A stretch of 64,000 nt of DNA from NCBI RefSeq assembly GCF_020177335.1, contig NZ_JAIVMG010000003.1, positions 496,001 to 560,000 of the forward strand, written 5' to 3'. Source of the DNA: Stappia indica (GTDB lineage Bacteria > Pseudomonadota > Alphaproteobacteria > Rhizobiales > Stappiaceae). Shown here piece after piece: positions 1 to 64,000 of this stretch (positions are counted from its first letter, which is position 1; each line of letters begins with the position of its first letter). Under the pieces are notes generated by a model, which did no database searches, had not been told where the DNA came from, and was given only the letters and a program-made list of their open reading frames with translations. The translations under genes were made by a program, and so were the position numbers.

Positions 1-1
1 G

Positions 2-1747
2 CTGGCGACGATCGCAAAGCCGACCGAGCCGGGCGACGAGCAAAGCGCGGAAATCGCGAATGCGTCGATCAGATGGTTTCGTGACCAGTCGGACGCGCAA
101 TTCTCGGATGGTGACGCTTTCGAGGACGCCACCATTTGTGGGATGGGCTGGACGGAAATTCGGCTCGACTACGAGGAGGACCTGGACGGCCACCCACTGA
201 CAAAGCGTCTCAACCCGCTTCAGATGCGGTGGGATCACCGCGCCCGCGAGCGCAATCTCAAGGACGCGCGCCGCATCTGGCAGATCATCGAGGATATGCC
301 GCTCAGCGAGGCCCGTGAGATGTTTCCGGAGGCGGATATCACCGACCTCAACGCCAAATGGGCCCTGGACGTTGGCGGTGACGGCGCCCCGGAGGACCAG
401 GGCGAGGCGGACCGGTACGAGGGTGACGGCGAAGAAGAGCAGATCGGCACTGAGCGGTTGGTGACGATTGTGCGCGTGCAGTGGTGGGAGCGCGAGACGG
501 TCTACCGCGTCATCAGCCCGCAAACTGGCCGACTGGAAACGGTCGATGCCGCGACCTTTGATGTGCTCAAGGCCCGGCTCCCGGGAATTCGCGGTGTGCG
601 GCAACGGCGCAAGGTCTACAGGCAAGCTTATCTCGGCAAGACGGTGCTTGAGCAGGGCCCAACGCCTTGCAAATGGAATTTTTCGCTCCAGTGCGTGACC
701 GGGTTTCGCGACCAGATCAAAGGCCATTTCTATGGCTTGGTCACTGGCCTGAAGGATCCGCAACGGTGGGCCAACAAGTGGATGTCGCAAACCATGCACA
801 TCCTCAACGGATCGGCCAAGGGCGGCGTCATTATCGAAGATGACATCGCCGAGAACATGCGCGAGTTCGAAAGGTCATGGGCGCGCCATGACGCGGTCAC
901 CAAGGTCCGGAAAGGGGTTCTGCAGCAGGGCCGCATTCAAGACAAGCCCAGCACGCCCTTCCCGTCAGGCTTCTACCAGCTGATGGATATGGCCATCAAC
1001 GCAATGCGTGATGTGTCTGGCGTCAACCTTGAAATGCTCGGCCAGCGCGACGCGAACCAGCCTGGCGTTGTCGAGACGCAGCGCCGGTCAGCCGCTCTCA
1101 CAACGCTTGTGACCCTGTTCGAATGCATGCGGATGTACCGCCGAACGCAGGGCGAGGTCATCATCAGCATCGTGAAAGACTATTTGCCCGAGCATGTGCT
1201 CCAGCGTGTGGTCGGTCAGCAGCTTGGGCAGATAGTCCCGGCGTTCATGCAGTCTGAAACGCGGTTCGACATCATCGTGGACGAGGCGCCGGAAAGCCCC
1301 AATGCCAAGGACCTGATTTGGTCGATGATGGGGCAATCGATCCACCAGCAACCGCCGCAGGTGCAAGCGGTGCTTTGGAAATACAGCCCGCTGCCCGGCT
1401 CGGCCGCTGCCGAAATGACGCAGGCGATCCAGTCGGCCATGCAGCCGGCGCCGCCGGACCCGAACCAACAGGCCGCCATGCAGGCGCAGCAGCAACAGGA
1501 ACAGGCGAAGATCTCCGCAGACATCCAGAAAGTGCAGTTTGATGTCGAGGCAAAACGCATCGATCTGGAAGCGAAGGCGCTGGATCTGCAAGCCAAGCAA
1601 ATCGATCTGGAGATCGCCCGCGAGAATGCGCGTGTTGCCGGCGTGAAGGCCCAGGCCGATCAAGTTAAAGCCGAAGCTGGCGCTCTGAAGGCGGTGGCCG
1701 ACTCTGGTGTTCAGGCGGGGGCCTTTTCTGAGCCCCCCCAGACTTAA
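2..1747 (+). CDS. Phage portal protein (5' end outside window)
   Basis: This is the dodecameric head-vertex portal through which DNA is packaged and ejected. The reading frame is open from the first bases of the window, so the N-terminus is missing and the methionine at 143 is internal. The last ~100 residues are a Gln/Ala/Glu/Lys-rich, repetitive segment (several DLEAK/DLQAK-type repeats) that should form a long coiled coil, as in the C-terminal barrel of podovirus portals. Its place directly before scaffold and major capsid genes fits the call. The assignment rests on gene order and overall character; I cannot place it in one portal subfamily, though a P22/N4-like podovirus type is likely. 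Confidence 0.8.
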   Translation: MATIAKPTEPGDEQSAEIANASIRWFRDQSDAQFSDGDAFEDATICGMGWTEIRLDYEEDLDGHPLTKRLNPLQMRWDHRARERNLKDARRIWQIIEDMPLSEAREMFPEADITDLNAKWALDVGGDGAPEDQGEADRYEGDGEEEQIGTERLVTIVRVQWWERETVYRVISPQTGRLETVDAATFDVLKARLPGIRGVRQRRKVYRQAYLGKTVLEQGPTPCKWNFSLQCVTGFRDQIKGHFYGLVTGLKDPQRWANKWMSQTMHILNGSAKGGVIIEDDIAENMREFERSWARHDAVTKVRKGVLQQGRIQDKPSTPFPSGFYQLMDMAINAMRDVSGVNLEMLGQRDANQPGVVETQRRSAALTTLVTLFECMRMYRRTQGEVIISIVKDYLPEHVLQRVVGQQLGQIVPAFMQSETRFDIIVDEAPESPNAKDLIWSMMGQSIHQQPPQVQAVLWKYSPLPGSAAAEMTQAIQSAMQPAPPDPNQQAAMQAQQQQEQAKISADIQKVQFDVEAKRIDLEAKALDLQAKQIDLEIARENARVAGVKAQADQVKAEAGALKAVADSGVQAGAFSEPPQT

Positions 1748-1825
1748 GCGCAGTCATTGCGCTTTGCGCAGGCGGGCAGCGTATGTCCGCACCGGCTATC
1801 AGCAGCCGTAAAAGAGCGACCCAAC

Positions 1826-2764
1826 ATGAGCGATATCGAACAGGACAACCAAGACTACAGCCCGGAAGAACTCGCCGCGCTTGGTGAGGCCGCGCCGGAT
1901 GATGGCGCACCGACCATGGAGGACCCGGCGCCGGAACCCGAAGCCTCAGCGGGAGACGACACCGGCACTGACGGTGGCGACGATGGTGACAAGCCAGCCG
2001 AGCCGGACGGTGCAGACAAGCGGGTGCCGCTAGCCGCATTGCATGAGGAGCGCCGGCGCCGCCAGGAACGCGATGCGAAAATCGCCGAACTGGAACAGCG
2101 CGTGACGATCCTGCAGACCGTCGAGGATCGGTTCGCGCAGTTTGCAAAGCAAGGCACCCTGCCGCAGCCGGAGGAGCAGCCGGCGCCGCCGGACCCGAGT
2201 GAAGACCCGTTGGCCTATATCGACCACCTCGGCCGACAGGTGTCAGCGCTTTCGGAGCAGCAGCAGCAATCAGCCGCCGCGAGACAGGCGGAAGAACAGC
2301 GGCGGAATTTCCTCGGGATTGTCCAGACAGAGGAAGCGCAGTTCAAGCAGCAAGCGCCTGATTACGAGGACGCAGCGGCGTTCGTGCGCAATGCCATTGC
2401 GCAGGAGATGGAGATCATGGGCGTTCCGCCGCAGATGCAGCAGCAGGCTGTTGGCAACCAGCTCCTGAACATCGCGATTTCGGCGAAGGAAAGCGGCAGG
2501 ACCGTGCCGGAAGTCGTCTACCAGATGGCAAAGATGCGCGGCTATGCGAAGGCTGAAGCATCGGCGGCGGACGCAGAGACGGCGGCGGCCAAGGAGGCGC
2601 TGGACCGGATCGACAAGGGGCAGCGCGACAACCGCGACGTGACGCCGGGAGGCGCCGGCAGCGGGGCCATGACGCTTGAGAAATTCGCGGCGATGTCGGA
2701 GGCGGAGTCCTTCGCATGGCTGGAGAAAAACCCGAAGGCCGCTGAGCGGCTTCTGGGGGCATAA
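1826..2764 (+). CDS. Capsid scaffolding protein
   Basis: A 312-residue, strongly acidic and Gln-rich protein lies between portal and major capsid protein, the standard position for a scaffold that templates procapsid assembly and then leaves. The N-terminal ~70 residues are Asp/Glu/Gly/Pro-rich and probably disordered. A predicted coiled coil follows (Arg/Glu-rich, about residues 75-110), with further Gln-rich helices to the C-terminus. The start at 1826 was chosen over an upstream in-frame ATG at 1757 because the protein from here opens with a typical acidic scaffold N-terminus, while the extra 23 codons encode Cys/His/Arg-rich sequence unlike the rest. No protease signature was seen, so a scaffold-protease fusion is unlikely. 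Confidence 0.75.
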   Translation: MSDIEQDNQDYSPEELAALGEAAPDDGAPTMEDPAPEPEASAGDDTGTDGGDDGDKPAEPDGADKRVPLAALHEERRRRQERDAKIAELEQRVTILQTVEDRFAQFAKQGTLPQPEEQPAPPDPSEDPLAYIDHLGRQVSALSEQQQQSAAARQAEEQRRNFLGIVQTEEAQFKQQAPDYEDAAAFVRNAIAQEMEIMGVPPQMQQQAVGNQLLNIAISAKESGRTVPEVVYQMAKMRGYAKAEASAADAETAAAKEALDRIDKGQRDNRDVTPGGAGSGAMTLEKFAAMSEAESFAWLEKNPKAAERLLGA

Positions 2765-2901
2765 GCAGGAGGGTTCCCTCCTTTCGTCATGCCGGACGGT
2801 AAGCGGCGCGGTCGGCAGCCAGCGACTTGAAACATGGCTTTCGCTCGGTTCGCAGCGTCACGCGGGCAACTCAACAACCAGCATCGACAAGGATATACCC
2901 C

Positions 2902-4002
2902 ATGTCTGTCACCAGCTATGGCGTCAACGACGCTCTTGCTGTCAAGGCCTGGTCCAAGAAGCTGGCGCATGAGGCGAGCAAAGCCACGCCGATTGCGCCG
3001 CTTATCGGGACGGGTGACAACAGCATCATTCGCAAGAAGACCGAGCTCTCCAAGTCTGCGGGCGACAAGGTCACCGTCGGCCTGCGCCGGCAACTTTCCC
3101 AGGCCGGCGGTGTCACCGAGAACCAGCTTCTGGAAGGGAATGAGGAAAGCCTCACCACCTTCTCCGATGCGCTGGTCATCAATGAGATTGCGCACGCTGT
3201 TCGCGTCAAGAACAACGGCACGATCGACACGCAGCGTGTTCCTTTCAACCTGCGCAACGAAGGCAAGGGCGCCCTTGCTGACTGGTACGCCGACCGCATG
3301 TCGCTGATGGCTTTCACCCAGCTCTGCGGCTACACCGCGCCGACGATCACGTTTGAGGGTGAGACCTTCTCTCTGAACTCGACGCATTGGGGGTTCAATC
3401 TCCCGAGCGCGCCGAGCGCCAACCGCAAACTGTTCGTCAATGGCTCGACGGATGAGGCCAATACTTCGGCTCATGTCATGACGCTGACGATGATCGACTA
3501 TGCCGTGGAGCTGGCGAAAACCGCCAACCCGAAGATCCGGCCGATCCGGGTAGGCGGCGAAAAGAAGTATGTGATGTATCTGCATCCGTACCAGGTGAAG
3601 TCGCTGCGCACGAACACCTCTACCGGTCAGTGGCTGGACATCCAGAAGGCGGCGATGGCCGGCGGGCAGGTCACGAAAAACCCGATCTATTCGGGCGCGC
3701 TCGGCGAGTACAACGGCGTCATCCTCAGGGAAAGTGAGCATGTGACCCCTGGGGTTCACTCGTCCACCGGCGAAGTGGTCGCCACGGTCCGCCGCGCCAT
3801 TCTGCTTGGCGGAGACGCTGCCATGTTCGGCGTCGGACAGGAGGGCCGTGAAACCAGCTACAAGCTGGTGGAGAAGACTTTCGACTATGACCGCGAGCTG
3901 GGCATCGCGGCCAAGAACGTCATGGGCATGAAGAAGTGCGTCTACGACGGCGAGGATTTCGGCGTTGTGACCATTTCCTCCTATGCCGCTGCCGGCGCTT
4001 AA
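2902..4002 (+). CDS. Major capsid protein, N4-gp56 family
   Basis: This 366-residue protein forms the icosahedral shell. The opening (MSVTSYGVNDALAVKAWSKK), the 'TVGLRRQLSQAGG' segment and the C-terminal 'YDRELGIAAKNVMGMKK' region are what I recognise as the N4-gp56/HK97-fold major capsid family of podoviruses. The ATG at 2902 follows an AAGGATA ribosome site; the open frame runs further upstream but that part has no capsid character. It sits immediately after the scaffold and 12 bases before the next head gene, inside one co-directional late operon. Confidence 0.88.
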   Translation: MSVTSYGVNDALAVKAWSKKLAHEASKATPIAPLIGTGDNSIIRKKTELSKSAGDKVTVGLRRQLSQAGGVTENQLLEGNEESLTTFSDALVINEIAHAVRVKNNGTIDTQRVPFNLRNEGKGALADWYADRMSLMAFTQLCGYTAPTITFEGETFSLNSTHWGFNLPSAPSANRKLFVNGSTDEANTSAHVMTLTMIDYAVELAKTANPKIRPIRVGGEKKYVMYLHPYQVKSLRTNTSTGQWLDIQKAAMAGGQVTKNPIYSGALGEYNGVILRESEHVTPGVHSSTGEVVATVRRAILLGGDAAMFGVGQEGRETSYKLVEKTFDYDRELGIAAKNVMGMKKCVYDGEDFGVVTISSYAAAGA

Positions 4003-4014
4003 GGAGGGCTGGAA

Positions 4015-4440
4015 ATGGCTACTGGAACGACCGGAACCACTGCGCGCCAGTTCAGCGCGCAGATGGTCCATTACCTTCGCAAGACGATCACCGCTTCCGA
4101 CGACGGAAGCGCGGTCAAGGTTGGTGTGATCCCGTCGGGCGCCGTCATCTTGCAGGCGATGTCTGGCGCCGCTGTCGTTGAGGTGTTCAACGACACTGGA
4201 ACCGACCTTCTGGATATCGGCGTGTCGGATGCGACCGGCGGTGTGGCGGCGGACGACGATCTGTTCGCCACCGATCTGGATATTTCAACGCTTGGGTTCA
4301 AAGCGTTGGACGAGTCCGTCGGCGGGCTCCGCCTTAGCGCGGATACCACGATCACCGCGACCTATGCCGGTCTCAATTCGGACGCGACCACCGGCCAGGC
4401 CGAAGTGGTGATCTGCTACGTGCCGGACAATGACGGCTGA
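4015..4440 (+). CDS. Small head or decoration-like structural protein
   Basis: A 141-residue, beta-rich, Thr/Ala/Asp-rich protein follows the capsid gene by 12 bases and has a strong AAGGAGGG ribosome site. Its composition (short hydrophobic stretches alternating with Thr/Gly/Asp, no helices or membrane segments) and its position suggest a capsid decoration or head-completion protein. No named family is recognised with certainty, so the function is inferred from context only. Confidence 0.6.
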   Translation: MATGTTGTTARQFSAQMVHYLRKTITASDDGSAVKVGVIPSGAVILQAMSGAAVVEVFNDTGTDLLDIGVSDATGGVAADDDLFATDLDISTLGFKALDESVGGLRLSADTTITATYAGLNSDATTGQAEVVICYVPDNDG

Positions 4441-4442
4441 CC

Positions 4443-4646
4443 ATGCCGGTCTATGACACCGATTGGTCGTTGATTGATTTCAACGAACCAAAGCAGGCGG
4501 GCGGGGCGAAGGCCTCGCCCGCTTCTGTTGCCAAGGGCTCGTGCCCATACTGCGGGCGCCGGGTCGGGCGCGGTCTGCACCTCCACATGAAGGCGTGCAA
4601 ATCCAATGACAACGCTCTCCACACTGAAGACGCGGATCGCGGCTGA
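4443..4646 (+). CDS. Small protein with a zinc-finger-like Cys/His motif
   Basis: This 67-residue protein begins two bases after the previous stop and ends 41 bases inside the next gene, so it is probably translationally coupled. Its middle carries CPYCGRRVGRGLHLHMKAC (residues 34-52): two Cys two residues apart, two His two apart, then a third Cys, which looks like a single zinc-binding knuckle. Role unknown; a zinc finger in a head operon could serve nucleic-acid or packaging functions, but nothing proves that. Translation of the whole frame is likely given its tight packing. Confidence 0.55.
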   Translation: MPVYDTDWSLIDFNEPKQAGGAKASPASVAKGSCPYCGRRVGRGLHLHMKACKSNDNALHTEDADRG

Positions 4647-5244
4647 CCTGGACGATACGTCTGGCGCCTACGGCGATGACATCGCAGATGCGATCAGCCG
4701 CGCCATCGAATTTTATCAGCCGGTCCGTTTTGGCTTCAACGAAACCCGAGACGAGACATTCACCACCGTCGCTGGCCAGCAGATCTATTCCAGCGAAGAC
4801 GATACGGCCATCCCGGCCTTCTACAGACTGGATCTGGTGACGGTCACTGTCGCCGGACAGGTGCGTCGCCTTGATCGTGTCGACCCGGGGGAACTCGAAC
4901 TCCTGAGCGACAGCTCGGCGTCAACGGGCGACCCATATGCCTACGCCTATTTCGACAACTCCCTGCGCCTCTATCCGATCCCCGGCGCGGGCTACACCAT
5001 CCGCATGGTCGGTCATATCAAGAAAGCTGCACCGGCGAGCGATGAAGAGGCCGGCAATGTCTGGATGACAGAGGCCTATCAGTTGATCCGCTGCGCAGCG
5101 AAAAAATACCTCGCTGAGAACGTGACAGAAGATGCTCAGCTTCAGGCCCGGATGGAGCGGGCGGAAGAACGGGAGCTTGGCCGGCTCGTGAAGCAGTCTG
5201 GCGCGCGGATCGGGAGCGGCATGATTGTGCCGACGCAGTTTTGA
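4606..5244 (+). CDS. Head-tail adaptor protein
   Basis: This 212-residue protein has a helical N-terminus (residues 1-40), a beta-rich centre and a long charged C-terminal helix (about 150-195). That architecture and size match podovirus adaptor (connector) proteins that dock beneath the portal, such as P22 gp4-type or T7 gp11-type proteins. It overlaps the preceding zinc-knuckle gene by 41 bases and the following gene by 4 bases. The exact adaptor subfamily cannot be fixed by eye. Confidence 0.6.
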   Translation: MTTLSTLKTRIAADLDDTSGAYGDDIADAISRAIEFYQPVRFGFNETRDETFTTVAGQQIYSSEDDTAIPAFYRLDLVTVTVAGQVRRLDRVDPGELELLSDSSASTGDPYAYAYFDNSLRLYPIPGAGYTIRMVGHIKKAAPASDEEAGNVWMTEAYQLIRCAAKKYLAENVTEDAQLQARMERAEERELGRLVKQSGARIGSGMIVPTQF

Positions 5245-6701
5245 CCCCGTTCGCCGCCTATGCACCGGATCAGCCAGGGTTCTACTCTGCCGGATCACCG
5301 CTCATTCGCAACGTCATCCCGACACAAAGCGGCTATCGGCCGTTCCCCGCGCTTGCGGCCCTGTCCTCGGCACTGCCGGCACAGCCGCAGGGCTTTTTCT
5401 TCAATGTCGAGGTGGACAATACCGTCACCATTTTTGCGGCGACGGCGGACAAGCTCTACAAGCTCGACGCGACGGACTACAGCTGGGACGACGTTTCCCG
5501 ATCCTCTGGCGCCTATACCGGAAACTCAACGCAGGGCTGGACCTTCGCGCGCTTTGGCGATCAGGTGCTGGCGACCAATGGCAATGATGATGTGCAGAGC
5601 TTCATCGTCGGGACCAGCACGAAATTCGCCGACCTGGCGGGGTCTCCGCCGAAAGCGCGGCGCGTGGCAGTCGTCGGCGATCACGTCGTTCTTTATGGCC
5701 TGACGGATAATCCGAACCGGATCCAATGGAGCGGTACGAACGACGCCACCGAGTGGACACCGCTCAAGAACAACGCTGACTATCAGGATTTTCCGGAGGG
5801 CGGCGAGATCATGTTCGTTGCGGCGGTAGAGCGCAATGCGATTGTGCTGCAGCGGTTCAAGGCGCGCGCGATGACCGCGACTGGGGAAAGCGGGTTTGTC
5901 TTCACCTTCGCAGAAATCGAGAGCCGGGGCGCCGTCTCACACCGGGCCTGCACGGCGCATGGCGGCCGTGTTTTCTTTCTGTCTGAGGATGGCTTCTTTG
6001 TCATGACGCCCGGGGCCGGATCGCAGCCGATCGGTGCTGAGCGGGTAGACGCGACGTTCAAAGCGGCGGTGACCAGCGTCGAGAACCTCGAAATTGTCAC
6101 GGCCGCAGCTGACCCCATCAACAAGATGATCGTGTGGGCCTACTCGACCAATGGCACGACGCTGGACCGGGCCATCGGATACGCTTGGCAGGTAGATCGC
6201 TGGGTCGACCTAGAGCTGGGCACGCTGTTCGGGCTGAGCGCCGGGGCCACCTCAGGATACACGCTTGAAGCGCTGGCCGTTGAATATCCGAACCTTGATG
6301 CCATGACGATCAGCCTGGATAGCCCCCGGTGGCTCGGCGGGCGCCCGGCGTTCGCGGGGTTCGATGCCTCTTACCGACTCGGGTTCTTCGACGGGGCGAA
6401 CCTCGAAGCCACGCTCGACACCGCAGACATGAGTTTTTCGGAAGGTCGCAAGGCGCGGATCAGGGCGTTCCGGCCGATCACCGATGCCACCGCGATTTAT
6501 GGGCAGATCGGCAATAAATCGCGGTGGAACGGGCCGACAGCGTGGGGTTTGGAGCGCCTTGCCTCATCGCAGACCGGACGGGTGATCGTCAACCAATCGG
6601 GGTTCACGCACCGAATTCGCTGCCGGATCCCTTCGGGTGCCGATTGGACGGGGATTGCCGGTGTTGAGGCTATCGAAAGCACGGTGCAGGGGCTGAAATG
6701 A
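5241..6701 (+). CDS. Tail hub / packaged-DNA stabilisation protein (P22 gp10-like)
   Basis: A 486-residue, beta-rich protein whose repeated modules (for example 'NDATEWTPL', 'RWVDLELGTLFGLS') resemble the beta-propeller-like tail hub proteins that plug the podovirus portal after packaging. The start is a TTG at 5241 that shares four bases with the stop of the adaptor gene (TTGA). No in-frame ATG occurs near the N-terminus, so translation is probably coupled. The next gene overlaps by ATGA. Family assignment comes from length, order and repeat character and is moderately certain. Confidence 0.65.
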   Translation: MTPFAAYAPDQPGFYSAGSPLIRNVIPTQSGYRPFPALAALSSALPAQPQGFFFNVEVDNTVTIFAATADKLYKLDATDYSWDDVSRSSGAYTGNSTQGWTFARFGDQVLATNGNDDVQSFIVGTSTKFADLAGSPPKARRVAVVGDHVVLYGLTDNPNRIQWSGTNDATEWTPLKNNADYQDFPEGGEIMFVAAVERNAIVLQRFKARAMTATGESGFVFTFAEIESRGAVSHRACTAHGGRVFFLSEDGFFVMTPGAGSQPIGAERVDATFKAAVTSVENLEIVTAAADPINKMIVWAYSTNGTTLDRAIGYAWQVDRWVDLELGTLFGLSAGATSGYTLEALAVEYPNLDAMTISLDSPRWLGGRPAFAGFDASYRLGFFDGANLEATLDTADMSFSEGRKARIRAFRPITDATAIYGQIGNKSRWNGPTAWGLERLASSQTGRVIVNQSGFTHRIRCRIPSGADWTGIAGVEAIESTVQGLK

Positions 6702-7054
6702 GCATCACAGTCAGTTTCCCCGCCGGATTGAGAACCCAAGTCGTCGCGCCCGCAACCACCAACAAAACCACGATTTTCGCAGGAGCTGATCGCGTCGAGC
6801 GCTACGTGGACACGGTCCGCGCCACGAACAGGACCGGCAGCGCGGCAACCCTGGTTCTGCACTTTGAAAGCGGTATTAGCGCAGGCGCTGAAGGTGTGGT
6901 TTTGCCTGTCACCAGCGTTGCTGCAAATGCAACTGAAGTGATCCCCGTCGGAGTTTCTGTCGGGCGCAATGACGCGCTGAAGGCCACGCTCGGCACGGCC
7001 GGCGCAATCGATCTGATCATCACCTACGCTGAACGAACGCAGGGGGCAAGCTGA
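6698..7054 (+). CDS. Small tail-associated structural protein
   Basis: This 118-residue beta-rich protein starts within the stop of the hub gene (ATGA overlap) and ends in the start of the next gene. It has alternating hydrophobic/Thr/Val strands and no helices, signals or membrane segments. It is likely a small virion component; I recognise no family. Confidence 0.5.
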   Translation: MSITVSFPAGLRTQVVAPATTNKTTIFAGADRVERYVDTVRATNRTGSAATLVLHFESGISAGAEGVVLPVTSVAANATEVIPVGVSVGRNDALKATLGTAGAIDLIITYAERTQGAS

Positions 7055-8529
7055 TGCCTGACGGAACAGATCCCGCGAGCTCCTGGCAGAACCAGGGCCA
7101 GAACAATTCGCCGTTGAACGGCTGGAACATGCCTCAGGGGTCGACATGGGCCGGCGCCGGGACTTTTTGGGGGCAGCAGCCCGCGCCAGGGGGCGGAGCC
7201 GCGACAACGCAGCAGCCTGCTGCTGGCACGCCGGCCTACCAGCCAACCAACACGCAAACGCCGCTCGGCCAAGTGGACTATCGCACCAACATCATGGGCC
7301 ACGATGGGCAGACCTTTACGGCCAACAGCGACCCGTCGAATGCCTCGCAGTTCGGGCAGAATTATCTTCGCCCTGGCTTCAACATGGCGCAGTCATATTT
7401 GAACCAGGGTGTTGGGTTCAACCCGTTCGAAGGCAACCGCGTTGCCGGGTTCACCCCGCAACAGCAGGCCTATTTTCAGGGCGTTCAGCAGCAATTCGGG
7501 AGCACCCCCGGCTACCAGCAGTCTGCGGAAAATACCGTGGGTGCCGTCGCCGGTGCCGGCGGCATCGCGCCGGGCATGCAAGGCGACCTGAACACCTTGG
7601 GCCAGATCGCCAGCGGTGCAAACGGCATCACGACCGGCCAGCAGTTCCAGAATCAGGCGAACAATCCACTGACGGCGATGCAGCAGGGCGCCGGGCAGTT
7701 CTATCAGGGCGCACAGCAGGGCTTCGGCCCGTCGTACTCCGAGCAGAACCTCGCAGATGTGGCGAAGGGTGGTGGTGCGAACCCGTATTTCCAGGACCAA
7801 CTCGCCAATCAGCTTGACCAGGTTCAGTCGCGGATCAACGCGCGGATGTCCTCGGCCGGCCGCTACGGGTCCGGCGCCTATGGCGATGCGATGGCGCGGG
7901 GGCTCGGGGCAACGGCGACGGATGCACTGTCGCGAAACTACGAGTTCGAGGCCGGCCGGCAGATGCAGGCCAACCAGCTCATGGACCAGCAGCGCCAGCA
8001 GGATATCGCAAACCGGTTCACCGGAGCAGCAGGCGCCGCGAACCTCGGGCAAAACGAGATCCAGAACCGCATGGCAGCGCTGCAGGGTCTGACCGGGACG
8101 CAGCAGCAGAACATCGCGAACCGCGCCGGGGCCGCATCGCAGGGGATGCAGGGGCGCCTTTCGGCTCAGCAGGATGCGCTTAGGGCCGCGGCACTGGCCC
8201 CGACAATGCAGCAGAGCCAGATCACGCGGCTGAACCAGCTCATGAACTCAGGGGCGATCCAGCAGAGCCAGAACCAGGACGAGATCAACGCGGCCCGCGA
8301 TCTCTACAACGAGCAACAGCAGGCGCCTTGGGAGCGCCTGCAGGCCTACATGGGGACCATCGGGCAGCCGCAGAGCGGATCGATCGGGCCGCAGCCTCAG
8401 GCACCTGGAGGGCCATCCACGGCGCAATCTGTTCTTGGCGGCGGGCTGATGGGCGCGCAACTCGGCAATGCGTTCGGCATGCCCCTGCTGGGCGGTCTCG
8501 CTGGCGGCATTCTTGGAGGATTGTTCTGA
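7054..8529 (+). CDS. Gln/Asn-rich virion protein, probable DNA-ejection component
   Basis: The 491-residue product is extremely Gln/Asn/Gly/Ala-rich. The first ~80 residues are low-complexity, the centre is helical with many Gln-rich heptads (about 240-420), and the last ~30 residues form a Gly-rich hydrophobic tail (LLGGLAGGILGGLF). Proteins of this make-up placed after the tail hub in podoviruses are usually internal proteins injected with the DNA to form a trans-envelope channel. It is tightly coupled to its neighbours (1-base overlaps). Function is inferred from composition and position. Confidence 0.5.
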   Translation: MPDGTDPASSWQNQGQNNSPLNGWNMPQGSTWAGAGTFWGQQPAPGGGAATTQQPAAGTPAYQPTNTQTPLGQVDYRTNIMGHDGQTFTANSDPSNASQFGQNYLRPGFNMAQSYLNQGVGFNPFEGNRVAGFTPQQQAYFQGVQQQFGSTPGYQQSAENTVGAVAGAGGIAPGMQGDLNTLGQIASGANGITTGQQFQNQANNPLTAMQQGAGQFYQGAQQGFGPSYSEQNLADVAKGGGANPYFQDQLANQLDQVQSRINARMSSAGRYGSGAYGDAMARGLGATATDALSRNYEFEAGRQMQANQLMDQQRQQDIANRFTGAAGAANLGQNEIQNRMAALQGLTGTQQQNIANRAGAASQGMQGRLSAQQDALRAAALAPTMQQSQITRLNQLMNSGAIQQSQNQDEINAARDLYNEQQQAPWERLQAYMGTIGQPQSGSIGPQPQAPGGPSTAQSVLGGGLMGAQLGNAFGMPLLGGLAGGILGGLF

Positions 8530-9614
8530 TGGGCTTGTTCGACACAGGGGCCGCCGGCGGTCTGTTCGGGGGGGCGCTGTCCGGCGCCGGCACGAAACTC
8601 GGGGCGTTCATCGACAAGAACCCGATGGCGATGATGGCCGCCGGGTCTGCTCTTCTGGACGGTCAGGGATGGGGCGGGGGCGCGCGCGGTTTCATGCAAG
8701 GCGGGCTGCTGGACACGCAGAACCGCCGCGTCGAAACCCAGGACAAGAGGGAGCAGCAGGCATTTGAGCAGCGTCAGACGCTGTTTGACCAGGCCCAGCA
8801 GGACCGAAGGTCACAGGTGGAGAGGGCCAACAAGACCCGCGCATGGTTCCAGCAGAAAATGCCCGAGTATGCCGACGCGCCGATGGAAGTGCAGCGTGAG
8901 GTTCTGAAGTCCCTGTTCTCCGGCCAGAAGCCGACCGGCGACATGCAGGAATACGAGTATGCGCGCAGCCAAGGGTTCGATGGGTCGTTTATGGACTATC
9001 AGTCGCAACTGAAAGAGGCCGGTGCGACGAATGTCACTGTGGGTGGCGGGAAATACGGCACCATTCCGCAGGGGTTCATGCTGCAGGAAGACGAAGGCGG
9101 CGTGCGTCTCGCCCCGATCCCTGGCGGGCCGGCGGACGCAGAGGCGCAGAAGGCGCAAGAAGCGGAGTCCGAAGCCTTGGGCAATGCCCTCACGCAGACG
9201 GACATTATCACCACGGCGGCGCAACGCGCGCGAGAGGCCGCGAAAGACCGGGCGTTCGGAGCTGTGGGGCAGAACATCGCGCAATGGAACCCGTATTCGG
9301 ACGCGGCCGAAGTGGCGCGGCAGACCGAGGTTCTGAAGGCGCAGGCGAAGATCGAGAACCTGAATGCCATGCGGCGACAGTCGCCGACCGGCGGCGCGCT
9401 CGGGAACGTGACTGAGAAGGAGTCCGCAATGCTTGCGGCAAAGAGTGGCGCGCTTGATCCTGCCAGCCCGCATTTTGAGCGAGACCTTGCAGATTTCGAA
9501 CGCACACTGCTTCGCACCATCCATGGCCACGCCATGGGCGATAGGATCTTTGAAGCCAAGTATGGCGCAACCCAAAAAGGCGGCGGCGGGTATCGCATCC
9601 TGGGGGTCGAATAA
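8529..9614 (+). CDS. Probable DNA-ejection / internal virion protein
   Basis: This 361-residue protein begins with a Gly/Ala-rich, membrane-active-looking segment (residues 1-60), followed by a Gln/Glu/Arg-rich long helix (about 62-125) and a second helical half. It resembles the middle member of three-protein ejection sets in podoviruses. The ATG at 8529 overlaps the previous stop (TGATG); the frame is open further upstream but that region lies inside the preceding gene. The stop overlaps the start of the next gene. No catalytic motif was seen. Confidence 0.5.
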   Translation: MGLFDTGAAGGLFGGALSGAGTKLGAFIDKNPMAMMAAGSALLDGQGWGGGARGFMQGGLLDTQNRRVETQDKREQQAFEQRQTLFDQAQQDRRSQVERANKTRAWFQQKMPEYADAPMEVQREVLKSLFSGQKPTGDMQEYEYARSQGFDGSFMDYQSQLKEAGATNVTVGGGKYGTIPQGFMLQEDEGGVRLAPIPGGPADAEAQKAQEAESEALGNALTQTDIITTAAQRAREAAKDRAFGAVGQNIAQWNPYSDAAEVARQTEVLKAQAKIENLNAMRRQSPTGGALGNVTEKESAMLAAKSGALDPASPHFERDLADFERTLLRTIHGHAMGDRIFEAKYGATQKGGGGYRILGVE

Positions 9615-11629
9615 TGCCGGTCTACACCATCGAAACCCCGTCCGGGCGCCGCCTCAAGATCGAGGCCGACACGCCGGAAATCGCCATGCAGGGCGCGCAG
9701 GAATGGAGCGCGGCGAATGAGGGCGACAAGCAACCGGGAAAGCGCACGGTCGGGGCGCTGGAAGCGTCGAACCGTGGCGTTGAACAAGGCCTGACATTCG
9801 GGTTCGGGGACGAACTCATGGCCGGCGCAATGGCGCCTGTCGAGGCCGTCGTGGGCGGCTTGCAGGGCAAGGGCTTCGGTCTGGGTGATGCCTATAACCG
9901 CAACCTTGAGCGCGAGCGGGCCATGTTGCAGCAGGCACGCGAGGATAGCCCGATTGCGTCTGCGATCGGGGAGATCGGCGGCGGTCTGATGACCGGTGGC
10001 GGACTGGCAAAATCCGGCGCAACCTTGATCGGGCGCACGGCAGGCAAGGGGCTGGCAACGCGAGCCGGTGCGGGCATGCTGGAAGGCGCGGGCTATGGCG
10101 CCGCTTATGGCTTCGGATCGGGCGAGGGGGGCGCTGGCGAGCGCCTCAAGAGCGCGGGGCAGGGTGCGGCGGTTGGTGGGGCTGTCGGCGGAGCGATCCC
10201 GGTCGTCGGCGCGGCGGCGAAGAAGGTACTCTCGCCTGTGGCGCGCAAGATCGGCAATAGGTTCAACCCGCGCGGGGCGGAACAGCAGCGCGGGATCGAC
10301 CGTGTTCTGAAGGAGGCGAAAGGCGCCGGCCTGACGCCTGACGATTTGGTGCAGGGCGTCCGCGACGGACGCACGGTCGGGCAGATGGACCCGAACCTGT
10401 CGGATCTGACGCGCGCGGTGAAGCGGCAGCCGGGGGACCACGGCGGCATGGTGGATAAGGCTCTTGACGCCGGTTATTCCGCCAACAACCAAGCCGCGAA
10501 GCAGGCTATTTCGGATGGGCTTGGGGATCAGAACTTCTACATGTGGCGCGACATGTTCGCCAAGTCGAAATCCAAGGGCGCGCAGAAGGCCTATGATGCG
10601 GCCTTCAAGCGGAATTGGGGGAAGAACGGGCCGCCGTTCGAGCTCGACAGCATTGTGAAGTCCGGCCGGATCCCTGCCGAGGCGCTGCGATCAGCGCAAA
10701 GGATCGCGCAGGCCGAGGGCCGCCCGTTCGGCAAGCAACTTGTGGCCTCGATCGATGACGCCTCTGGCGCAGTGACCTTTTCTCGCCTGCCCTCGCTGGA
10801 GGAAGCAGAGTTGATCCGCCGGGGGCTTTCGTCAGCCACCTCGAAGGCATTTCGCACCGGGGATGGCAGTGTCGGCGCCGCCTATCGCGGTCTTGAGAGA
10901 GAAATGCGCGGGGTGCTGGACGAGGCATCGCCATGGCTGAAGGCCGTGCGAAAAGCCTATGCCACGGCATCGCAGATCCAGGAGGCGGCAGACGAGGGGT
11001 TGAAGCTCCTGAATAAGTCAGCCGACGAGGTGGAATTCATCGTCTCGAATGCTTCCAAGCCGGAACGCGAGGCAATGCGCAAGGGGCTTGCATCCGCCTT
11101 GAAACACGACATCGAGCGCGGGCAAATCAACCGCGACAAGGTGCGCAATATCTTCGGCAGCGAGCGAAATCGCCGCGTTCTGGAAACCATGTGGCCCGAC
11201 AAAAAGGGTTTTGAGACCTTCCGAAAGCAGATGGAGAACGCTGCGGAGTTTTCCGCCTTCCGTCAGAATGTCCAGGGCAACAGCCGTACGCAGCAGGATC
11301 TCGCGGATGCTGGCGCCATGGGCGGAGGACTTGGGAGCGCCGCACGGAATGTCGTCATGACCGGGAACCTCCGCGGCGCTGCGGTCGATGCGCTGATGAC
11401 CATCATCGGCCGCACGGTGAACCCGGCCAAGGGGATGCCGCCGGAGACGCTGAAGCGCATGGCGCAAATCTTGGTGGAGAAGAACCCCCAGGAAGTTCAG
11501 CGCCTTCTGACGCAGGTGGACCGCAATGGAAGGATCAGCGGGGATCTGCTGGTAAAACTTCTAGAACGCGCGCAGGCGTCTCCTGAATTACAACGAAACC
11601 TGACTGTGGGTCTGGTGACTCAGCAGTGA
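9614..11629 (+). CDS. Large internal virion protein with Gly-rich transmembrane-like segments
   Basis: A 671-residue protein. Residues 1-45 form a small beta-rich head with a 'P-S-G-R-R-L-K-I' motif seen at the start of many phage ejection proteins. Residues ~60-210 contain several Gly/Ala-rich helices ('GMLEGAGYGAAYGFGSG', 'AAVGGAVGGAIPVVGAAAK') that could insert in a membrane. The remainder is charged and helical. It is the third of three consecutive ejection-type genes. Its last ~95 bases overlap, tail to tail, a small gene on the other strand, which is unusual for a late virion gene. Confidence 0.5.
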   Translation: MPVYTIETPSGRRLKIEADTPEIAMQGAQEWSAANEGDKQPGKRTVGALEASNRGVEQGLTFGFGDELMAGAMAPVEAVVGGLQGKGFGLGDAYNRNLERERAMLQQAREDSPIASAIGEIGGGLMTGGGLAKSGATLIGRTAGKGLATRAGAGMLEGAGYGAAYGFGSGEGGAGERLKSAGQGAAVGGAVGGAIPVVGAAAKKVLSPVARKIGNRFNPRGAEQQRGIDRVLKEAKGAGLTPDDLVQGVRDGRTVGQMDPNLSDLTRAVKRQPGDHGGMVDKALDAGYSANNQAAKQAISDGLGDQNFYMWRDMFAKSKSKGAQKAYDAAFKRNWGKNGPPFELDSIVKSGRIPAEALRSAQRIAQAEGRPFGKQLVASIDDASGAVTFSRLPSLEEAELIRRGLSSATSKAFRTGDGSVGAAYRGLEREMRGVLDEASPWLKAVRKAYATASQIQEAADEGLKLLNKSADEVEFIVSNASKPEREAMRKGLASALKHDIERGQINRDKVRNIFGSERNRRVLETMWPDKKGFETFRKQMENAAEFSAFRQNVQGNSRTQQDLADAGAMGGGLGSAARNVVMTGNLRGAAVDALMTIIGRTVNPAKGMPPETLKRMAQILVEKNPQEVQRLLTQVDRNGRISGDLLVKLLERAQASPELQRNLTVGLVTQQ

Positions 11630-11729
11630 ACCAGAGATAGCCGAGATAGATGGCGCCGACGATCACGGCGCCGAGAAGGTCGCTTTTGATCGTCTCGGCT
11701 TTTTCTTCTGCCGTTGGTTCTTTGCTCAT
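11535..11729 (-). CDS. Small single-pass membrane protein on the opposite strand of the late operon
   Basis: The 64-residue product has an acidic N-terminus (MSKEPTAEEKAE) followed by one clear transmembrane helix (about residues 17-34, LLGAVIVGAIYLGYLWF) and a short polar tail. The ATG at 11729 has a GAGG ribosome site six bases upstream, better than the in-frame codons further upstream. The gene overlaps the 3' end of the ejection gene by 95 bases. Location and membrane topology suggest a lysogeny-expressed accessory (moron) gene. No family is recognised. Confidence 0.5.
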   Translation of the reverse strand: MSKEPTAEEKAETIKSDLLGAVIVGAIYLGYLWFTAESPDPQSGFVVIQETPARVLEVLPADPR

Positions 11730-11736
11730 GGAAACC

Positions 11737-12111
11737 TCAATTGCATACTGTATTAGCAATGTTTCCCTGATAGACCGTCCTGCAGCTCGTAGCCATCCGC
11801 GTTGGTTGTGGAGTCGACAGAAGCATACTGCCCATCATTGCCCCTGCCGCGAGTTGAGAATTTCTCGATCGCTCATTCTGCGCATGGATCGCCGCATACC
11901 TGGGCCAGTCGCATTGAATGCCGCTCTCCCTGACAATCTGTTTCGCGGCGCGGGTTTTATTCTCGTCAACGAGAAGCGGCTTAGGGTTTGATGCATGAAA
12001 GCAGATATCGCCCTGCGTTCCGTAGTTGATCATGTTGGCGCGTTCATTTTCAACTGATTGGCAGCTTGCAAGAGCGATAGCCGAGACAGCCAACAACGTA
12101 AAGCGGGTCAT
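11737..12111 (-). CDS. Predicted lipoprotein, reversed relative to the virion operon
   Basis: The 124-residue product begins with a type II signal peptide (MTRFTLLAVSAIALASC, lipidated Cys17) and has further cysteines near the C-terminus that could pair. An AGAGG ribosome site lies upstream of the ATG at 12111. It lies 7 bases upstream of the small membrane-protein gene on the same strand, so the two are probably co-transcribed. An envelope lipoprotein encoded by a prophage against the direction of the late genes fits a superinfection-exclusion or conversion role, but that is inference. Confidence 0.55.
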   Translation of the reverse strand: MTRFTLLAVSAIALASCQSVENERANMINYGTQGDICFHASNPKPLLVDENKTRAAKQIVRESGIQCDWPRYAAIHAQNERSRNSQLAAGAMMGSMLLSTPQPTRMATSCRTVYQGNIANTVCN

Positions 12112-12129
12112 TGTATTAACCTCTAAATC

Positions 12130-12540
12130 TTATTGGTTTCGAGTGAAATTTGAATAGTCGTGATAGAAGTCGCTGAAAAAGCGCATCTCATCAACGGTTC
12201 GACTTGGCTTTACCCACTCGCAAGCCGAAATAATGGCGTCTGGTGCAGCAGAAATTGGAACAATGCGCTCTGCTAGATAGCCATCTTCTTCGCCAACAAA
12301 ATAGAACAGGTCGCCCCGCTTTATCGGCTTGCCGCCGACTTGGCCCCGGCACTCTAGCGCAACCTTCCAATCCTCATATTCCGGCTCCCCGCGCGCGAAC
12401 TGCGCAGCGGACGCCGTTGTCATGCCAGCGAGGGAAAGAATGGCAAGGCTAAGCGAAAGCCAAAAACGAACAGTCCGTGAGATGTACGAAGCGGCGGCAA
12501 AGGCGGGGTTAGGCGGCCCCCAGGCTGATCTTGCTGTCAT
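12130..12540 (-). CDS. Small exported protein, start uncertain, overlapping a hydrolase gene head-on
   Basis: The frame encodes up to 136 residues. After ~24 polar residues comes a hydrophobic segment (FWLSLSLAILSLAG) ending in ASAAQ, a good signal-peptidase I site, then a ~95-residue mature part with two Cys. With the first ATG (12540) the N-terminal extension lies inside the oppositely directed glucosaminidase gene. I find no ATG, GTG or TTG just before the hydrophobic segment, and the next ATG (12423) would remove the signal. No good ribosome site is seen at 12540. The gene belongs to the reversed three-gene group, and its product is probably periplasmic. Confidence 0.45.
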   Translation of the reverse strand: MTARSAWGPPNPAFAAASYISRTVRFWLSLSLAILSLAGMTTASAAQFARGEPEYEDWKVALECRGQVGGKPIKRGDLFYFVGEEDGYLAERIVPISAAPDAIISACEWVKPSRTVDEMRFFSDFYHDYSNFTRNQ

Positions 12541-14695
12541 TCAAGCAATCCATGAAACGGGTTGGGGTCGTTCTCCATCAGGACGCAACAACTACCATGG
12601 CATCAAGGACTTTTCGGGGCAAGGCACGAAACGCACAACCTGGGAGGTTGAGAACGGGCGGCGCGTGACCCGCAAAGAGCCGTTCGCCAACTTCGACAGC
12701 AAGGTGGGCAGCTTTGCGGGCTGGAAAGGCCTGATGGAGCGCGTTTACCCCGGCGTTATGCAGGCGAACACGCTCGATGAAGCCGTCTTGGGCCTCAATA
12801 TCGGCGTTCCCGGCAAGCCGTCTTACGCCACCGACCCTCGCTATAACGAAAAGGTGCGCTCGATTGGCGGTCTGATTTCAGACTACCGACCCGAGATCGC
12901 GCCCAAAGGCCTCTTGGATTTCGCCGGCAACACCGAACTCAACGCCGACATCGAGGGGCTGTTCGGAACAGGGGCACAAACGGGACCATCGATCCTCGAC
13001 GGCTTCGAAATCGTCTCCAACACCAATCTTTTCGGAGCGCCCCCGCCGACACCGAAGCCTGGGTTTGAGGCGCCGACGCCTCAGGCGAAGCCAAGCGCCA
13101 TGCTTGACGCCCCTGCGGTTGTCGCCGCCCCGGTCGAGCCTGTTTCGCGGGGATTTCTCGCCGATCTTCCGGCAAGCCCGCGCGGTATTGGCGCGACACC
13201 GGCGACGGCCTATGAGCCGGGCCGCTCCATCTTCGACGGCATTGCGAATGTAGGTCCAAATGGCACAAAACCGGAGTGGACTGGGTTTCACAGTGTATCT
13301 GGCCGCAAAACCTACGTTGATCCAGAGGGCGTTTATTCAGAAAAAACGATCACTGTTCCGACAAATAAGGGGTGGGTTTCGTTTCCCTCAATTGATCGTT
13401 TTGGAAACAAACTGTCTGAACGACAAGTCACGGATTATATAAACAAAAATGGTCCAGTTGACCCGATCACAGGCGAAACTTTCCCGACGTTTGATAACGT
13501 AGACCAAGCCGTTGAATACGCGGTGCAACGCTCTCCTGGTTTAGTGCGTGATAACGTTGACGATCTTGAAATGGGTCGCGCCGCTGTCATGGCTACGAAC
13601 CGCACGGCCATTGGAAGCGGCGACTACGGCCCCGGCGCGATGGACATGGGCGGATATGCCGGCATGAGCGTTCCGGAGGTTTCGCGTGCGCCGGCCGTTT
13701 CCGCCCGCGCTTCCGGTGAGATCGGCACCACGCCCGGCCTGACCGGGGCCGCCACGGTGCAGGTTGCCGAGCCGAAGAAGGACACCGGCCTGTTCTCCGA
13801 TTTCGCGGACCCGGATACCGAGGTTCCGCGTACTGTCGGCGGTCTGCTTGGCGCACTTGGCGCCCCGACCAGCACCCCGATGATGAGCCAGGCGCGTCCG
13901 GACCTCCCAGGCATTGACGAGGTGGTCCCGGGGCAGACCCCGCCGCAGGTGGTCGATATGCCTGCGCCGGGAATGCCTGCTCTCGAAGCGCCCCGCACGA
14001 TTGCGACCCGTGGCGCACCACGCGGCCCGGCCAATACCCCGGCGAAAACCCTGGCCGGCGCCGTGCCGGCGGTGGCGGAAGCGGTCGGCCGCTACGGGTT
14101 GAACCCAGACCCCGGGCCTGGCTGGTCCTATGGCTTCTCCCCCTATGGCTCCGGAATTTCCAAGGTGCACGACAACGCGCCGGAGCGGGTCAAGGCGGCC
14201 GGCACCGGGTCCGGCCTGTTCGGGGCGTTCAAGGACGATTTCGGCATCGATCTGACCCCGAGCGCGGGGCTCATGACCGGGCCCATTGCAATGGGGCTCG
14301 ACGCGGCCGGGGGCGGCGGGCTGTTCAGCCTGGCGAATGCTCTTGGCGGGTCTAAGGCCATTGTCGACCGCATGGACGTTGTGGACCGGGCGACACGCGA
14401 CCGGATGGACGGGGCGCAGAACGAGGGCGGCGGGTTCCTTGGCGGCCTGTTCAGCGACCCGATCGGCCGCGTCTCGCGGCAGGCGAGGTCTGAACTCGGC
14501 ACCCTCGGCGGGGTGTTCGGTGGCGGTGGCGGGGCGACGGCCACCCATGGTGGCGGAAGCGGCGGCGGGTTCCTGTCCGGGGTTGGTGATTTCCTTGGCG
14601 GGATTTTCGGTGGCGGCAATGTGGCCGGGCCGATGGACAGCGTTGGCGCAAGCCGTGGGTCGGCGGGCGCTGCATCGGCGCGCGGCAGGTACTGA
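12440..14695 (+). CDS. Virion protein with N-terminal glucosaminidase (peptidoglycan hydrolase) domain
   Basis: The 751-residue product opens with a flagellar-rotation/glucosaminidase-type lytic domain (about residues 1-140): the catalytic Glu39 in 'AIHETGWG' is followed by 'SGRNNYHGIKD', the usual FlgJ/Lyz2-like signature. It probably cuts the cell wall during DNA entry. Residues ~270-380 are encoded by noticeably AT-richer DNA and form a separate compact domain. The rest is Pro/Ala- and Gly-rich, ending in GGGGG-type linkers. The start at 12440 follows GAGGG; the open frame extends upstream into the reversed small gene. It is followed by the tail fibre gene after 10 bases. Confidence 0.65.
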   Translation: MARLSESQKRTVREMYEAAAKAGLGGPQADLAVIQAIHETGWGRSPSGRNNYHGIKDFSGQGTKRTTWEVENGRRVTRKEPFANFDSKVGSFAGWKGLMERVYPGVMQANTLDEAVLGLNIGVPGKPSYATDPRYNEKVRSIGGLISDYRPEIAPKGLLDFAGNTELNADIEGLFGTGAQTGPSILDGFEIVSNTNLFGAPPPTPKPGFEAPTPQAKPSAMLDAPAVVAAPVEPVSRGFLADLPASPRGIGATPATAYEPGRSIFDGIANVGPNGTKPEWTGFHSVSGRKTYVDPEGVYSEKTITVPTNKGWVSFPSIDRFGNKLSERQVTDYINKNGPVDPITGETFPTFDNVDQAVEYAVQRSPGLVRDNVDDLEMGRAAVMATNRTAIGSGDYGPGAMDMGGYAGMSVPEVSRAPAVSARASGEIGTTPGLTGAATVQVAEPKKDTGLFSDFADPDTEVPRTVGGLLGALGAPTSTPMMSQARPDLPGIDEVVPGQTPPQVVDMPAPGMPALEAPRTIATRGAPRGPANTPAKTLAGAVPAVAEAVGRYGLNPDPGPGWSYGFSPYGSGISKVHDNAPERVKAAGTGSGLFGAFKDDFGIDLTPSAGLMTGPIAMGLDAAGGGGLFSLANALGGSKAIVDRMDVVDRATRDRMDGAQNEGGGFLGGLFSDPIGRVSRQARSELGTLGGVFGGGGGATATHGGGSGGGFLSGVGDFLGGIFGGGNVAGPMDSVGASRGSAGAASARGRY

Positions 14696-14705
14696 AGGGG
14701 CACCC

Positions 14706-16199
14706 ATGAGCATTTACGATCTGAGTACGACCGCTGGTGATAACACCACGGTCGGCGATGTGAACGTGGCCGAAGGCTGCACCCCGGCCAATCTGAACAA
14801 CGCCATTCGCGGGCTGGCTGCAGACCTGCGCGCGCTGCTCAACGATATTGGCGGCAAGGCGACGGCTGGCGGTTCGGCGAACGTCTTGACGCTGACCACG
14901 GACAGCGGGCTGACGAATTACGGTGATGGCTTCATGTTCGCGTTCGTTGCGGGCGCTGACAACACCGGGCCGGCCACCCTGAGCATCGACGGCGTGGGAG
15001 CGAAGGCGATCCGGAAGAACGGGGACGCGGCGCTTGAAGGCGGCGAGCTTGTCACGGGCGGCCATTACCTGGTGCAGTATGACGCGAGCGCAAACGGGGG
15101 CGCCGGGGCGTGGTTGCTCGTCAACCCGACCGTTGTGCTTGACGCTGCCCTTGCAGCGCTGGACGGGCTGACGCCGGCCGCGGACAAGCTGCCGTATTTC
15201 ACCGGGGCGACGACTGCGGCACTTGCCACGCTCACAGGCTATGCGCGGACGCTGCTTGACGACGCCGACGCGGCAACGGCGCGGGGGACCCTCGGGCTCG
15301 GCACGATGGCCACGCAGGCGGCGAATAACGTTGCGGTCACCGGCGGCTCCATCGACAACACGCCCATCGGTCAGACCACGCCAGCGGCGGTTGCGGCCAC
15401 CACGTTGAATGTGACGCACTCGATCAGTATCTCCGGCCCTACGCCGGTTATCAATTTCTCCGACACAGACGACACGGTTACGGGTCAGATCGGCTCCGGG
15501 ACGAGTGATTTCAACCTCACGTCGAACAAGCCGTTTGACCTTCGCCCGGAGGGTACACGCGCGGGTTTCATCACGGCCAATTATTGGGCGTTTTATTCCG
15601 CAGGCGTGGAGACGGCCAGGCTCACCCCGACCGGCCTCGGCATCGGCACGAACAGCCCGGGCAAGCGCGTCGAAATCGCCGGCGATGGCGGATCGCTTGA
15701 GGTCGGCTTGCGCCTGCGGACGACGGGCGTCGCGCATTACTTTGATTGGGTGCTGGATACGTTCGGAAACCTGCAGGGGTATCTGGACGGCGTAGAACGG
15801 TTGCGGGTCGAGGCCGACGGCACGCTTGATGTGGACGCGCTCACGATCAACGGCCAGCCGTTGCCGATCACCAAGCCGCCCTACAACAGCGGAGAGCAGG
15901 TGATTACCGCCGGTGGTGCACTAACGCTGCCGCACGGGCTGGGCGAGGCACCGAAGGTCCGCGAGATGGAACTCATCTGCAAGACGGCCGAGCACGGATA
16001 TTCTGTCAACGACGTCTACCCGCTACCGTTTGGCGCGCTGTATGTTGCGGCTGGCATTGGCGTGGGTGCTACCGTTGATGCCACCAACTTCAATATCATC
16101 TTTGGCGCGGTCGGCATTTACATCCTGAACAAGACGACGAAGGCCGGCGCCACGATCACGCCGGCAAACTGGCGGTTGATCGTGAGGGCTTACGCATGA
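14706..16199 (+). CDS. Tail fibre protein
   Basis: A 497-residue protein whose N-terminus resembles the virion-binding region of phage fibres (Asn/Thr/Gly-rich beta strands, 'GDNTTVGDVNVAEG'). Central Ala/Thr-rich repeats include 'RGTLGLGTMATQAANNV', a motif very common in tail fibres and other phage receptor-binding proteins. The C-terminus is beta-rich and probably recognises the host surface. An AAGGGG ribosome site precedes the ATG at 14706. The next gene overlaps by four bases, as expected for a fibre and its helper. Confidence 0.75.
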   Translation: MSIYDLSTTAGDNTTVGDVNVAEGCTPANLNNAIRGLAADLRALLNDIGGKATAGGSANVLTLTTDSGLTNYGDGFMFAFVAGADNTGPATLSIDGVGAKAIRKNGDAALEGGELVTGGHYLVQYDASANGGAGAWLLVNPTVVLDAALAALDGLTPAADKLPYFTGATTAALATLTGYARTLLDDADAATARGTLGLGTMATQAANNVAVTGGSIDNTPIGQTTPAAVAATTLNVTHSISISGPTPVINFSDTDDTVTGQIGSGTSDFNLTSNKPFDLRPEGTRAGFITANYWAFYSAGVETARLTPTGLGIGTNSPGKRVEIAGDGGSLEVGLRLRTTGVAHYFDWVLDTFGNLQGYLDGVERLRVEADGTLDVDALTINGQPLPITKPPYNSGEQVITAGGALTLPHGLGEAPKVREMELICKTAEHGYSVNDVYPLPFGALYVAAGIGVGATVDATNFNIIFGAVGIYILNKTTKAGATITPANWRLIVRAYA

Positions 16200-16810
16200 C
16201 CACGAAATACTTCGCAGACGCCACGACTGGCAAAGACCTTGGTGGTTTCGCACCGGCTCCGGCCTATGAGGTGCGCACACCGCAACCGCCGATCATTGAC
16301 CCGGAGACTGGCGCTGAAATCCCGCAGGACGATCTAGTCGAGACCGTCACGCCGGAGGTGGTTCCGCCGCCGAACAGCGTGGGGGTGCCGGGACCGCCTG
16401 AACACGGCGACATGGTGTGGAACGGCAGCGCATGGGAGTGGCCAGCTCCTACCGTCGCCGATCTTCATGCGCACCTGTCACATATTCGTCAGATGCATGA
16501 GGCGGTCGGCGTGACCGTCACGGTCGGCTCGGATGCCATGGAGATCGAAACCGATCTGGCGTCACAGGCTAAGATCCTCGGCGCCCGCGTTGCTGCGGAT
16601 AATGACCCAGGGTTCGCGACTACCTGGTCGGCGAAGAATGGCTATTTCTCACTCGACGCGGCGGGCATCGTTGCCGTTTCGGACGCTGTCCTTACCCACG
16701 TCAACACGTCGTTCGCGGCCAAGAAGTCCGTTGCCGATCAGATCGAGGCGGGGACCTTGACCACCCCGCCGGAGGTCGAGGCGGCATTCACTGCCGCGCT
16801 GGCCGGATAA
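16196..16810 (+). CDS. DUF4376-domain protein, probable tail-fibre-associated protein
   Basis: This 204-residue protein has a Pro-rich N-terminal half (about residues 20-85) followed by a C-terminal helical region (about 90-200) with the layout of DUF4376, a family found next to phage tail fibre genes ('SAWEWP' then a His/Ala-rich helix, ending 'PPEVEAAFTAAL'). It overlaps the fibre gene by ATGA and is followed by a terminator, so it closes the virion operon. A role in fibre assembly is inferred from neighbours. Confidence 0.55.
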   Translation: MTTKYFADATTGKDLGGFAPAPAYEVRTPQPPIIDPETGAEIPQDDLVETVTPEVVPPPNSVGVPGPPEHGDMVWNGSAWEWPAPTVADLHAHLSHIRQMHEAVGVTVTVGSDAMEIETDLASQAKILGARVAADNDPGFATTWSAKNGYFSLDAAGIVAVSDAVLTHVNTSFAAKKSVADQIEAGTLTTPPEVEAAFTAALAG

Positions 16811-16832
16811 GCCTCTACGCATTCCGCATCAC

Positions 16833-16854
16833 ACCGCCTCTGGGCGGTTTTTTT
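16833..16854 (+). terminator. Rho-independent terminator ending the virion operon
   Basis: ACCGCC (16833-16838) and GGCGGT (16843-16848) form a 6-bp stem with a TCTG loop and are followed by a run of seven T. It lies 23 bases after the DUF4376 gene and just before the endolysin ribosome site, so it may only partly stop transcription into the lysis genes. Confidence 0.8.
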
Positions 16855-16878
16855 GTGCCTGAACCAAGGACTCTACCC

Positions 16879-17718
16879 ATGAAGATCAGCAAGCGCGGGC
16901 TGGCGTTCATCGCCGGCCATGAGGGCTTTGTGTCCAAGGCCTACCGTGACTCGGTGGGCGTCCTGACCATCGGCTACGGCTTCACGATGCGCAGCCGTAT
17001 CTTCGCGGCCTACTGGCGGGCCAAGCGGGGCAGGGCGCTTCAGCTTGGCGACAGGATCAGCCGCGACGATGCCGATACCGTCTTGGCGAAGCTGGTGGAC
17101 GAGGAATATGGCGTGGCGGTCACGGCCTACTTCGGCGATCTGCCGCAGCACCAGTTCGACGCGGCCTGTTCGGTCGCCTTCAACCTCGGCCCAGGCGCGG
17201 TGAAATGGCGCTGGGGCCGGGCGCTCAAGGCCGGCGATGTCGACGGCGCGGCAATGATCCTCGCGGCCAACTACAACACCGCCGGTGGTCGCCGGCTGGC
17301 CGGGCTGGTCCGGCGTCGCAAGGAGGAGGCATCTCTGCTCGCCAATGGCAATTATGGCCACGGGTCAGCGCCCGCGCCCGATGCCCAGCATGACGGCGAT
17401 CTTCTCCGCCAGCTTGGCTACGACACCGACAAGTGGCCGGTCGCGGTCCGCTCGTTCCAGCGGGACAACGGCCTTGTGGTAGACGGCATCTTCGGCCCGG
17501 CCTCCCGCGCCACGGCAAAGCGGCTCCTCACAGTGAAGGCAACGCGGAAGGACATCGGCGGCGCCGGGGTTGCGGCCTTCATCGCAGCCATTGCCGGCTA
17601 TGTCTCCGATCTGCCCACTGCCCAGGTTTTGCTGTTCGTTGGCGGCATCGCCGTTTCCGTTCTCGCCGTCTGGTGGATCCGCGGTTTCATCGCCACCCGC
17701 AAGCCGAAGGGAGACTGA
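16879..17718 (+). CDS. GH24 endolysin with peptidoglycan-binding and C-terminal membrane segments
   Basis: This 279-residue muramidase has the T4-lysozyme catalytic spacing E15, D24, T30 (GHEG...RDS...TIGYG) in its N-terminal domain (residues 1-155). A peptidoglycan-binding domain follows (about 170-215, 'WPVAVRSFQRDNGLVVDGIFGPAS'). The last ~60 residues contain two hydrophobic helices separated by a short loop, then a positively charged end (RKPKGD). An AAGGA site precedes the ATG at 16879. The C-terminal membrane anchor is unusual among phage endolysins and suggests that release or export is tied to membrane depolarisation. Confidence 0.88.
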   Translation: MKISKRGLAFIAGHEGFVSKAYRDSVGVLTIGYGFTMRSRIFAAYWRAKRGRALQLGDRISRDDADTVLAKLVDEEYGVAVTAYFGDLPQHQFDAACSVAFNLGPGAVKWRWGRALKAGDVDGAAMILAANYNTAGGRRLAGLVRRRKEEASLLANGNYGHGSAPAPDAQHDGDLLRQLGYDTDKWPVAVRSFQRDNGLVVDGIFGPASRATAKRLLTVKATRKDIGGAGVAAFIAAIAGYVSDLPTAQVLLFVGGIAVSVLAVWWIRGFIATRKPKGD

Positions 17719-17721
17719 GCC

Positions 17722-17895
17722 ATGAAATACGCACCCTACGTGCGCGTTGCCCTGCGCTACATCATCGGCCCGGCGCTCGGACTGGAAGGCATGGCCGACG
17801 ATCCGGACATGGTGATGGTGGGCGCATTGCTGCTCGCCGCCGCGATCAATGAAGGCTGGTTCATCCTCGCGAAAATGCGGGGGTGGTCGACGTGA
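17722..17895 (+). CDS. Small holin-like membrane protein
   Basis: The 57-residue product contains two short hydrophobic stretches (about 8-22 and 30-50, 'VMVGALLLAAAINEGWFILAK') joined by an acidic turn. This is the pattern of the small Pam3-gp28-type putative holins found in alphaproteobacterial phages. It starts three bases after the endolysin stop and its stop (TGA) is shared with the GTG of the next gene. Position between endolysin and spanins makes a holin role likely; family membership is from memory and not tested. Confidence 0.6.
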   Translation: MKYAPYVRVALRYIIGPALGLEGMADDPDMVMVGALLLAAAINEGWFILAKMRGWST

Positions 17896-18185
17896 CCATC
17901 GCCGCCCTTCTGTCCGTCCTGCGCTCCAAAGCCGGCCTTGTGGGGCTGTTGATGGTCGGCGTGATGGTCGCCGCATGGTGGCATGGCCGGACGCAGTACC
18001 GGGCCGGATACCAGGCTCACGAAACCGAAATGGCGGTCGCGGCTGCCCAAGCTGAAAAGGAGCGGCAGCATGATGACACGCGCCTCCGCAATCTCTCTGA
18101 TCACGATCTTTGCGTTGAGTACCTTGGCGCTCGCGGGATGCCAGTCGTCGGGTGCGACCGGTTGCGCGGGCTTCAGGCTCAATGA
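17892..18185 (+). CDS. Inner-membrane spanin (Rz-like)
   Basis: A 97-residue protein with one N-terminal membrane helix (about residues 16-30, 'GLVGLLMVGVMVAAWW') followed by a charged, Ala/Glu/Gln-rich helical stalk, the layout of i-spanins that fuse inner and outer membranes in the last step of lysis. The GTG at 17892 overlaps the holin stop and lies 5 bases after a G-rich ribosome site (GGGGGTGG); a GTG at 17883 is also possible. The Rz1-type lipoprotein gene starts inside it in another frame, the classical spanin arrangement. Confidence 0.75.
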   Translation: MTIAALLSVLRSKAGLVGLLMVGVMVAAWWHGRTQYRAGYQAHETEMAVAAAQAEKERQHDDTRLRNLSDHDLCVEYLGARGMPVVGCDRLRGLQAQ

Positions 18186-18285
18186 CCTGTCGCCTCGGGG
18201 CTTCTCAGCGCTGGTTCAGGCCGATCGGTCCGGCGCCGAGCGGGTCGCCGGCAATGACCGCAATTTTCGCCGCCGGGGGTGCTGA
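18070..18285 (+). CDS. Outer-membrane spanin lipoprotein (Rz1-like), nested in the Rz gene
   Basis: The 71-residue product has a lipoprotein signal with lipobox LAGC (lipidated Cys24) and a short mature part. It begins at ATG 18070 after AAAGGAG, inside the i-spanin gene in the +1 frame, and extends 100 bases past the Rz stop. With the i-spanin it should form the periplasm-spanning complex. Its stop overlaps the next start (TGATG). Confidence 0.75.
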   Translation: MMTRASAISLITIFALSTLALAGCQSSGATGCAGFRLNDLSPRGFSALVQADRSGAERVAGNDRNFRRRGC

Positions 18286-18551
18286 TGACTGACGCCGACC
18301 AGCGCCGCGAATGGCACCTCGACCGCAAGGTGACCATCGGCCTTATCGTCGCCCTGATGATGCACGCCGGGTCCACCGTCTGGTGGGCCGCCAGCATCAG
18401 CAACCGAGTTGCTCACCTTGAGGACGTCGCCGACCGGACGCAAGAGCAGCCGGAACGCCTCGCCAGGCTCGAAGCACAGATCGCCAGCCTGTCTGATTAC
18501 CTGCGCCGGATCGACAGCAAGATGGACCGGCTTTTCGAAACCCGGAAATAA
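18285..18551 (+). CDS. Small membrane-anchored coiled-coil protein of the lysis region
   Basis: The 88-residue product has one membrane helix near residues 16-36 ('VTIGLIVALMMHAGSTVWWAA') followed by a heptad-rich segment (about 42-85) likely to form a coiled coil. It starts in the stop of the Rz1 gene. Similar short proteins with one membrane helix and a periplasmic coiled coil occur beside spanins in alphaproteobacterial prophages; a lysis-control role is possible but unproven. Confidence 0.55.
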   Translation: MTDADQRREWHLDRKVTIGLIVALMMHAGSTVWWAASISNRVAHLEDVADRTQEQPERLARLEAQIASLSDYLRRIDSKMDRLFETRK

Positions 18552-18562
18552 CGGGGGCTCCC

Positions 18563-18748
18563 ATGACCGCCGACCAGCTTTGCAACATCCGCCGGCCAAC
18601 CGGAGAGACGTATATCGTGGTCGAGATCGGCGCGCAGCGGCACGTCATCTCCGATCGCTACGTCATGGCGAAGCTGGCGCGCCAGCTTGCCGAGGCGCTG
18701 GAAGGGATCGCCATGAACGAGGCAGCCCGGCCTCCGCCCCCGCGATGA
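18563..18748 (+). CDS. Small hypothetical phage protein
   Basis: The 61-residue product follows the previous gene by 11 bases, with a G-rich ribosome site before the ATG. It is a soluble alpha/beta mini-protein ('TYIVVEIGAQRHVISDRYVM') ending in a Pro-rich tail. No family is recognised. It is the last gene before the attachment site. Confidence 0.45.
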   Translation: MTADQLCNIRRPTGETYIVVEIGAQRHVISDRYVMAKLARQLAEALEGIAMNEAARPPPPR

Positions 18749-18888
18749 GCCTACAGCGGGCGCTTTAAGGAGTGCTCGCAGGTTCAATGAACCTGGGTTC
18801 AGTGCCGGCGATGCAAATCAGTGCGTTTTGCCCCATTGTAAAGACTGCTCTTTTCGCCAGAAAACAATAGGTTAGGCGAAAACACGTT
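18749..18888. other. Phage-side flank of the attachment site, no gene
   Basis: No convincing gene is present. A palindrome GGTTCA-A-TGAACC (18781-18793) lies here; it may be an integrase or excisionase arm site or chance. The frame running across this stretch on the minus strand is a tRNA artefact. Confidence 0.4.
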
Positions 18889-18935
18889 CCTTGGTAAGGG
18901 AGAGGTCGAGAGTTCAAATCTCTCCGGCAGCACCA
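18889..18935 (+). other. tRNA-Thr(GGT) 3' fragment: prophage attachment site
   Basis: This 47-bp stretch is the 3' half of tRNA-Thr. It shows the loop TTGGTAA with anticodon GGT (18893-18895), 3' anticodon strand GGGAG, variable loop AGGTC, T arm GAGAG-TTCAAAT-CTCTC, acceptor strand CGGCAGC, discriminator A and CCA. The bases before 18889 no longer pair with the anticodon stem and no D arm or 5' acceptor strand (expected GCTGCCG) precedes it, so this is not a working tRNA. It is the duplicated core left by integration into a tRNA-Thr gene; the intact copy should lie at the other prophage end, left of this window. Confidence 0.85.
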
Positions 18936-19230
18936 TTCTTCCCCTTGAAATCGTTATTCCCTCTTGCTTTTCAGCCGCTTGCATACATGCTGCGTCTACA
19001 CAGACGCATACACATGGGCATGTCATGGCAGGCAGGATCCGGTACCTTCACGAGGACACCCGCGGTCGATCCTACGCGAGAGTGAGCGCCGAAGATCGAG
19101 AGCCTGCGGAAATAGCGCCGCTGCATGGTTTTCGGCACTTCTTCAAGACGAACGCCAGGACGCGATCCTGCCGCCGAGACCAATACAGTTACGGATGGCG
19201 CTTCGGCACTGAAACCTGCGGGCGGGGGAT
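18936..19230. other. Attachment-site flank with a possible decayed integrase tail
   Basis: No intact gene is seen. A short plus-strand frame (19025-19240) includes 'LHGFRHFFKTNAR', reminiscent of the H-x-x-R box near the C-terminus of tyrosine integrases, but the remaining catalytic residues are absent and the frame has no homologous start. I treat this as a possible relic only. It separates the prophage scar from the truncated hsdR copy. Confidence 0.3.
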
Positions 19231-19520
19231 GAGTGTCTGAGTTGGCGCAGAGCCCGCCTGCTTCGGATTACACCGCCGCGCTGCGGTTGATCTCGTTGAT
19301 CGCGTCGACCAGCTCGTCGGCCCGCGTCAGGTCGAAAACCTGCTCCGGTCCACTCGGTGCCACATCCGTGAACGGGCTCTCGTAGAGCAGTTGCGGATCC
19401 ATCACGCCTTTTTCGGTCAGGTGGTCGACGATCATGTCGATGAACTCGATCTGTTCCGGGGTGGAGGCGGCATCTGCGACGAACGCGGAGAAGGCGCCGC
19501 GAACCGCCTGGCGGTCGAGC
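19231..19520. repeat. Left copy of the 290-bp hsdR-end direct repeat
   Basis: This sequence matches 36247-36536 in the same orientation with about three differences in 290 bases (one is C versus T in the 'GACCAGCTCGTC' stretch). It contains the last ~84 codons and stop of hsdR plus ~37 bases beyond it. Homology stops sharply after 'GCGGTCGAGC' at 19520. Confidence 0.95.
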
Positions 19521-19522
19521 AC
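19268..19522 (-). pseudogene. Truncated hsdR 3' end (duplicate)
   Basis: This fragment encodes the last ~84 residues of the HsdR found at 36284-39712, essentially identical in protein sequence, and ends at the same stop. No upstream hsdR sequence precedes it; the join at 19520/19521 leads into unrelated DNA. It is therefore a severed gene end and not a functional protein. It marks one boundary of the segment lying between the two repeats. Confidence 0.9.
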
Positions 19523-19598
19523 GCAGACCTCGATACCAAACGGTGGCGCCCCCTTCCGGAAACGCCGCCGTTTGCCTTTTCCGATGCCATCGGCCCAA

Positions 19599-19931
19599 TC
19601 AGGCGTCGATATTCACCTCAACATCGAGCAGCGGCGCATATTGCTGTGCGCCGAAGATGTCCGGATCGCCTGGGCTCCCGCTCGGACGGGGGCGCAGGAT
19701 GGTGAACTTGATCGCATTGGCCGGATCGTATTCGACAAAGTCGGTGATGCGGTTGTCGCTGATATTGAACAGGGCCGAAACGGTTGCCCGCGTCAGCGCG
19801 CCGGAGCGCTTGACCGTCTCGTAGACCTCACGTTCGCGGAAGATCACATCGAAGGTGATCTTGTCCGTGCCCGCGTTCTTCGACCGAATGGTCTTGGCCA
19901 ATTCGGAGAGCTTCTTCGTCGTCATCATCAT
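19599..19931 (-). CDS. DUF4387 protein, partner of the AtuA-like protein
   Basis: The 110-residue product has the features of DUF4387: an N-terminal 'LSELAKTIRSKNAG' helix, 'ITFDVIFRERE', and the C-terminal 'DIFGAQQYAPLLDVEV'. This family is nearly always encoded directly behind an AtuA/DUF1446 protein, as here, and in some cases is fused to it. The ATG overlaps the stop of the AtuA gene (ATGA), so the two are co-translated and probably form one complex. The biochemical function of DUF4387 is not established. Confidence 0.8.
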   Translation of the reverse strand: MMMTTKKLSELAKTIRSKNAGTDKITFDVIFREREVYETVKRSGALTRATVSALFNISDNRITDFVEYDPANAIKFTILRPRPSGSPGDPDIFGAQQYAPLLDVEVNIDA

Positions 19932-21310
19932 GCGGTCTCCAGAACGTCGGCACCGACGATCTCGCTGTGGGTGGGGAACAGGGCGAGCGGGTCATTCACC
20001 GCCATGGTGTGATTGAGGGTCCAGCGGCAGCCGGGGCTTGCCTCCATCACCTCGTCGAAGACAAAGGAGACACCACCGGCCGTCCCCTTGACCTCCGGCA
20101 GGCGGGCATAGAACAGCTGCCGCGTGCCGGTGATGGTCAGCTCCTCGGCCATCTCCCGGGTCGGCGCCACCCCTTGCACGACAATCAGCAGCTCATGGGC
20201 CGGCTTGTCCTTCAGCGGCTCCATCTCGCCCATGATGCCGTTGCGGCCGAAGACGTTGTAGTGAAGCTCCCAGCCGCTGTCGCCGAAGCGCTCGCGTACC
20301 TGGGTCCGCGCCCATTCGATCACCGCATCGACATTGGCGATGGTGTAGGGATCGCGAATCCCGGCCATGCCGACAAAGCGTGCTCCGAGCCGCCCCGAGC
20401 CCTCGAGCTTGACGCGGAACTCCTCAGCCGGAACGAACTGCATTCCCGTGACACGGGTGGTCTTCTCGGTGACCTGCTCGTAGCGACAATCGGTCATGTC
20501 GAGCAGACCGCCGGCGACATATTCGTGGAACGGGTTGGAGCGTTCGTACATGGCGTGTCCCGCCACCGAGGCGACGGTGCAGCGTTGCTCGGGATGCATG
20601 GCCGTGACCTCGACCCACTCGGGCGTGATCTCGCCCATCACGGTTTCCTTCGCGCCATAGGGCTCGGCGCAGAAAGACGCGCATTCCAGCACCTTGCCGA
20701 GGTAGTAGGCCTGGGCGTCCGGATAGCCCTCGTGCAGGGCTGCGGAAGCGAAGACCGCACTGTCGGAAGAGCGCCCGCCGATGATCACGTCGCAGCCCTC
20801 CTCCAGCAGCGCGCGGAACGGGTGCACGCCCGCCATGGCGACAATGCGATCCGTGGCGTCCAGCTCCGCCTCATCGAGATCCGGCCGTCCGTCCAGTCCC
20901 TGGACCGGCGATCCACCGCGAATGCTGGCGCGCACGACCTCCTTGTCGACCTCCGAATAGAACCAGCCGAGGCGGAATGGCGCCAGATCGTGCTTGCGGG
21001 CCAGGTCGCGAATGATCTGCACATACATGTCGACCCGGCTGTTGGTGCCGGTGTCGCCGGCCGAGCCGATGATCATCGGCTTTCCGGTGCGGCGCGCCGC
21101 CAGCAGCATCACTTCCAGATCGTGCTCCTGCCAGGCGCGGGGGCTGGCGCATGTGTCGCTGCCGAGCGGAACCGGACCGATATCGTCGCTGCCGGAATCG
21201 GCGGCGATATAGTCCGTCCCCGCCGCGACGGCGATATGGAAACTCTCCGTCTTCAACGGCGCGAAGCCCAAATGCCCATTCGGGCAAATGACCTTGAGCG
21301 ATTTCGTCAT
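19928..21310 (-). CDS. AtuA-family (DUF1446) protein
   Basis: This 460-residue protein belongs to the acyclic-terpene-utilisation AtuA family. It begins with 'GHLGFAPLKTESFHIAV', then 'DYIAADSGSDDIGPVPLGSD', 'IGSAGDTGTNSRVD' and 'DVIIGGRSSDSAVFA', conserved blocks of the family. Members appear in hydroxy-acyl or terpenoid catabolic clusters, but the reaction is not settled. A GGAGA ribosome site precedes the ATG. A putative sigma-54 promoter lies about 40 bases upstream, so this gene and DUF4387 form their own unit next to the transport operon. I do not infer terpene use, because no other atu genes are nearby. Confidence 0.8.
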   Translation of the reverse strand: MTKSLKVICPNGHLGFAPLKTESFHIAVAAGTDYIAADSGSDDIGPVPLGSDTCASPRAWQEHDLEVMLLAARRTGKPMIIGSAGDTGTNSRVDMYVQIIRDLARKHDLAPFRLGWFYSEVDKEVVRASIRGGSPVQGLDGRPDLDEAELDATDRIVAMAGVHPFRALLEEGCDVIIGGRSSDSAVFASAALHEGYPDAQAYYLGKVLECASFCAEPYGAKETVMGEITPEWVEVTAMHPEQRCTVASVAGHAMYERSNPFHEYVAGGLLDMTDCRYEQVTEKTTRVTGMQFVPAEEFRVKLEGSGRLGARFVGMAGIRDPYTIANVDAVIEWARTQVRERFGDSGWELHYNVFGRNGIMGEMEPLKDKPAHELLIVVQGVAPTREMAEELTITGTRQLFYARLPEVKGTAGGVSFVFDEVMEASPGCRWTLNHTMAVNDPLALFPTHSEIVGADVLETA

Positions 21311-21349
21311 GTCTGAATTCTCCGATCTGCAAAATCCCGACCGGCTCTA

Positions 21350-21366
21350 TGCACGGGGTGTGCCAA
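21350..21366 (-). promoter_or_regulatory. Putative sigma-54 promoter of the atuA-DUF4387 unit
   Basis: Read on the minus strand the sequence is TTGGCAC-ACCCC-GTGCA. It has a perfect -24 element (TGGCAC, 21365-21360), a 5-base spacer and a -12 element with one change (GTGCA for TTGCA). It sits about 40 bases upstream of the AtuA start and downstream of the sigma-54 activator gene. Confidence 0.65.
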
Positions 21367-21468
21367 CTCAAAATATCAAATCAAGTCACTGAAATATTTG
21401 ATAAATAAAAAACAACCTCAACCACCCAGAAAAGAGGCGCGCCATTCACACGCACCCGCGCGCGGATC

Positions 21469-22521
21469 TCACGCGCCCGTCATTCCCAGTTTGATCATCT
21501 GATGGCGCAGTGCGTGGCGGCTGATCTTCAACAACCCGGCCGCCTCCTTGAGATTGTTCCTGGAGGCCGCCAGCGCCTGCTCGACAAGCTGACGCTGATA
21601 GGCTTCGGTCGCGGCGCGAAACCCCATCGCCAGATCGATTCGGGCAGTTGGATGTTCCGCACAAGCCCCGCCCCGGACGGTTCGCAGGATTCGGTCCGGC
21701 AGGTGATGCGGCGCGATCACGTCGTCATCCTCAAGAATGAAGATGCGCTCGATCAGGTTTTCCAGCTCGCGAACGTTTCCAGGCCACCGGTATTGCAGGA
21801 AGATTTCGGCGGTTTCCGCTGCAAGCCCCTTGATGGTCCGCCCATACCGCCCGTTGTATTTGGCGATGAAATAGTCGGATAATTTCAACACATCGTCGCC
21901 CCGCTCAGCCAGCGCGGGAATGTTGATGGCGACGACCTGAAGCCGGTAGTAGAGGTCCTCACGGAAGTTACCGGCCACCACCTCCGACAGGAGCACCTTG
22001 TTGGTCGCCGCGATAAAACGCACGTCGACGGCGGTGGTCCGCACCGCGCCAACCCGGCGAAATTCATGGGTGTCGAGCAGGCTGAGCAGCTTGGTCTGCA
22101 GCATCGGCTCCATTTCCCGGATTTCGTCCAGGAAGATGGTGCCATGGTTTGCCGCCTCGACCAGCCCGACCTTGCGATCGATGGCGCCGGTGAAGGCTCC
22201 CTTTTCGTGGCCGAACAATTCCGATTCCAGCAGGCTTGAGGGAATCGCGGCGCAGTTGATATCGACGAACTGTTTCGACGCCCGGCTGGACAAGCGGTGC
22301 AGCATGCGCGCGACCATGCCCTTGCCGGTGCCGGTCGGCCCGTAGATCAGCACATTCTGCGCCGGCGAGCGCGCAACCCGCTCGATCAGCGCACGCAGCG
22401 CCAGGATGCTCGGATGATCACCGATCAGGTCATTCTGATAGCCCGTCATGCACGTCCCTTGCCGCGCCTTGGACGCGCCAACCGCGCTCACAGGGCGAAC
22501 CGTTTCCACTTCCCGAGACAT
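21469..22521 (-). CDS. Sigma-54-dependent transcriptional activator lacking a sensor domain
   Basis: A 350-residue bacterial enhancer-binding protein. It has an AAA+ domain with Walker A GPTGTGKG (residues 61-68), the sigma-54-contacting loop GAFTGA (108-113), Walker B IFLDEI and an arginine-finger region, then a C-terminal Fis-type helix-turn-helix (about 320-345). Only ~25 residues precede the AAA+ module, so there is no receiver, GAF or PAS domain, as in PspF. The ATG at 22521 follows GAGGG. The gene is last in the transport operon and overlaps the C45 gene by 34 bases, so it is likely translated with it. Two sigma-54 promoters nearby are its obvious targets. Confidence 0.9.
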   Translation of the reverse strand: MSREVETVRPVSAVGASKARQGTCMTGYQNDLIGDHPSILALRALIERVARSPAQNVLIYGPTGTGKGMVARMLHRLSSRASKQFVDINCAAIPSSLLESELFGHEKGAFTGAIDRKVGLVEAANHGTIFLDEIREMEPMLQTKLLSLLDTHEFRRVGAVRTTAVDVRFIAATNKVLLSEVVAGNFREDLYYRLQVVAINIPALAERGDDVLKLSDYFIAKYNGRYGRTIKGLAAETAEIFLQYRWPGNVRELENLIERIFILEDDDVIAPHHLPDRILRTVRGGACAEHPTARIDLAMGFRAATEAYQRQLVEQALAASRNNLKEAAGLLKISRHALRHQMIKLGMTGA

Positions 22522-23594
22522 GGGGTTCCCTCGTGGAAATATAGACACCGATCACGCCAGGAATAAACCACCGAGGAAATGGTTTGCGCTTCGGCACCTT
22601 GTGCATGCTGACACACCGGTGCGGAACGGCCCTCGTCGTCCGCATGCCGGGCCATCAGCCGCATGACCTCCGTCACCTCGCCGGAAAGCCGGGGCAGGGC
22701 ACTGGAGAGAAACGCCAGACGGGTTTCCGAATTGGCGGCGACCCGATCGTCCTCCGGCGGCAGCGTATCGCCGGCCAGAGCCTTGGACACGAAGTGGTTG
22801 GTGCGCAGAACCCTGTTCTTCTGCTCCACCGCAACCTGCCGCGCGCCGAGCTCAACTGCCGCCACCGCACCGCCGGCATCGGCAAGAACCAGCGTCCCGC
22901 CGCCGGCATGGGGCACCGAGCGGATGAAGGCGAGTGCCTCGGCCACGCTGGCACAGCTGGCGAGGATCCGGTTCATCAGGAAGTACCGCAGCCAGCCCAT
23001 TTTATGGGTTTTTGCGCCAACCTGGGTATCGGCCAGCATCAATCCGCGCCCATTCATGCCGCTGGAATAGGCACCGGGACTGCCCAGGCTGCCAACGCAC
23101 AGCATCGACCCGGTGGCGATGTCCGGCCCGGTATGGCGAAAAACGGTCTGCACCCCCAGATGGGTTCCGGAAAAATCCCGGTTCTTGGCGACGACCGGGC
23201 CGGCCTCGCCGGCGCCAATGGCAAGCGCACTACAACCATCGCCGTCAAGCGGGGCTCCATCGAGCATGGCGCCCTCGCCAAGGTCACCGACGATCCGCAG
23301 ATGCAGATGGTCGAACAGGTCGTCCATATCGAGGCCGAAGCCTTCGGCGATGCCGGAAAGCTCCGCCAGAGACCAGGGATCATGCATTTCGGCGAAGCGC
23401 CGCTGTGCCACAAGATAGGCGCGGACCTCCTCGTTGAAGGCGCCGGCACGGCGGGCCTGCGCCACCCGCGCCACCGTCGCGGCGATGACCTGCGCCGGCG
23501 CGACGTCGCCCGCCTCCGCCTGACCGAGACCGCGTTGCCGGCTGTCGCCGCGCAGATCGAGGGCTTGCCCCTCTTCGATCCTGACCGCCTCCAT
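22488..23594 (-). CDS. C45-family Ntn hydrolase / acyltransferase
   Basis: The 368-residue product resembles the peptidase C45 family (isopenicillin-N acyltransferase-like N-terminal-nucleophile hydrolases). These self-cleave before a cysteine and then hydrolyse or transfer amide-linked acyl groups. The putative nucleophile is Cys121 in 'DGDGCSALAIG', followed by 'VVAKNRDFS', the conserved block after the nucleophile, and later 'GMNGRGLMLADTQVG' and 'VLRTNHF'. The start (ATG 23594) overlaps the preceding ATPase stop and follows GGAGGGG. Encoded within an oligopeptide-type transporter operon, it probably cleaves an imported peptide or acyl-amide. No signal peptide is seen, so it should act in the cytoplasm. 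Confidence 0.85.
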   Translation of the reverse strand: MEAVRIEEGQALDLRGDSRQRGLGQAEAGDVAPAQVIAATVARVAQARRAGAFNEEVRAYLVAQRRFAEMHDPWSLAELSGIAEGFGLDMDDLFDHLHLRIVGDLGEGAMLDGAPLDGDGCSALAIGAGEAGPVVAKNRDFSGTHLGVQTVFRHTGPDIATGSMLCVGSLGSPGAYSSGMNGRGLMLADTQVGAKTHKMGWLRYFLMNRILASCASVAEALAFIRSVPHAGGGTLVLADAGGAVAAVELGARQVAVEQKNRVLRTNHFVSKALAGDTLPPEDDRVAANSETRLAFLSSALPRLSGEVTEVMRLMARHADDEGRSAPVCQHAQGAEAQTISSVVYSWRDRCLYFHEGTPCLGKWKRFAL

Positions 23595-24631
23595 CAACAC
23601 CCCTCCGCGCGCGATGCCGTCTCCAGAACGGACAGGTTCTCATGCAGCCGGTGGCAGGCCACCCTGTGCCCGGGTGAGACTTCCTCCGGCACCGGCGCCG
23701 CGTGCTTGCAGGCATCGGTAGCCAGTGGACATCTTGTGTGAAACTTGCAGCCCGGTGGCGGATCGAGCGGCGAGGGAAGGTCGCCGGTCAGGCGCACGCG
23801 CTGGTGATGTCCGGGCGCATCGACATCGGGCACCGCCGACATCAGGCTCTGGGTGTAGGGGTGGCGCGGCCGGGCCAGCACATCGCTCGCCGGCCCCATT
23901 TCGACGATCTCGCCGAGATACATCACCGCGACCCGGTTGCTCAGATAGCCGATCACGGAAATGTCGTGGGAGATGAACAGGTAGGTCAGGCCCATCTCGT
24001 CCTTCAACTCCAGCAGCAACTGGATGATCTGCGCCTGGATCGACACATCGAGCGCCGACACCGGTTCGTCGCAGACGATGAATTCCGGATGGCTGATCAG
24101 CGCCCGGGCAATGCCGATCCGCTGCCGCTGACCGCCTGAGAACTGATGCGGATACCGGTCGAGATGTGCCGCGTTCAGCCCGACCTTCTCAAGGATGCCC
24201 ACCACCTGATCGCGCATCTCGGACCGGCTGGCCGCCAGCCCGTGCAGACGCAGCGGCAGCCCGACGATATCGGCCACGGTCGAACGCGGATTGAGCGAGG
24301 CATAGGGGTCCTGAAAAACGATCTGCATGCGCCGGCGCATGTCCTTCAGGGCGCCGGCGGACAAGGCGGTCACGTCGGTGCCATCGAACAGCACACGGCC
24401 TGCGGTCGGTTCATGCAAACGCAGCACCGCGCGCCCGAGCGTGGACTTGCCGCAGCCGCTTTCGCCGATCAGACCAAGGATCTCGCCTCGATCGACGTGA
24501 AACGAGACATCGTTGACCGCCCGAACGGAAAAGGGCTCGACCCCGGTCAACCGATTGGCAAGGCTGCGCCGGCCCTCATAGACCTTCGACAGGTTCTCGA
24601 CCTGCACCAGCGGATTTGTCAGGGATGTCAT
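23594..24631 (-). CDS. Oligopeptide/dipeptide ABC transporter ATPase (DppF/OppF type)
   Basis: The 345-residue product energises import by hydrolysing ATP on the inner face of the membrane. Visible motifs are Walker A GESGCGKS (residues 56-63), Q-loop 'IVFQDPYASLNPR', signature FSGGQRQR, Walker B 'FIVCDEPVSALD' and the C-terminal oligopeptide module with cysteines ('CKFHTRCPLATDACK') typical of DppF-like ATPases. The ATG at 24631 overlaps the stop of the DppD-like gene (ATGA). It works as a pair with that protein. Confidence 0.93.
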   Translation of the reverse strand: MTSLTNPLVQVENLSKVYEGRRSLANRLTGVEPFSVRAVNDVSFHVDRGEILGLIGESGCGKSTLGRAVLRLHEPTAGRVLFDGTDVTALSAGALKDMRRRMQIVFQDPYASLNPRSTVADIVGLPLRLHGLAASRSEMRDQVVGILEKVGLNAAHLDRYPHQFSGGQRQRIGIARALISHPEFIVCDEPVSALDVSIQAQIIQLLLELKDEMGLTYLFISHDISVIGYLSNRVAVMYLGEIVEMGPASDVLARPRHPYTQSLMSAVPDVDAPGHHQRVRLTGDLPSPLDPPPGCKFHTRCPLATDACKHAAPVPEEVSPGHRVACHRLHENLSVLETASRAEGC

Positions 24632-25632
24632 GCAACCGCCTCCTCCGCGATGGCAATGCAGCGCGCCCGGCGACCGGGCCCGGCAGGGCGCATTGCGACA
24701 GTTTGCAGACAGCTGTCCATCCGTTCCGGGCAGCGCGAATAGAAGCGGCATTGGGGTGGCAGTCCGACAAGGTTCGGAACCTGCCCCTCAATCGGCCGAA
24801 TTGGCTGACCACGCATGGACAGCCTCGGGATCGAAGCGAGCAGACCGCGCGTGTAGGGATGGCGCGGATTGGCGATGACATCGACCGTCGCTCCCTCCTC
24901 CACGACCTGCCCGGCATACATCACCATCACCCGATCGCAATGCTCCGCCACCACGCCAAGATCATGGGTGATCAAGACAACACTCATCCCGAGCCGGGCA
25001 CGAATGTCGGAAATCAACTCCAGCACCTGCGCCTGGATCGTCACATCGAGCGCTGTGGTCGGCTCATCGGCGATCAGGAGCTTCGGTCCGGGCGCCAGGG
25101 CAATGGCGATCATGATGCGCTGGCGCATGCCGCCGGAAAACTCGTGCGGGTATTGACCCAGACGGCTATCCGGCGAGGGAATGCCGACAAGCCGCAACAT
25201 CTCCACCGACTTCTCTCGGATCGCGCGGCGCCGCGCGCCGCCGCGCGCCGGCAGGTCCTCGTCGTGGGCATTCAGCATCTCTGCCAATTGCTCGCCCACG
25301 GTCAGCGCCGGATTGAGCGCCGTCAGCGCGTCCTGCATGGTCATGGAGATATCGCGGCCGCGAATGGCCCGCATGTCACGCGGACCAAGGCCGATCAGAT
25401 CCCGGCCGTCGAAGCGGATCCGCCCTCCGGCGATCCGCCCCGGCGCGCGAACCAGCCCCATGACGGAGGAGAAGGTCACGCTCTTGCCCGAACCGGATTC
25501 ACCGACAACGCCAAGGCATTCGCCGCGCCGCACGGTAACATCCACCCCGTCGACCGCGCGCACCGCGCCTTCGCTCGTGTCGAAAACCGTACGCAGGTCC
25601 TCAACCTCAAGCAGGATATCGTTCTGGGACAT
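24628..25632 (-). CDS. Oligopeptide/dipeptide ABC transporter ATPase (DppD/OppD type)
   Basis: The 334-residue ATPase has Walker A GESGSGKS (residues 44-51), Q-loop '[12 protein letters not shown]', signature FSGGMRQR, Walker B '[12 protein letters not shown]' and the C-terminal Cys-bearing module ('[14 protein letters not shown]'). The ATG at 25632 follows AGGAG. A GC-rich tandem stretch (GCGCGCCGCC type, ~25230-25252) encodes an Arg/Gly/Ala-rich insertion near residue 130. It partners the DppF-like ATPase and sits 2 bases downstream of the DppC-like permease gene. Confidence 0.93.
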
Positions 25633-25634
25633 GG

Positions 25635-26546
25635 TCACTCCTGAAACCTCGGATCGAAGGCATCGCGCAATCCCTGGCTGGCCACGTTGATGGCGAGCAC
25701 CAGCAGGAGGATCGCCAGGCCGGGGAAGGTGCTGACCCACCACGCGCCGAGAATGAAGGCGCGGCCATCGGCAACCATCGAGCCCCAGGACGCGGTCGGC
25801 GGCTGCACACCAAGACCGAGAAAGCTGAGGCTGGCCTCCAGGATGATCACATGGGCGATGCGGATGGTTGAAACGACGATCACCGGCGACAGGATGTTCG
25901 GCAGGATTTCCCGCGCCATGATATGCGCCGAGGAGGCCCCCAGCGCCCGGGCCGCCTCGACATACTCAAGCTCCCGGGTCGCCAGGGTCTCCCCGCGCAC
26001 CACCCGGCAGGGGATCACCCATTCCTTGTAGGCCAAGGCCAGGATGATGTTGACGAGGCCCGGTCCCATCATCGCCATCAGGCCGATAGCGAAGATCAGG
26101 TAGGGGAAGCTCAGCAGGATATCGACGAGACGCGAGATCGTCACATCCACCCAGCCGCGGAAATAGCCAGCGGCCAGCCCGGCGGCGATGCCGACCGTGG
26201 TGGCGACGAAGATCACCGCCGCGCCGATGAAAATCGAAATGCGCGAGCCGTAGATGATGCGCGACAGGATATCCCGCCCCAGCGCATCGCAGCCCAGCAG
26301 ATAGCTCCATTCGCCCCCCGCCTGCCAGGCAGGCGGTTGCAGCCGGCGGAAGAGATCCGTCTCGTTCGGATCGTGCGGCGCGATCCATGGCGCAAAGATC
26401 GCCAGCAGCACGAACAGGAAAACAACTGCAACGCTCGCCATCGCCAGACGATTGGCGGCGAACCGCGCAAGGTTGCGTCGGAAGATCGTTTGCCCAGCAC
26501 CGGACGCGACGGCGACCGGACCTGCATCGATGTCGGCGACCGTCAC
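25635..26546 (-). CDS. Oligopeptide-type ABC permease (DppC type)
   Basis: This 303-residue inner-membrane permease has six predicted helices: one after a cytoplasmic N-terminus (about residues 36-58), an extracytoplasmic loop with 'GRDILSRIIYGSRISI', then five helices. The EAA-type coupling loop reads 'EYVEAARALGASSAHIMAREILPN'. The start is a GTG that overlaps the stop of the DppB-like gene and follows GAGGG. Together with the DppB-like subunit it forms the translocation channel. Confidence 0.92.
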   Translation of the reverse strand: MTVADIDAGPVAVASGAGQTIFRRNLARFAANRLAMASVAVVFLFVLLAIFAPWIAPHDPNETDLFRRLQPPAWQAGGEWSYLLGCDALGRDILSRIIYGSRISIFIGAAVIFVATTVGIAAGLAAGYFRGWVDVTISRLVDILLSFPYLIFAIGLMAMMGPGLVNIILALAYKEWVIPCRVVRGETLATRELEYVEAARALGASSAHIMAREILPNILSPVIVVSTIRIAHVIILEASLSFLGLGVQPPTASWGSMVADGRAFILGAWWVSTFPGLAILLLVLAINVASQGLRDAFDPRFQE

Positions 26547-27550
26547 AGCTTCACCCTCGGATTGAGCGTTGTGTAGAGAAGGTCGGCGATGAAGTTCAGC
26601 AGCACATAGGTCACCGCGTAGAACAGCACCGCCGCCTGGACGAGCGGGTAGTTGCGCAGAAAGACGCTCTCCACCACCAGCCGGCCAAGCCCTGGCCAGC
26701 CGAACACGGTCTCGACGATCATGTTGCCGCCGAGCAGCGAACCGGTTTCGATGGCGGCGACCGAGACGGTGGGGATCAACGCGTTCTTGAGAGCGTGGCG
26801 GAACAGGATCCGGCCACGCCTCAGCCCCTTGGCCTCGGCAAAGACGATGTAATCCTGCCGCATCACCTCAAGCATCGATGTGCGGGTGACCCGCATCAGA
26901 ATGGCCGTCATCGGCAACCCAAGGGTGATCGCCGGCAACAGGATATGCTTCAGCGCATCCCAGAATGCGTCCGGCCGGCCGCGCAACAACGTGTCGATCA
27001 GGAGGAAATGGGTGATCGGCTCGATCTCGCTGTCAAAACCGATCCGGCCGGAGACCGGCAGCAGTTGCAAATGCACCGCAAACAGCATCAAGAGCAGAAT
27101 GCCGAACCAGAAACCGGGCAGGGACACGCCAAGCAGCGACCCGACCGTGGCCATCTTGTCGAGGATGGAATTGCGCCGGATTGCCGCCAGCACACCGAGC
27201 GGAATTGCCGTCATCAGGGCGATGACCAGAGCCACCAGGCTCAGCTCGATGGTCGCGGGCAACCGCTCGACGATCACATCGAACACAGGTCGGCGATGGT
27301 AGAAACTGGTTCCGAAATCGCCCTGCACCGCATTGCCGAGGAACACCAGAAACTGACGATGGACCGGCAGGTCCAGCCCCAGATCCTCGCGCATCGCCTG
27401 TTCCTCTTCCGGCGTAACGCTCTGATCCCCGATCATGATGTCCACCGGATCCCCCGGGGTAAGCGCCATCATCAGGAAGACGATGACGCTCACCCCAAGC
27501 AATACGGGGACGAGATGGAGCAGCCGTTCAGTGAGCTTGCCCAGCGACAT
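26543..27550 (-). CDS. Oligopeptide-type ABC permease (DppB type)
   Basis: This 335-residue inner-membrane permease has the DppB architecture: a first helix at residues 9-30, a ~70-residue periplasmic domain ending in 'GDFGTSFYHRRPV', then five helices. The coupling loop is 'DYIVFAEAKGLRRGRILFRHALKNALIP'. It begins 25 bases after the binding-protein gene and overlaps the DppC gene by four bases. Confidence 0.92.
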   Translation of the reverse strand: MSLGKLTERLLHLVPVLLGVSVIVFLMMALTPGDPVDIMIGDQSVTPEEEQAMREDLGLDLPVHRQFLVFLGNAVQGDFGTSFYHRRPVFDVIVERLPATIELSLVALVIALMTAIPLGVLAAIRRNSILDKMATVGSLLGVSLPGFWFGILLLMLFAVHLQLLPVSGRIGFDSEIEPITHFLLIDTLLRGRPDAFWDALKHILLPAITLGLPMTAILMRVTRTSMLEVMRQDYIVFAEAKGLRRGRILFRHALKNALIPTVSVAAIETGSLLGGNMIVETVFGWPGLGRLVVESVFLRNYPLVQAAVLFYAVTYVLLNFIADLLYTTLNPRVKL

Positions 27551-27575
27551 ATGCTTGTCCCGTCCGTGTTATGGG

Positions 27576-29114
27576 TCAGTCGACGCAAGCGTCGTGCAGG
27601 TTGATGCGGCTGTCCGCGCTCGGACGCCATCCCTTCAGGCGCTTGGAAACGCCGTAGATGTCCTGCGGCACCCAGAGATAGACATAAGGCAGGTCGGCGT
27701 TGACCATCTGCTCGGCCTTGCGGTAGAGCGCCGCCCGCTTTTCCGTGTCCAGCTCCACCGCTGCCTCGTCCAGCAGCCGATCCAGTTCGGGATTGGCATA
27801 GCCGGCGGAGTTGCCACGGTCATTGGTGCGGTGGGTCGGGGTGAAGATGTCGAACGGATCGAGCGAACCGTTGCCCCAGGAGGTGAAATACATGTCGCCG
27901 GACTTCGGACCGCCCTTGGTGCGCCACTTCTGGGTCATCTGCGCGCCCTCGCCCACCGCGACCCGGGTGCGGATCCCCGCCTTGGTCAGCAGGGAGGCAA
28001 CCGCCTCGGCGATATCCTTGTAGGCCCCGACCGTATCCATGGTCACGTCAATGCCGTCCGGGTAGCCGGCCTCGGCCAGCAGAGCCCGGGCCTTGTCCGG
28101 ATCGTACTCGTAGCGCGGCAGGTCGGTGCTGGCGGCAAAGGCATCCGGCGACAGGATGCCCTCGATCCGGGCGGCATTACCGCCAAGAATCCGGTCGATG
28201 ATCAGATCCTTGTCGATCGCATGAGCAGCGGCACGGCGCACCTTGGCATCGCCGAACAGCTCCCCTTCCATGTTCATGGCAATGAAGAAGCTCCGGGTCC
28301 CGTTGACGGTCATCACATCCGTGCCCGGGTTGTTCTTCACCTGCTCGACGGAGAAGGGCGGCAACTCGTTGATGATGTCGACGTCGCCGGAGAGCAGCGC
28401 GGCCACCCGAGACGCGGATTCGGGAATGATCTTGAAGATCGCCCGGTCGACACAGGCCTTGCCAACCGGCTCAATGGAGGCGGCGCCGCCATAGTAGTCG
28501 TCGAAGCGCTCCATGATGATGGCATCGCCCTTGCGCCAGGCAACCAGCTTGAACGGACCGGTGCCGTTCACCTGGGTCGCCAGACCTTGCGTTCCGACCT
28601 TTTCTACGAAGGCCTTGGAGACCACTTCCTGAAACGGCAACATGGCCGGCAGGATCGGCCAGGGCTCGGACAAGGTAATGCGCACCGTGTTGCCATCGCG
28701 CACCTCAACCGACTGTAACGGCCCCAACAGGCTCTTGCGCGGGCTGGTCTGGCCCTCGCCCATTGCCCCTTCGGCCGTCAGTCGTTCGAGGGTAAAGCGA
28801 ACATCCTCGGCGGTCAGCGGCGAGCCATCGTGAAAGGTAATGCCCTCCCGAATCCGGAAATCATAGACCGTCGGCGACACCATGACGAAGGCTTCGGCGA
28901 TTTCCGGCACCACCTTCATCTCCCCATCGCGGGTCAGGAGGCCGTCATACATGTTGCGGATAATGGTCTCGGTTTCGCGATTGCGGTGATTGGCCGGGTC
29001 CAGCGTATGCGCATCCAGCGTGAACCCGACCCGCAACTCGGCCGCTTGCGCAGCGGTGAGCGATAAGGCCAGAGCCGTCGCCGACGCAAACAGTATCCGT
29101 TTCAGTTTGACCAT
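27576..29114 (-). CDS. Periplasmic solute-binding protein of the oligopeptide ABC family (SBP_bac_5)
   Basis: The 512-residue product captures the transported solute in the periplasm. It has a Sec signal peptide (residues 1-24, cleavage after AQA), then 'RVGFTLDAHTLDPANHRNRETETIIRN', 'GDGSPLTAEDVRFTLERL'-like and 'VNGTGPFKL' blocks typical of family 5 binding proteins. The ATG at 29114 is preceded by a very strong GGAGGAAG site. Being first in the operon behind a sigma-54 promoter, it should be highly expressed when the activator is on. The ligand is unknown; family members bind peptides, nickel, opines and other compounds. Confidence 0.9.
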   Translation of the reverse strand: MVKLKRILFASATALALSLTAAQAAELRVGFTLDAHTLDPANHRNRETETIIRNMYDGLLTRDGEMKVVPEIAEAFVMVSPTVYDFRIREGITFHDGSPLTAEDVRFTLERLTAEGAMGEGQTSPRKSLLGPLQSVEVRDGNTVRITLSEPWPILPAMLPFQEVVSKAFVEKVGTQGLATQVNGTGPFKLVAWRKGDAIIMERFDDYYGGAASIEPVGKACVDRAIFKIIPESASRVAALLSGDVDIINELPPFSVEQVKNNPGTDVMTVNGTRSFFIAMNMEGELFGDAKVRRAAAHAIDKDLIIDRILGGNAARIEGILSPDAFAASTDLPRYEYDPDKARALLAEAGYPDGIDVTMDTVGAYKDIAEAVASLLTKAGIRTRVAVGEGAQMTQKWRTKGGPKSGDMYFTSWGNGSLDPFDIFTPTHRTNDRGNSAGYANPELDRLLDEAAVELDTEKRAALYRKAEQMVNADLPYVYLWVPQDIYGVSKRLKGWRPSADSRINLHDACVD

Positions 29115-29189
29115 CCTAGCTTCCTCCCATCGATGTTCTGGCCGGCATCGGTGCCAATGAGGCCGCACATTGCCAGCTTTCCCCATCTA

Positions 29190-29206
29190 CGCAAACCTCG
29201 TGCCAA
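29190..29206 (-). promoter_or_regulatory. Putative sigma-54 promoter of the transport/C45/activator operon
   Basis: On the minus strand the sequence is TTGGCACGAGGTTTGCG. The -24 element TTGGCACG is perfect, followed by the 4-base gap to TTGC of the -12 element. The predicted transcription start lies about 65 bases upstream of the binding-protein ATG. The match is close to the textbook consensus (final W replaced by G). Confidence 0.8.
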
Positions 29207-29446
29207 ATTATCACCTCCGGAACGAGTTATTTTTTTATTATTTTTCAGAAGCTTAGATCCAACCTATTCATACCCCCCGCAAAACGTCGAGAGTTACGCG
29301 CGATTTACACGCTCATGTAGATTTTTCACGCACGCACATTCATCGAATGGAAGCAGTCCCTGGCAAGACGCGTTGGCGCTTCACCATCCCCCTGACCTTC
29401 CGCTGAGCGGGTCCACCGTTATGGTTAGGAAAACGGAGGATTCGAA
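29207..29446. other. Upstream region of the sigma-54 operon, no gene
   Basis: This AT-richer stretch holds no gene. It is where upstream activator sites for the enhancer-binding protein are expected; I see no unmistakable pair of inverted repeats. An IS relic begins at its right end. Confidence 0.45.
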
Positions 29447-29765
29447 ATGGCGAACAAGCGCGATAAGCTAGAGGAAATTGTTACTGAGCTGCGGTAGGTT
29501 GAGGTTCTTGTCCGGCAGGGAATGGCGCGTATCGATGCGATCCGGGAGTTCGGAGAGGCGACTGAGTGCAAGCTTGGCTCACTCTTCACCATGTTGCCCA
29601 AGGGATCATCTTCGTTTCCTCGCCTTGGGAAATCGATGGAAGCGACTCCAAAGACGGGGGACACGCCAGTTCGACTACATCGAGATGTTCTACAATCCGA
29701 AGCGCAAGCACGTCAGGAACGGGATGCTGTCACCCGTCGAGTTCGAACGGCAGCAGGAAATGTAA
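29447..29765 (+). pseudogene. Remnant of an IS3-family transposase (OrfA start joined to OrfB end)
   Basis: The frame at 29447, behind a GGAGG site, encodes 'MANKRDKLEEIVTELR', then a TAG, then 'VEVLVRQGMARIDAIREFGE': the start of an IS3-type OrfA in which a Gln codon (CAG) has become TAG. Within ~60 further bases homology is lost. From about 29655, in another frame, comes 'FDYIEMFYNPKRKH...LSPVEFERQQ', the usual C-terminus of IS3 OrfB. The catalytic DDE core is gone, so the element is dead. It sits between two catabolic operons. Confidence 0.8.
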
Positions 29766-29917
29766 CACGAGGGTGTCCACCAAACTCGGGGCTATTCAGA
29801 TCGAGACTGCGGCGCTCTCAAACCTGTCGATCACCCCGGCGGGTCGCCCCTTTCGCAGGGGCGGAGAGCGTAACATCCCCGCCCGGTGGACACCTTGACG
29901 GGGGCCGCTCTCAAGGC
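29766..29917. other. Short gap between the IS relic and the TRAP operon
   Basis: It has no gene. GGTGTCCACC near 29771 and GGTGGACACC near 29883 form a spaced inverted repeat that may be residual IS ends. CGCCCC (29845-29850) and GGGGCG (29858-29863) can form a hairpin downstream of the TRAP operon. Confidence 0.35.
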
Positions 29918-31222
29918 TCATCCGCCGAGGATCAGGCGCGGCAGGGTGAGAGAGAGTGCTGGCAGGAAGGTCGTCAGCAGCACCACCGGCAGATAGGCCA
30001 GGAAGACGAACACCAGCGTTGGCAGAAGCATGCGTGCGAGCGGCACATTGCCGATCAGCCCGGCGAAATAGAGGATCGGCGCCGTTGGCGGCGTGATCAG
30101 CCCCATTCCGAGGTTCGTGGCGATGATCGCCGCGAATTGTACCTGATCGACGCCTGCTTGTTGCATCACTGGAAGCAGCAGCGGGGCGGCCAGCAGGATG
30201 CCGCTGACATCCTCCATGAACATCCCGACGATCATCAGGAAGATGTTGGCCATCAGCAACAGGATGATCGGGCTCTCGCTGACCGCCAGGAAGCTTTCGA
30301 GAATCTGCTGCGGCACGTCTTCCAGCGTCCAGACCCGGCCCAGCATGGATGCGAAAAAGATCATCAGCAGCAGCACGCCGGTGGTGCGCCCGGCGCGCCA
30401 GATCACGTCCGCCAGATCGCGCCAGTCGATGTCGCGATAGAGATAGATCGACACGGGAATGGCGTAGAGTACCGCCACGGCGGCAGCCTCGGTGGGGGTG
30501 GTCACCCCGCCATAGATGAAGCCCAGGATCAAGACCGGCATCACGAGGCCCATGCCGGCCCTGCGGCCGCGCCGGGCCACTTCGCGCGCGAACTGGCGGG
30601 CGTCGACCGATGGCGGCGTCACCAGCGGCATGCGCCGGGTCAGCACGCGATTCCAGAACGCCAGCAGTGCGCACAACAGAAGACCCGGCACCACCGGCGC
30701 CAGAAAACTTGCCAGGATCGAGGTGCCGGTGACCCAGCCGAACAGGATCATCGAGGCGCTCGGCGGGATCAGCAGCGCCAGCACCGCCGAAGCCGAGACC
30801 AGCGCCGTGGCGTAGCCCCGGTCATAGCCTCGGGCCTCCATGCGCGGGATCATGATCGTGCCGATTGCCGCCACCGCCGAGGAGGCCATGCCGGAGATGG
30901 CGCCGAACACCGCCGTTGCCAGGATCACCACGATGCCGAGCCCGCCGCGCATTCGGCCGACGAGGCTGTCGGCAAGATCCACGAGCCGTTCGGCGATCCC
31001 GCCGCGGCTCATGATGCTGCCGGCCAGAATGTAGAGCGGAATGGCGATGACCACGATGGAGGAGAGTTTCGAATAGCCCGCTCCGACCAGAAAGCTGGCC
31101 GAGCCGAAATCGCCGAACAGCACGAGAAATAGAACCGCGCCGGCGAAACAGAAGGGCACCGGCACGCCAATGACAAGAAGCAGGGTCAATAGGAGTGCAT
31201 CGTAAATAATGATGTCGCTCAC
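29918..31222 (-). CDS. dctM: TRAP transporter large permease (DctM)
   Basis: The 434-residue inner-membrane protein drives solute uptake by ion symport. It has about 12 hydrophobic helices and DctM signatures: 'IPLYILAGSIMSRGGIAERLVDLADSLVGRMRGGL', 'AISGMASSAVAAIG' and 'TPPTAPILYFAGLIG'. The start is a GTG sharing GTGA with the stop of the DctQ gene; the frame is open further upstream but that part lies within dctQ. It completes a DctPQM set with the next two genes. Confidence 0.93.
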   Translation of the reverse strand: MSDIIIYDALLLTLLLVIGVPVPFCFAGAVLFLVLFGDFGSASFLVGAGYSKLSSIVVIAIPLYILAGSIMSRGGIAERLVDLADSLVGRMRGGLGIVVILATAVFGAISGMASSAVAAIGTIMIPRMEARGYDRGYATALVSASAVLALLIPPSASMILFGWVTGTSILASFLAPVVPGLLLCALLAFWNRVLTRRMPLVTPPSVDARQFAREVARRGRRAGMGLVMPVLILGFIYGGVTTPTEAAAVAVLYAIPVSIYLYRDIDWRDLADVIWRAGRTTGVLLLMIFFASMLGRVWTLEDVPQQILESFLAVSESPIILLLMANIFLMIVGMFMEDVSGILLAAPLLLPVMQQAGVDQVQFAAIIATNLGMGLITPPTAPILYFAGLIGNVPLARMLLPTLVFVFLAYLPVVLLTTFLPALSLTLPRLILGG

Positions 31223-31833
31223 GCCGTAGCCTCCTCGTCGGTCGCGGGGCCCAGCACCAGGCGGCGCAGCCGCTCCAGCAGCTCGACCACGAAGTAAAGC
31301 GTCATCAGGCTGAGGCCGACCGGTTTGATTGCGTAGACCCAAGCCATGGGTAGGCCGGTTTCAAGCGACATGGTGCCTCGGCCGATGGTGTAGTCGAGGT
31401 ACTGCCAGGCCCACAGTGACATCCAGCCGGCAAGAACCACGGTGATCAGTCCGGCGAGAACGCTGAGCGCTAGGCGGGCCCGACCGACGGGCAGCACCAG
31501 GTCCACGAGGCTTGCCGAGATATGGCCACGTTCCCAGGCGCCGTGGCTGGCACCGAGGAAGTAGAGATAGACTGCGACGAAACTCGCCAGCTCCTCGATC
31601 CCGAAAATCGAGATGCCAAGCACGTAGCGGGTGAAGACCTGAACGGCGATCAGCAGTGTGAGTGCCGCGCCGCAAACCACGAGCAAGATCCGCTGCACGC
31701 GCAGCGTCCAGTTCCATGCCGTCAACGCGCCGCCTCGCAGAAAGCGGGGGGTGTTCACCGTGTCCGGCGCGGCGGCGAGCGGCGAGGCCCTGACACCCGC
31801 CGCTACGGTTTCCGTTTCCGTCTCGTTCTGCAT
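31219..31833 (-). CDS. dctQ: TRAP transporter small permease (DctQ)
   Basis: The 204-residue product has four membrane helices (about 46-68, 83-103, 123-145, 165-187) and the DctQ block 'FTRYVLGISIFGIEELASF'. It forms the two-subunit permease with DctM. ATG 31833 follows GGAGG; an in-frame GTG further upstream is less likely. A hairpin with a U-tract separates it from dctP, which probably lowers its expression relative to the binding protein. Confidence 0.9.
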   Translation of the reverse strand: MQNETETETVAAGVRASPLAAAPDTVNTPRFLRGGALTAWNWTLRVQRILLVVCGAALTLLIAVQVFTRYVLGISIFGIEELASFVAVYLYFLGASHGAWERGHISASLVDLVLPVGRARLALSVLAGLITVVLAGWMSLWAWQYLDYTIGRGTMSLETGLPMAWVYAIKPVGLSLMTLYFVVELLERLRRLVLGPATDEEATA

Positions 31834-31874
31834 GTCTGGGCGTCCTCCCGATCGCCGTGTCACTGCCCTGCGAC

Positions 31875-31909
31875 AAAAAGCGGATCGCGCGGTGGCCGCG
31901 ACGATCCGC
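31875..31909 (-). terminator. Hairpin with U-tract between dctP and dctQM
   Basis: On the minus strand GCGGATCG (31909-31902) and CGATCCGC (31887-31880) enclose an inner CGCGG/CCGCG stem and are followed by TTTTT. This is a strong intrinsic terminator inside the operon, best read as an attenuator giving more dctP than dctQM mRNA. Confidence 0.75.
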
Positions 31910-31933
31910 TCCGTCTCCCGAATGGTGTTCGGA

Positions 31934-32947
31934 TTACTCCACGCCGAGCGAAGCCTTCAGCTTGTCGAACGTCTCCTCTCCGAGTTCGTCGGAGATCTCC
32001 GGCCAGACGTCGCGACGCACGATCGCGGCCAGTTCCTCAAGCTCCGCCTTGTCGAAGGTGACCACGTCGATGCCGACCTCGCGCATTGTCTCCAGGGCGG
32101 CGGCGTCGGCCGCCGCGACATCCTCGAAACGTTCGGCGCTGACCTGTTGCGCGGCCGCCAGCAGCACCTTGCGATCCGCTTCCTCTAGGTTCGCGTAGGT
32201 GTTGGCATTGACGATGAACCAGTCGCCCTCGAAGTGGGTGTTGTACTGGACCCACGTCCTGGTGATGTCCTCGAAGGATTCCAGCGTCATGTTCGCGGTA
32301 CCGCCGACCTGGCCGTCGACCACGCCGGTCTGCATGCCGGTGTAGAGTTCCGCCCAGGGCACCGTCGCGGTGTTGTAGCCCAGACGCTCCAGCAGCACCC
32401 GGTGGGTGATGCCGCCCGGCCACACCCGCACCTTCAGGTCATGTTTGGCGTCGAAGTCCTTGACGTTCTCGACCGGCTTGGCGAAGCCCGCGCCGCCCAT
32501 GCCGGCGCCGAACACACCCAGTGGGGTCAGGCCCTGCGGTTCCAGAACGTCGTTGACGATGGAGAAGACTGCGCCGCCGGGCGACAGCGATTCCCGGGCT
32601 GTGTCGTAGTCGATGAAGGCATAGGGAAACCAGGTGATGGCGAGGCGCTTGTCGCTGCTTGTCGCCAGCGGCTGCATGGCCATGTCGACCGCGCCCTGAA
32701 TGACCTGTTCGTATACCTCCGTCCAGTCGCCAAGCTGGCTGGCGGGATAGACCTTGATCTTGATGCGCCCTTCGGTGCCCTGTTCGACCAGATCGGCAAA
32801 GCGCAGCGCCGCCGTCTCACCCTCGGAGCCGGGCTTCTTCAGGGTCGACAGACGCAGGGTTTCCGCCTGAACGCTGCCGCTCATCAGCACCGCTGCGGTC
32901 GCTGCGGCAATCGCATAGGTGGCGAGTTTTTTCGCGTGATGTCTCAT
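31934..32947 (-). CDS. dctP: TRAP transporter periplasmic binding protein (DctP)
   Basis: This 337-residue solute receptor has a Sec signal (residues 1-28, cleavage after VQA), then 'LRLSTLKKPGSEGETAALRFADLVEQ', 'VYPASQLG' and 'QGAVDMAM', DctP family blocks. The 'LKVRVWPGG' segment contains the conserved arginine that usually pairs with a substrate carboxylate, so an organic or amino acid is expected. ATG 32947 follows GGAGGAG. It is transcribed divergently from the MocR regulator. Confidence 0.9.
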   Translation of the reverse strand: MRHHAKKLATYAIAAATAAVLMSGSVQAETLRLSTLKKPGSEGETAALRFADLVEQGTEGRIKIKVYPASQLGDWTEVYEQVIQGAVDMAMQPLATSSDKRLAITWFPYAFIDYDTARESLSPGGAVFSIVNDVLEPQGLTPLGVFGAGMGGAGFAKPVENVKDFDAKHDLKVRVWPGGITHRVLLERLGYNTATVPWAELYTGMQTGVVDGQVGGTANMTLESFEDITRTWVQYNTHFEGDWFIVNANTYANLEEADRKVLLAAAQQVSAERFEDVAAADAAALETMREVGIDVVTFDKAELEELAAIVRRDVWPEISDELGEETFDKLKASLGVE

Positions 32948-33142
32948 TCGGGTGCTCCTCCAGCATTGCCCCGCTCTTTCGCGCCAGTGCGGCGCGGCCT
33001 CCGTGAGCGAAGATTGTGTGACCATACAAAACGATCAATCAAACGCTATCAGTGATTTTTTTGGTCCGTCAATCGGAGATTTAGGAGATTTTATGAAAGA
33101 ATCTGGCGCGCACCCGATATTGCGTCGCGTAAGATATCGTGC

Positions 33143-33177
33143 TTGTCTGGCTATTGTCCGGTATTTACGTCAGACAA
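33143..33177. promoter_or_regulatory. Putative MocR operator in the dctP-mocR divergent region
   Basis: TTGTCTGG (33143) and TTGTCCGG (33154) are direct repeats spaced exactly 11 bases, followed by an inverted half-site CAGACAA (33171-33177). Direct half-sites one helical turn apart are typical targets of MocR/GntR regulators. The cluster lies between the dctP start and the most likely start of the regulator. Confidence 0.5.
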
Positions 33178-33305
33178 AAAGCGGTGCTATGCCATGGAGT
33201 GGAAGGTCTGGCGGTCGAGGGCGACACGCGAGCGGTGAGAGGCGCAAGGCGAGACGGGCGAACCACCTGGCGGCGTGGCTGACGGCGCAAGGGTCCGTCG
33301 ACGCG

Positions 33306-34790
33306 ATGGGGCGAACGGCCAAACGGGTGCAAACCGGTCGAAAGGCCAGACAGGGGCGTGCCGGTCGAAAAGACGGAGAAGAGAGGAGAGGGCTGCTGTC
33401 CGCACTGTTCGACAAGACCGCGTTCACTGACGCGGAGACGCCGATCTACCGTCAGATTGCCAACGCCATTGCCGCGAAGATCGCATGCGGCGAGTTGGTC
33501 GCCGGGGAACGTTTGCCGCCGCAACGTGACATCGCGCGTCAGGCGGGCGTGAATCTGACCACGGTCACCCGCGCCTTTGCCGATCTGCAAGAGCGGGGCC
33601 TGGTCACGAGCCGTCCGGGGCGGGGGTCAATGATCGCCGAGGGGCGGGAGGCGGCGCGTTTCAAATCCGCGCCGCTGGATGAGCAGGGCTACATCGACCT
33701 ATCGGTGAACCGGCCGGCGACGACCGGCTATCTGGAAGCGCTGGGAGCGCTCTTGCCGCGCCTGCCGGAAGACCCGCGTTACGCCGCGCTGCAGGATTTC
33801 CACGAACCGGAAGGCCCCGACTGGGCGCGCGAGGTGGTCGCCGGCTGGCTCGCCACGCAGATCGGGAGTGAGGCGCCGCCTCAGCGTCTGCTGGTGACCA
33901 ACGGCGCGCAGCACGGACTGTCTTGCGTGCTGTCGGCAATCGCGCGACCGGGCGACGTCATTCTCGCCGACGCAGTGACCTATCAGGGCATCGGCGCACT
34001 GTGCCGGTCGCTCGACCTCGTTCTGAAGCCGGTGGAGATGGACGGTGAGGGCATGCGGCCCGACGCCTTTGCTCGTGCCTGTGCGGAACTGACGCCGCGC
34101 GCGGTGTTTCTGGTGCCGACGCTGCATAATCCGACCACCGTCACGCTGGCCGGCGACCGCCGTCGTGCCTTGGCCAAAACCGCCCGGAGCCATGGCGTTC
34201 TGCTGATTGAGGACGATGTCTACCGGCCGCTAAAGGACGATACGCCCCAGGCTTTCGCAGCCAGCGATCCTGACATCACGATCCATCTGGGGAGCTTTTC
34301 CAAGAGCATCGCTCCAGGGCTGCGCTTCGGTGCGGTGCTGGCGCCGTCTGCCTTGGTCGGGGAGATCGCGGCGATGCTGCGCATCAATTGCTGGAGCACT
34401 GGGCCGCTGACGGCGCTGATCGCCGCACGGATGATCGAGGACGGGGACGTGGGGCGGATCCTGGAGGGGCAGAAGCGCGAGTTCGAAGCGCGGCAGGCGC
34501 TGGTTCGCGACGTGCTGCATGAGATCGATCTGGTACAGGACCCGCAGGCGCCCCACGCCTGGGTGCATCTGCCGGAGCCGTGGCATGCCAATGCCTTCGT
34601 GCGTGCGGCGGGACTGGCCGGTGTCGGTGTGCTGTCGGGCGAAGCTTTCGCCATCAGCCGCAATGCCGTGCCGCATGCGGTGCGGATCAACGTCGGCGCG
34701 GCGCGCTCGCGCGCGCAGCTGCGCGAGGCGCTGACGCGCCTGCGCAAGGTGTTGCGGGACGGCCGACACCTGCTCGAGCCGGTGATCTGA
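33306..34790 (+). CDS. MocR-type (GntR winged helix + aminotransferase-like) regulator
   Basis: A ~494-residue fusion. The winged helix-turn-helix near residues 40-115 ('PIYRQIANAIAAKIACGEL...LPPQRDIARQAGVNLTTVTRAFADL') is joined to a fold-type I aminotransferase domain with the PLP lysine K333 in 'GSFSKSIAPGLRFG' and 'VPTLHNPTT'. Such proteins sense amino-acid or PLP-related ligands and regulate adjacent genes. The start is uncertain: the frame is open from 32952, with ATGs at 33093, 33189 and 33306. I chose the last because the sequence before it is Arg/Gly-rich and unlike the family. Neighbours suggest control of dctPQM and the oxidoreductase gene. Confidence 0.85.
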   Translation: MGRTAKRVQTGRKARQGRAGRKDGEERRGLLSALFDKTAFTDAETPIYRQIANAIAAKIACGELVAGERLPPQRDIARQAGVNLTTVTRAFADLQERGLVTSRPGRGSMIAEGREAARFKSAPLDEQGYIDLSVNRPATTGYLEALGALLPRLPEDPRYAALQDFHEPEGPDWAREVVAGWLATQIGSEAPPQRLLVTNGAQHGLSCVLSAIARPGDVILADAVTYQGIGALCRSLDLVLKPVEMDGEGMRPDAFARACAELTPRAVFLVPTLHNPTTVTLAGDRRRALAKTARSHGVLLIEDDVYRPLKDDTPQAFAASDPDITIHLGSFSKSIAPGLRFGAVLAPSALVGEIAAMLRINCWSTGPLTALIAARMIEDGDVGRILEGQKREFEARQALVRDVLHEIDLVQDPQAPHAWVHLPEPWHANAFVRAAGLAGVGVLSGEAFAISRNAVPHAVRINVGAARSRAQLREALTRLRKVLRDGRHLLEPVI

Positions 34791-34867
34791 TCCGCCGAGA
34801 GTTTCCGTGAGGGCGGGGCGCTCGGGGGCGCGATTTTCAGGATTTTTTGAAAGCGGGAGGGATGTCC

Positions 34868-36082
34868 ATGGCAGGGGCGTCGGACACGGAAGTGCTGGTG
34901 ATCGGCGGCGGAGCCATTGGCCTGACAATTGCCTTGCGGCTGGCGGATGACGGGCGCGCGGTGACCTTGCTGGAGCCCAATGAGCCGGGCTCCGGCGCCT
35001 CTTACGGCAACGCCGGTACGATCGCCGAATATGCCATCATACCGGTCGGCACGCCGGGGGTGCTGCGAAACCTGCCCGATCTGCTGTTCAGCCGTGTTTC
35101 CCCGCTTTCGGTGCGCAAGGCGGCGCTGCCCACGCTGTTTCCCTGGCTGCTGCGTTTTGCCTATGAGTCTCTGCCGGGGCCCATGCGCCGCAACGTCGCC
35201 GCGCTGGCGCCTCTGCTCGCCGAGGCCTCCGCAGGGTGGCATGAACTGTCCGCGCAGATCGGGGCGGAGGATCTGTTCCGCCACAATGGCTGCGTTTACG
35301 CCTATACCTCAATGCGCGATTTCAAGGCTGCGGAAGCGGACATTACGTTGCGTGGCACTTACGGTATCGCGCAGGAGTTGCTGTCGAGCGACGCGTTGAG
35401 CCGGCTGGAGCCGCAGTTGCCGCCCTTCGAGGGGGGCGCGGTGCTGTTTCCCGGTGCGATGAGTATGACGGATCCGGGTGAGGCGATGCGGCGTCTCGCG
35501 GTGGCGGTCACCCAAGCGGGCGTGCGCATCCTGCCCCGGCGGGCCATACGGCTGGAACGCCAGAGCACCGGCGTGCGGGTGACCACACCCGAGGGGGCCA
35601 TCACCGCGCGCCGCGTCGTGATCGCGGCCGGTGCGCATTCCAGGGCGCTTGTGGCGCAGGCCGGCGAGCGGGTGCCGCTCGACACGGAGCGCGGCTACCA
35701 CATCGAGTTCGATATGCCGACGCCGCTCTTGTCGCGTCCCGTCTCGCCCACCTCCCGGGGCTTCTACATGGTGCCGATGCAAGGGCGTTTGCGTATTGCC
35801 GGGCTGGTGGAACTGGGCGATCTGGCCGCGTCGGCGAACGAGCGGCGGTTTGCCCAGTTGGAGGAGGGCGCGCGGACCTTCTTCCCTGATCTGGGCAAGC
35901 CGGATCGGAGCTGGCTGGGCTTTCGCCCGTCGATGCCAAATTCGGTGCCGGTCATTCGTCCGGTGCGGGGCGCGCCCGACGTGATCCTTGCTTTTGGCCA
36001 TGGCCATCTGGGGCTGACGCTGGCGCCCGTCACCGCCCGCATCGTTCGCGATCTGGTCGCCGGGCGCGCGCCGGCCAATTGA
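34868..36082 (+). CDS. FAD-dependent D-amino-acid dehydrogenase-like oxidoreductase (DadA type)
   Basis: The 404-residue enzyme has an N-terminal dinucleotide site 'VLVIGGGAIGLTIALRLADDG' (split as GGGAIG plus acidic end), then 'EPGSGASYGNAG' as in DadA, and a C-terminal 'GFRPSMPNSVPVIRP...FGHGHLGLTLAPVTARIV' that closes the FAD domain. Members oxidise D-amino acids, N-methyl amino acids or hydroxyproline isomers. ATG 34868 is 7 bases after GGGAGGG; the ATG at 34862 is too close. It follows the MocR gene in the same direction. An uptake-plus-oxidation pathway for an amino-acid-like substrate is the simplest reading. Confidence 0.85.
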   Translation: MAGASDTEVLVIGGGAIGLTIALRLADDGRAVTLLEPNEPGSGASYGNAGTIAEYAIIPVGTPGVLRNLPDLLFSRVSPLSVRKAALPTLFPWLLRFAYESLPGPMRRNVAALAPLLAEASAGWHELSAQIGAEDLFRHNGCVYAYTSMRDFKAAEADITLRGTYGIAQELLSSDALSRLEPQLPPFEGGAVLFPGAMSMTDPGEAMRRLAVAVTQAGVRILPRRAIRLERQSTGVRVTTPEGAITARRVVIAAGAHSRALVAQAGERVPLDTERGYHIEFDMPTPLLSRPVSPTSRGFYMVPMQGRLRIAGLVELGDLAASANERRFAQLEEGARTFFPDLGKPDRSWLGFRPSMPNSVPVIRPVRGAPDVILAFGHGHLGLTLAPVTARIVRDLVAGRAPAN

Positions 36083-36246
36083 CTTCGCTGAAGCTGCTCC
36101 CTGATCATCGGACAGGATCTGGCATAATTTAAGCTCTTCGTTGCACTTGCTGATCGGTGCCGGCATCGTCAAGGCAGATGGCAAGCCGAAGTTCTCATTC
36201 CACGCGCTTTCTCATGCCGCCGCCTCGCTCTTTATAGAGCGGGGTT

Positions 36247-36536
36247 GAGCGTCTGAGTTGGCGCAGAGGCCGCCTGCTTCGGATTACACCGCCGCGCTGC
36301 GGTTGATCTCGTTGATCGCGTCGACCAGTTCGTCGGCCCGCGTCAGGTCGAAAACCTGCTCCGGTCCACTCGGTGCCACATCCGTGAACGGGCTCTCGTA
36401 GAGCAGTTGCGGATCCATCACGCCTTTTTCGGTCAGGTGGTCGACGATCATGTCGATGAACTCGATCTGTTCCGGGGTGGAGGCGGCATCTGCGACGAAC
36501 GCGGAGAAGGCGCCGCGAACCGCCTGGCGGTCGAGC
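36247..36536. repeat. Right copy of the 290-bp hsdR-end direct repeat
   Basis: It is the same sequence as 19231-19520, here continuous with the complete hsdR. The two copies are direct repeats about 17.0 kb apart, so recombination between them would remove the block in between and leave one intact hsdR. Confidence 0.95.
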
Positions 36537-39500
36537 CCCACCAGCGAGCGGATGAACGTGCCGAGGCCGTTGCTGGCCGTGGACGCCTTCTCGATCAGGT
36601 CCGCATCGCCGACGCCGGCCGTCACGAGCATGTCCTGGAGCTGGTCGAGATCCGTTGCCGTGAGCGGCTTGCCGCGCCTGAGCTTCTGGAGCGCGAGATT
36701 GTCCTCGTGCTCCAGCAGAAAATGCCGGGCCTTGCGTTTGAACTTGACGAAATCGACCTCGCCGACCTGCGGCAGCGTCACGTCGCCGGCCACGCCCAGT
36801 TCGTCCTCGAAATTCGAGTAGACGATCGCCTTGCGCTTCTTGTCGATGTGCGGGACGAGGTCGCGCAGGCGTCGGCGCACGAGCTCCAGAAGCGGTACGG
36901 TGACGCCGTCCCACCACGGATCGCCCTGGATCTCCTGAATGAGCGCGGCTTGCGCGGCAATCGCCGGGATGGCCGTCTGCTCCTCCAGCGCCGAGGCGAT
37001 CTCGACGAGCTGTTTCTTCAACCTGTCGAAGGAGGGGCTGGCCTTCAGCAGCGCCAGTTCCAGCGAGAACATCAACAGGTCGAAGCGCTTGCTCTCCTCG
37101 GCCTCGTGCTTCGTTTCCGTCGGCAGGCCGGCGACATCGTTCAGAAGCTCGTCGCGCTTGTCGTCGCTGAGCTGGTTCCAGCTCTCGCGCTTCTGGTATT
37201 TCTCGACGGCGCGGCGTTTGGCGCGGACGATGAAATTGTCGAGGTTCATGCGCGCGACGTAGTCGATCAGGAATTCGAGCGCGTCGTCGCGGATCGTCCT
37301 CTCGTCGAGCGGCCCGCGCCCGCGTTCCTCACCCTCGCCTTGGTAGGGGGCTCCATCCTCGTCCATCTCGAAACGGATATCCGTCGCCTGCTTCTCGTCG
37401 ATGGCGCGCACCAGGTCGAACCGGGCCTGGAACAGGCGCTCGCTCAGCGACTTCGCCGAAGCGCCGTCGGTCACGGCCGGGTTCTGGCCGAAGAACTCCA
37501 GGTTCTGGCAGAAGTCGAAGACGTAGAAACACTCCTTGTCCCGGCCCGGACCGAAGAGATCGGGGCAGAGCCGCGTTCCGCGGCCGAGGATCTGCCAGAA
37601 CTTGGTTTTCGAGCGGATCAGCTTGAACAGAACGAGGTTCACCACCTGCGGCACGTCGATGCCGGTGTCGAGCATGTCGACGGAGATGGCGATATGCGGC
37701 GCCTTGTCCCTGGTCGAGAAGTCATCGATCAGGCTCTGGGCATAGTCGGTCTTGAAGGTGATGACGCGGGCGAAATGGCCGGCGAGTTGCGGATAGGCCG
37801 CGTTGAAGCGCTCTTCGATGAACTCCGCATGGGCCTGGTTCTTGGCGAAGATGATCGTCTTGCCGAGCCGGTCGCCGCCCTCGACCTTCAGCCCGTGGGT
37901 CATGACGTGGGCCAGCACCTTGTCGACCGTGTCGGCGTTGAACAGCCATTTGTTGACGGCCGCCGCACTCACGCTGTCGGGGACGTCGTCCTCGTCCCAT
38001 TCCAGCATGTCCCACTGCTCTTTTTCCGCCTCGCTCAGGTCGTCATAGCGAATGCCCTCACGGAGAAACCGCAGCGGCACGGAGACGGCCTCGGGCGGCA
38101 CCAGGTAATCGTCCTCCACGGCCTTGTCGAGCGGATAGGCGTCGGTCGGAACCCCGTCCTCAAGACCGAACAGCCCGTAGGTGTTGTGGTCGATCTCCTC
38201 CTTCGGCGTGGCGGTGAGGCCGACAAGCAGGCTGTCGAAATAGTCGAAGATGGCGCCGTAGCGCTGGTAGACCGAGCGGTGCGCCTCGTCGATGACGACG
38301 AGATCGAAATGACCGGGGCCGAACATGCGCCCCTCGGCGCGTTTCTGGTCGATGAGGTTCATCATCGTCGGATAGGTCGAGACGTAGACCCGGCCCTGCG
38401 TCGCCTTCTCCGTGACCAGATTGACGGGCGCCGCCGAGGGCAGATGCGTCTTGAAGGCGGCAACGGCCTGGTTCACCAGCGCGACGCGGTCCGCCAGAAA
38501 CAGGATGCGCTTGGCCCAGTTGCAGCGCATGAGGAGGTCGGCGAGCGCGATGACGGTGCGCGTCTTGCCCGAGCCCGTCGCCATGACGAGCAGCGCCTTG
38601 CGTTGGCGCTCGTTCTCGAAGCTGCGGCCGATCGAGGCGATGGCGCGGGTCTGGTAGTAGCGGCCGGCGATGGACCTGTCGATCTGCTTCACATCGGCGA
38701 TCGACGCGCGGCTGGTGCGCCGCTGGATGGCGAGTTGCAGCTCGTCCTTCTTCAGGAAGCCGGAGACGGTGCGCGGCGGGTAGAACGCATCGTCCCAGAT
38801 CCAGTGCTCGTAGCCGTTGGTGTAGAAGATCACCGGCCGCTGGCCGTAGCGCGCCTCAAGACAGTCGGCATAAAGCTTCGCCTGCTGCTGGCCGGCGCGG
38901 GCGTCGCGCTTCGTGCGCTTGGCCTCTATGACGGCGAGCGGCTTGCCATCGTCACCCCACAGCACATAGTCGGCATAGCCCTTGCCCCCGCCGTTTGGCA
39001 TGCCGGTGACTTCGAACTCCCGGTCCTCGGGCTTGTCCAGCCTCCAGCCGGCCTCGGCCAGCAGCAGGTCGATGAAATAATCCCGCGTCTCGGCTTCGGA
39101 ATAATCGTGGGTGTCCGGCCGCTGCGCGTTGGCCTTGCGCAGCTCGGCGACCTCGGCGCGCCGCGCTTTCAGCTCCTCATCGAGCGATGCCGTGTCGCGC
39201 AGCACCCTGGCAAGGTTCTCGTCGCGATCCTCAAGCTGCTTCTGCATCTCCTGGATGCGGGTGAGGGCGGAGCGGACGATGTCGTCCTTGCGCGACAAGT
39301 GCCTTTCGTCAAAGGCGAGATCCGGCGGCGGTTGATGGCGGGCATAGGTGCGCGCCAGCCAGTAGCAGACGTGGAAGAGTTCCTTGACCGCCTGCCGCGC
39401 ATCGCGCTGGGGGATGTCGCGCGCCTCGTGCACGGCGCGGTTGCCGATGCGGATGATCAGTTTTGCCTTGGTGAAGACGGCGTCGCCCATCGCCGCCTTG

Positions 39501-39712
39501 AAGCTCGGCTCATGCACCAGAGCGGACAGGTTGTCCTGATAGGGAAAGCGCAGCGAAGCGTCGTTTTTGAAGGCCCATTTGACGGCGATCTCCAGCGTGC
39601 GCCGGGCATAGAAGGCGCTGGCGCGCGGGTCGCCAAGGCTGAGCGTTTCGGCGCGCAGCGCCGAGGCATGGATGTCGGGAAAGTCGGCATCCAGAAAAGC
39701 GAAATTGGACAT
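36284..39712 (-). CDS. hsdR: Type I restriction enzyme R subunit (motor-nuclease)
   Basis: The 1142-residue subunit translocates and cuts unmodified DNA. Residues 1-125 are a DUF4145-like helical domain, 140-195 a coiled coil. A PD-(D/E)xK nuclease follows (Asp248, Glu263, Lys265 in 'ADYV...VIEAKR'). Helicase motifs include Walker A 'ATGSGKT' (378-384) and DEAH (475-478), with 'VGLTATPK' motif III and a helicase C domain containing 'GRGTRL'. The C-terminal ~300 residues are helical and probably bind the HsdM/HsdS core. No frameshift is seen. Its last 84 codons are duplicated at 19268-19522. Confidence 0.95.
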   Translation of the reverse strand: MSNFAFLDADFPDIHASALRAETLSLGDPRASAFYARRTLEIAVKWAFKNDASLRFPYQDNLSALVHEPSFKAAMGDAVFTKAKLIIRIGNRAVHEARDIPQRDARQAVKELFHVCYWLARTYARHQPPPDLAFDERHLSRKDDIVRSALTRIQEMQKQLEDRDENLARVLRDTASLDEELKARRAEVAELRKANAQRPDTHDYSEAETRDYFIDLLLAEAGWRLDKPEDREFEVTGMPNGGGKGYADYVLWGDDGKPLAVIEAKRTKRDARAGQQQAKLYADCLEARYGQRPVIFYTNGYEHWIWDDAFYPPRTVSGFLKKDELQLAIQRRTSRASIADVKQIDRSIAGRYYQTRAIASIGRSFENERQRKALLVMATGSGKTRTVIALADLLMRCNWAKRILFLADRVALVNQAVAAFKTHLPSAAPVNLVTEKATQGRVYVSTYPTMMNLIDQKRAEGRMFGPGHFDLVVIDEAHRSVYQRYGAIFDYFDSLLVGLTATPKEEIDHNTYGLFGLEDGVPTDAYPLDKAVEDDYLVPPEAVSVPLRFLREGIRYDDLSEAEKEQWDMLEWDEDDVPDSVSAAAVNKWLFNADTVDKVLAHVMTHGLKVEGGDRLGKTIIFAKNQAHAEFIEERFNAAYPQLAGHFARVITFKTDYAQSLIDDFSTRDKAPHIAISVDMLDTGIDVPQVVNLVLFKLIRSKTKFWQILGRGTRLCPDLFGPGRDKECFYVFDFCQNLEFFGQNPAVTDGASAKSLSERLFQARFDLVRAIDEKQATDIRFEMDEDGAPYQGEGEERGRGPLDERTIRDDALEFLIDYVARMNLDNFIVRAKRRAVEKYQKRESWNQLSDDKRDELLNDVAGLPTETKHEAEESKRFDLLMFSLELALLKASPSFDRLKKQLVEIASALEEQTAIPAIAAQAALIQEIQGDPWWDGVTVPLLELVRRRLRDLVPHIDKKRKAIVYSNFEDELGVAGDVTLPQVGEVDFVKFKRKARHFLLEHEDNLALQKLRRGKPLTATDLDQLQDMLVTAGVGDADLIEKASTASNGLGTFIRSLVGLDRQAVRGAFSAFVADAASTPEQIEFIDMIVDHLTEKGVMDPQLLYESPFTDVAPSGPEQVFDLTRADELVDAINEINRSAAV

Positions 39713-39927
39713 CCAGGACCTGATCGAAAACGAGCAACGCGGGCAGTCGCCTTCAGACTAGCGGCTGGATTGCAATCAGGACAAGAGGAAAGGGGTGTTC
39801 GACGGTGTCGTGCGCCGCTCGTCGCGAAACGCGCTGGCGTTTCGTTTGCTGTCGCGTGGCTCTGACGCCGGAAGCCGCGCCTGAGCCTGGGAGCCGGCAG
39901 CGCGCGCGTTCAGGTCCCGCCGGTTAT
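39713..39927. other. Spacer between hsdS and hsdR
   Basis: No gene was found in these 215 bases. It separates hsdS from hsdR on the same strand and may hold an independent hsdR promoter, but no clear -35/-10 pair stands out. Confidence 0.4.
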
Positions 39928-41103
39928 TCAGAGCTCCCCGGTGAACGCGCGGTGCTGGAGGGAGGTGAAGAATTCTTCAAAAATAGCTAGTTGTCGCAAT
40001 AACTTCGTACCATATGCCCTGATCGCATCGACATTGTCTGTGTACCGCTGTTGATCTGATCGCGTGGGGACTGGGATTTCGAGTTCTCCAACTTGCCTTG
40101 CAGTCAGTTGCCTGACGGCTGATCCTGATTGTGTTCGTAGCAATTCTTTTCGCGTTTTCTGATTTGTGATGTAGTCGAGAAGATATCTTGGAGTTATTTC
40201 GTTACCGACTCGGATGATCATCATCTGCGCGTTGATGAAACCAGTTTCAAAACATGTGTCAAAAATCGCAGCGCTCCCGAGCGTTCCCCGCAACGTGATG
40301 ATGATATCTCCCCGCTTGAGCTTGCCTCGTGAAAGAGATTCAAACTTAGCTTTGGTTATGAAGTCGCATTTCTCGAGGTCGAGCTTTGAATTTCGAATAT
40401 TCTTTGTGCTTAGAAACGGAATTCCAGAAGTCTGAATGTCATCGCCGCTAGGATACTTCGACGACCGATCGCCGTTGATGAGTTCTACGAGTGCGCTGAG
40501 CTTCCTCGTTTTGTGTTTCTGATCCCCGAACATCTCCAGAAAGATCGACTGGGTGAGGCTGTCGAGCAGGGCGATGGCTTGCTTGCGCTTCTGTCGCAGG
40601 CTGTCGGCCTTATCGAGGATCGCCGCGATCCGCCGCTGCTCGTCGAGCGGCGGGAGGGGGATTTCGAGATTGGAGATCTGGTCTCGCGTGACCGACGCTT
40701 GATTGACCCAGCTTCGGCACATTGCCTTGAAGCAGCCAAGCTCAAATTGCCGCCGAAGCCAGCGTGCCACGTAAGCAGGCTCAGCCCAATCGACTCTCGT
40801 TCGTAGCCGAAGGAAGTGGTTGCTGAACGTCATTGCTTCATCCGCTCCTTTAAAGAGAGCGGTTTTTCCGACGAGGTCAGGGCTATTTGTAACGTTTAAA
40901 AGAATATCTCCGGACTTGAGCGTGAGTTCTTCCTTGACCTTTTTCATCGGAACTCGGCGGATCTTTGTCCAGTTTAGCGTTCCGTCTCGCTCAATATTAT
41001 TCATCCTAAATTGGATGGTGCCATTCGGGTCGTCTATCCCGCATGCAAATCCGCTTCTTAAATCGTCTGCAATATCTCCCAGCCTAGCAGTGCGAACACT
41101 CAC
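39928..41103 (-). CDS. hsdS: Type I restriction-modification specificity subunit
   Basis: The 391-residue subunit sets the DNA target. It has two target-recognition domains (about 1-150 and 190-345), each followed by a conserved helix ('PPLDEQRRIAAILDKADSLRQKRKQAIALLDSL' and the terminal helix). Recognition should be bipartite. The start is a GTG overlapping the hsdM stop (GTGA). The second recognition domain is encoded by clearly AT-richer DNA than its neighbours, a sign of domain exchange, as is common in hsdS. Confidence 0.93.
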   Translation of the reverse strand: MSVRTARLGDIADDLRSGFACGIDDPNGTIQFRMNNIERDGTLNWTKIRRVPMKKVKEELTLKSGDILLNVTNSPDLVGKTALFKGADEAMTFSNHFLRLRTRVDWAEPAYVARWLRRQFELGCFKAMCRSWVNQASVTRDQISNLEIPLPPLDEQRRIAAILDKADSLRQKRKQAIALLDSLTQSIFLEMFGDQKHKTRKLSALVELINGDRSSKYPSGDDIQTSGIPFLSTKNIRNSKLDLEKCDFITKAKFESLSRGKLKRGDIIITLRGTLGSAAIFDTCFETGFINAQMMIIRVGNEITPRYLLDYITNQKTRKELLRTQSGSAVRQLTARQVGELEIPVPTRSDQQRYTDNVDAIRAYGTKLLRQLAIFEEFFTSLQHRAFTGEL

Positions 41104-42635
41104 AGCATCGCCTCCAGCTCATCGAGCCCGGCGACGATCTCCGCTTCCAGCGCCTTCAGCTCGGCGATGATCTCCTGCGGCGGGCGGTGCTCGACCGCCT
41201 CATGCTCCACTTCCTTGTAGCGGTTGATGGAGAGGTCATAGCCGGCGGCGGCGATATCCGCCTTCGGTACGCAGAAGCTTTGCGCGGTGCGCGGCCGGTC
41301 CCGCTCGGCGCCGCCGCGCTCCGCCCAGCGCATCAAAACGTCGGGCAGGTTGTTCTTCGCGTGCTCCTCCTCGCTCAAGTCGCTTTCCGGCACCGGGCCG
41401 AGCTTGTCCTCGGAAAGGAGCGTCTGGCGCTTGTCGTCGAGGCTGAGGCCATCGGCCTGCACATCGTAGAACCAGACGTGATCCGTGCCGCCGGAATCGG
41501 TCCTGGTGAAGAGCACGATCGCCGTCGATACGCCGGCATAGGGCCGGAACACACCGGACGGCAGCTTGACGATGGCATCCAGCTTGTGATCCTCCACCAG
41601 CATCTTGCGGATCGTCTTGTGCGCCTTGGAGGAGCCGAACAGCACCCCGTCCGGCACGATCACCGCCGCCCGCCCGCCGGGCTTCAGGAGCTTCAGAAAC
41701 AGCGCCATGAACAGAAGCTCGGTCTTCTTGGTCTTGACGATCTTCTGCAGGTCCTTGGCCGTCGTCTCGTAGTCGAGCGCGCCGGCAAACGGCGGATTGG
41801 CGAGGATGAGGGAATAGGCGTCGGCATCGCCGGTGTGGTCCTCGGCCAGCGAATCCTTGTAGCGGATGTCGCCGCCCTCAATGCCGTGCAGCTGCATGTT
41901 CATCGAGCCGATGCGCAGCATGGTGCTGTCGAAATCGTAGCCGTGGAACATGCCCTGGTGGAAATGGCGGCGCAGCGCCTCATCGCGGAAGATCTCGCCG
42001 TGATGCGCGCGCAGGTACTCGCCGGCGGCGACCAGAAAGCCGGCGGTTCCGGCGGCCGGATCGCAAATGACATCCTTCGGCGTCGGCTCGACCAGTTCCA
42101 CCATCAACTGGATGATGTGGCGCGGCGTGCGGAACTGGCCGTTCTGGCCGGCCGAGGCGATCTTCGACAGCATGTATTCGTAGAGATCGCCCTTGGTGTC
42201 GCGATCATCGAGCGGAATTTCGGCGAGAAGGTCGACCACCTTGGCGAGCAGCGCGGGCGTCGGAATGGTGAAGCGCGCGCCCTTCATGTGCTCCGCGTGG
42301 GCGCTGCCGTCCTCGGCCATGTCGCGCAGGAAGGGGAACACGTGCTCGGCGACGATCTCGAACATCTCCGCCGGCGCCTTGTCCTTGAAGACGGACCACC
42401 GGAGGTCGCTGTACGGCCGGCCACGCGGATCGTCGCCTTCAGGGAAGATCACCCGCTCCATGGGCTTGCCGAAGCGGTTCGCCTTGCGCTCCTCCCGCGT
42501 GTGGATGTCGTCGAGGCCGCGCATGAACAGCAGGTAGGTGATCTGCTCGATCACCTCCAGCGGGTTGGCGATGCCGCCGGTCCAGAAGGAAGTCCAGACC
42601 GAGTCGATCCTGTTCCTGAGTTCGCCTGTGAGCAC
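41100..42635 (-). CDS. hsdM: Type I restriction-modification methyltransferase subunit
   Basis: The 511-residue N6-adenine methyltransferase has the SAM motif 'CDPAAGTAGF' (191-200) and the catalytic motif N280-P-P-F ('LILANPPFAG'), with an HsdM N-terminal helical domain (residues 5-130). The chosen start is a GTG at 42635; no better ATG is near and the family N-terminus ('RIDSVWTSFW') follows directly. It heads the hsdM-S-R operon. Confidence 0.95.
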   Translation of the reverse strand: MLTGELRNRIDSVWTSFWTGGIANPLEVIEQITYLLFMRGLDDIHTREERKANRFGKPMERVIFPEGDDPRGRPYSDLRWSVFKDKAPAEMFEIVAEHVFPFLRDMAEDGSAHAEHMKGARFTIPTPALLAKVVDLLAEIPLDDRDTKGDLYEYMLSKIASAGQNGQFRTPRHIIQLMVELVEPTPKDVICDPAAGTAGFLVAAGEYLRAHHGEIFRDEALRRHFHQGMFHGYDFDSTMLRIGSMNMQLHGIEGGDIRYKDSLAEDHTGDADAYSLILANPPFAGALDYETTAKDLQKIVKTKKTELLFMALFLKLLKPGGRAAVIVPDGVLFGSSKAHKTIRKMLVEDHKLDAIVKLPSGVFRPYAGVSTAIVLFTRTDSGGTDHVWFYDVQADGLSLDDKRQTLLSEDKLGPVPESDLSEEEHAKNNLPDVLMRWAERGGAERDRPRTAQSFCVPKADIAAAGYDLSINRYKEVEHEAVEHRPPQEIIAELKALEAEIVAGLDELEAML

Positions 42636-42788
42636 GACCGTCGAATCCCCGTTGTGTCGATGCGTTTGCGGCGCACCTTATGGGGGAGCGGTGCACGGTG
42701 GAAGAGGCCACCGTGATCGCAGTGCTTTAGCGGTCCGAAACCGCCGCGCCATCAGTCGCAGAAACGCATTGTCTTCGCATGGCAAGGC

Positions 42789-44279
42789 TCACAGTGCGTC
42801 GAGGGGAAAGACAGGGCGACGGAGCCGGGTATAGGTGCGCCGGGACAGATCGGGCGAACACAGTCCCCCCGCGTCGGTCACGATGATTTCGGAGGCAATG
42901 GGCCGGAAGGCGCCCTTGAAGTGGTTCATGGACTTCACGGCGAGGATCGATTTCTCGGACGGTTCGATCCCGACCACGCGCAGGATGTTCTGGTCGTAGA
43001 CCTGCATCCGTTCGGAGACGATCATGATGTCGAGGCCGCCGACGCGCAGGCACACACTGGTTCCGGTCGAAGCGGGCAGGCCGGTGAACATCGGTCCTTC
43101 AAAGTGGAAGTGACCGTCGCTGACCGCCATGACCGTGCCGGTCACCTCGATCGGTCCGCCGCCCACCGTCGGGTCGGTCTTTCCGCCGATGGCAAGGGTG
43201 ACTTCGGCACCGACGCCGCGTCCCGCCAGCAGCTCGGCCGCCTCTGGGTCCAGCAGCGCGCCCGCGGCCGCGTTCTCGACACCGGCGTCGAGAAGCGCCG
43301 ATATCAGCGCCGTGCAGTCGCTGTGCGCACCGCCCCCCGGATTGTCCGCGTAATCGGCGATGACGACGGGGCCATTGCCGGTCCTTGCGGATTTCAGTCT
43401 GCGCATGCACTCGTCGAGCGGGACGGGGCCGTTCCAGGTGTCGCGGCGGTCCCAGATTTCACCGCAGATCCGCCGTGCCACCGCATCGGCGGCCGCGCGG
43501 TCCGTGGTCTGTTCGTCGTAGGTCACCAGAACGCTGGGGCCAGACGCCCAGACATCGGCGTCGGGAAAGCCGGCATTGATCGCCACGTTCAAGATGCCGG
43601 GCGCTTCCATCTCGCGCGCCGCGCTTTCCAGCAGGCGGCACATTGGCCCGTCATCGGAGGTCCGGCCGTCATCGCACCCCAGCAGGACCGGCGGGCGGTG
43701 AACCACGGTCTTCGGTGCGCTGCGCCCGGCCATGGCCTCATGCAGGCGTTCGCTGGCCTCCTGGCCAACCTCGCGCAGGTCGACATGCGGATAGGTGCGG
43801 AAGGACACTGCAATCTGGGCCAGGTCCGACAACTCATCGAAGACATTGGCATGCAGGTCGAGCGTGATCGCGACGGGAACGTCGTTCCCCACGACCGCGC
43901 GGATTTCCCGGAGGAACTGGCTTTCGCCGTCCTGATCGGTCTCGGTCACCATGGCGCCATGCAACGCGACGAAGACGCCGTCATAGGGACCGCCGTCCTT
44001 GAGCCGCCGGATGCATTCATCTGTGATTTCGGTGCGGGCCGCTTCCGAAACCGGCCCGCCGGGCTGGGCGTGGGCGCCAAGGATATAGTCGGGCGACCAT
44101 CCCTTTTCCTCTGCGACATCGATACAGCCGCCGATCTCGGACCCCGTGCCCCTGAATTCCGCAAGAACATCCTGCCCCAGGAAATATTGGGTGGAGCGGA
44201 AATCCTTCATTTCGGTCGACAGCGAAGTGAATGTGTTGCTCTCGTGAATGAAGCCGATAACGGCCACGCGGAAACGCAT
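42789..44279 (-). CDS. M81-family metallopeptidase (MlrC-like)
   Basis: The 496-residue protein belongs to the M81/MlrC (DUF1485) family of zinc enzymes that degrade small peptides, first described in microcystin breakdown. Candidate metal ligands include His12/Glu13 ('FIHESNTF') and the 'TLDLHAN' segment; 'DNPGGGAHSD' is a conserved block. No signal peptide is seen, so it acts in the cytoplasm. It is last in a polar-amino-acid ABC transporter operon, suggesting that it processes the imported compound. GAGAGG precedes the ATG. Confidence 0.85.
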   Translation of the reverse strand: MRFRVAVIGFIHESNTFTSLSTEMKDFRSTQYFLGQDVLAEFRGTGSEIGGCIDVAEEKGWSPDYILGAHAQPGGPVSEAARTEITDECIRRLKDGGPYDGVFVALHGAMVTETDQDGESQFLREIRAVVGNDVPVAITLDLHANVFDELSDLAQIAVSFRTYPHVDLREVGQEASERLHEAMAGRSAPKTVVHRPPVLLGCDDGRTSDDGPMCRLLESAAREMEAPGILNVAINAGFPDADVWASGPSVLVTYDEQTTDRAAADAVARRICGEIWDRRDTWNGPVPLDECMRRLKSARTGNGPVVIADYADNPGGGAHSDCTALISALLDAGVENAAAGALLDPEAAELLAGRGVGAEVTLAIGGKTDPTVGGGPIEVTGTVMAVSDGHFHFEGPMFTGLPASTGTSVCLRVGGLDIMIVSERMQVYDQNILRVVGIEPSEKSILAVKSMNHFKGAFRPIASEIIVTDAGGLCSPDLSRRTYTRLRRPVFPLDAL

Positions 44280-44337
44280 GCCCTACCTCTCGTTTTGCTT
44301 GAGAATGGCCCCTGAAATGCCGGGGCGGTCGATGCGA

Positions 44338-45081
44338 TCAGTGATTGATGATCTGTTTCAGAAACTTGGCTGAACGTTCTTCCTGCGGATTGGCGAAGAA
44401 GCCTTCGGGGTCGTTGACCTCGACGATCTCGCCTGCATCCATGAACACCACCCGGTCCGCGACCTTGCGGGCAAAGCCCATTTCGTGGGTGACGCACATC
44501 ATGGTCATGCCGCCGCCGGCCAGATCGACCATCACATCCAGGACCTCGGAAATGCTTTCCGGATCAAGGGCGGAGGTCGGTTCGTCGAACAGCATGATGT
44601 CCGGCTCCATGCACAGCGAACGGGCGATCGCCACGCGCTGCTGCTGTCCGCCCGACAATTGGGACGGGTACTTGTGCGCAAAGCCCTCCATGCGCACCTT
44701 GGCCAGATAGTCCATGGCCTGCTTTTCCGCGTCGGCCTTCGGGATCTTGTGGGTACAGATCGGCGACAGGGTGCAATTTTCCAACGCCGTCAGATGCGGG
44801 AACAGGTTGAAATGCTGAAAGCACATGCCGACGTGATTTCGCACCTTTCGGATCGTGCTGGTTGTTTCATCGAGCTCGATCCCGTCCACATAAAGATGGC
44901 CGGACTGGTATTTCTCCAGCGCGTTGACACAGCGAATGAGCGTCGACTTGCCCGATCCTGAAGGACCGCAGACCACGATGCGTTCGCCCTTGGCAACGTC
45001 CAGATTTATGTCCTTCAGAACATGGAACGCACCGAAGTACTTGTTCATGTTCGCGAACTTGATGGCGGTATCGGCAAGCAT
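44338..45081 (-). CDS. Polar amino acid ABC transporter ATPase (GlnQ/HisP type)
   Basis: The 247-residue ATPase has Walker [10 protein letters not shown] (39-47), signature LSGGQQQR, Walker B '[14 protein letters not shown]' and the H-loop 'CVTHEMGFA', characteristic of the PAAT family. ATG 45081 follows AAGGAG eight bases upstream; longer open frame further upstream runs into the permease gene. It works with the two permeases and the binding protein encoded next to it. Confidence 0.93.
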
Positions 45082-45119
45082 GTCCGATCTCCTTGTTGAT
45101 TGACCCGGGATCAGGCGCG

Positions 45120-45794
45120 TCAGGCCATCCATTTGATTCTGGCTTCGAACCGGCGCAGGGCCCATTCGATGAGCAGAACAAGGACCAGGTAATGCGCGGC
45201 CGCGATGTAGTAGACGCGCAGATCGAAGGTCTCGGAGAAGATCATTCGCGCCTGTCCCATCAGGTCGAAGACCGTGATGATCGCCAGCAGCGAGGTCGCC
45301 TTGACCATGAGGATGTATTCGTTGCCGAGCGGCGGCAGCGCCTTGGCGAAAGCGATCGGCAGCAGAACCCGGCGAAAGCTCGTCCAGGGGGTAAGGTTCA
45401 GTGCCGCATTGGTTTCCAGGACCGAGGCCGAGATGGTGTCGAGACTGCCCCGGATGATTTCCGCCTGGTAAGCGGCTGTGTTCAGCACAAGCGCGAGAAG
45501 GCCGCAGTAATAGGCATCGCGGAAGAACCACCACAGACCGAGCCCGCGAAGCTCCCGGCTGAACTGTCCGGAGCCGTAGTAGATCAGGAACATCAGCACC
45601 AGAAGCGGAACGCCGCGGAAGATGTTCACGTATCCAAGCGCCAGAAAGCCCAGGATGCCCTTCGATTTCGACCGGGCAAGAGCGATCGGCAGGGCCACGA
45701 AGAAGCCGATCACGACCGACAGGGTGCTCATGACCGCCGTGAGGATCAGGCCGTCGTTCCAGCGCGACATCTCTCCGAAATAGAGCTCAAACAT
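45120..45794 (-). CDS. Polar amino acid ABC transporter permease (HisM type)
   Basis: This 224-residue inner-membrane permease has about five helices, the PAAT block '[20 protein letters not shown]', and the coupling segment '[26 protein letters not shown]'. The ATG at 45794 is eight bases after AGGAG; the one at 45800 is too close to it. The gene overlaps the end of the other permease gene by 8 bases. Confidence 0.9.
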
Positions 45795-46512
45795 CGCCAT
45801 TCTCCTCGCGGATAAAGCCTCTGGAGACGCGCTTCTCGATCTGTTTCTGGGCCCTGGTCGAGAGGGTCACCAGCAAGACATAGATCACCGCGATCAGGCC
45901 GAAGAACAGGAACGGCTGGCGGGTGGTGTTGATTGCCAAGGTTGCCACATGGGTCAGTTCGAACAAGGTGATGACCGACACCAGGGAGGTGTCCTTGAGC
46001 AGGATGACCCAGAGATTGCCGAACCCGGGAATGGCATGGCGCCAGACCTGCGGCAGGATGACCTTGAAGAAGGCGTTGAACGGAGAGAGACCGAGAGAGG
46101 CGGCCGCCTCGAATTGTCCCTTGCCAACCGCGTTCAGCGCAGCGCGCACCACTTCGCTGCCATAGGCGCTGATCACGAAGGCGAGCGCCATCATGCCGGC
46201 CACGAACGGGCTGATGGACAGGTGGGAGCCGGGCGCCACGGTCTCGACAACCCAGGAAACGATGGCTTGCGACTGGTAGTAGAGGATCAGAAGCGTCAGG
46301 ATTTCCGGCAGACTCTTGAAGACGGTCGTATAGGCACGTCCGAACAGTCTGACCGGCGTGTAGCGCGACACCTTGGCCCAGTGGATGAGAAACGACAGGA
46401 CGATGGCGAAGGGAAAGGTGGCGATGGCAAGGCCGAGCGTGACGCCCAGACCATGCAGCAGTTCATCGCCCCAGCCGCCGCTGCCATAGGAAAGAGAGTT
46501 CAACCAGGTCAT
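45787..46512 (-). CDS. Polar amino acid ABC transporter permease (HisQ type)
   Basis: This 241-residue permease has several membrane helices, 'YTTVFKSLPEILTLLILYY' (variant of the RGTP block) and the coupling loop 'GQFEAAASLGLSPFNAFFKVILPQ'. ATG 46512 follows AGAGGA. A ten-G tract lies 24-33 bases upstream of the ATG, in the leader. Confidence 0.9.
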   Translation of the reverse strand: MTWLNSLSYGSGGWGDELLHGLGVTLGLAIATFPFAIVLSFLIHWAKVSRYTPVRLFGRAYTTVFKSLPEILTLLILYYQSQAIVSWVVETVAPGSHLSISPFVAGMMALAFVISAYGSEVVRAALNAVGKGQFEAAASLGLSPFNAFFKVILPQVWRHAIPGFGNLWVILLKDTSLVSVITLFELTHVATLAINTTRQPFLFFGLIAVIYVLLVTLSTRAQKQIEKRVSRGFIREENGDV

Positions 46513-46574
46513 GTCGTCCTCTGTCGGGCCGCGCCGGGGGGGGGGCGCGATACCCGCTGTGCTGAGGGGAAACC

Positions 46575-46612
46575 GGCAGGCCGGGCCTTTGCGTCAAGGC
46601 GTCCGGCCTGCC
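46575..46612 (-). terminator. Strong hairpin between binding-protein and permease genes
   Basis: GGCAGGCCGG (46575-46584) and CCGGCCTGCC (46603-46612) form a perfect 10-bp stem enclosing an inner GCCTT/AAGGC stem. No U-tract follows on the minus strand, so it may stabilise the binding-protein mRNA or attenuate transcription and not simply end it. Confidence 0.6.
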
Positions 46613-46652
46613 CGGGATGACCTGCGCCGCGGGGGGCGCGGGCGCATGCGGA

Positions 46653-47447
46653 TTACTGGTTGAACAGTTCGCTCACGTAGCCCGGCTTGCTCATGATGTC
46701 GAACTCGAAGTACTTCTTGCGGATCTCGTCATAGGTGCCGTTGTCCATGATCGTCTTCAGCGCCTTGTTGACCCGGGCCTGCAACTCGGCATCGTCCTTG
46801 CGGAAGGCGATGCCGGCGCCGACAGTGCCGTCCATCAGGAAGCTTTCTCCGACGAATTCACAGCAGTCCACGCCGTCGTTCATCCAGTCGCCGATGGCGA
46901 ACTGGCTCGCCAGAACCAGATCGATACGGCCGCTTTCCAGATCCATCAGCGCTTCGCCGAGCTTGGGGAAGAGCTTGATGTCGCTGTCCGCGAACCAGTC
47001 GTCCAGCACCTTTGCCGACACCGCGCCCTGCTGCGCGCCGATGGTCAGGCCCTTGAGCGTCTCGGGCTTTGCGTCGTCGAGATCGACGTCCTTGAGCTTC
47101 ACGAAACGCATGGCGTTGTAGTAATAGGGATCGGTGAAAATCACCGCTTTCTGGCGTGCGGGCGTGATGGCCATCGAAGCGACCATGAAGTCGAACTTGT
47201 TGGCGTTCAAAGCCGGAATGATGCCGCCCCAGTCATGGACGCTCCATTCGCACTCGACCTCCATCACCGCGCAGATGGCATTGCCGATATCCACGTCGAA
47301 ACCTTCGATCGCACCATCTTGGGAAACAGAGTTGAACGGAGCATAGGCGCCTTCGGTGCCCACCCTGAGCGTCTCGGCCGTTGCCGATGCCAGCCCCGAT
47401 AGCGTCATCGCAACCGTGAGTGCCGAGATTTTAAAGAGTGACTTCAT
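46653..47447 (-). CDS. Periplasmic polar amino acid-type binding protein
   Basis: The 264-residue family 3 binding protein has a Sec signal (residues 1-24, cleavage after ASATA). It continues with 'LRVGTEGAYAPFNSV', 'GFDVDIGNAICAVME', 'DFMVASMAITPARQKAVIFTDPYYY', all canonical. Two adjacent Cys ('DCCEF') near residue 193 are unusual for this fold. GAGGAAT precedes the ATG at 47447. It is transcribed divergently from the LysR gene. Confidence 0.9.
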   Translation of the reverse strand: MKSLFKISALTVAMTLSGLASATAETLRVGTEGAYAPFNSVSQDGAIEGFDVDIGNAICAVMEVECEWSVHDWGGIIPALNANKFDFMVASMAITPARQKAVIFTDPYYYNAMRFVKLKDVDLDDAKPETLKGLTIGAQQGAVSAKVLDDWFADSDIKLFPKLGEALMDLESGRIDLVLASQFAIGDWMNDGVDCCEFVGESFLMDGTVGAGIAFRKDDAELQARVNKALKTIMDNGTYDEIRKKYFEFDIMSKPGYVSELFNQ

Positions 47448-47620
47448 ATTTGGATTCCTCCACCGCAGCTGTCTGAGCAAGCTGCCTCATCGACGTGACT
47501 TGTTCCCTATTTCCGCTCCGGATATTATTTTTTTTCCATCAACCGGTCGGATCATCGTGTTTTTTTTGAAAATATCCCTGCGTCGCTTGATCAAACAATG
47601 CAAAAGAATTATTCCAAGGC
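47448..47620. promoter_or_regulatory. Divergent control region of the M81/ABC operon and LysR gene
   Basis: It contains TTGATCAA (47587-47594, perfect palindrome) and a spaced inverted repeat GGATATT (47520) / AATATCC (47571-47577) around two T-rich tracts. These are plausible LysR or RNA-polymerase contacts; which one is used cannot be told by eye. Confidence 0.45.
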
Positions 47621-48565
47621 ATGAGGAAATCTAATGAGGTGGCGCGCGCCAGATCCGAGCGGAAACGGATCCCGAGCCTGAAGGCCATACGAGTCTTTGA
47701 AGCGGCCGCCCATCATCTGAGCTTCACCAGGGCGGCGGACGAGCTATCCGTGAGTCAGGGAGCCGTCAGCCATCAGATCAAGCTGCTTGAAGAAAATCTC
47801 GGTGTTCGCGTCTTCGTTCGCGGCAGCAAGGGAATCTCCCTTACGCCTCAGGGAATGCTTCTGAAAGAAACCTGCAAACGCGCCCTCGACGAGATCAGTG
47901 AAACTTTGTCCCTCATCCGAAAGACCCGCGACACGAAGACCCTCAGCGTCAGTGCGGGGCCATTCTTCGCCCTGAAAGTGATTGCTCCGCGCATTTCGGA
48001 TTTCATGAATGAAAACCCGGGACTGCAGCTGCATCTGAACAACGTCAGGTCCAGCGCATCCTCGCCCGGACCCAATGACGTTTTCATAGAATATTGCGAG
48101 GAAGCGCCTGCCGGCACGCATTCGTTCGAATTGCTGCGGGAACAGCTGGTGCCCGTCTGCGGCGGAGATCTCATCAAAAGCGTCGAGAACCCGATGGAAT
48201 TGCTGAGCCGCCCGGATATCACCCGTCTGAACTATCGCGACCTGAAGGACTGGGAGACCTGGCTCGGCCAGGAGAATATCGAGACCGGCGGCAATCACCC
48301 CAATCTCGTTTTCGACGATCAGCACACGATCATCGAGGTCGTCCGCTCCGGTCAGGGGATCGCGCTTGCGGATCGTTCCCTGATCGACCAGGACGTGAAG
48401 GCCGGCCGGATCTTCGTGATTTCCGAAAGCTATATCCGGCCGCCACTTTCCTACAAGTTCGTGTGTGCTGAAGACATTATCGCCGCCACATCATATGTGG
48501 ACGTGTTCAGAAAGTGGCTGATGGACGAAATTTCCGAGATTCAGATGCGCAGCGGAAGCACCTGA
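47621..48565 (+). CDS. LysR-family regulator (GcvA-like)
   Basis: The 314-residue regulator has an N-terminal helix-turn-helix ('LSFTRAADELSVSQGAVSHQIKLLEENLG', about 34-62) and a two-lobed effector domain (about 100-305). The helix-turn-helix wording is closest to the GcvA subgroup. Divergent placement from the binding-protein gene argues that it controls the M81/ABC operon. Confidence 0.9.
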   Translation: MRKSNEVARARSERKRIPSLKAIRVFEAAAHHLSFTRAADELSVSQGAVSHQIKLLEENLGVRVFVRGSKGISLTPQGMLLKETCKRALDEISETLSLIRKTRDTKTLSVSAGPFFALKVIAPRISDFMNENPGLQLHLNNVRSSASSPGPNDVFIEYCEEAPAGTHSFELLREQLVPVCGGDLIKSVENPMELLSRPDITRLNYRDLKDWETWLGQENIETGGNHPNLVFDDQHTIIEVVRSGQGIALADRSLIDQDVKAGRIFVISESYIRPPLSYKFVCAEDIIAATSYVDVFRKWLMDEISEIQMRSGST

Positions 48566-48717
48566 TCGTTGACAGCCACCGATCGAGGCGCGCTCGGGAG
48601 GGGCGCCGTCTACCTGGGCAAACATCGGAAGGCCTATATTGCGCTGAAACCGGTGCTGAACCAGCATTTTGTCCTCAAGGGAGGCGGGGGCACGCCACCA
48701 AATCAATACCAAAATTC
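48566..48717. other. Gap between the LysR gene and the hip operon
   Basis: It holds no supported gene; a short plus-strand frame has no recognisable family. It marks the change from GC-rich chromosome to the AT-richer hip segment. Confidence 0.35.
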
Positions 48718-49953
48718 TCAACACTCTAAAGGAAGGAGCAACGTCGCAAGATGGGCATCCACGGCCTTGATGACGTCTTCGCTCAAAGCCAGGTTTGTTT
48801 TCTCATTCGCCCAAACCTCCTGAAACGCAGCAACCGTTTCTTTGGCTGTGTCCAATACCAGTTTTTCAGGCAGCTTGGCTTTAGATGCCAATACGGCAAG
48901 CTCATTCAGCGTGAGTTCTGCCATCACGTTTGTGCTGGCATATTTTAAGGCCGCTGTTTTGCTTGGGAGATATGGGATCGTCGCAAGTAAATCATAGGCT
49001 GGTGCGATACTCGGTGTTTTCCGATCATAGTAGATCAATGACCAATTTTTCAGGTGCATATCGTCATTGCCAATAAGCGTCGAATACACCAAGCGTCGGA
49101 TAAATTCCGCGATATCGTTTTGGGTAGTTTCAATACCCAGCACGGTTGCGATGTTTCCATAACTCGCTTTCTCGTATTTCTGATGCGGATAGCGCCCGAA
49201 AACCTGTGCGAAGTCCTCGATATGCATAGGGCCATCGTCGCTTCGGTCGAAGCGTTTGATAGCGAAAGCTTTTTCGCCCAGTAATCTCCCAAGTCCATCC
49301 GGCAGACCATCGATGCTTTTGAGATCAACTAACTCGATTTCAGGAACATCAATCCCGATCTGCTGTGCGATGGTCATGAAGGAGAATTCGTTCTCCGGAA
49401 CGCCTTCGAACCTGTCTGTGGGGAGCTTCACGATCCACTCCCCGCCGATCCCTTTAGCGGGTATTGTCAAACCACCATTCTTGCCTGCATTGCGCAGAGC
49501 CGAAAACTTCAACTGAACGCCAGCAAGAGAGAAGCGAAGGGCCTGTTCTTTGCGCGCTTCTTTCTCCTTGGCAGTTGTCTCGTCGCCATCATCTGGCAGT
49601 CCCTCGCCGTCATCAGGCACCACGGTGACCGCACCAGGTAAGTCCTGACCGAGTGCCCACAGGAGATAGAGTTCTCTGACAGGCTTCACGCCTGCCTGCT
49701 CAGCCAGATAGTTCCGGAGGGTGCCTTCCGGCAGCAGGTTTGAGAAGAATGGAAGAAGGTTTGGGCCGGTCGATTCAAACTTGGTCAGCAACTCTCCAAG
49801 GGGGTTTTTAAAAGACAAGCTCAGCGTGTCGCGGTTCTTACCCGCGATATAGGCCTCGTTGAATGAAAAGATCGAGCGGTCTCCCGGCAGCAGGTTGAGC
49901 GTACCGATCTTGTTGCCATGAAGAAGGATGTTAAGTGCGGATACATCAGTCAT
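48718..49953 (-). CDS. hipA: HipA-family serine/threonine kinase toxin
   Basis: The 411-residue kinase has a HipA N-terminal domain (residues 5-110), 'RFSLAGVQLKFSA' (phosphate-binding loop region), 'EWIVKLP' with Lys176, the catalytic 'GNDDMHLKN' (Asp298, Asn303) and the magnesium-binding 'APAYDLL' (Asp321). In E. coli such kinases phosphorylate a tRNA synthetase and trigger dormancy; the target here is unknown. ATG 49953 is six bases after GGAGG and overlaps the end of the partner gene. All catalytic residues appear present, so the toxin should be active. Confidence 0.9.
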   Translation of the reverse strand: MTDVSALNILLHGNKIGTLNLLPGDRSIFSFNEAYIAGKNRDTLSLSFKNPLGELLTKFESTGPNLLPFFSNLLPEGTLRNYLAEQAGVKPVRELYLLWALGQDLPGAVTVVPDDGEGLPDDGDETTAKEKEARKEQALRFSLAGVQLKFSALRNAGKNGGLTIPAKGIGGEWIVKLPTDRFEGVPENEFSFMTIAQQIGIDVPEIELVDLKSIDGLPDGLGRLLGEKAFAIKRFDRSDDGPMHIEDFAQVFGRYPHQKYEKASYGNIATVLGIETTQNDIAEFIRRLVYSTLIGNDDMHLKNWSLIYYDRKTPSIAPAYDLLATIPYLPSKTAALKYASTNVMAELTLNELAVLASKAKLPEKLVLDTAKETVAAFQEVWANEKTNLALSEDVIKAVDAHLATLLLPLEC

Positions 49954-50584
49954 CGTCATCCTCCAACGAGTAGGCCGGACGTTCTAACAAGTCGGCCTGT
50001 TCGTGGCGGTGAACTAAGCTATTGCGAAGTTCTCGTAAGTTTTTTGCAACGCGCGCCAGCCTTCTGACCAGTTTGGCTGTCTCGGAAGAATTGTCATTGA
50101 GGCCTTCGATGAGGTTCGGAAGTTCGGCTGGAATATTTATATGCAGGATGGGAGAAACAGCCTTTTCCAGACGGACATAGGCGTCCGTATCGTAGTTGAG
50201 GGCTTGTACCCCCTTTAGAGCACGATCAATTTGCTCAAACACATCGACATGGTTGTTGGGAATGTGGGCGGCGTGTCGGATGTGATCGAGTGCCTTCTGC
50301 GCACCGCGAATGACACTTAAAGCAGGCGCTGTGCGGTCTCGTGGAAACCCTGCAACAATACTCTCAACTGCTGGCAGAGCTTTTTTGGGCACCAGTTTAA
50401 CTTCCAGATCAAGTGCACGAGCGATCTGGATCAAACTGGAGAGTTTGATATCCACACTGCCCTTTTCGATTTTGGAGAGATGACTTTGCGGCAGGCCAAT
50501 AAGGTCACCAAAACTGGTTTGGCTTAGCCCTTTGGCTTTGCGGGCATTCTTGATTGCCTCAATGATCTCGCGATTCTGATTCAT
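49946..50584 (-). CDS. HipB-like XRE antitoxin with a long C-terminal helical domain carrying an R-x4-H motif
   Basis: The 212-residue product has an N-terminal XRE helix-turn-helix (residues 8-62, 'GLSQTSFGDLIGLPQSHLSKIEKG') as in HipB. It is more than twice HipB length: residues ~75-205 are helical, ending in 'LRELRNSLVHRH' (Arg187-x4-His192). R-N-x-x-V-H is the signature of HEPN RNases, so an RNase-like or degenerate HEPN fold is possible. The acidic tail (EDDDD) overlaps the hipA start. It should repress its own promoter and neutralise HipA. The start was set at 50584; ATGs at 50599 and 50629 are in frame. Confidence 0.7.
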   Translation of the reverse strand: MNQNREIIEAIKNARKAKGLSQTSFGDLIGLPQSHLSKIEKGSVDIKLSSLIQIARALDLEVKLVPKKALPAVESIVAGFPRDRTAPALSVIRGAQKALDHIRHAAHIPNNHVDVFEQIDRALKGVQALNYDTDAYVRLEKAVSPILHINIPAELPNLIEGLNDNSSETAKLVRRLARVAKNLRELRNSLVHRHEQADLLERPAYSLEDDDD

Positions 50585-50611
50585 AATATATTCTCGCATA
50601 TAATTTTTCAT

Positions 50612-50639
50612 AATTATATGCGTGGGCATATTTATAATT
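50612..50639. promoter_or_regulatory. Candidate operator of the hip operon
   Basis: ATATGC-GTGG-GCATAT (50616-50631) is an inverted repeat within an AT-rich leader ('AATTATATGC...GCATATTTATAATT'). Related half-sites (GCATATAA, ACATATAA) recur at ~50597 and ~50671. It lies just upstream of the HipB-like start, where autorepression is expected. Confidence 0.5.
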
Positions 50640-50699
50640 CAAGAGGTTTGTATCATTTTCATATAGCAGGACATATAATTTATGTCAGATATATGCTTA

Positions 50700-51570
50700 G
50701 GTATATATTTCGGGGGCTCCAATAGAAACAACAGATATCTCGCGGCGCCAATCGCGACCAGGCTCTGATGACAAAGTCTCGCATCCATATGCACGCAGCA
50801 GCCAAATTTGGGAACGCGGCGAAGGACGCTTTGGTCTTGTCGTAGCGGGTGGCGGTCCTGCGGAACTGTTTGACTTTGTTGAACATGCGCTCGATCCGGG
50901 TTCTGTCCTTACAGGCTCGGAAGTCGCAACGTATGGGTTCCCTGCGGTTTGCCTTCGGCGGAAGGACCGGGCTGATGCCCGCCAGCCGCAGGCTTTGACG
51001 CACGGTGTCGCCGCCATATCCCTTGTCGGCCAGCATCAGGCGCGGTCTGCCAACCGGCATCTCCGGCAGGGGTTTGAAGGCGTTGTAGCCTGATGCTTCG
51101 CCACCTGTCAGGACAAAGCCAAGAGGGCGCCCCTGACCATCTGACGGGCGTGGATCTTGCTCGTAGAGCCGCCGCGTGATCGACCAAAAGCCTTCTTACG
51201 AGTCCGCCCTTTTGCGCCTGCGGCCTGAGAATGGCCCCGGACTGCAGTGCGGTCGATCATGTGTTGCCAGTCATCGGTGGGCCGAAGCTCCACCGGTGTT
51301 TCCAGCAAGCCGTCCCAGATGCCTTGTCCCGCCCACCGGCGAACGCGGACATAGACCGAGTTCCGTTTTCCATAGCATTCATGCATATCGCGCCGCGGGC
51401 ACCCCACCCGCAACACACGCAGCATGCCGGTGAGAGAACGCCGATTATCCTGCGCCGGGCGCGACTTTCGCCCTCGCTCTGAGGGAAGACGCGCTTCGAT
51501 CAATTCCCCTGCTGCGTCTGTCAGATCACCACGTGCCGAGACTGCCTCCCAAAAGACAGTCTTGAATCAC
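50700..51570 (-). mobile_element. IS5-family (IS427-like) transposase remnant
   Basis: Two frames on the minus strand make one transposase. The first (from about 51,570 to 51,108) gives 'ERGRKSRPAQDNRRSLTGML', 'DDWQHMIDRTAVRGHSQAAGAKG' and 'AFGRSRGGSTSKIHAR'. The second resumes with 'GQGRPLGFVLTGGEASGYNAFKPLPEMPVG', then 'ADKGYGGDTVRQSL' and 'DRTRIERMFNKVKQFRRTATRYDK'. The join at ~51,140 is a frameshift. Some IS427-type elements use programmed shifting, but no slippery run is evident here. No terminal inverted repeats were found. Confidence 0.75.
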
Positions 51571-51599
51571 CGCTCTGCTGATTTGGGAAACCACTTTGT

Positions 51600-51896
51600 C
51601 AAAAGGGCATAGATGATTTTTGCGGAATTCCGCGAGGTTCGCCGAACCTCGGTATAGGGAGCCAAGCATGCGCGCGTTCTCGAAGCGGCTGGCCCGGCTC
51701 AGGGCTGTGCTCGCATTCTTGGAACGAACCCGTTTCGACGATCTGCGCCAGGCATGCCCATGACGCCGCCTGTGGAGCAACCCTCCTGCGCGGCGACGTC
51801 GTCCTTCATCTGGGCGTTCCTCAGAAGCTTCTGCGCGCGCCGGAGGAGGGCGCGCGCAAATTCCCGGTCTTGGTGACCCGTTTCGTCGAAAAAGTG
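51600..51896. other. Non-coding junction next to the IS relic
   Basis: No supported gene is present. CGAGGTTC (51633-51640) and GAACCTCG (51644-51651) form an 8-bp stem with a 3-base loop. Short frames here show no recognisable homology, and may be eroded remains of earlier insertions. Confidence 0.35.
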
Positions 51897-52502
51897 TTAG
51901 CCGCGCAGGCGCAGCAGGTGTTCGGCAAGGAAATCGAGCCGGTCCTGCCCCCAGAAGACGGTGTCATTCACCACGTAGCTCGGGGCGCCGAAGACCCCGT
52001 GCCGTTCAGCGGAACGCACGTTTTTGCTGAGCTCCTCGATCACCGTGGGATCGGAGAGAAAACGCAGCGCCTGATCCGGACGCAAGCCTGCCTCCGAAGC
52101 GATTTCGATGACAACGTCATTGTCGGCGATGTTGCGCTCTTCCTGCCAGACGGCTCGCATATAGGCCTCGATCAGCTTGCCGGTGGCGACAAAACCGTTC
52201 AGGGCAGCGCCGGTCACGACCCGCAAGGCCGCTTCATTGTCCACGGGGAAGTGGCGCGGCGACATGTTGAGCGGAAAGGCCAGCCGGTCGCACCATCGCC
52301 GCAGCTCGGCCTCGCGATAGGCCTGCCGCTGGGAGGACCTGTCGCCGAGCAACTGACCGCCGGTCGCGGCGAACAACTCGCGATGGCGAACCGGCAGGTA
52401 CCGGATCGAGGCACCATGATAGGCGGCGAGCCGGTGCAGTCGCTCATGCCCCAGGAACGACCAGTCGGACGAGAGCCAGAAGTAATAGTCGATGGTGCTC
52501 AT
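51897..52502 (-). CDS. DsbA-fold 2-hydroxychromene-2-carboxylate isomerase-like protein
   Basis: The 201-residue product resembles HCCA isomerase/kappa-class GST proteins: 'IDYYFWLSSDWSFLGHERLHRLA' at the start (serine in place of the DsbA CxxC), 'RWCDRLAFPLNMSP', and the closing 'HGVFGAPSYVVNDTVFWGQDRLDFL'. Members isomerise ring-fission products of aromatic compounds using glutathione. ATG 52502 follows GAGGGG. It is last in the TAXI-TRAP operon, hinting at an aromatic or related substrate. Confidence 0.8.
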   Translation of the reverse strand: MSTIDYYFWLSSDWSFLGHERLHRLAAYHGASIRYLPVRHRELFAATGGQLLGDRSSQRQAYREAELRRWCDRLAFPLNMSPRHFPVDNEAALRVVTGAALNGFVATGKLIEAYMRAVWQEERNIADNDVVIEIASEAGLRPDQALRFLSDPTVIEELSKNVRSAERHGVFGAPSYVVNDTVFWGQDRLDFLAEHLLRLRG

Positions 52503-52504
52503 GT

Positions 52505-54613
52505 TCACCCCTCAATCGGACGGAGTTCGCGCCGGGACGCCACGATCAGCCAGCACACGGAAACCGCAAGCAACGCCATCGCACCGAGCCGAACGGCCGG
52601 GTCCTCCAGAAGCATCAGCGCGATACCGAGCGCTCCGGCGGAAATCCGCATGAGCAGCGGGACCGGCCGCTCGAAGAAACCTTCAAGCGAGATCGCAAGA
52701 GCCAGGATGGCGAACAGCCCCACCAGTCCGCCCCAAACCGCCCCGGCAAGGGTTCCTGAAAGGATCGGCGTGAAGAAGAACAGCAGCGGGACGATGTAGA
52801 TGCCCTTTGCCAGCTTCCAGGCGATGACCCCCGTGCGCATGGGCGGGGCCAGGGCGATGGCGGCCCCGGCAAATGCGGTCAGGCACACCGGAGGGGTGAC
52901 GTTGCTGTCCTGGCTCAGCCAGAAAATCGCCAGATGAGCCGCCAGCAGGAACAGGATCTGCTGCTGGGAGGTGAGGAGCGCGGGAACCAGTTGCGAGACG
53001 ATCTCAGGCGGCAGATTGGCGGTGACCTCCCGCGCCTCCGCCGGGCTGAGGGCCGCGAAGTCGGTGCCCGGTGCCGCCAGCATCAACAGCGCGCGCGCAT
53101 TGCCGGGCAGGTCGTTGCCAGTCAGCATCTGGCTGACCAGGTCCAGGGAGGCGATTTGCGCGATGGCGGGGGCACAGAGCGTTGCCAGAACCACATAGGA
53201 GGCGGTCACCGGCAGACCGACCCCAAGGACCAGCGAGGCAATCGCCACCAGCAGGAGCGCCAGCAGAAGGCTGCCCGACGACCATTCCAGGATGAACATG
53301 GAAAATGTCGTCCCGACCCCGGTCATGGAGATGACGTTCACCACCAGCCCGATCGACACCAGAACGATCCCGGTCAGGACCGCATTGCGCGCGCCGCTTT
53401 CCAGGGCGCGCAGGATCTGTCGCCACCCCATCTTGCGCTCGGTCAGCCACGAGGAGGCGATGATGACGAGAATCGCGGCGCCGGCCGCGTAAACGGGGGT
53501 GAACCCCAGCACCATCATCACAATCAGAAAGCCGATCGGCAGAATGAAGGACGCACCCTGCTTGACGAGAAGTCGGGCAAAGGGCTGTTCATCCTCGTCA
53601 AAGCTGGCCTTCAGGCCCGCACGTACCGCTTCGATCCGCACGAACACCAGGACGGCGGCGAAGAAAAGCAGGGCCGGAACGATGCTCACCGCGACGATCG
53701 AGGCATAGGGGATCTGGGTATAGGAGGCGATCAGAAACGCCCCGGCGCCCATCACCGGGGGCATCAACTGTCCGCCGGTCGAGGCGGTCGCCTCGACCGC
53801 TCCGGCGAACTGGGGAGAGAAGCCGCTCCGCTTCATCAGCGGGATGGTCACGACACCGGTGGAAACCGTGTTGGCAACGGCGGAGCCGGAGACCGTGCCG
53901 GTCATCGCCGAGGCAAAGACGGCCACGAACCCCGCACCCCCGGTGAAGTTCTTCGAGAACCTGCGGGACAGCGCCAAGATGAAGTCGCCGGCACCGGACT
54001 GCACGAGGAAGGCGCCGAACAGGACGAACATGAACACGTAGCTGGCGGAGATACCCGCGATGCTGCCGAACATGCCCTCATCGGTGTAGACACTCCTGAA
54101 CAGCACTGTTTCGATGCTCAGCCCCGGAAAGCCAAGCGGGCCATCGAGGTAGCGCCCCCAGAAAAGGGCGTAGCTCAGGAACAGGGCGATGATCAGGGAG
54201 ACGACGATGCCGGCCGTCCGCCGGGTCAGCTCCATGGCGCCGACAATGACGATCACAACGGCGGCCATTTCCAGCGTATCGAACTGCAGGCCACGACCGT
54301 AGAAATCATCCTGCCGGGCCCATACGACCAAGGTCGCCAGCGCGACCGTCCAGCAGGAGATATGAGCGATCGTCGCGCTGATGGGGCCGCCCCTGCGCGC
54401 GGCGACCGCGAAGGGCGCAATCACGCACAGGCTGGCGAAATGCACGCAGGCCAGCAACAGCGGCTCCACCAGCAGCAGCGTGTTCATCACCACATGAACG
54501 AGCGACACCGCCGCGCAGAGCAGGGACGGAACGGCCTTTGCCAGAAGCGCAAGGCCACGCGCATCAGTGGAGCGCGGCGTAGAGCCGCGCTCGCAAGCTT
54601 CGATATCGGCCAT
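52505..54613 (-). CDS. TRAP transporter fused permease (TAXI type)
   Basis: The 702-residue inner-membrane protein joins the small (DctQ-like) and large (DctM-like) permeases in one chain, as in TAXI-TRAP systems. It has about 18 hydrophobic helices and the blocks 'GISASYVFMFVLFGAFLVQSGAGDF', 'GSAVANTVSTGVVTIPLMKRSGF', 'EATASTGGQLMPPVMGAGAFL' and 'DSNVTPPVCLTAFAGAAIA'. It starts 3 bases after the binding-protein stop. Confidence 0.93.
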   Translation of the reverse strand: MADIEACERGSTPRSTDARGLALLAKAVPSLLCAAVSLVHVVMNTLLLVEPLLLACVHFASLCVIAPFAVAARRGGPISATIAHISCWTVALATLVVWARQDDFYGRGLQFDTLEMAAVVIVIVGAMELTRRTAGIVVSLIIALFLSYALFWGRYLDGPLGFPGLSIETVLFRSVYTDEGMFGSIAGISASYVFMFVLFGAFLVQSGAGDFILALSRRFSKNFTGGAGFVAVFASAMTGTVSGSAVANTVSTGVVTIPLMKRSGFSPQFAGAVEATASTGGQLMPPVMGAGAFLIASYTQIPYASIVAVSIVPALLFFAAVLVFVRIEAVRAGLKASFDEDEQPFARLLVKQGASFILPIGFLIVMMVLGFTPVYAAGAAILVIIASSWLTERKMGWRQILRALESGARNAVLTGIVLVSIGLVVNVISMTGVGTTFSMFILEWSSGSLLLALLLVAIASLVLGVGLPVTASYVVLATLCAPAIAQIASLDLVSQMLTGNDLPGNARALLMLAAPGTDFAALSPAEAREVTANLPPEIVSQLVPALLTSQQQILFLLAAHLAIFWLSQDSNVTPPVCLTAFAGAAIALAPPMRTGVIAWKLAKGIYIVPLLFFFTPILSGTLAGAVWGGLVGLFAILALAISLEGFFERPVPLLMRISAGALGIALMLLEDPAVRLGAMALLAVSVCWLIVASRRELRPIEG

Positions 54614-54616
54614 CGT

Positions 54617-55651
54617 CTAGTCCGCGGCCTTCAGCGCGGGAACCGGCGCGCCCGCCTCGCGCAAGAACTGCTCCGCACCGGGATGAACGGGCAGCGGCAC
54701 GCCGGTGAGTGCGCGCTGCAGATCCATTTCCTTGGTTGCCGAGTGGATCGACTGGAGGAACGCGGCGTTCGTGTAGATCGCCTTGATGATGTTGTAGACA
54801 TGCTCGTCCGGCACATCGGCGTTGCAAACGAGCAGATTGGGCGTGCCGATGGTCCGGATCGGGGTGTCCTGGCCGGGATACGTGCCGGCGGGAATGGTGT
54901 AGGGCGCCCAGGTGCCCAGCCCGCCATCCGCCGCTTTCGCTTCTTCGGGCGTGTATTCCAGAAGAGAGACCGCATCGCTTGCGGATGCCATCAGCCGGGT
55001 GACGCTGCCGACAGGAACCCCGCCGCCAATGATCGCGCCATCGATCTGCCCGTTCATGAATGCGTCGACCGTCGCCCCATAGGCGATGTGAACCTGATCG
55101 AACTCCTGCTCCGGCCGGTAGCCCAGATTTTTCAGCATCACGGTGTTGGAGCCGAGCGTTCCCGAGTTCTGCCGCCCCAACGAGACCCGCTTGCCGCGCA
55201 CATTCGCGAAATCGCTGATCGTGCCCGACTTCACGAATTCCTTGCGAATGATCGGATGTTCGACATTGGTCCAGAGCATCGTCACGGCGCGCAGATTGGA
55301 CTGAGGCCCAAGCGCCTTGATCGGGCCGGTGCCCGTGCGCGCGAAATAGCCATAGAGGGACTGAATGATCGCGAACTGCGCTTCGTTCTTGTCCAGCAGG
55401 TGGACGTTTTCTCCCGATCCCGCTGAATTGATAACGCTGAGCTTGATGCCGGTCGAGGGCTGCAGCTTCACTTGCGTCAGCGTGGCCAGCGCAACGCCAA
55501 CCGGGTAAAACGTACCACCGGTGGAGGCGGTCGACAGAATGTAGTTGTGCTCCGTCGCCGCCAGTACGCGCGTTCCGGCGGCAATGCTTGCCACCGCACC
55601 AAGGCTCGCACCCAGAAACTGCCGTCGATCAAACTTGCTCGAACTCAGCAT
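54617..55651 (-). CDS. TAXI-family TRAP solute-binding protein, Tat-exported
   Basis: The 344-residue receptor has a twin-arginine signal ('FDRRQFLGASLGAVASIAAG', Arg9-Arg10) and TAXI blocks 'TASTGGTFYPVGVAL', 'SAGSGENVHLL', 'NVRGKRVSLGRQNSGTLGSN'. Tat export implies folding before secretion. ATG 55651 follows GGAGGAAG. A LysR-type box lies about 85 bases upstream, overlapping the end of the LysR gene. Confidence 0.9.
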   Translation of the reverse strand: MLSSSKFDRRQFLGASLGAVASIAAGTRVLAATEHNYILSTASTGGTFYPVGVALATLTQVKLQPSTGIKLSVINSAGSGENVHLLDKNEAQFAIIQSLYGYFARTGTGPIKALGPQSNLRAVTMLWTNVEHPIIRKEFVKSGTISDFANVRGKRVSLGRQNSGTLGSNTVMLKNLGYRPEQEFDQVHIAYGATVDAFMNGQIDGAIIGGGVPVGSVTRLMASASDAVSLLEYTPEEAKAADGGLGTWAPYTIPAGTYPGQDTPIRTIGTPNLLVCNADVPDEHVYNIIKAIYTNAAFLQSIHSATKEMDLQRALTGVPLPVHPGAEQFLREAGAPVPALKAAD

Positions 55652-55734
55652 GTCTTCCTCCCTCGCTTGTTCGTGTGCGAGGCACCCTATCGGAGGAGAT
55701 GCGTCCTGAGCAGTCGCGTTTCTCAATGTTACAT

Positions 55735-55749
55735 ATAAGTCTAGCTTAT
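55735..55749. promoter_or_regulatory. LysR-type box upstream of the TAXI-TRAP operon
   Basis: ATAAGTCTAGCTTAT is an imperfect palindrome (ATAAG/CTTAT) of LysR-box size. It shares ATAAGT and TTAT at identical spacing with a second box at 56654-56668, which supports a common regulator. Confidence 0.6.
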
Positions 55750-56640
55750 GAATTGGTGGGCGCTTTGCAGAAACTCGTCCCAGAGCGCACGCGCCGGGGC
55801 AGCCAGCCGCTGGTCGCTTCGCCGCACCAGCACGACCTGGCGCGTGATGCGCGGCCAGTCCAGCGACACCCACTCCAATGCGCATTCCGCCGCCCGCGCT
55901 TCGGCCAGCCCGCGCGGCAACAGCGCGACGAGGCCGCCCACCCCCGTCATGGTCAGCATCAGGCTGACATTGTCGACCTCCATGGCGATATCGAGCGGCC
56001 GGCTCTGCGTTGCCCGGTCGATCAGCGAACGCAGGGCGTATCCCTTCTGGAAGGCGATGATCTGATGCGCCTCGGTCAGAGTGCGGGTCGCCTTCAACTG
56101 CTCGGCCACATCCGTGCCGGGCTGATAGACCGCGACGATTTCCTCCAGAAACAGGTTTTCCAGATGCAGGTCCTGATCCACCGCCGCCGATCCGTAAATC
56201 AAGCCAAAATCGACGTTTCGGACACGAACGAGGTTGAGAACGTCCAGCGTGCTCCTTCCCTTTACGTCCAGGCGTGCGCCCAGGTTGCGCAACCGGTATC
56301 CCACCAGGGTCTCCGGCAGGAAATAGGAAAAAAGTGTATGCACGGCCGCGATTGACAGGCTCTGGAACTGATTGCTCTCAAAACGTGTCTCCGCCCATGC
56401 GAGCTCGATTGCATGAAAATGGGTTTCGAGCCGCCCCTTCATGTATTCGCCAAGCTGCGTGAGCAAGAGGCGGCGACCGCCACGATGAAAGAGAGGACGC
56501 CCCAGGGAGCGCTCCAACTGGGCAATCTGCTGGCTCAGCGCGGGCTGGGACAGGCCCAGGCGCTCGGCTGCGGCGGTGAAGGTTCCTTCCGACGCGACCA
56601 TAAGGAAATAGTGAAGTGCGTGATAGTTGAGCGGCGGCAT
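55741..56640 (-). CDS. LysR-family regulator of the TAXI-TRAP/cupin locus
   Basis: This 299-residue regulator has an N-terminal helix-turn-helix ('GTFTAAAERLGLSQPALSQQIAQLERSLG', about 19-47) and an effector domain whose residues ~90-290 hold the usual two lobes. AGGA precedes the ATG. It is flanked by two matching DNA boxes: one before its own start (shared with the divergent cupin) and one at its 3' end before the TRAP operon. Autoregulation plus control of both units is the simplest model. Confidence 0.88.
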   Translation of the reverse strand: MPPLNYHALHYFLMVASEGTFTAAAERLGLSQPALSQQIAQLERSLGRPLFHRGGRRLLLTQLGEYMKGRLETHFHAIELAWAETRFESNQFQSLSIAAVHTLFSYFLPETLVGYRLRNLGARLDVKGRSTLDVLNLVRVRNVDFGLIYGSAAVDQDLHLENLFLEEIVAVYQPGTDVAEQLKATRTLTEAHQIIAFQKGYALRSLIDRATQSRPLDIAMEVDNVSLMLTMTGVGGLVALLPRGLAEARAAECALEWVSLDWPRITRQVVLVRRSDQRLAAPARALWDEFLQSAHQFIS

Positions 56641-56653
56641 CGGTCCTGCCTGG

Positions 56654-56668
56654 ATAAGTTGGGGTTAT
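56654..56668. promoter_or_regulatory. LysR-type box in the lysR-cupin intergenic region
   Basis: ATAAGTTGGGGTTAT keeps the ATAAGT...TTAT frame and 15-bp length of the box at 55735. It lies 14 bases upstream of the LysR start and about 77 bases upstream of the cupin start. Confidence 0.6.
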
Positions 56669-56744
56669 AGTCTGTATTGCCCGGAGCGCCTTCGTCAACC
56701 GCAGCCGTGCCGATATGGATTGTGCCCGTCAAAAGGAGCACAGC

Positions 56745-57182
56745 ATGACCCATTTTTCCTCTGCGGATTTCGACAAGACCCCGCCGACCATCGTCCCGGT
56801 GGTGCCCGAGCGCCTGATTCACAAGAGCGTTCTGTCGGAAAAGCAGGATGCCTACTCGAAGGAACGCAAGCACCCGGTGTCCTTCGTGGACCTGCCGTCC
56901 ATCACCTTGAGCATGACCATTGGCGGTCTCGTTCCCGGCGGCGCGTCCAACAAGCACCGTCATACCTATGAGACGATGCTGTTCGTTCTGGAGGGCAAGG
57001 GCTACACGGAGATCGAGGGGCGCCGGGTGGACTGGGAAAAGGGGGACGCCCTTTATATCCCCGTCTGGGCTTGGCATCAGCATTTCAATCTCGATGACAA
57101 CGAACCGGCCACCTACCTGGCCTGTGAGAATGCACCGCTGTTGCAGAACCTCGGCGGGCTCGGCTTGCGCGAAGAGAGCTGA
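56745..57182 (+). CDS. Single-domain cupin protein
   Basis: The 145-residue protein has cupin motif 1 'KHRHTYETMLFVLEGKGYTEIEG' in split form (His71, His73, Glu76) and motif 2 ending at His111 ('WAWHQHFN'), so a mononuclear metal site is intact. Small cupins act as dioxygenases, isomerases or decarboxylases; the substrate is not readable. AAAAGGAG gives a strong start. It lies divergent from the LysR gene and shares a box with it, so it probably belongs to the same pathway as the TRAP transporter. Confidence 0.85.
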   Translation: MTHFSSADFDKTPPTIVPVVPERLIHKSVLSEKQDAYSKERKHPVSFVDLPSITLSMTIGGLVPGGASNKHRHTYETMLFVLEGKGYTEIEGRRVDWEKGDALYIPVWAWHQHFNLDDNEPATYLACENAPLLQNLGGLGLREES

Positions 57183-57471
57183 TCACCGGTCCCGATAAAT
57201 CTGGCAGCTCGGCGGTCTCCGCCGCCGGGCTGCGAGGGGCTGGCTGGCGACCGGCAGGCTGAAGGGCCGGGGAGGGGGCGTCCGGGCACTTCTGGTTGTG
57301 CCATCGGCTCTGCCCTCCCGCCTTGGTCATGCGGGTGCCCTGCATCCTTGGGGTTTTTGCTGACTGGTCATTCAATCGTCATGAAAACGCAGTCCGTTTT
57401 TCACATAGCCGGAATAGATGGGGCTCGGACGAGCTCCCCATCGGGGCTCCACGTGCAAATCGGAAAAAAAC
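57183..57471. other. Cupin 3' region and leader of the PotD-like gene
   Basis: CGGCGG-TCT-CCGCCG (57211-57225), flanked by GCAGC/GCTGC, forms a strong hairpin just after the cupin gene, without a T-run. No riboswitch or gene was recognised before the ABC binding-protein gene. Confidence 0.4.
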
Positions 57472-58596
57472 ATGACGTCACAAGTTTACAGCCGCCGGGC
57501 CATCCTGCGCGGAGCCGCTACGGTCGCGCTTGCAGCTCCCTTCGTTGCCCGTGGATCCTGGGCGCGCGCCAGCTCCGGAGAGCTCCGCCTCGCCGCATGG
57601 GCTGGCTATATCTCGCCGGAAATGCTTGAGGCCTTCGAAAAGGCGACCGGCATCAAGACGACCTACACGCCCTACGGCACCAACGAAGAAATCCTCAGCA
57701 TGATGCGCGTCAATCAGGGCGGGGGATTCGATGCGATCTGGCCGGCTCTCGACCGCGTGCCGAACTACGTCGAGGACATGCTGATCCAGCCCATCGACGA
57801 AAGCCGCGTGGAATGGGATCGCTGCATCGACAGCGCGATCAAGAGCTCGGAGACCCTGGGCGCCGTGGTGAACGGCAAGCGCTACCAGGTGCCGACCGAC
57901 TGGGGCACCGAGGCCCTGACCTTCAACACCGAAAAGCTGTCGCTGGAATACGGCACGGCCTCCTACGCGGATCTGTGGCAGCCGGAACTGGCCGGCAAGG
58001 TCACCGTGCGCGGTCACTCGGCGCTGGTCGGCATCGCGCTGTGGCTGGAGCGGGAAGGCAAGCTGCCGCGTCCCTTCCTTGACAGCTTCAAGGATGCCGA
58101 CGCGATGCGCGCCAACTATGACGTGATTCTGGCCGAAGCCATCGCCCGCAAGAAGACCATCGCCCAGTTCTGGTCGAACCAGAACGAGGCACAGGGCGCA
58201 TTCCGCACCAACGGCTGCATTCTGGGCCAGACGTGGGATTCCACTGCTGCCGGGCTCAAGGAAGAAGGGCAGCCGATTTCCTATCTCGCTCCGCGGGAAG
58301 GGGCTCTGTCCTGGATGGAAGGCATCTCGCTCCCGGTCGGCTCGGAAAATGTCGAACAGGCCTATGCCTTCATCAACTGGATGCTGACGCCGGAAGCCGG
58401 CGCGATGTACGCCAGCCACGCCAAGGTGAACACCACCGCCAAGGGCGCCGACGCCTTCCTGCCGCAGGAAATGAAGACCTTCTTCCAGACCGCCTATCCG
58501 GGCGATGCCATCGACAATCTGTGGTGGTGGCCGGTTCAGGAGAACTGGTTCGTCGAGCTGCGCGGCGAGTATCAGGACCGGTTCCTCAGTGCTTGA
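57472..58596 (+). CDS. PotD/PotF-like ABC binding protein, Tat-exported
   Basis: The 374-residue family 1-type receptor has a twin-arginine signal ('SRRAILRGAATVALAAPFVA', Arg8-Arg9). It continues with 'LRLAAWAGYISPEMLEAFEKATGIKTTYT' and 'VPTDWGTEALTFNTEKL', which resemble spermidine/putrescine binding proteins. The ribosome site is weak (AAAAAAC). It is followed by ATPase and two permease genes. The actual ligand could be a polyamine or another small molecule. Confidence 0.85.
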   Translation: MTSQVYSRRAILRGAATVALAAPFVARGSWARASSGELRLAAWAGYISPEMLEAFEKATGIKTTYTPYGTNEEILSMMRVNQGGGFDAIWPALDRVPNYVEDMLIQPIDESRVEWDRCIDSAIKSSETLGAVVNGKRYQVPTDWGTEALTFNTEKLSLEYGTASYADLWQPELAGKVTVRGHSALVGIALWLEREGKLPRPFLDSFKDADAMRANYDVILAEAIARKKTIAQFWSNQNEAQGAFRTNGCILGQTWDSTAAGLKEEGQPISYLAPREGALSWMEGISLPVGSENVEQAYAFINWMLTPEAGAMYASHAKVNTTAKGADAFLPQEMKTFFQTAYPGDAIDNLWWWPVQENWFVELRGEYQDRFLSA

Positions 58597-58624
58597 TCTT
58601 CCTTCGGTCACAGCCGGGGGCGTC

Positions 58625-59734
58625 ATGGGCGAGAGGCCTGACGCTCCCGGTCAGCCGCCCAGTGCCGTGAGCCTGAGGGGCGTCGAAATGCGTTTCGGCG
58701 CCACTCGGGCCGTGAAGAGCCTCTCCCTGGACGTGCGCCAGGGGGAGTTCTTCTCGATCCTCGGGCCGTCCGGCTGCGGCAAGACCACCTTGCTGCGCCT
58801 GATTTCGGGCTTCCAGCAACCCACTGCCGGGCAGGTGCTGATCAACGGCACGGACATGGCGGGCGTGCCGTCCAACATGCGCGCCACCGCGATGATCTTT
58901 CAGTCCCTGGCGCTGTTTCCCTTCATGCGCGTTTGGGAAAACATCGCCTTCGGTCTGGAGGCGCGCGGTGTCGGCACGGCCGAACGTCGCCGCGAGGCGG
59001 AGCGCCTGTTGGAGCTGATTGCGTTGCCCGGTTACGGCAACAGGATGCCGGGTGAATTGTCCGGCGGTCAGCGCCAGCGCGTGGCCATCGCTCGCGCCCT
59101 GGCGATCCAGCCGCAGGTTCTGTTGCTGGACGAACCGCTTTCGGCGCTCGATCTGAAGCTGCGCCAGCATATGCGTGCCGAGTTGCGCGATCTGCAAAAA
59201 CGGACCGGCGTCACCTTCATCTACATCACCCACGACCAGTCCGAGGCGCTGGCCATGTCGGACCGGGTGGCGGTGATGAATGCTGGCCAACTCCAGCAGG
59301 TCGGCTCGCCGCAAGAGCTGTACAGCCATCCGGCAACGTCGTTCGTGGCTCAATTTGTTGGCGAAAACAATGCCTTGATGGGTACGGTCACGGAAGTCTC
59401 CGGCGGGACGGCTGTGCTGGAAGGCCCTCAGGGGCGGTTCGCGGGCCGGGCTGGACCGGGCCTCAAGCCGGGTGCGAAGGCGCGGCTTTATGTGCGGCCG
59501 GAGGCGCTCTCTCCCTCCCGGGAGATCGGCGAAAATCGTCTGAAGCTGGCCATCGAGCGGTTCGATTTCGAAGGCGCTTTCGCAACGGCCTATGCGGTTC
59601 TGCAAGGGACGGGTTCGCCGCAGCGGATGTCCTTGACGATTTCCCAGCAAGGGTTGTCCGACGCTCCGGCCATAGGCGCACCATTCACGGCCGGGTTCTC
59701 GGCGGAAGATGCGATTGTGCTGAGCGATGACTGA
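58625..59734 (+). CDS. PotA-type ABC transporter ATPase
   Basis: The 369-residue ATPase has Walker A GPSGCGKT (47-54), Q-loop 'MIFQSLALFPFM', signature LSGGQRQR, Walker B 'LLLDEPLSALD', H-loop 'YITHDQSEA' and a C-terminal TOBE region (about 280-365). The ATG at 58625 is preceded by GGGGGCG; a GTG at 58589 overlapping the previous stop is also possible. It overlaps the next permease gene by 8 bases. Confidence 0.92.
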   Translation: MGERPDAPGQPPSAVSLRGVEMRFGATRAVKSLSLDVRQGEFFSILGPSGCGKTTLLRLISGFQQPTAGQVLINGTDMAGVPSNMRATAMIFQSLALFPFMRVWENIAFGLEARGVGTAERRREAERLLELIALPGYGNRMPGELSGGQRQRVAIARALAIQPQVLLLDEPLSALDLKLRQHMRAELRDLQKRTGVTFIYITHDQSEALAMSDRVAVMNAGQLQQVGSPQELYSHPATSFVAQFVGENNALMGTVTEVSGGTAVLEGPQGRFAGRAGPGLKPGAKARLYVRPEALSPSREIGENRLKLAIERFDFEGAFATAYAVLQGTGSPQRMSLTISQQGLSDAPAIGAPFTAGFSAEDAIVLSDD

Positions 59735-60608
59735 GATATTCGACCGTTTCGGCAAGCCGCTCGGCGGCATTTTCCTGGGGCTTGCCCTGTTGTGGCTGGC
59801 CGGCATGGTGCTGGTGCCGGGCGTCTTCATGATCAACGCGTCGCTGCGGCCGCATCTGCCGCCCCCCTTGCGCGGGGGCGAGCTCGATGTCTATGTGCTC
59901 GACAACTTTGCCTATCTGATCAACCACGTGAACCACGGCCGGATCTTCTTCAAGACGGTGTGGTCCAGTGCGCTCGTCACGCTGGCAACCCTTCTGCTCT
60001 GCTACCCCATCGCCTTCTGGCTGGCGAAGGTGGCGCGGCGCTGGCAGGTGGCGGTGATGCTGGTCCTGCTGTTGATCCCCTACCTGATGAACGAGGTGCT
60101 GCGCGGGCTCGCCTGGTACATCATCCTGGCCTTCAGCGGTCCGCTCAACGCGATCCTGATCGGGCTGGGGCTGATGGACGAGCCGGTGCGCTGGTATGGC
60201 GATGGCGGTGTCGTGGCCGGGATGGCCTATGCCTATCTCCTGTTCATGCTGTTTCCGATCTACAACGCCATCTCGACCCTTGACCGGGCGCAGATCGACG
60301 CCGCCCGCGATCTGGGGGCCAGTGCCTGGCGCATTCACCGCCGGGTTGTGCTGCCGCATGCCAAGGTGGGCATCGCAACCGGTTGCGTCTTTGTCTTCAT
60401 GATGGCGGCGGGCAGCTATGTCGCGCCTGCGCTTCTGGGGGCGCCGGGCAGCCGGTGGTTCACGCAGATCGTCTATGAATGGTTCTTCGAGATCGGAAAC
60501 TGGAACCGTGGCGCGGCCTATGGCGTGGCGCTGATGGCCATGTGCCTGGCGGTCGTCCTCGGTCTTCTGGCGCTGTTCCGGGTCAATTTGGCGAGTGCCG
60601 TAAAATGA
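59727..60608 (+). CDS. PotB-type ABC permease
   Basis: This 293-residue permease has six helices and the coupling loop 'DRAQIDAARDLGASAWRIHRRVVLPHA'. 'PYLMNEVLRGLAWYIIL' matches the PotB group. It overlaps the ATPase gene before it and the second permease after it (ATGA). Confidence 0.92.
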   Translation: MTEIFDRFGKPLGGIFLGLALLWLAGMVLVPGVFMINASLRPHLPPPLRGGELDVYVLDNFAYLINHVNHGRIFFKTVWSSALVTLATLLLCYPIAFWLAKVARRWQVAVMLVLLLIPYLMNEVLRGLAWYIILAFSGPLNAILIGLGLMDEPVRWYGDGGVVAGMAYAYLLFMLFPIYNAISTLDRAQIDAARDLGASAWRIHRRVVLPHAKVGIATGCVFVFMMAAGSYVAPALLGAPGSRWFTQIVYEWFFEIGNWNRGAAYGVALMAMCLAVVLGLLALFRVNLASAVK

Positions 60609-61498
60609 CGCAAACCACAACCGCCACCGCCACTCTGGACGCGGACCTGCCGCCGATCATCCCGGCACGCCGGCTGTCCCATTCCGGCATGGGCGTGCTG
60701 CTTGGCCGGCTCCAGCCCTTGGCTGGACGGATCTATCTGCTCGTCTTCGTGCTCTTTTTGATGTCGCCGTTGCTGATCCTGGCCGCCGCGGCCTTCAACG
60801 ACAGCAGCTTTCCGACCATCCTGCCATGGCAGGGCAGCACCATCAAATGGATCGTGGCGCTGTTCCATGACGGGGAAATCGGCCAGGCGCTGATCAGTTC
60901 GGGCATCATTGCCGCGGGCGTCATCGGGTTGTCCCTGCCGGTCGGTACGGCAGCGGCGCTGGTGCTGACCAGCCTGCATGGGCGCACGCGCGGGGTGGTC
61001 TATGCGCTGATGGTCTCGCCCATGCTGATCCCGGGCATCGTGATCGGCATTTCGACGCTGCTCTTCTGGCGGCAGGTCGGGGTCAATGGCGGCTACTTCC
61101 TGACGATCCTGGCCCAGTCGAGCTTCATCATCTCCTTCGTGATGCTGATGATCGTTGCCCAGTTGCAACGGTTCGACCGCACCATGGAAGAGGCCGCGCT
61201 TGGGTTGGGGGCGTCGCGCCTGCTGGTGTTCCGGCGCATTCTTCTGCCCTATCTGCGCCCCGCCTTGCTCGCCGCCTGCTGCATCGCCTTCCTGCAGTCG
61301 TTCGAGAACTACAATACCACGCTGTTCGTTCGCGGCACGGAAACGCCGCTGACGATCTTCATCGCCACCAAGGTGCGCACCGGGCTGACGCCGGTCATCA
61401 ACGCGCTTGGTCTCGTCATGATGGTCGGCACGATCATCGGTGCGGTCATGTGGGAAATCGCCCGCTACCGGCGCGCGGTACGATCCGCCGCCATCTGA
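60605..61498 (+). CDS. PotC-type ABC permease
   Basis: This 297-residue permease has a ~40-residue cytoplasmic N-terminus and six helices; the coupling loop reads 'EEAALGLGASRLLVFRRILLPYLRP'. The start is ATG 60605 within the PotB-like stop. It completes the transporter of the PotDABC type. Confidence 0.92.
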   Translation: MTQTTTATATLDADLPPIIPARRLSHSGMGVLLGRLQPLAGRIYLLVFVLFLMSPLLILAAAAFNDSSFPTILPWQGSTIKWIVALFHDGEIGQALISSGIIAAGVIGLSLPVGTAAALVLTSLHGRTRGVVYALMVSPMLIPGIVIGISTLLFWRQVGVNGGYFLTILAQSSFIISFVMLMIVAQLQRFDRTMEEAALGLGASRLLVFRRILLPYLRPALLAACCIAFLQSFENYNTTLFVRGTETPLTIFIATKVRTGLTPVINALGLVMMVGTIIGAVMWEIARYRRAVRSAAI

Positions 61499-61577
61499 CC
61501 GGCACAGCTTGTGTGTCTCCCTCTGGCGACAGACGTCGCCGGAGGGAGTTCCCTATCCAGAACAAAAGGTTACTACT

Positions 61578-62504
61578 TTGGCCAATGGTGTTTTCGGCGT
61601 CGGCATGTCGACCCGCACGCGCGATGGAGATCTTGCGGATCTCGGAGCGGAGCTTGATTGTCTGGAAGATCTCGGCGTCGATCTGATCGAGCTGTCCGCC
61701 TTCGACTACGATCTGGTGATCGGCGGCAAGATCCGGGACGCCCAGTTCAAGACACTGCGCGGGCTGTGCGCTGGCCGCCAGCCGGCGTTTTCGGTGCATG
61801 GGCCGCTGTCCCTCAATTTCATGGACGTTCCGGACCGGCTGGAGCGGCACTATCACCTGCTTGAAACCTGGCTCGATATCACGGCGGAGCTGGGGGCGGA
61901 GCACTATGTGGTCCATGCCGGCATGACGCTGGAAACTGATCCGGCACGCCAGCAGGAAGCCTATGTGCGTCAGCGCGATTGGCTGGCCCGTGCCGGTGAC
62001 CTGGCCCGGGCGCGTAATCTCCATATCTGTGTCGAAACCCTGTTCGAACATGACGACTGGAAGCACACGCCGACACCGGCGAGGCTCGCGGAGGAACTGA
62101 CCGCGATCGGCCACCCCAATGTCTGTGCGACCATCGACTTCGGACACAGCTATATCAAGCTGGATGCCGATGGCCGCAGAGACGATCTGCCGGCCGAGGC
62201 AGCCCTGCTTGCGCCCCAGGCGCGTCATCTGCACATCCATGATTGTTTCGGGCGTCAGGATGACATGTGGGTCTATACCGAGAGCGAGCGGCTTGCCCTG
62301 GGGCTGGGTGATCTGCATCTGCCGGTGGGCTGGGGCGATATTCCCTGGCAGGAGATCATGGCGGCCTGTGTCTTCCCCGAAGGGGTGGTGTTCAACATCG
62401 AGTTGAACCCGCGCTTTTCCGCTGCGGCGCGCGAATGCATCGCCGCGACCCGGGCTCTTGCGGCCCAGGCGCGAACCCGCGCGGCGGACAAGACCGGGGG
62501 CTGA
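61578..62504 (+). CDS. Sugar phosphate isomerase/epimerase-like TIM-barrel protein
   Basis: The ~308-residue product resembles AP-endonuclease 2-like TIM barrels of sugar isomerases: 'LGVDLIELSAFD', 'FSVHGPLSLNFMD', 'HYVVHAG', 'HICVETLFEHDDW' (Glu), 'CATIDFGHSYIKL' (Asp, His), 'HLHIHDCFG' and 'NIELNPRF' (final Glu). The metal ligands are therefore in place. The start is probably TTG 61578, eight bases after AAAGG; an ATG at 61605 is the alternative. It follows the PotC gene by 80 bases in the same direction, so the imported solute may be a sugar or polyol derivative and not a polyamine. Confidence 0.8.
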   Translation: MANGVFGVGMSTRTRDGDLADLGAELDCLEDLGVDLIELSAFDYDLVIGGKIRDAQFKTLRGLCAGRQPAFSVHGPLSLNFMDVPDRLERHYHLLETWLDITAELGAEHYVVHAGMTLETDPARQQEAYVRQRDWLARAGDLARARNLHICVETLFEHDDWKHTPTPARLAEELTAIGHPNVCATIDFGHSYIKLDADGRRDDLPAEAALLAPQARHLHIHDCFGRQDDMWVYTESERLALGLGDLHLPVGWGDIPWQEIMAACVFPEGVVFNIELNPRFSAAARECIAATRALAAQARTRAADKTGG

Positions 62505-62873
62505 CCGGAACCGAGTGCAGTGACCTGTTTGGTCGCGAACGGCCTGCCGCGCCATTCGGTGTGCGCGGTAGGCGGCTACTCGCCCGGATTTCTGCGATTT
62601 CCGTGAGACGTAACCGCCGAGAATCATATAAAAAACACGTGATGCGGACGCATCCGGCCGATGATCCGGGCGGATTGTGCGTTTCGTTTGAAACGGCCTT
62701 ATTGGGAACGTTCAAATCCTTGTTGATTTTACGCTTTTCCCGCCGGAAAACCGGCGCCCTTTCGCGAACGCACCCCTGAAGAGCTTCAGGAGGCGGCATC
62801 TTCGGATTCGGACGAGGCATGCGCCGCTGCAAGCGGGGCGGCGCGGCAAAACGAGACACGAGAAGGCGAGGGT
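62505..62873. other. Intergenic region before the IclR gene, no gene
   Basis: No coding region is supported here. GTTTC-GTTT-GAAAC (62681-62694) and a spaced TTTGAA/TTCAAA pair are weak candidates for an IclR operator. AT-rich stretches around 62620-62730 could hold the promoter. Confidence 0.4.
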
Positions 62874-63647
62874 ATGGCCGAGGGAACACAAAGCTTCGAT
62901 CGCGCTGTGGGGCTTCTCGACATCGTTTCCCGCAACAACCGGGAGGGCGTGGCCTTCGCCGATCTTCTTACCTCGGCAGGCCTGACGCGCCCGACGGCGC
63001 GGCGCCTGCTCATGGCGCTCGTGAAGCATGGGTTCGTGGAACAGGATGCGGCCAGCAAGCGTTATTTTCTCGGTCCCAAGGTCTATGACCTTGCGCTGCT
63101 TGTGCTGCCGTCGTTCGACTTCCGGGAAATCTACCAGCCAAGCCTGACCCGTCTGGTGGAGGACACCGGCGACACGGTCTTTCTCAACCGGGTCGTTTCA
63201 GATGACATGGTGTGCATTGCCCGCGAAAGCGGCAGTTTTCCGGTGAAGGCATTCATTCTTGATCTCGGCGTTCAGCGGCCGATTGGGCTCGGCGCCAGCG
63301 GGATCGCGGTGCTTGCCGCCATGGACCCAGCCGATGCCGAGGCTATCCTGGTGCGCAATCAGGCGCGAGTGGCGGCGCTTGGTGGAGACGTGCAGGCGAC
63401 GGCGGAGGTGGTGGCGGCATCGCGGGAGCGCGGCTATGTCTCGCGGGATGTGCCCGGTCTCGGCACCCGCACCATCGCCATGGCGCTGCATGACAGCACC
63501 GGCAAACCCTTCGCCTCGCTCAGCGTTTCCACCATTCGCGACCGGATGCAAGGGGAACATCTGGAGGTGGTCGTGACCGCGATGGGCGAGGAAGTGGCGC
63601 GGATCCGCGAGAAGCTCAGCCGCCTGCGCCCACAGCACACCGGCTGA
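62874..63647 (+). CDS. IclR-family regulator
   Basis: The 257-residue regulator has a winged helix-turn-helix at the N-terminus (about 8-70, 'FADLLTSAGLTRPTARRLLMALVKHGFVEQD') and an IclR effector domain (about 80-250, ending 'ASLSVSTIRDRMQGEHLEVVV'). It sits between the PotDABC/epimerase unit and an aldolase-like gene, either of which it may control. Confidence 0.88.
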   Translation: MAEGTQSFDRAVGLLDIVSRNNREGVAFADLLTSAGLTRPTARRLLMALVKHGFVEQDAASKRYFLGPKVYDLALLVLPSFDFREIYQPSLTRLVEDTGDTVFLNRVVSDDMVCIARESGSFPVKAFILDLGVQRPIGLGASGIAVLAAMDPADAEAILVRNQARVAALGGDVQATAEVVAASRERGYVSRDVPGLGTRTIAMALHDSTGKPFASLSVSTIRDRMQGEHLEVVVTAMGEEVARIREKLSRLRPQHTG

Positions 63648-63684
63648 TTCAGACGGATCGGTCCGCCGTTGGAGAGGGCGCAAA

Positions 63685-63722
63685 GACAAAGGGTGCCAAC
63701 CGGACGGCGGGCACCCTTTGTC
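63685..63722. terminator. Bidirectional terminator between the IclR and aldolase-like genes
   Basis: GACAAAGGGTGCC (63685-63697) and GGCACCCTTTGTC (63710-63722) make a perfect 13-bp stem with a 12-base loop. It lies between two genes that converge, so it can end both transcripts, although the T-runs are only three bases. Confidence 0.7.
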
Positions 63723-63808
63723 ATTTCGGTGTGGAGTGAACGCGGACGTCTGGGCTGCCGGGTAGTCGCGCACCGGTGGTAGTCCTCGTTTTTTCCTCTT
63801 GGCTGGCG

Positions 63809-64000
63809 TCAGTAGCCGCCCGCTTGTCCCGGTTCCGCCGGGACGGCGGCGCGAAAGCTTTGCGCCAGGGCGGAGGTCGCCCCGGAAAACAGCGTGACGT
63901 CGGTGCCGACGGCCACGAACCGTGCGCCATCGGCGAGACACTCCCGCGCGAAGGTCTGATCGGCGGTCAGGAGCCCGGCCGGCTTGCCAAGCCGTTGCAA
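63809..64000 (-). CDS. C-terminal end of an HpcH/HpaI aldolase-like protein (5' end outside window)
   Basis: The visible 63 residues include 'GKPAGLLTADQTFARECLADGARFVAVGTDVTLFSGATSALAQSF', which I recognise in segments as the C-terminal helix-strand end of class II pyruvate aldolases (HpcH/HpaI, KDR aldolase type). Catalytic residues would lie upstream, outside the window. It converges with the IclR gene across a strong hairpin. An aldolase beside a sugar isomerase-like protein and an IclR regulator is consistent with sugar-acid breakdown. Confidence 0.7.
   Translation of the reverse strand: MQRLGKPAGLLTADQTFARECLADGARFVAVGTDVTLFSGATSALAQSFRAAVPAEPGQAGGY

Follow-up and report, generated by a model that had tools for sequence, protein, structure and literature searches.

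A predicted sigma-54 regulon joining an oligopeptide-type importer, a C45 hydrolase and an AtuA-DUF4387 pair

The window, by which we mean the whole stretch of 64,000 nucleotides that was analysed, carries on its minus strand, from 19599 to 29206, nine genes in the order SBP-OppBCDF-C45-EBP and then AtuA-DUF4387, with a -24/-12 element before each of the two units. All nine products score over the Pfam cut-offs (SBP_bac_5, OppB, OppC, two oligo_HPY ATPases, C45, activator, AtuA and DUF4387), which upholds the identities given to the transporter, C45 and AtuA-DUF4387 genes in an earlier note on this DNA. The importer is encoded by a family 5 SBP (27576..29114; PF00496, E 6.5e-82), an OppB-type permease (26543..27550; PF00528, PF19300), an OppC-type permease (25635..26546; PF00528, PF12911), an OppD-type ATPase (24628..25632; PF00005, PF08352) and an OppF-type ATPase (23594..24631; PF00005, PF08352). 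By inspection, the SBP start was moved from 29186 to the ATG at 29114, which is preceded by GGGAGGA and opens, by eye, a signal-peptide-like N terminus; it is the better choice because translation from 29186 would begin ahead of the predicted transcription start. The frame of the OppF-type ATPase opens at 24751, the ATG at 24631 being likelier on inspection. Pfam supports the importer type of these five proteins, and none of them reaches an NCBIfam Opp/Dpp/Nik/Gsi equivalog cut-off (among the best 25 matches for the two ATPases). The C45-type Ntn hydrolase (22488..23594; NF040521 and PF03417 over cut-off) and the sigma-54 activator or EBP (21469..22521; PF00158, E 5.2e-64, and PF02954; candidate starts 22548, 22521 and 22449) complete the first unit, and the second comprises an AtuA-family protein (19928..21310; PF07287) and a DUF4387 protein (19599..19931; PF14330), predicted to be CmlA-like and CmlB-like lyase subunits, respectively. 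In 19143-19598 no part of the nine-gene unit was found; that interval contains the remnant of an R subunit from a type I restriction system.

The two elements had been pointed out earlier as close -24/-12 matches and, in fact, both contain GG-N10-GC on the minus strand. The predicted promoter of the transporter unit, TTGGCACGAGGTTTGCG (29190..29206), agrees with the consensus in 12/13 letters and that of AtuA-DUF4387, TTGGCACACCCCGTGCA (21350..21366), in 11/13. Inside the 64-kb window near matches are not in excess of shuffles, with 112 sites at up to three mismatches to TGGCACGNNNNTTGCW against 115.5 expected; 29190 is the sole site with one mismatch and 21350 is among six with two, so that the sequence match of the second element is by itself no better than chance and proves nothing. 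Relatives were collected as 80 loci found through AtuA, and their genes were scored by tblastn; simple gene calls in the GC-rich contigs gave many antisense ORFs. An element with at least 10/13 consensus letters not more than 300 nt upstream of the start precedes AtuA in 68/94 loci (shuffled 1.9%), mostly at 45-110 nt, and SBP in 38/41 (shuffled 1.8%), mostly at 74-112 nt, in counts that include related loci and at least one genome twice (L007/L084).

A predicted palindromic activator site, TGCGTGAAATTCACGCA, which is new here, lies upstream of both promoters. The putative UAS of the SBP promoter, AGCGTGTAAATCGCGCG (29297..29313, minus strand), ranks second in the 64 kb with the full motif, and the predicted site of the AtuA promoter, CGCGTGAGATCCGCGCG (21459..21475, minus strand), ranks first; with a motif derived from 24 betaproteobacterial loci alone, an independent test, they take ranks 1 and 2, respectively. 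The AtuA-promoter site overlaps the EBP stop. A second, weaker candidate, TGCGTGTGAATGGCGCG (21438..21454, minus strand), has rank 4 in the 64 kb and ranks 3, 5 and 4 in three retrained motifs. An even-width palindrome, TTGCGCGCAA, fitted more poorly, and the odd width of 17 that gives TGCGTGAAATTCACGCA nearly doubled the score. At least one copy of the motif occurs in 100/106 regulatory regions; in shuffled stretches and in random stretches of the loci the share is 2-4% and 3-5%, respectively. The motif had itself been trained on regions belonging to these promoters. The combination of a site, 68-98 nt and a promoter, a pattern drawn up with the window sites in view, has just two matches in the 4.66-Mb genome, both at these promoters (reversed control 0). 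The pattern TGGCAYR-N5-TGCAT, with 1-5 matches in each of nine genomes, was set aside as uninformative.

The EBP joins an AAA+ domain (PF00158) with GAFTGA to a Fis-type HTH (HTH_8), both over cut-off, which bears out the earlier assignment of a sigma-54 activator to the unit; Pfam found no sensor domain in it. RpoN has one match in the window genome (G000:C12), on another contig, and no rpoN lies beside the operon, which presumably uses this single RpoN. With conserved promoters, the activator-site motif at both and an RpoN in the genome, a sigma-54 regulon, as the earlier note proposed, is very probable on the strength of the DNA. In 24 relatives' loci an rpoN gene adjoins the operon, and nine of the genomes concerned have no other detected RpoN than this distinct copy. 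A single rpoN was detected in Thetidibacter halocola. Four genomes (L038, L043, L025 and L026, of which only L038 is from an isolate) have one detected RpoN and one exact match to the GAFTGA code, both within the locus; the exact code, which misses variants, was used because PF00158 has matches in all 14 control genomes too. A plasmid search with a locus RpoN returned 181 records, all below 60% identity; of the plasmid records read, only that of Terrarubrum had useful annotation. The letters A,T at -11,-10 were considered as a mark of the locus RpoN and rejected, as they separate SBP promoters only: with ancestry ignored, they occur in 20/23 SBP promoters with a locus RpoN and 1/13 without, and in 22/24 and 20/47 AtuA promoters, respectively. 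The single SBP exception, L024, is on a contig cut inside RpoN.

The Gly-Cys and KNRD of the C45 hydrolase are invariant in 26/26 alignment rows, and the protein is predicted to cleave itself before the Cys of DGDGC-SAL. Family models and fold are the basis of its assigned chemistry, because by sequence no solved relative was found at E <= 1; the nearest solved fold to its predicted model is isopenicillin N acyltransferase (2x1e, TM 0.75), with which it has the fold and the Gly-Cys nucleophile site in common but only 18% identity. A genome-neighbourhood check, suggested in the earlier note, found that the genes co-occur: importer, C45 and EBP stand together in 36/56 well-flanked AtuA loci, and eight more loci, found through C45, have importer genes, C45 and AtuA. 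All nine genes are also present in Stappia stellulata DSM 5886 (L021). With shared ancestry ignored, C45 is present in 36/36 of the well-flanked loci that have the importer and in 0/20 of those that do not. Four importer loci that seemed to be without C45 were masking artefacts, and C45 is present in all four. Opp-type genes without C45 adjoin other hydrolases, C26 in L093 and S15 in L058. A TctC receptor replaces importer and C45 in 14/56 loci (14 of the 20 importer-less ones), and six of the 56 have, on the criteria used, neither EBP, importer, C45 nor an adjacent TctC; the EBP is missing from most second-clade loci. That every variant contains AtuA-DUF4387 is partly a consequence of the AtuA search.

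In a sequence search AtuA matches 9erq_A (E 2.9e-73) and DUF4387 matches 9erq_B (E 3.3e-24), and the predicted AtuA model superposes on 9evf_A with TM 0.91 at 32% identity. These entries are CmlAB, which is called a citramalate lyase in its PDB molecule names and in a single title; no paper was found on its citramalate lyase activity, on DUF4387 or on a citramalate lyase with AtuA. Among the flanking window proteins scanned there are no citramalate-, mesaconate- or methylaspartate-type genes. In L057, and in that locus only, RipC/CitE-like, MaoC-like, acyl-CoA dehydrogenase and CoA-transferase-like genes lie upstream of AtuA, the RipC-like protein scoring 159, below the RipC cut-off of 375. 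The titles and abstract openings searched held no description of the window's gene set, and PMC12316311 does not mention AtuA, oligopeptide, citramalate or DUF.

The genes, promoters and activator sites, their conservation, the C45-importer coupling and the CmlAB homology, all legible in the DNA, would fit a two-transcript sigma-54 regulon for import of a conjugate, its hydrolysis by C45 and cleavage of the product by AtuA-DUF4387, an explanation to which, as a whole, we give a probability of roughly 0.6. The limits of the transcripts, all enzyme activities, the substrate and the inducer are what we infer. The sensorless activator would bind sites of the TGCGTGAAATTCACGCA type, whose centres lie some 80-100 bp before the two -24/-12 promoters, and, with RNA polymerase-RpoN, open both promoters; it would also raise its own level, because its gene sits in the first unit. 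The first transcript would supply the oligopeptide-type ABC importer, the C45 hydrolase and the activator, and the second AtuA-DUF4387. The importer may take up a conjugate of a hydroxy-acid, and self-processed C45 would release the acid by cutting an amide (or ester) bond. This acid, which is probably a 2-hydroxy diacid resembling citramalate, may then be split by the AtuA-DUF4387 heteromer into acetate (or activated acetate) and a 2-oxo acid such as pyruvate. The order of import, hydrolysis and cleavage is likely, and the citramalate-like substrate class is tentative. The earlier note had already suggested import, deacylation and use of the product, which fits the C45-importer coupling, but the N-acyl group that it named is conjectural; its regulon is well supported, and it had missed the homology of AtuA-DUF4387 to a deposited citramalate lyase.

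The regulon may be real and yet join separate functions under one shared switch: C45 would then transfer acyl groups or act as a detoxifying acylase, and AtuA-DUF4387 would be a lyase of another compound. AtuA-DUF4387 and the EBP indeed occur without importer and C45 in 14/56 loci, AtuA has its own promoter and the solved structure closest in fold to C45 is that of an acyltransferase. However, a class-wide C45 search gave 12 non-window places in 11/385 genomes, and of the ten that were read (G720 was left out) eight show importer-C45-AtuA with AtuA close behind C45, so we regard separate uses as improbable, though a serious alternative. Among these places, AtuA is about 5 kb away in L168 and absent from L170, the weakest C45 match; the place in G082 also has AtuA (L007). 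A role of AtuA-DUF4387 in acyclic terpene (citronellol/geraniol) breakdown, suggested by the Pfam family name of PF07287, is very unlikely. The solved relative is deposited as a citramalate lyase, and a scan of 20 window frames within and beside the unit showed neither a biotin carboxylase, an enoyl-CoA hydratase or an acyl-CoA dehydrogenase nor other Atu genes. That the -24/-12 matches are chance in GC-rich DNA, as the shuffled expectation would allow, and that transcription of the unit starts elsewhere is hardly credible, given that the elements recur at comparable positions in dozens of loci, the activator sites predicted at both from betaproteobacterial loci and a compound pattern found just twice in the genome.

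The two-transcript regulon thus preferred offers a testable pathway for a widespread AtuA/DUF4387 gene set and a precise regulatory code of activator site and promoter. A wider reading, which we consider doubtful, is that the family includes a mobile, self-contained sigma-54 catabolic island, with importer, hydrolase, lyase and sensorless activator, to which 23 relatives add a divergent sigma-54 of their own, and that it forms the whole working sigma-54 system of some Rhodobacteraceae. L038, L043, L025 and L026 would be natural minimal sigma-54 circuits. A partner protein would have to report the substrate, because the scan of the activator turned up no sensor domain. AtuA-DUF4387 is a weak candidate for this role: it is present with the activator in importer loci and TctC loci, but these loci were found through AtuA. 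According to PMC11999139, Rhodobacterales hold several rpoN genes, and for some of these, such as RpoN4 in C. sphaeroides, no target is known; the relatives that carry a sigma-54 within the locus are relevant to why such copies are kept.

Among known systems, CmlAB (PDB 9erq, 9evf) has the two-subunit make-up of the window pair, AtuA with adjacent DUF4387; the window AtuA is only 32% identical to it, and the substrate class is assigned by homology. In itaconate degradation by RipABC a citramalyl unit is converted to pyruvate and an acetyl unit, so that the chemistry would be parallel, but RipC acts on CoA thioesters, and no Rip-like genes are among the flanking window proteins scanned. PspF-type activators likewise combine AAA+ and HTH without an N-terminal sensor, whereas the nine genes include no PspA-like gene and the NCBIfam pspF score of the window EBP is 245 against a cut-off of 444. 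In Cereibacter sphaeroides, according to PMC11999139, the sigma-54 paralogue RpoN3 works with an activator of its own, AprX, on a small set of genes, as one of several dedicated RpoN-activator pairs. A receiver domain is present in AprX, whereas none was found in the window EBP; the window targets would be catabolic, and the single RpoN match of the window genome is on another contig; the likeness lies in the 24 relatives, which pair rpoN with the activator operon.

The unit is a genuine sigma-54 regulon made up of a conserved set of catabolic genes, firm in its regulatory anatomy and putative in its substrate: nine minus-strand genes spanning 29206 to 19599, in the order SBP-OppB-OppC-OppD-OppF-C45-EBP and then AtuA-DUF4387, encode a family 5 substrate-binding protein (SBP), an oligopeptide-type ABC importer, a C45 Ntn hydrolase, a sigma-54 activator (EBP) and the AtuA-DUF4387 pair. 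The -24/-12 elements claimed by the earlier note, at 29190-29206 before SBP and 21350-21366 before AtuA, are both present; taken alone they are weak evidence, because the window holds 112 near matches to the consensus against 115.5 expected. Among related loci, an element with at least 10 of the 13 consensus letters is found within 300 nt before SBP in 38/41 and before AtuA in 68/94 (shuffled, less than 2%), mostly at similar distances, the 94 including nine distant relatives (L008-L016), eight of which score below 10, and at least one genome entered twice (L007/L084). The SBP reading frame starts at 29186, upstream of the expected transcription start, and the ATG at 29114 is preceded by GGGAGGA and opens, by eye, a signal-peptide-like stretch.

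Upstream of the -24/-12 elements, the palindrome TGCGTGAAATTCACGCA occurs once or more in 100 of 106 regulatory regions; the rate is 2-4% in shuffled sequences and 3-5% in stretches taken at random from the loci. The best two sites of the 64-kb window are 21459-21475 and 29297-29313, with a further one, 21438-21454, ranking fourth; a motif trained without the window and four Stappia-type loci still ranks the best two first and second, and one trained on 24 betaproteobacterial loci only ranks them second and first, respectively. A compound site-plus-promoter pattern (GCGTG-N5-CRCGC, 68-98 nt, then TGGCAYR-N5-TGC), designed with the window sites in view and thus showing rarity, not discovery, has exactly two matches in the 4.66-Mb genome, at the unit's two promoters, none in the reversed control, and is matched in 8 of 22 genomes searched. 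The EBP carries Walker A, GAFTGA and a Fis-type HTH, and domain search and sequence inspection found no sensor domain. GAFTGA is kept in 65 of its 69 relatives (GSFTGA in three, neither in one), and the almost invariant HTH tip, RHA-RHQ, is in line with one conserved site.

Co-occurrence of the unit's genes in other genomes is borne out by 81 loci, 80 found through AtuA plus the window, of which 56 are flanked by 8 kb or more upstream and 3.5 kb or more downstream (window flanks entered by hand). Importer, C45 and EBP occur together in 36 of these 56, and EBP with a TctC receptor, lacking importer and C45, in 14. C45 is present in 36/36 loci with the importer and 0/20 without it (Fisher 1e-15, a statistic that ignores shared ancestry). 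By the criteria used, importer, C45, EBP and TctC are absent from six loci: L093, where a C26 amidotransferase-type hydrolase adjoins OppBC, L094, with a similar layout of AtuA, DUF4387 and OppBC, L058, with an S15 hydrolase and an Opp set, L055, with TctC and TRAP genes, L095, with TRAP genes, and L056, with a dehydrogenase and MFS pieces upstream. In L058 (11815-13983) a D-glutamate cyclase-like protein directly follows AtuA-DUF4387, the S15 hydrolase preceding them. Upstream of AtuA in Aquamicrobium (L057, 2716-9725) lie metallo-beta-lactamase, thiolase, CoA-transferase-like, GST, acyl-CoA dehydrogenase, MaoC-like and RipC/CitE-like genes. On a Terrarubrum plasmid (L146, 8145-13703) an ABC importer of 'iron' type precedes AtuA-DUF4387 and an Opp-type set lies farther upstream, and in a Cupriavidus necator plasmid (L148, 7548-11905) EBP-AtuA-DUF4387-TctC are contiguous.

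A class-wide search with C45 gave matches in 12/385 genomes, the window counted, at 13 places. Importer genes, C45 and AtuA are joined in 8 of the 10 stretches read, with DUF4387 in seven of the eight (the exception, L171, is cut); L168 has C45 about 5 kb from a distant AtuA-DUF4387 (33%), and L170 C45 alone. Since, among these stretches, EBP was seen only in L164, with LysR genes adjoining the set in both L166 and L167 and a GntR gene in L165, the stable core seems to consist of importer, C45 and AtuA-DUF4387, with a regulator that changes. Tandem AtuA-DUF4387 pairs (n=2) follow the importer-C45 genes in L167 (4039-7445).

AtuA relatives (E <= 1e-60) occur in 13/397 genomes of the order, the window genome counted, and in 0/4 same-genus and 0/15 other same-family genomes listed in the sample, a patchiness that points to acquisition by transfer or to repeated loss. 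In Ciceribacter thiooxidans, a 1.38-Mb plasmid (L147) also carries all nine genes. Because AtuA is 96-97% identical to the S. stellulata loci L020 and L021, the window organism is close to Stappia. A type I restriction enzyme R subunit (PF08463; 19271-19600, minus strand) persists as a remnant immediately 3' of DUF4387, and glucosaminidase, DUF4376 and phage-lysozyme proteins (12329-17718, plus strand) may be part of a prophage adjoining the unit. Upstream, 29918-36082 encodes a TRAP transporter (DctM, DctQ, DctP), a GntR/aminotransferase regulator and an FAD oxidoreductase; downstream of the unit in L020 (12704-16311) are aminotransferase, aldehyde dehydrogenase and C26 genes, a polyamine-type set.

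Gene neighbourhoods and homologies fit a scheme in which the importer would take up a conjugate, C45 would hydrolyse it and AtuA-DUF4387 would cleave the acid freed; at TctC loci the acid itself would be imported. A literature search found no published description of the importer-C45-EBP-AtuA-DUF4387 set. The pair matches proteins deposited as citramalate lyase: AtuA, of a family formerly named DUF1446, hits the CmlA subunit (9erq_A, E 2.9e-73) and DUF4387 the CmlB subunit (9erq_B, E 3.3e-24). The AtuA model (pLDDT 90) superposes on 9evf_A, 'Citramalate lyase - ADP - pyruvate complex' (TM 0.91, 32% identity); a literature search found no paper on the CmlAB citramalate lyase. E. coli records hold a relative 32% identical to the window AtuA. 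A DUF1446 gene, then of unknown function, is placed downstream of methylaspartate ammonia-lyase in enterobacterial glutamate-fermentation clusters, e.g., of E. coli O157:H7 (PMC4682846). The E. coli relative is probably this gene. In C45, Gly-Cys and KNRD are invariant in 26/26 aligned rows; the nearest fold to its model (pLDDT 89.5) is isopenicillin N acyltransferase, while by sequence no solved relative was found at E <= 1.

An rpoN gene accompanies the operon in 24 of the 81 loci (a 25th, L024, is cut), co-directional and immediately before SBP in 23 (unit order differs in L057) and divergent in L031; Pfam confirmed RpoN in all four locus proteins scanned. In a tree of 45 RpoN proteins, built after removal of duplicate copies of locus proteins and of three fragments, 23 of the 24 locus proteins and one non-locus protein form a weakly resolved group apart from the housekeeping type, with which L031 clusters. 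A second RpoN of the L049 genome (L131, G415), outside the locus, falls within the locus group. Across all 24 genomes, the group's locus copy is the sole RpoN detected in nine genomes (Thetidibacter halocola and Maritimibacter sp. HL-12, plus seven MAGs, which may be incomplete), and the L031 genome likewise has one. Four of the nine (L038, L043, L025, L026) have exact GAFTGA once, in the locus EBP, the other five two or three times; T. halocola (L038) encodes one more activator-like protein, which has GAFPGA. RpoN distances track those of EBP most (r 0.90, 23 loci), then C45 (0.84, 21 loci), AtuA (0.73), OppB (0.66) and SBP (0.63; 23 loci for the last three), and this pattern could come from shared ancestry. 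The relatives with rpoN beside the EBP operon may be compared with C. sphaeroides, for which the accessible part of PMC11999139 describes dedicated RpoN-activator pairs and gives no target of RpoN4; the window genome is unlike these 24 relatives, its single RpoN match lying away from the unit.
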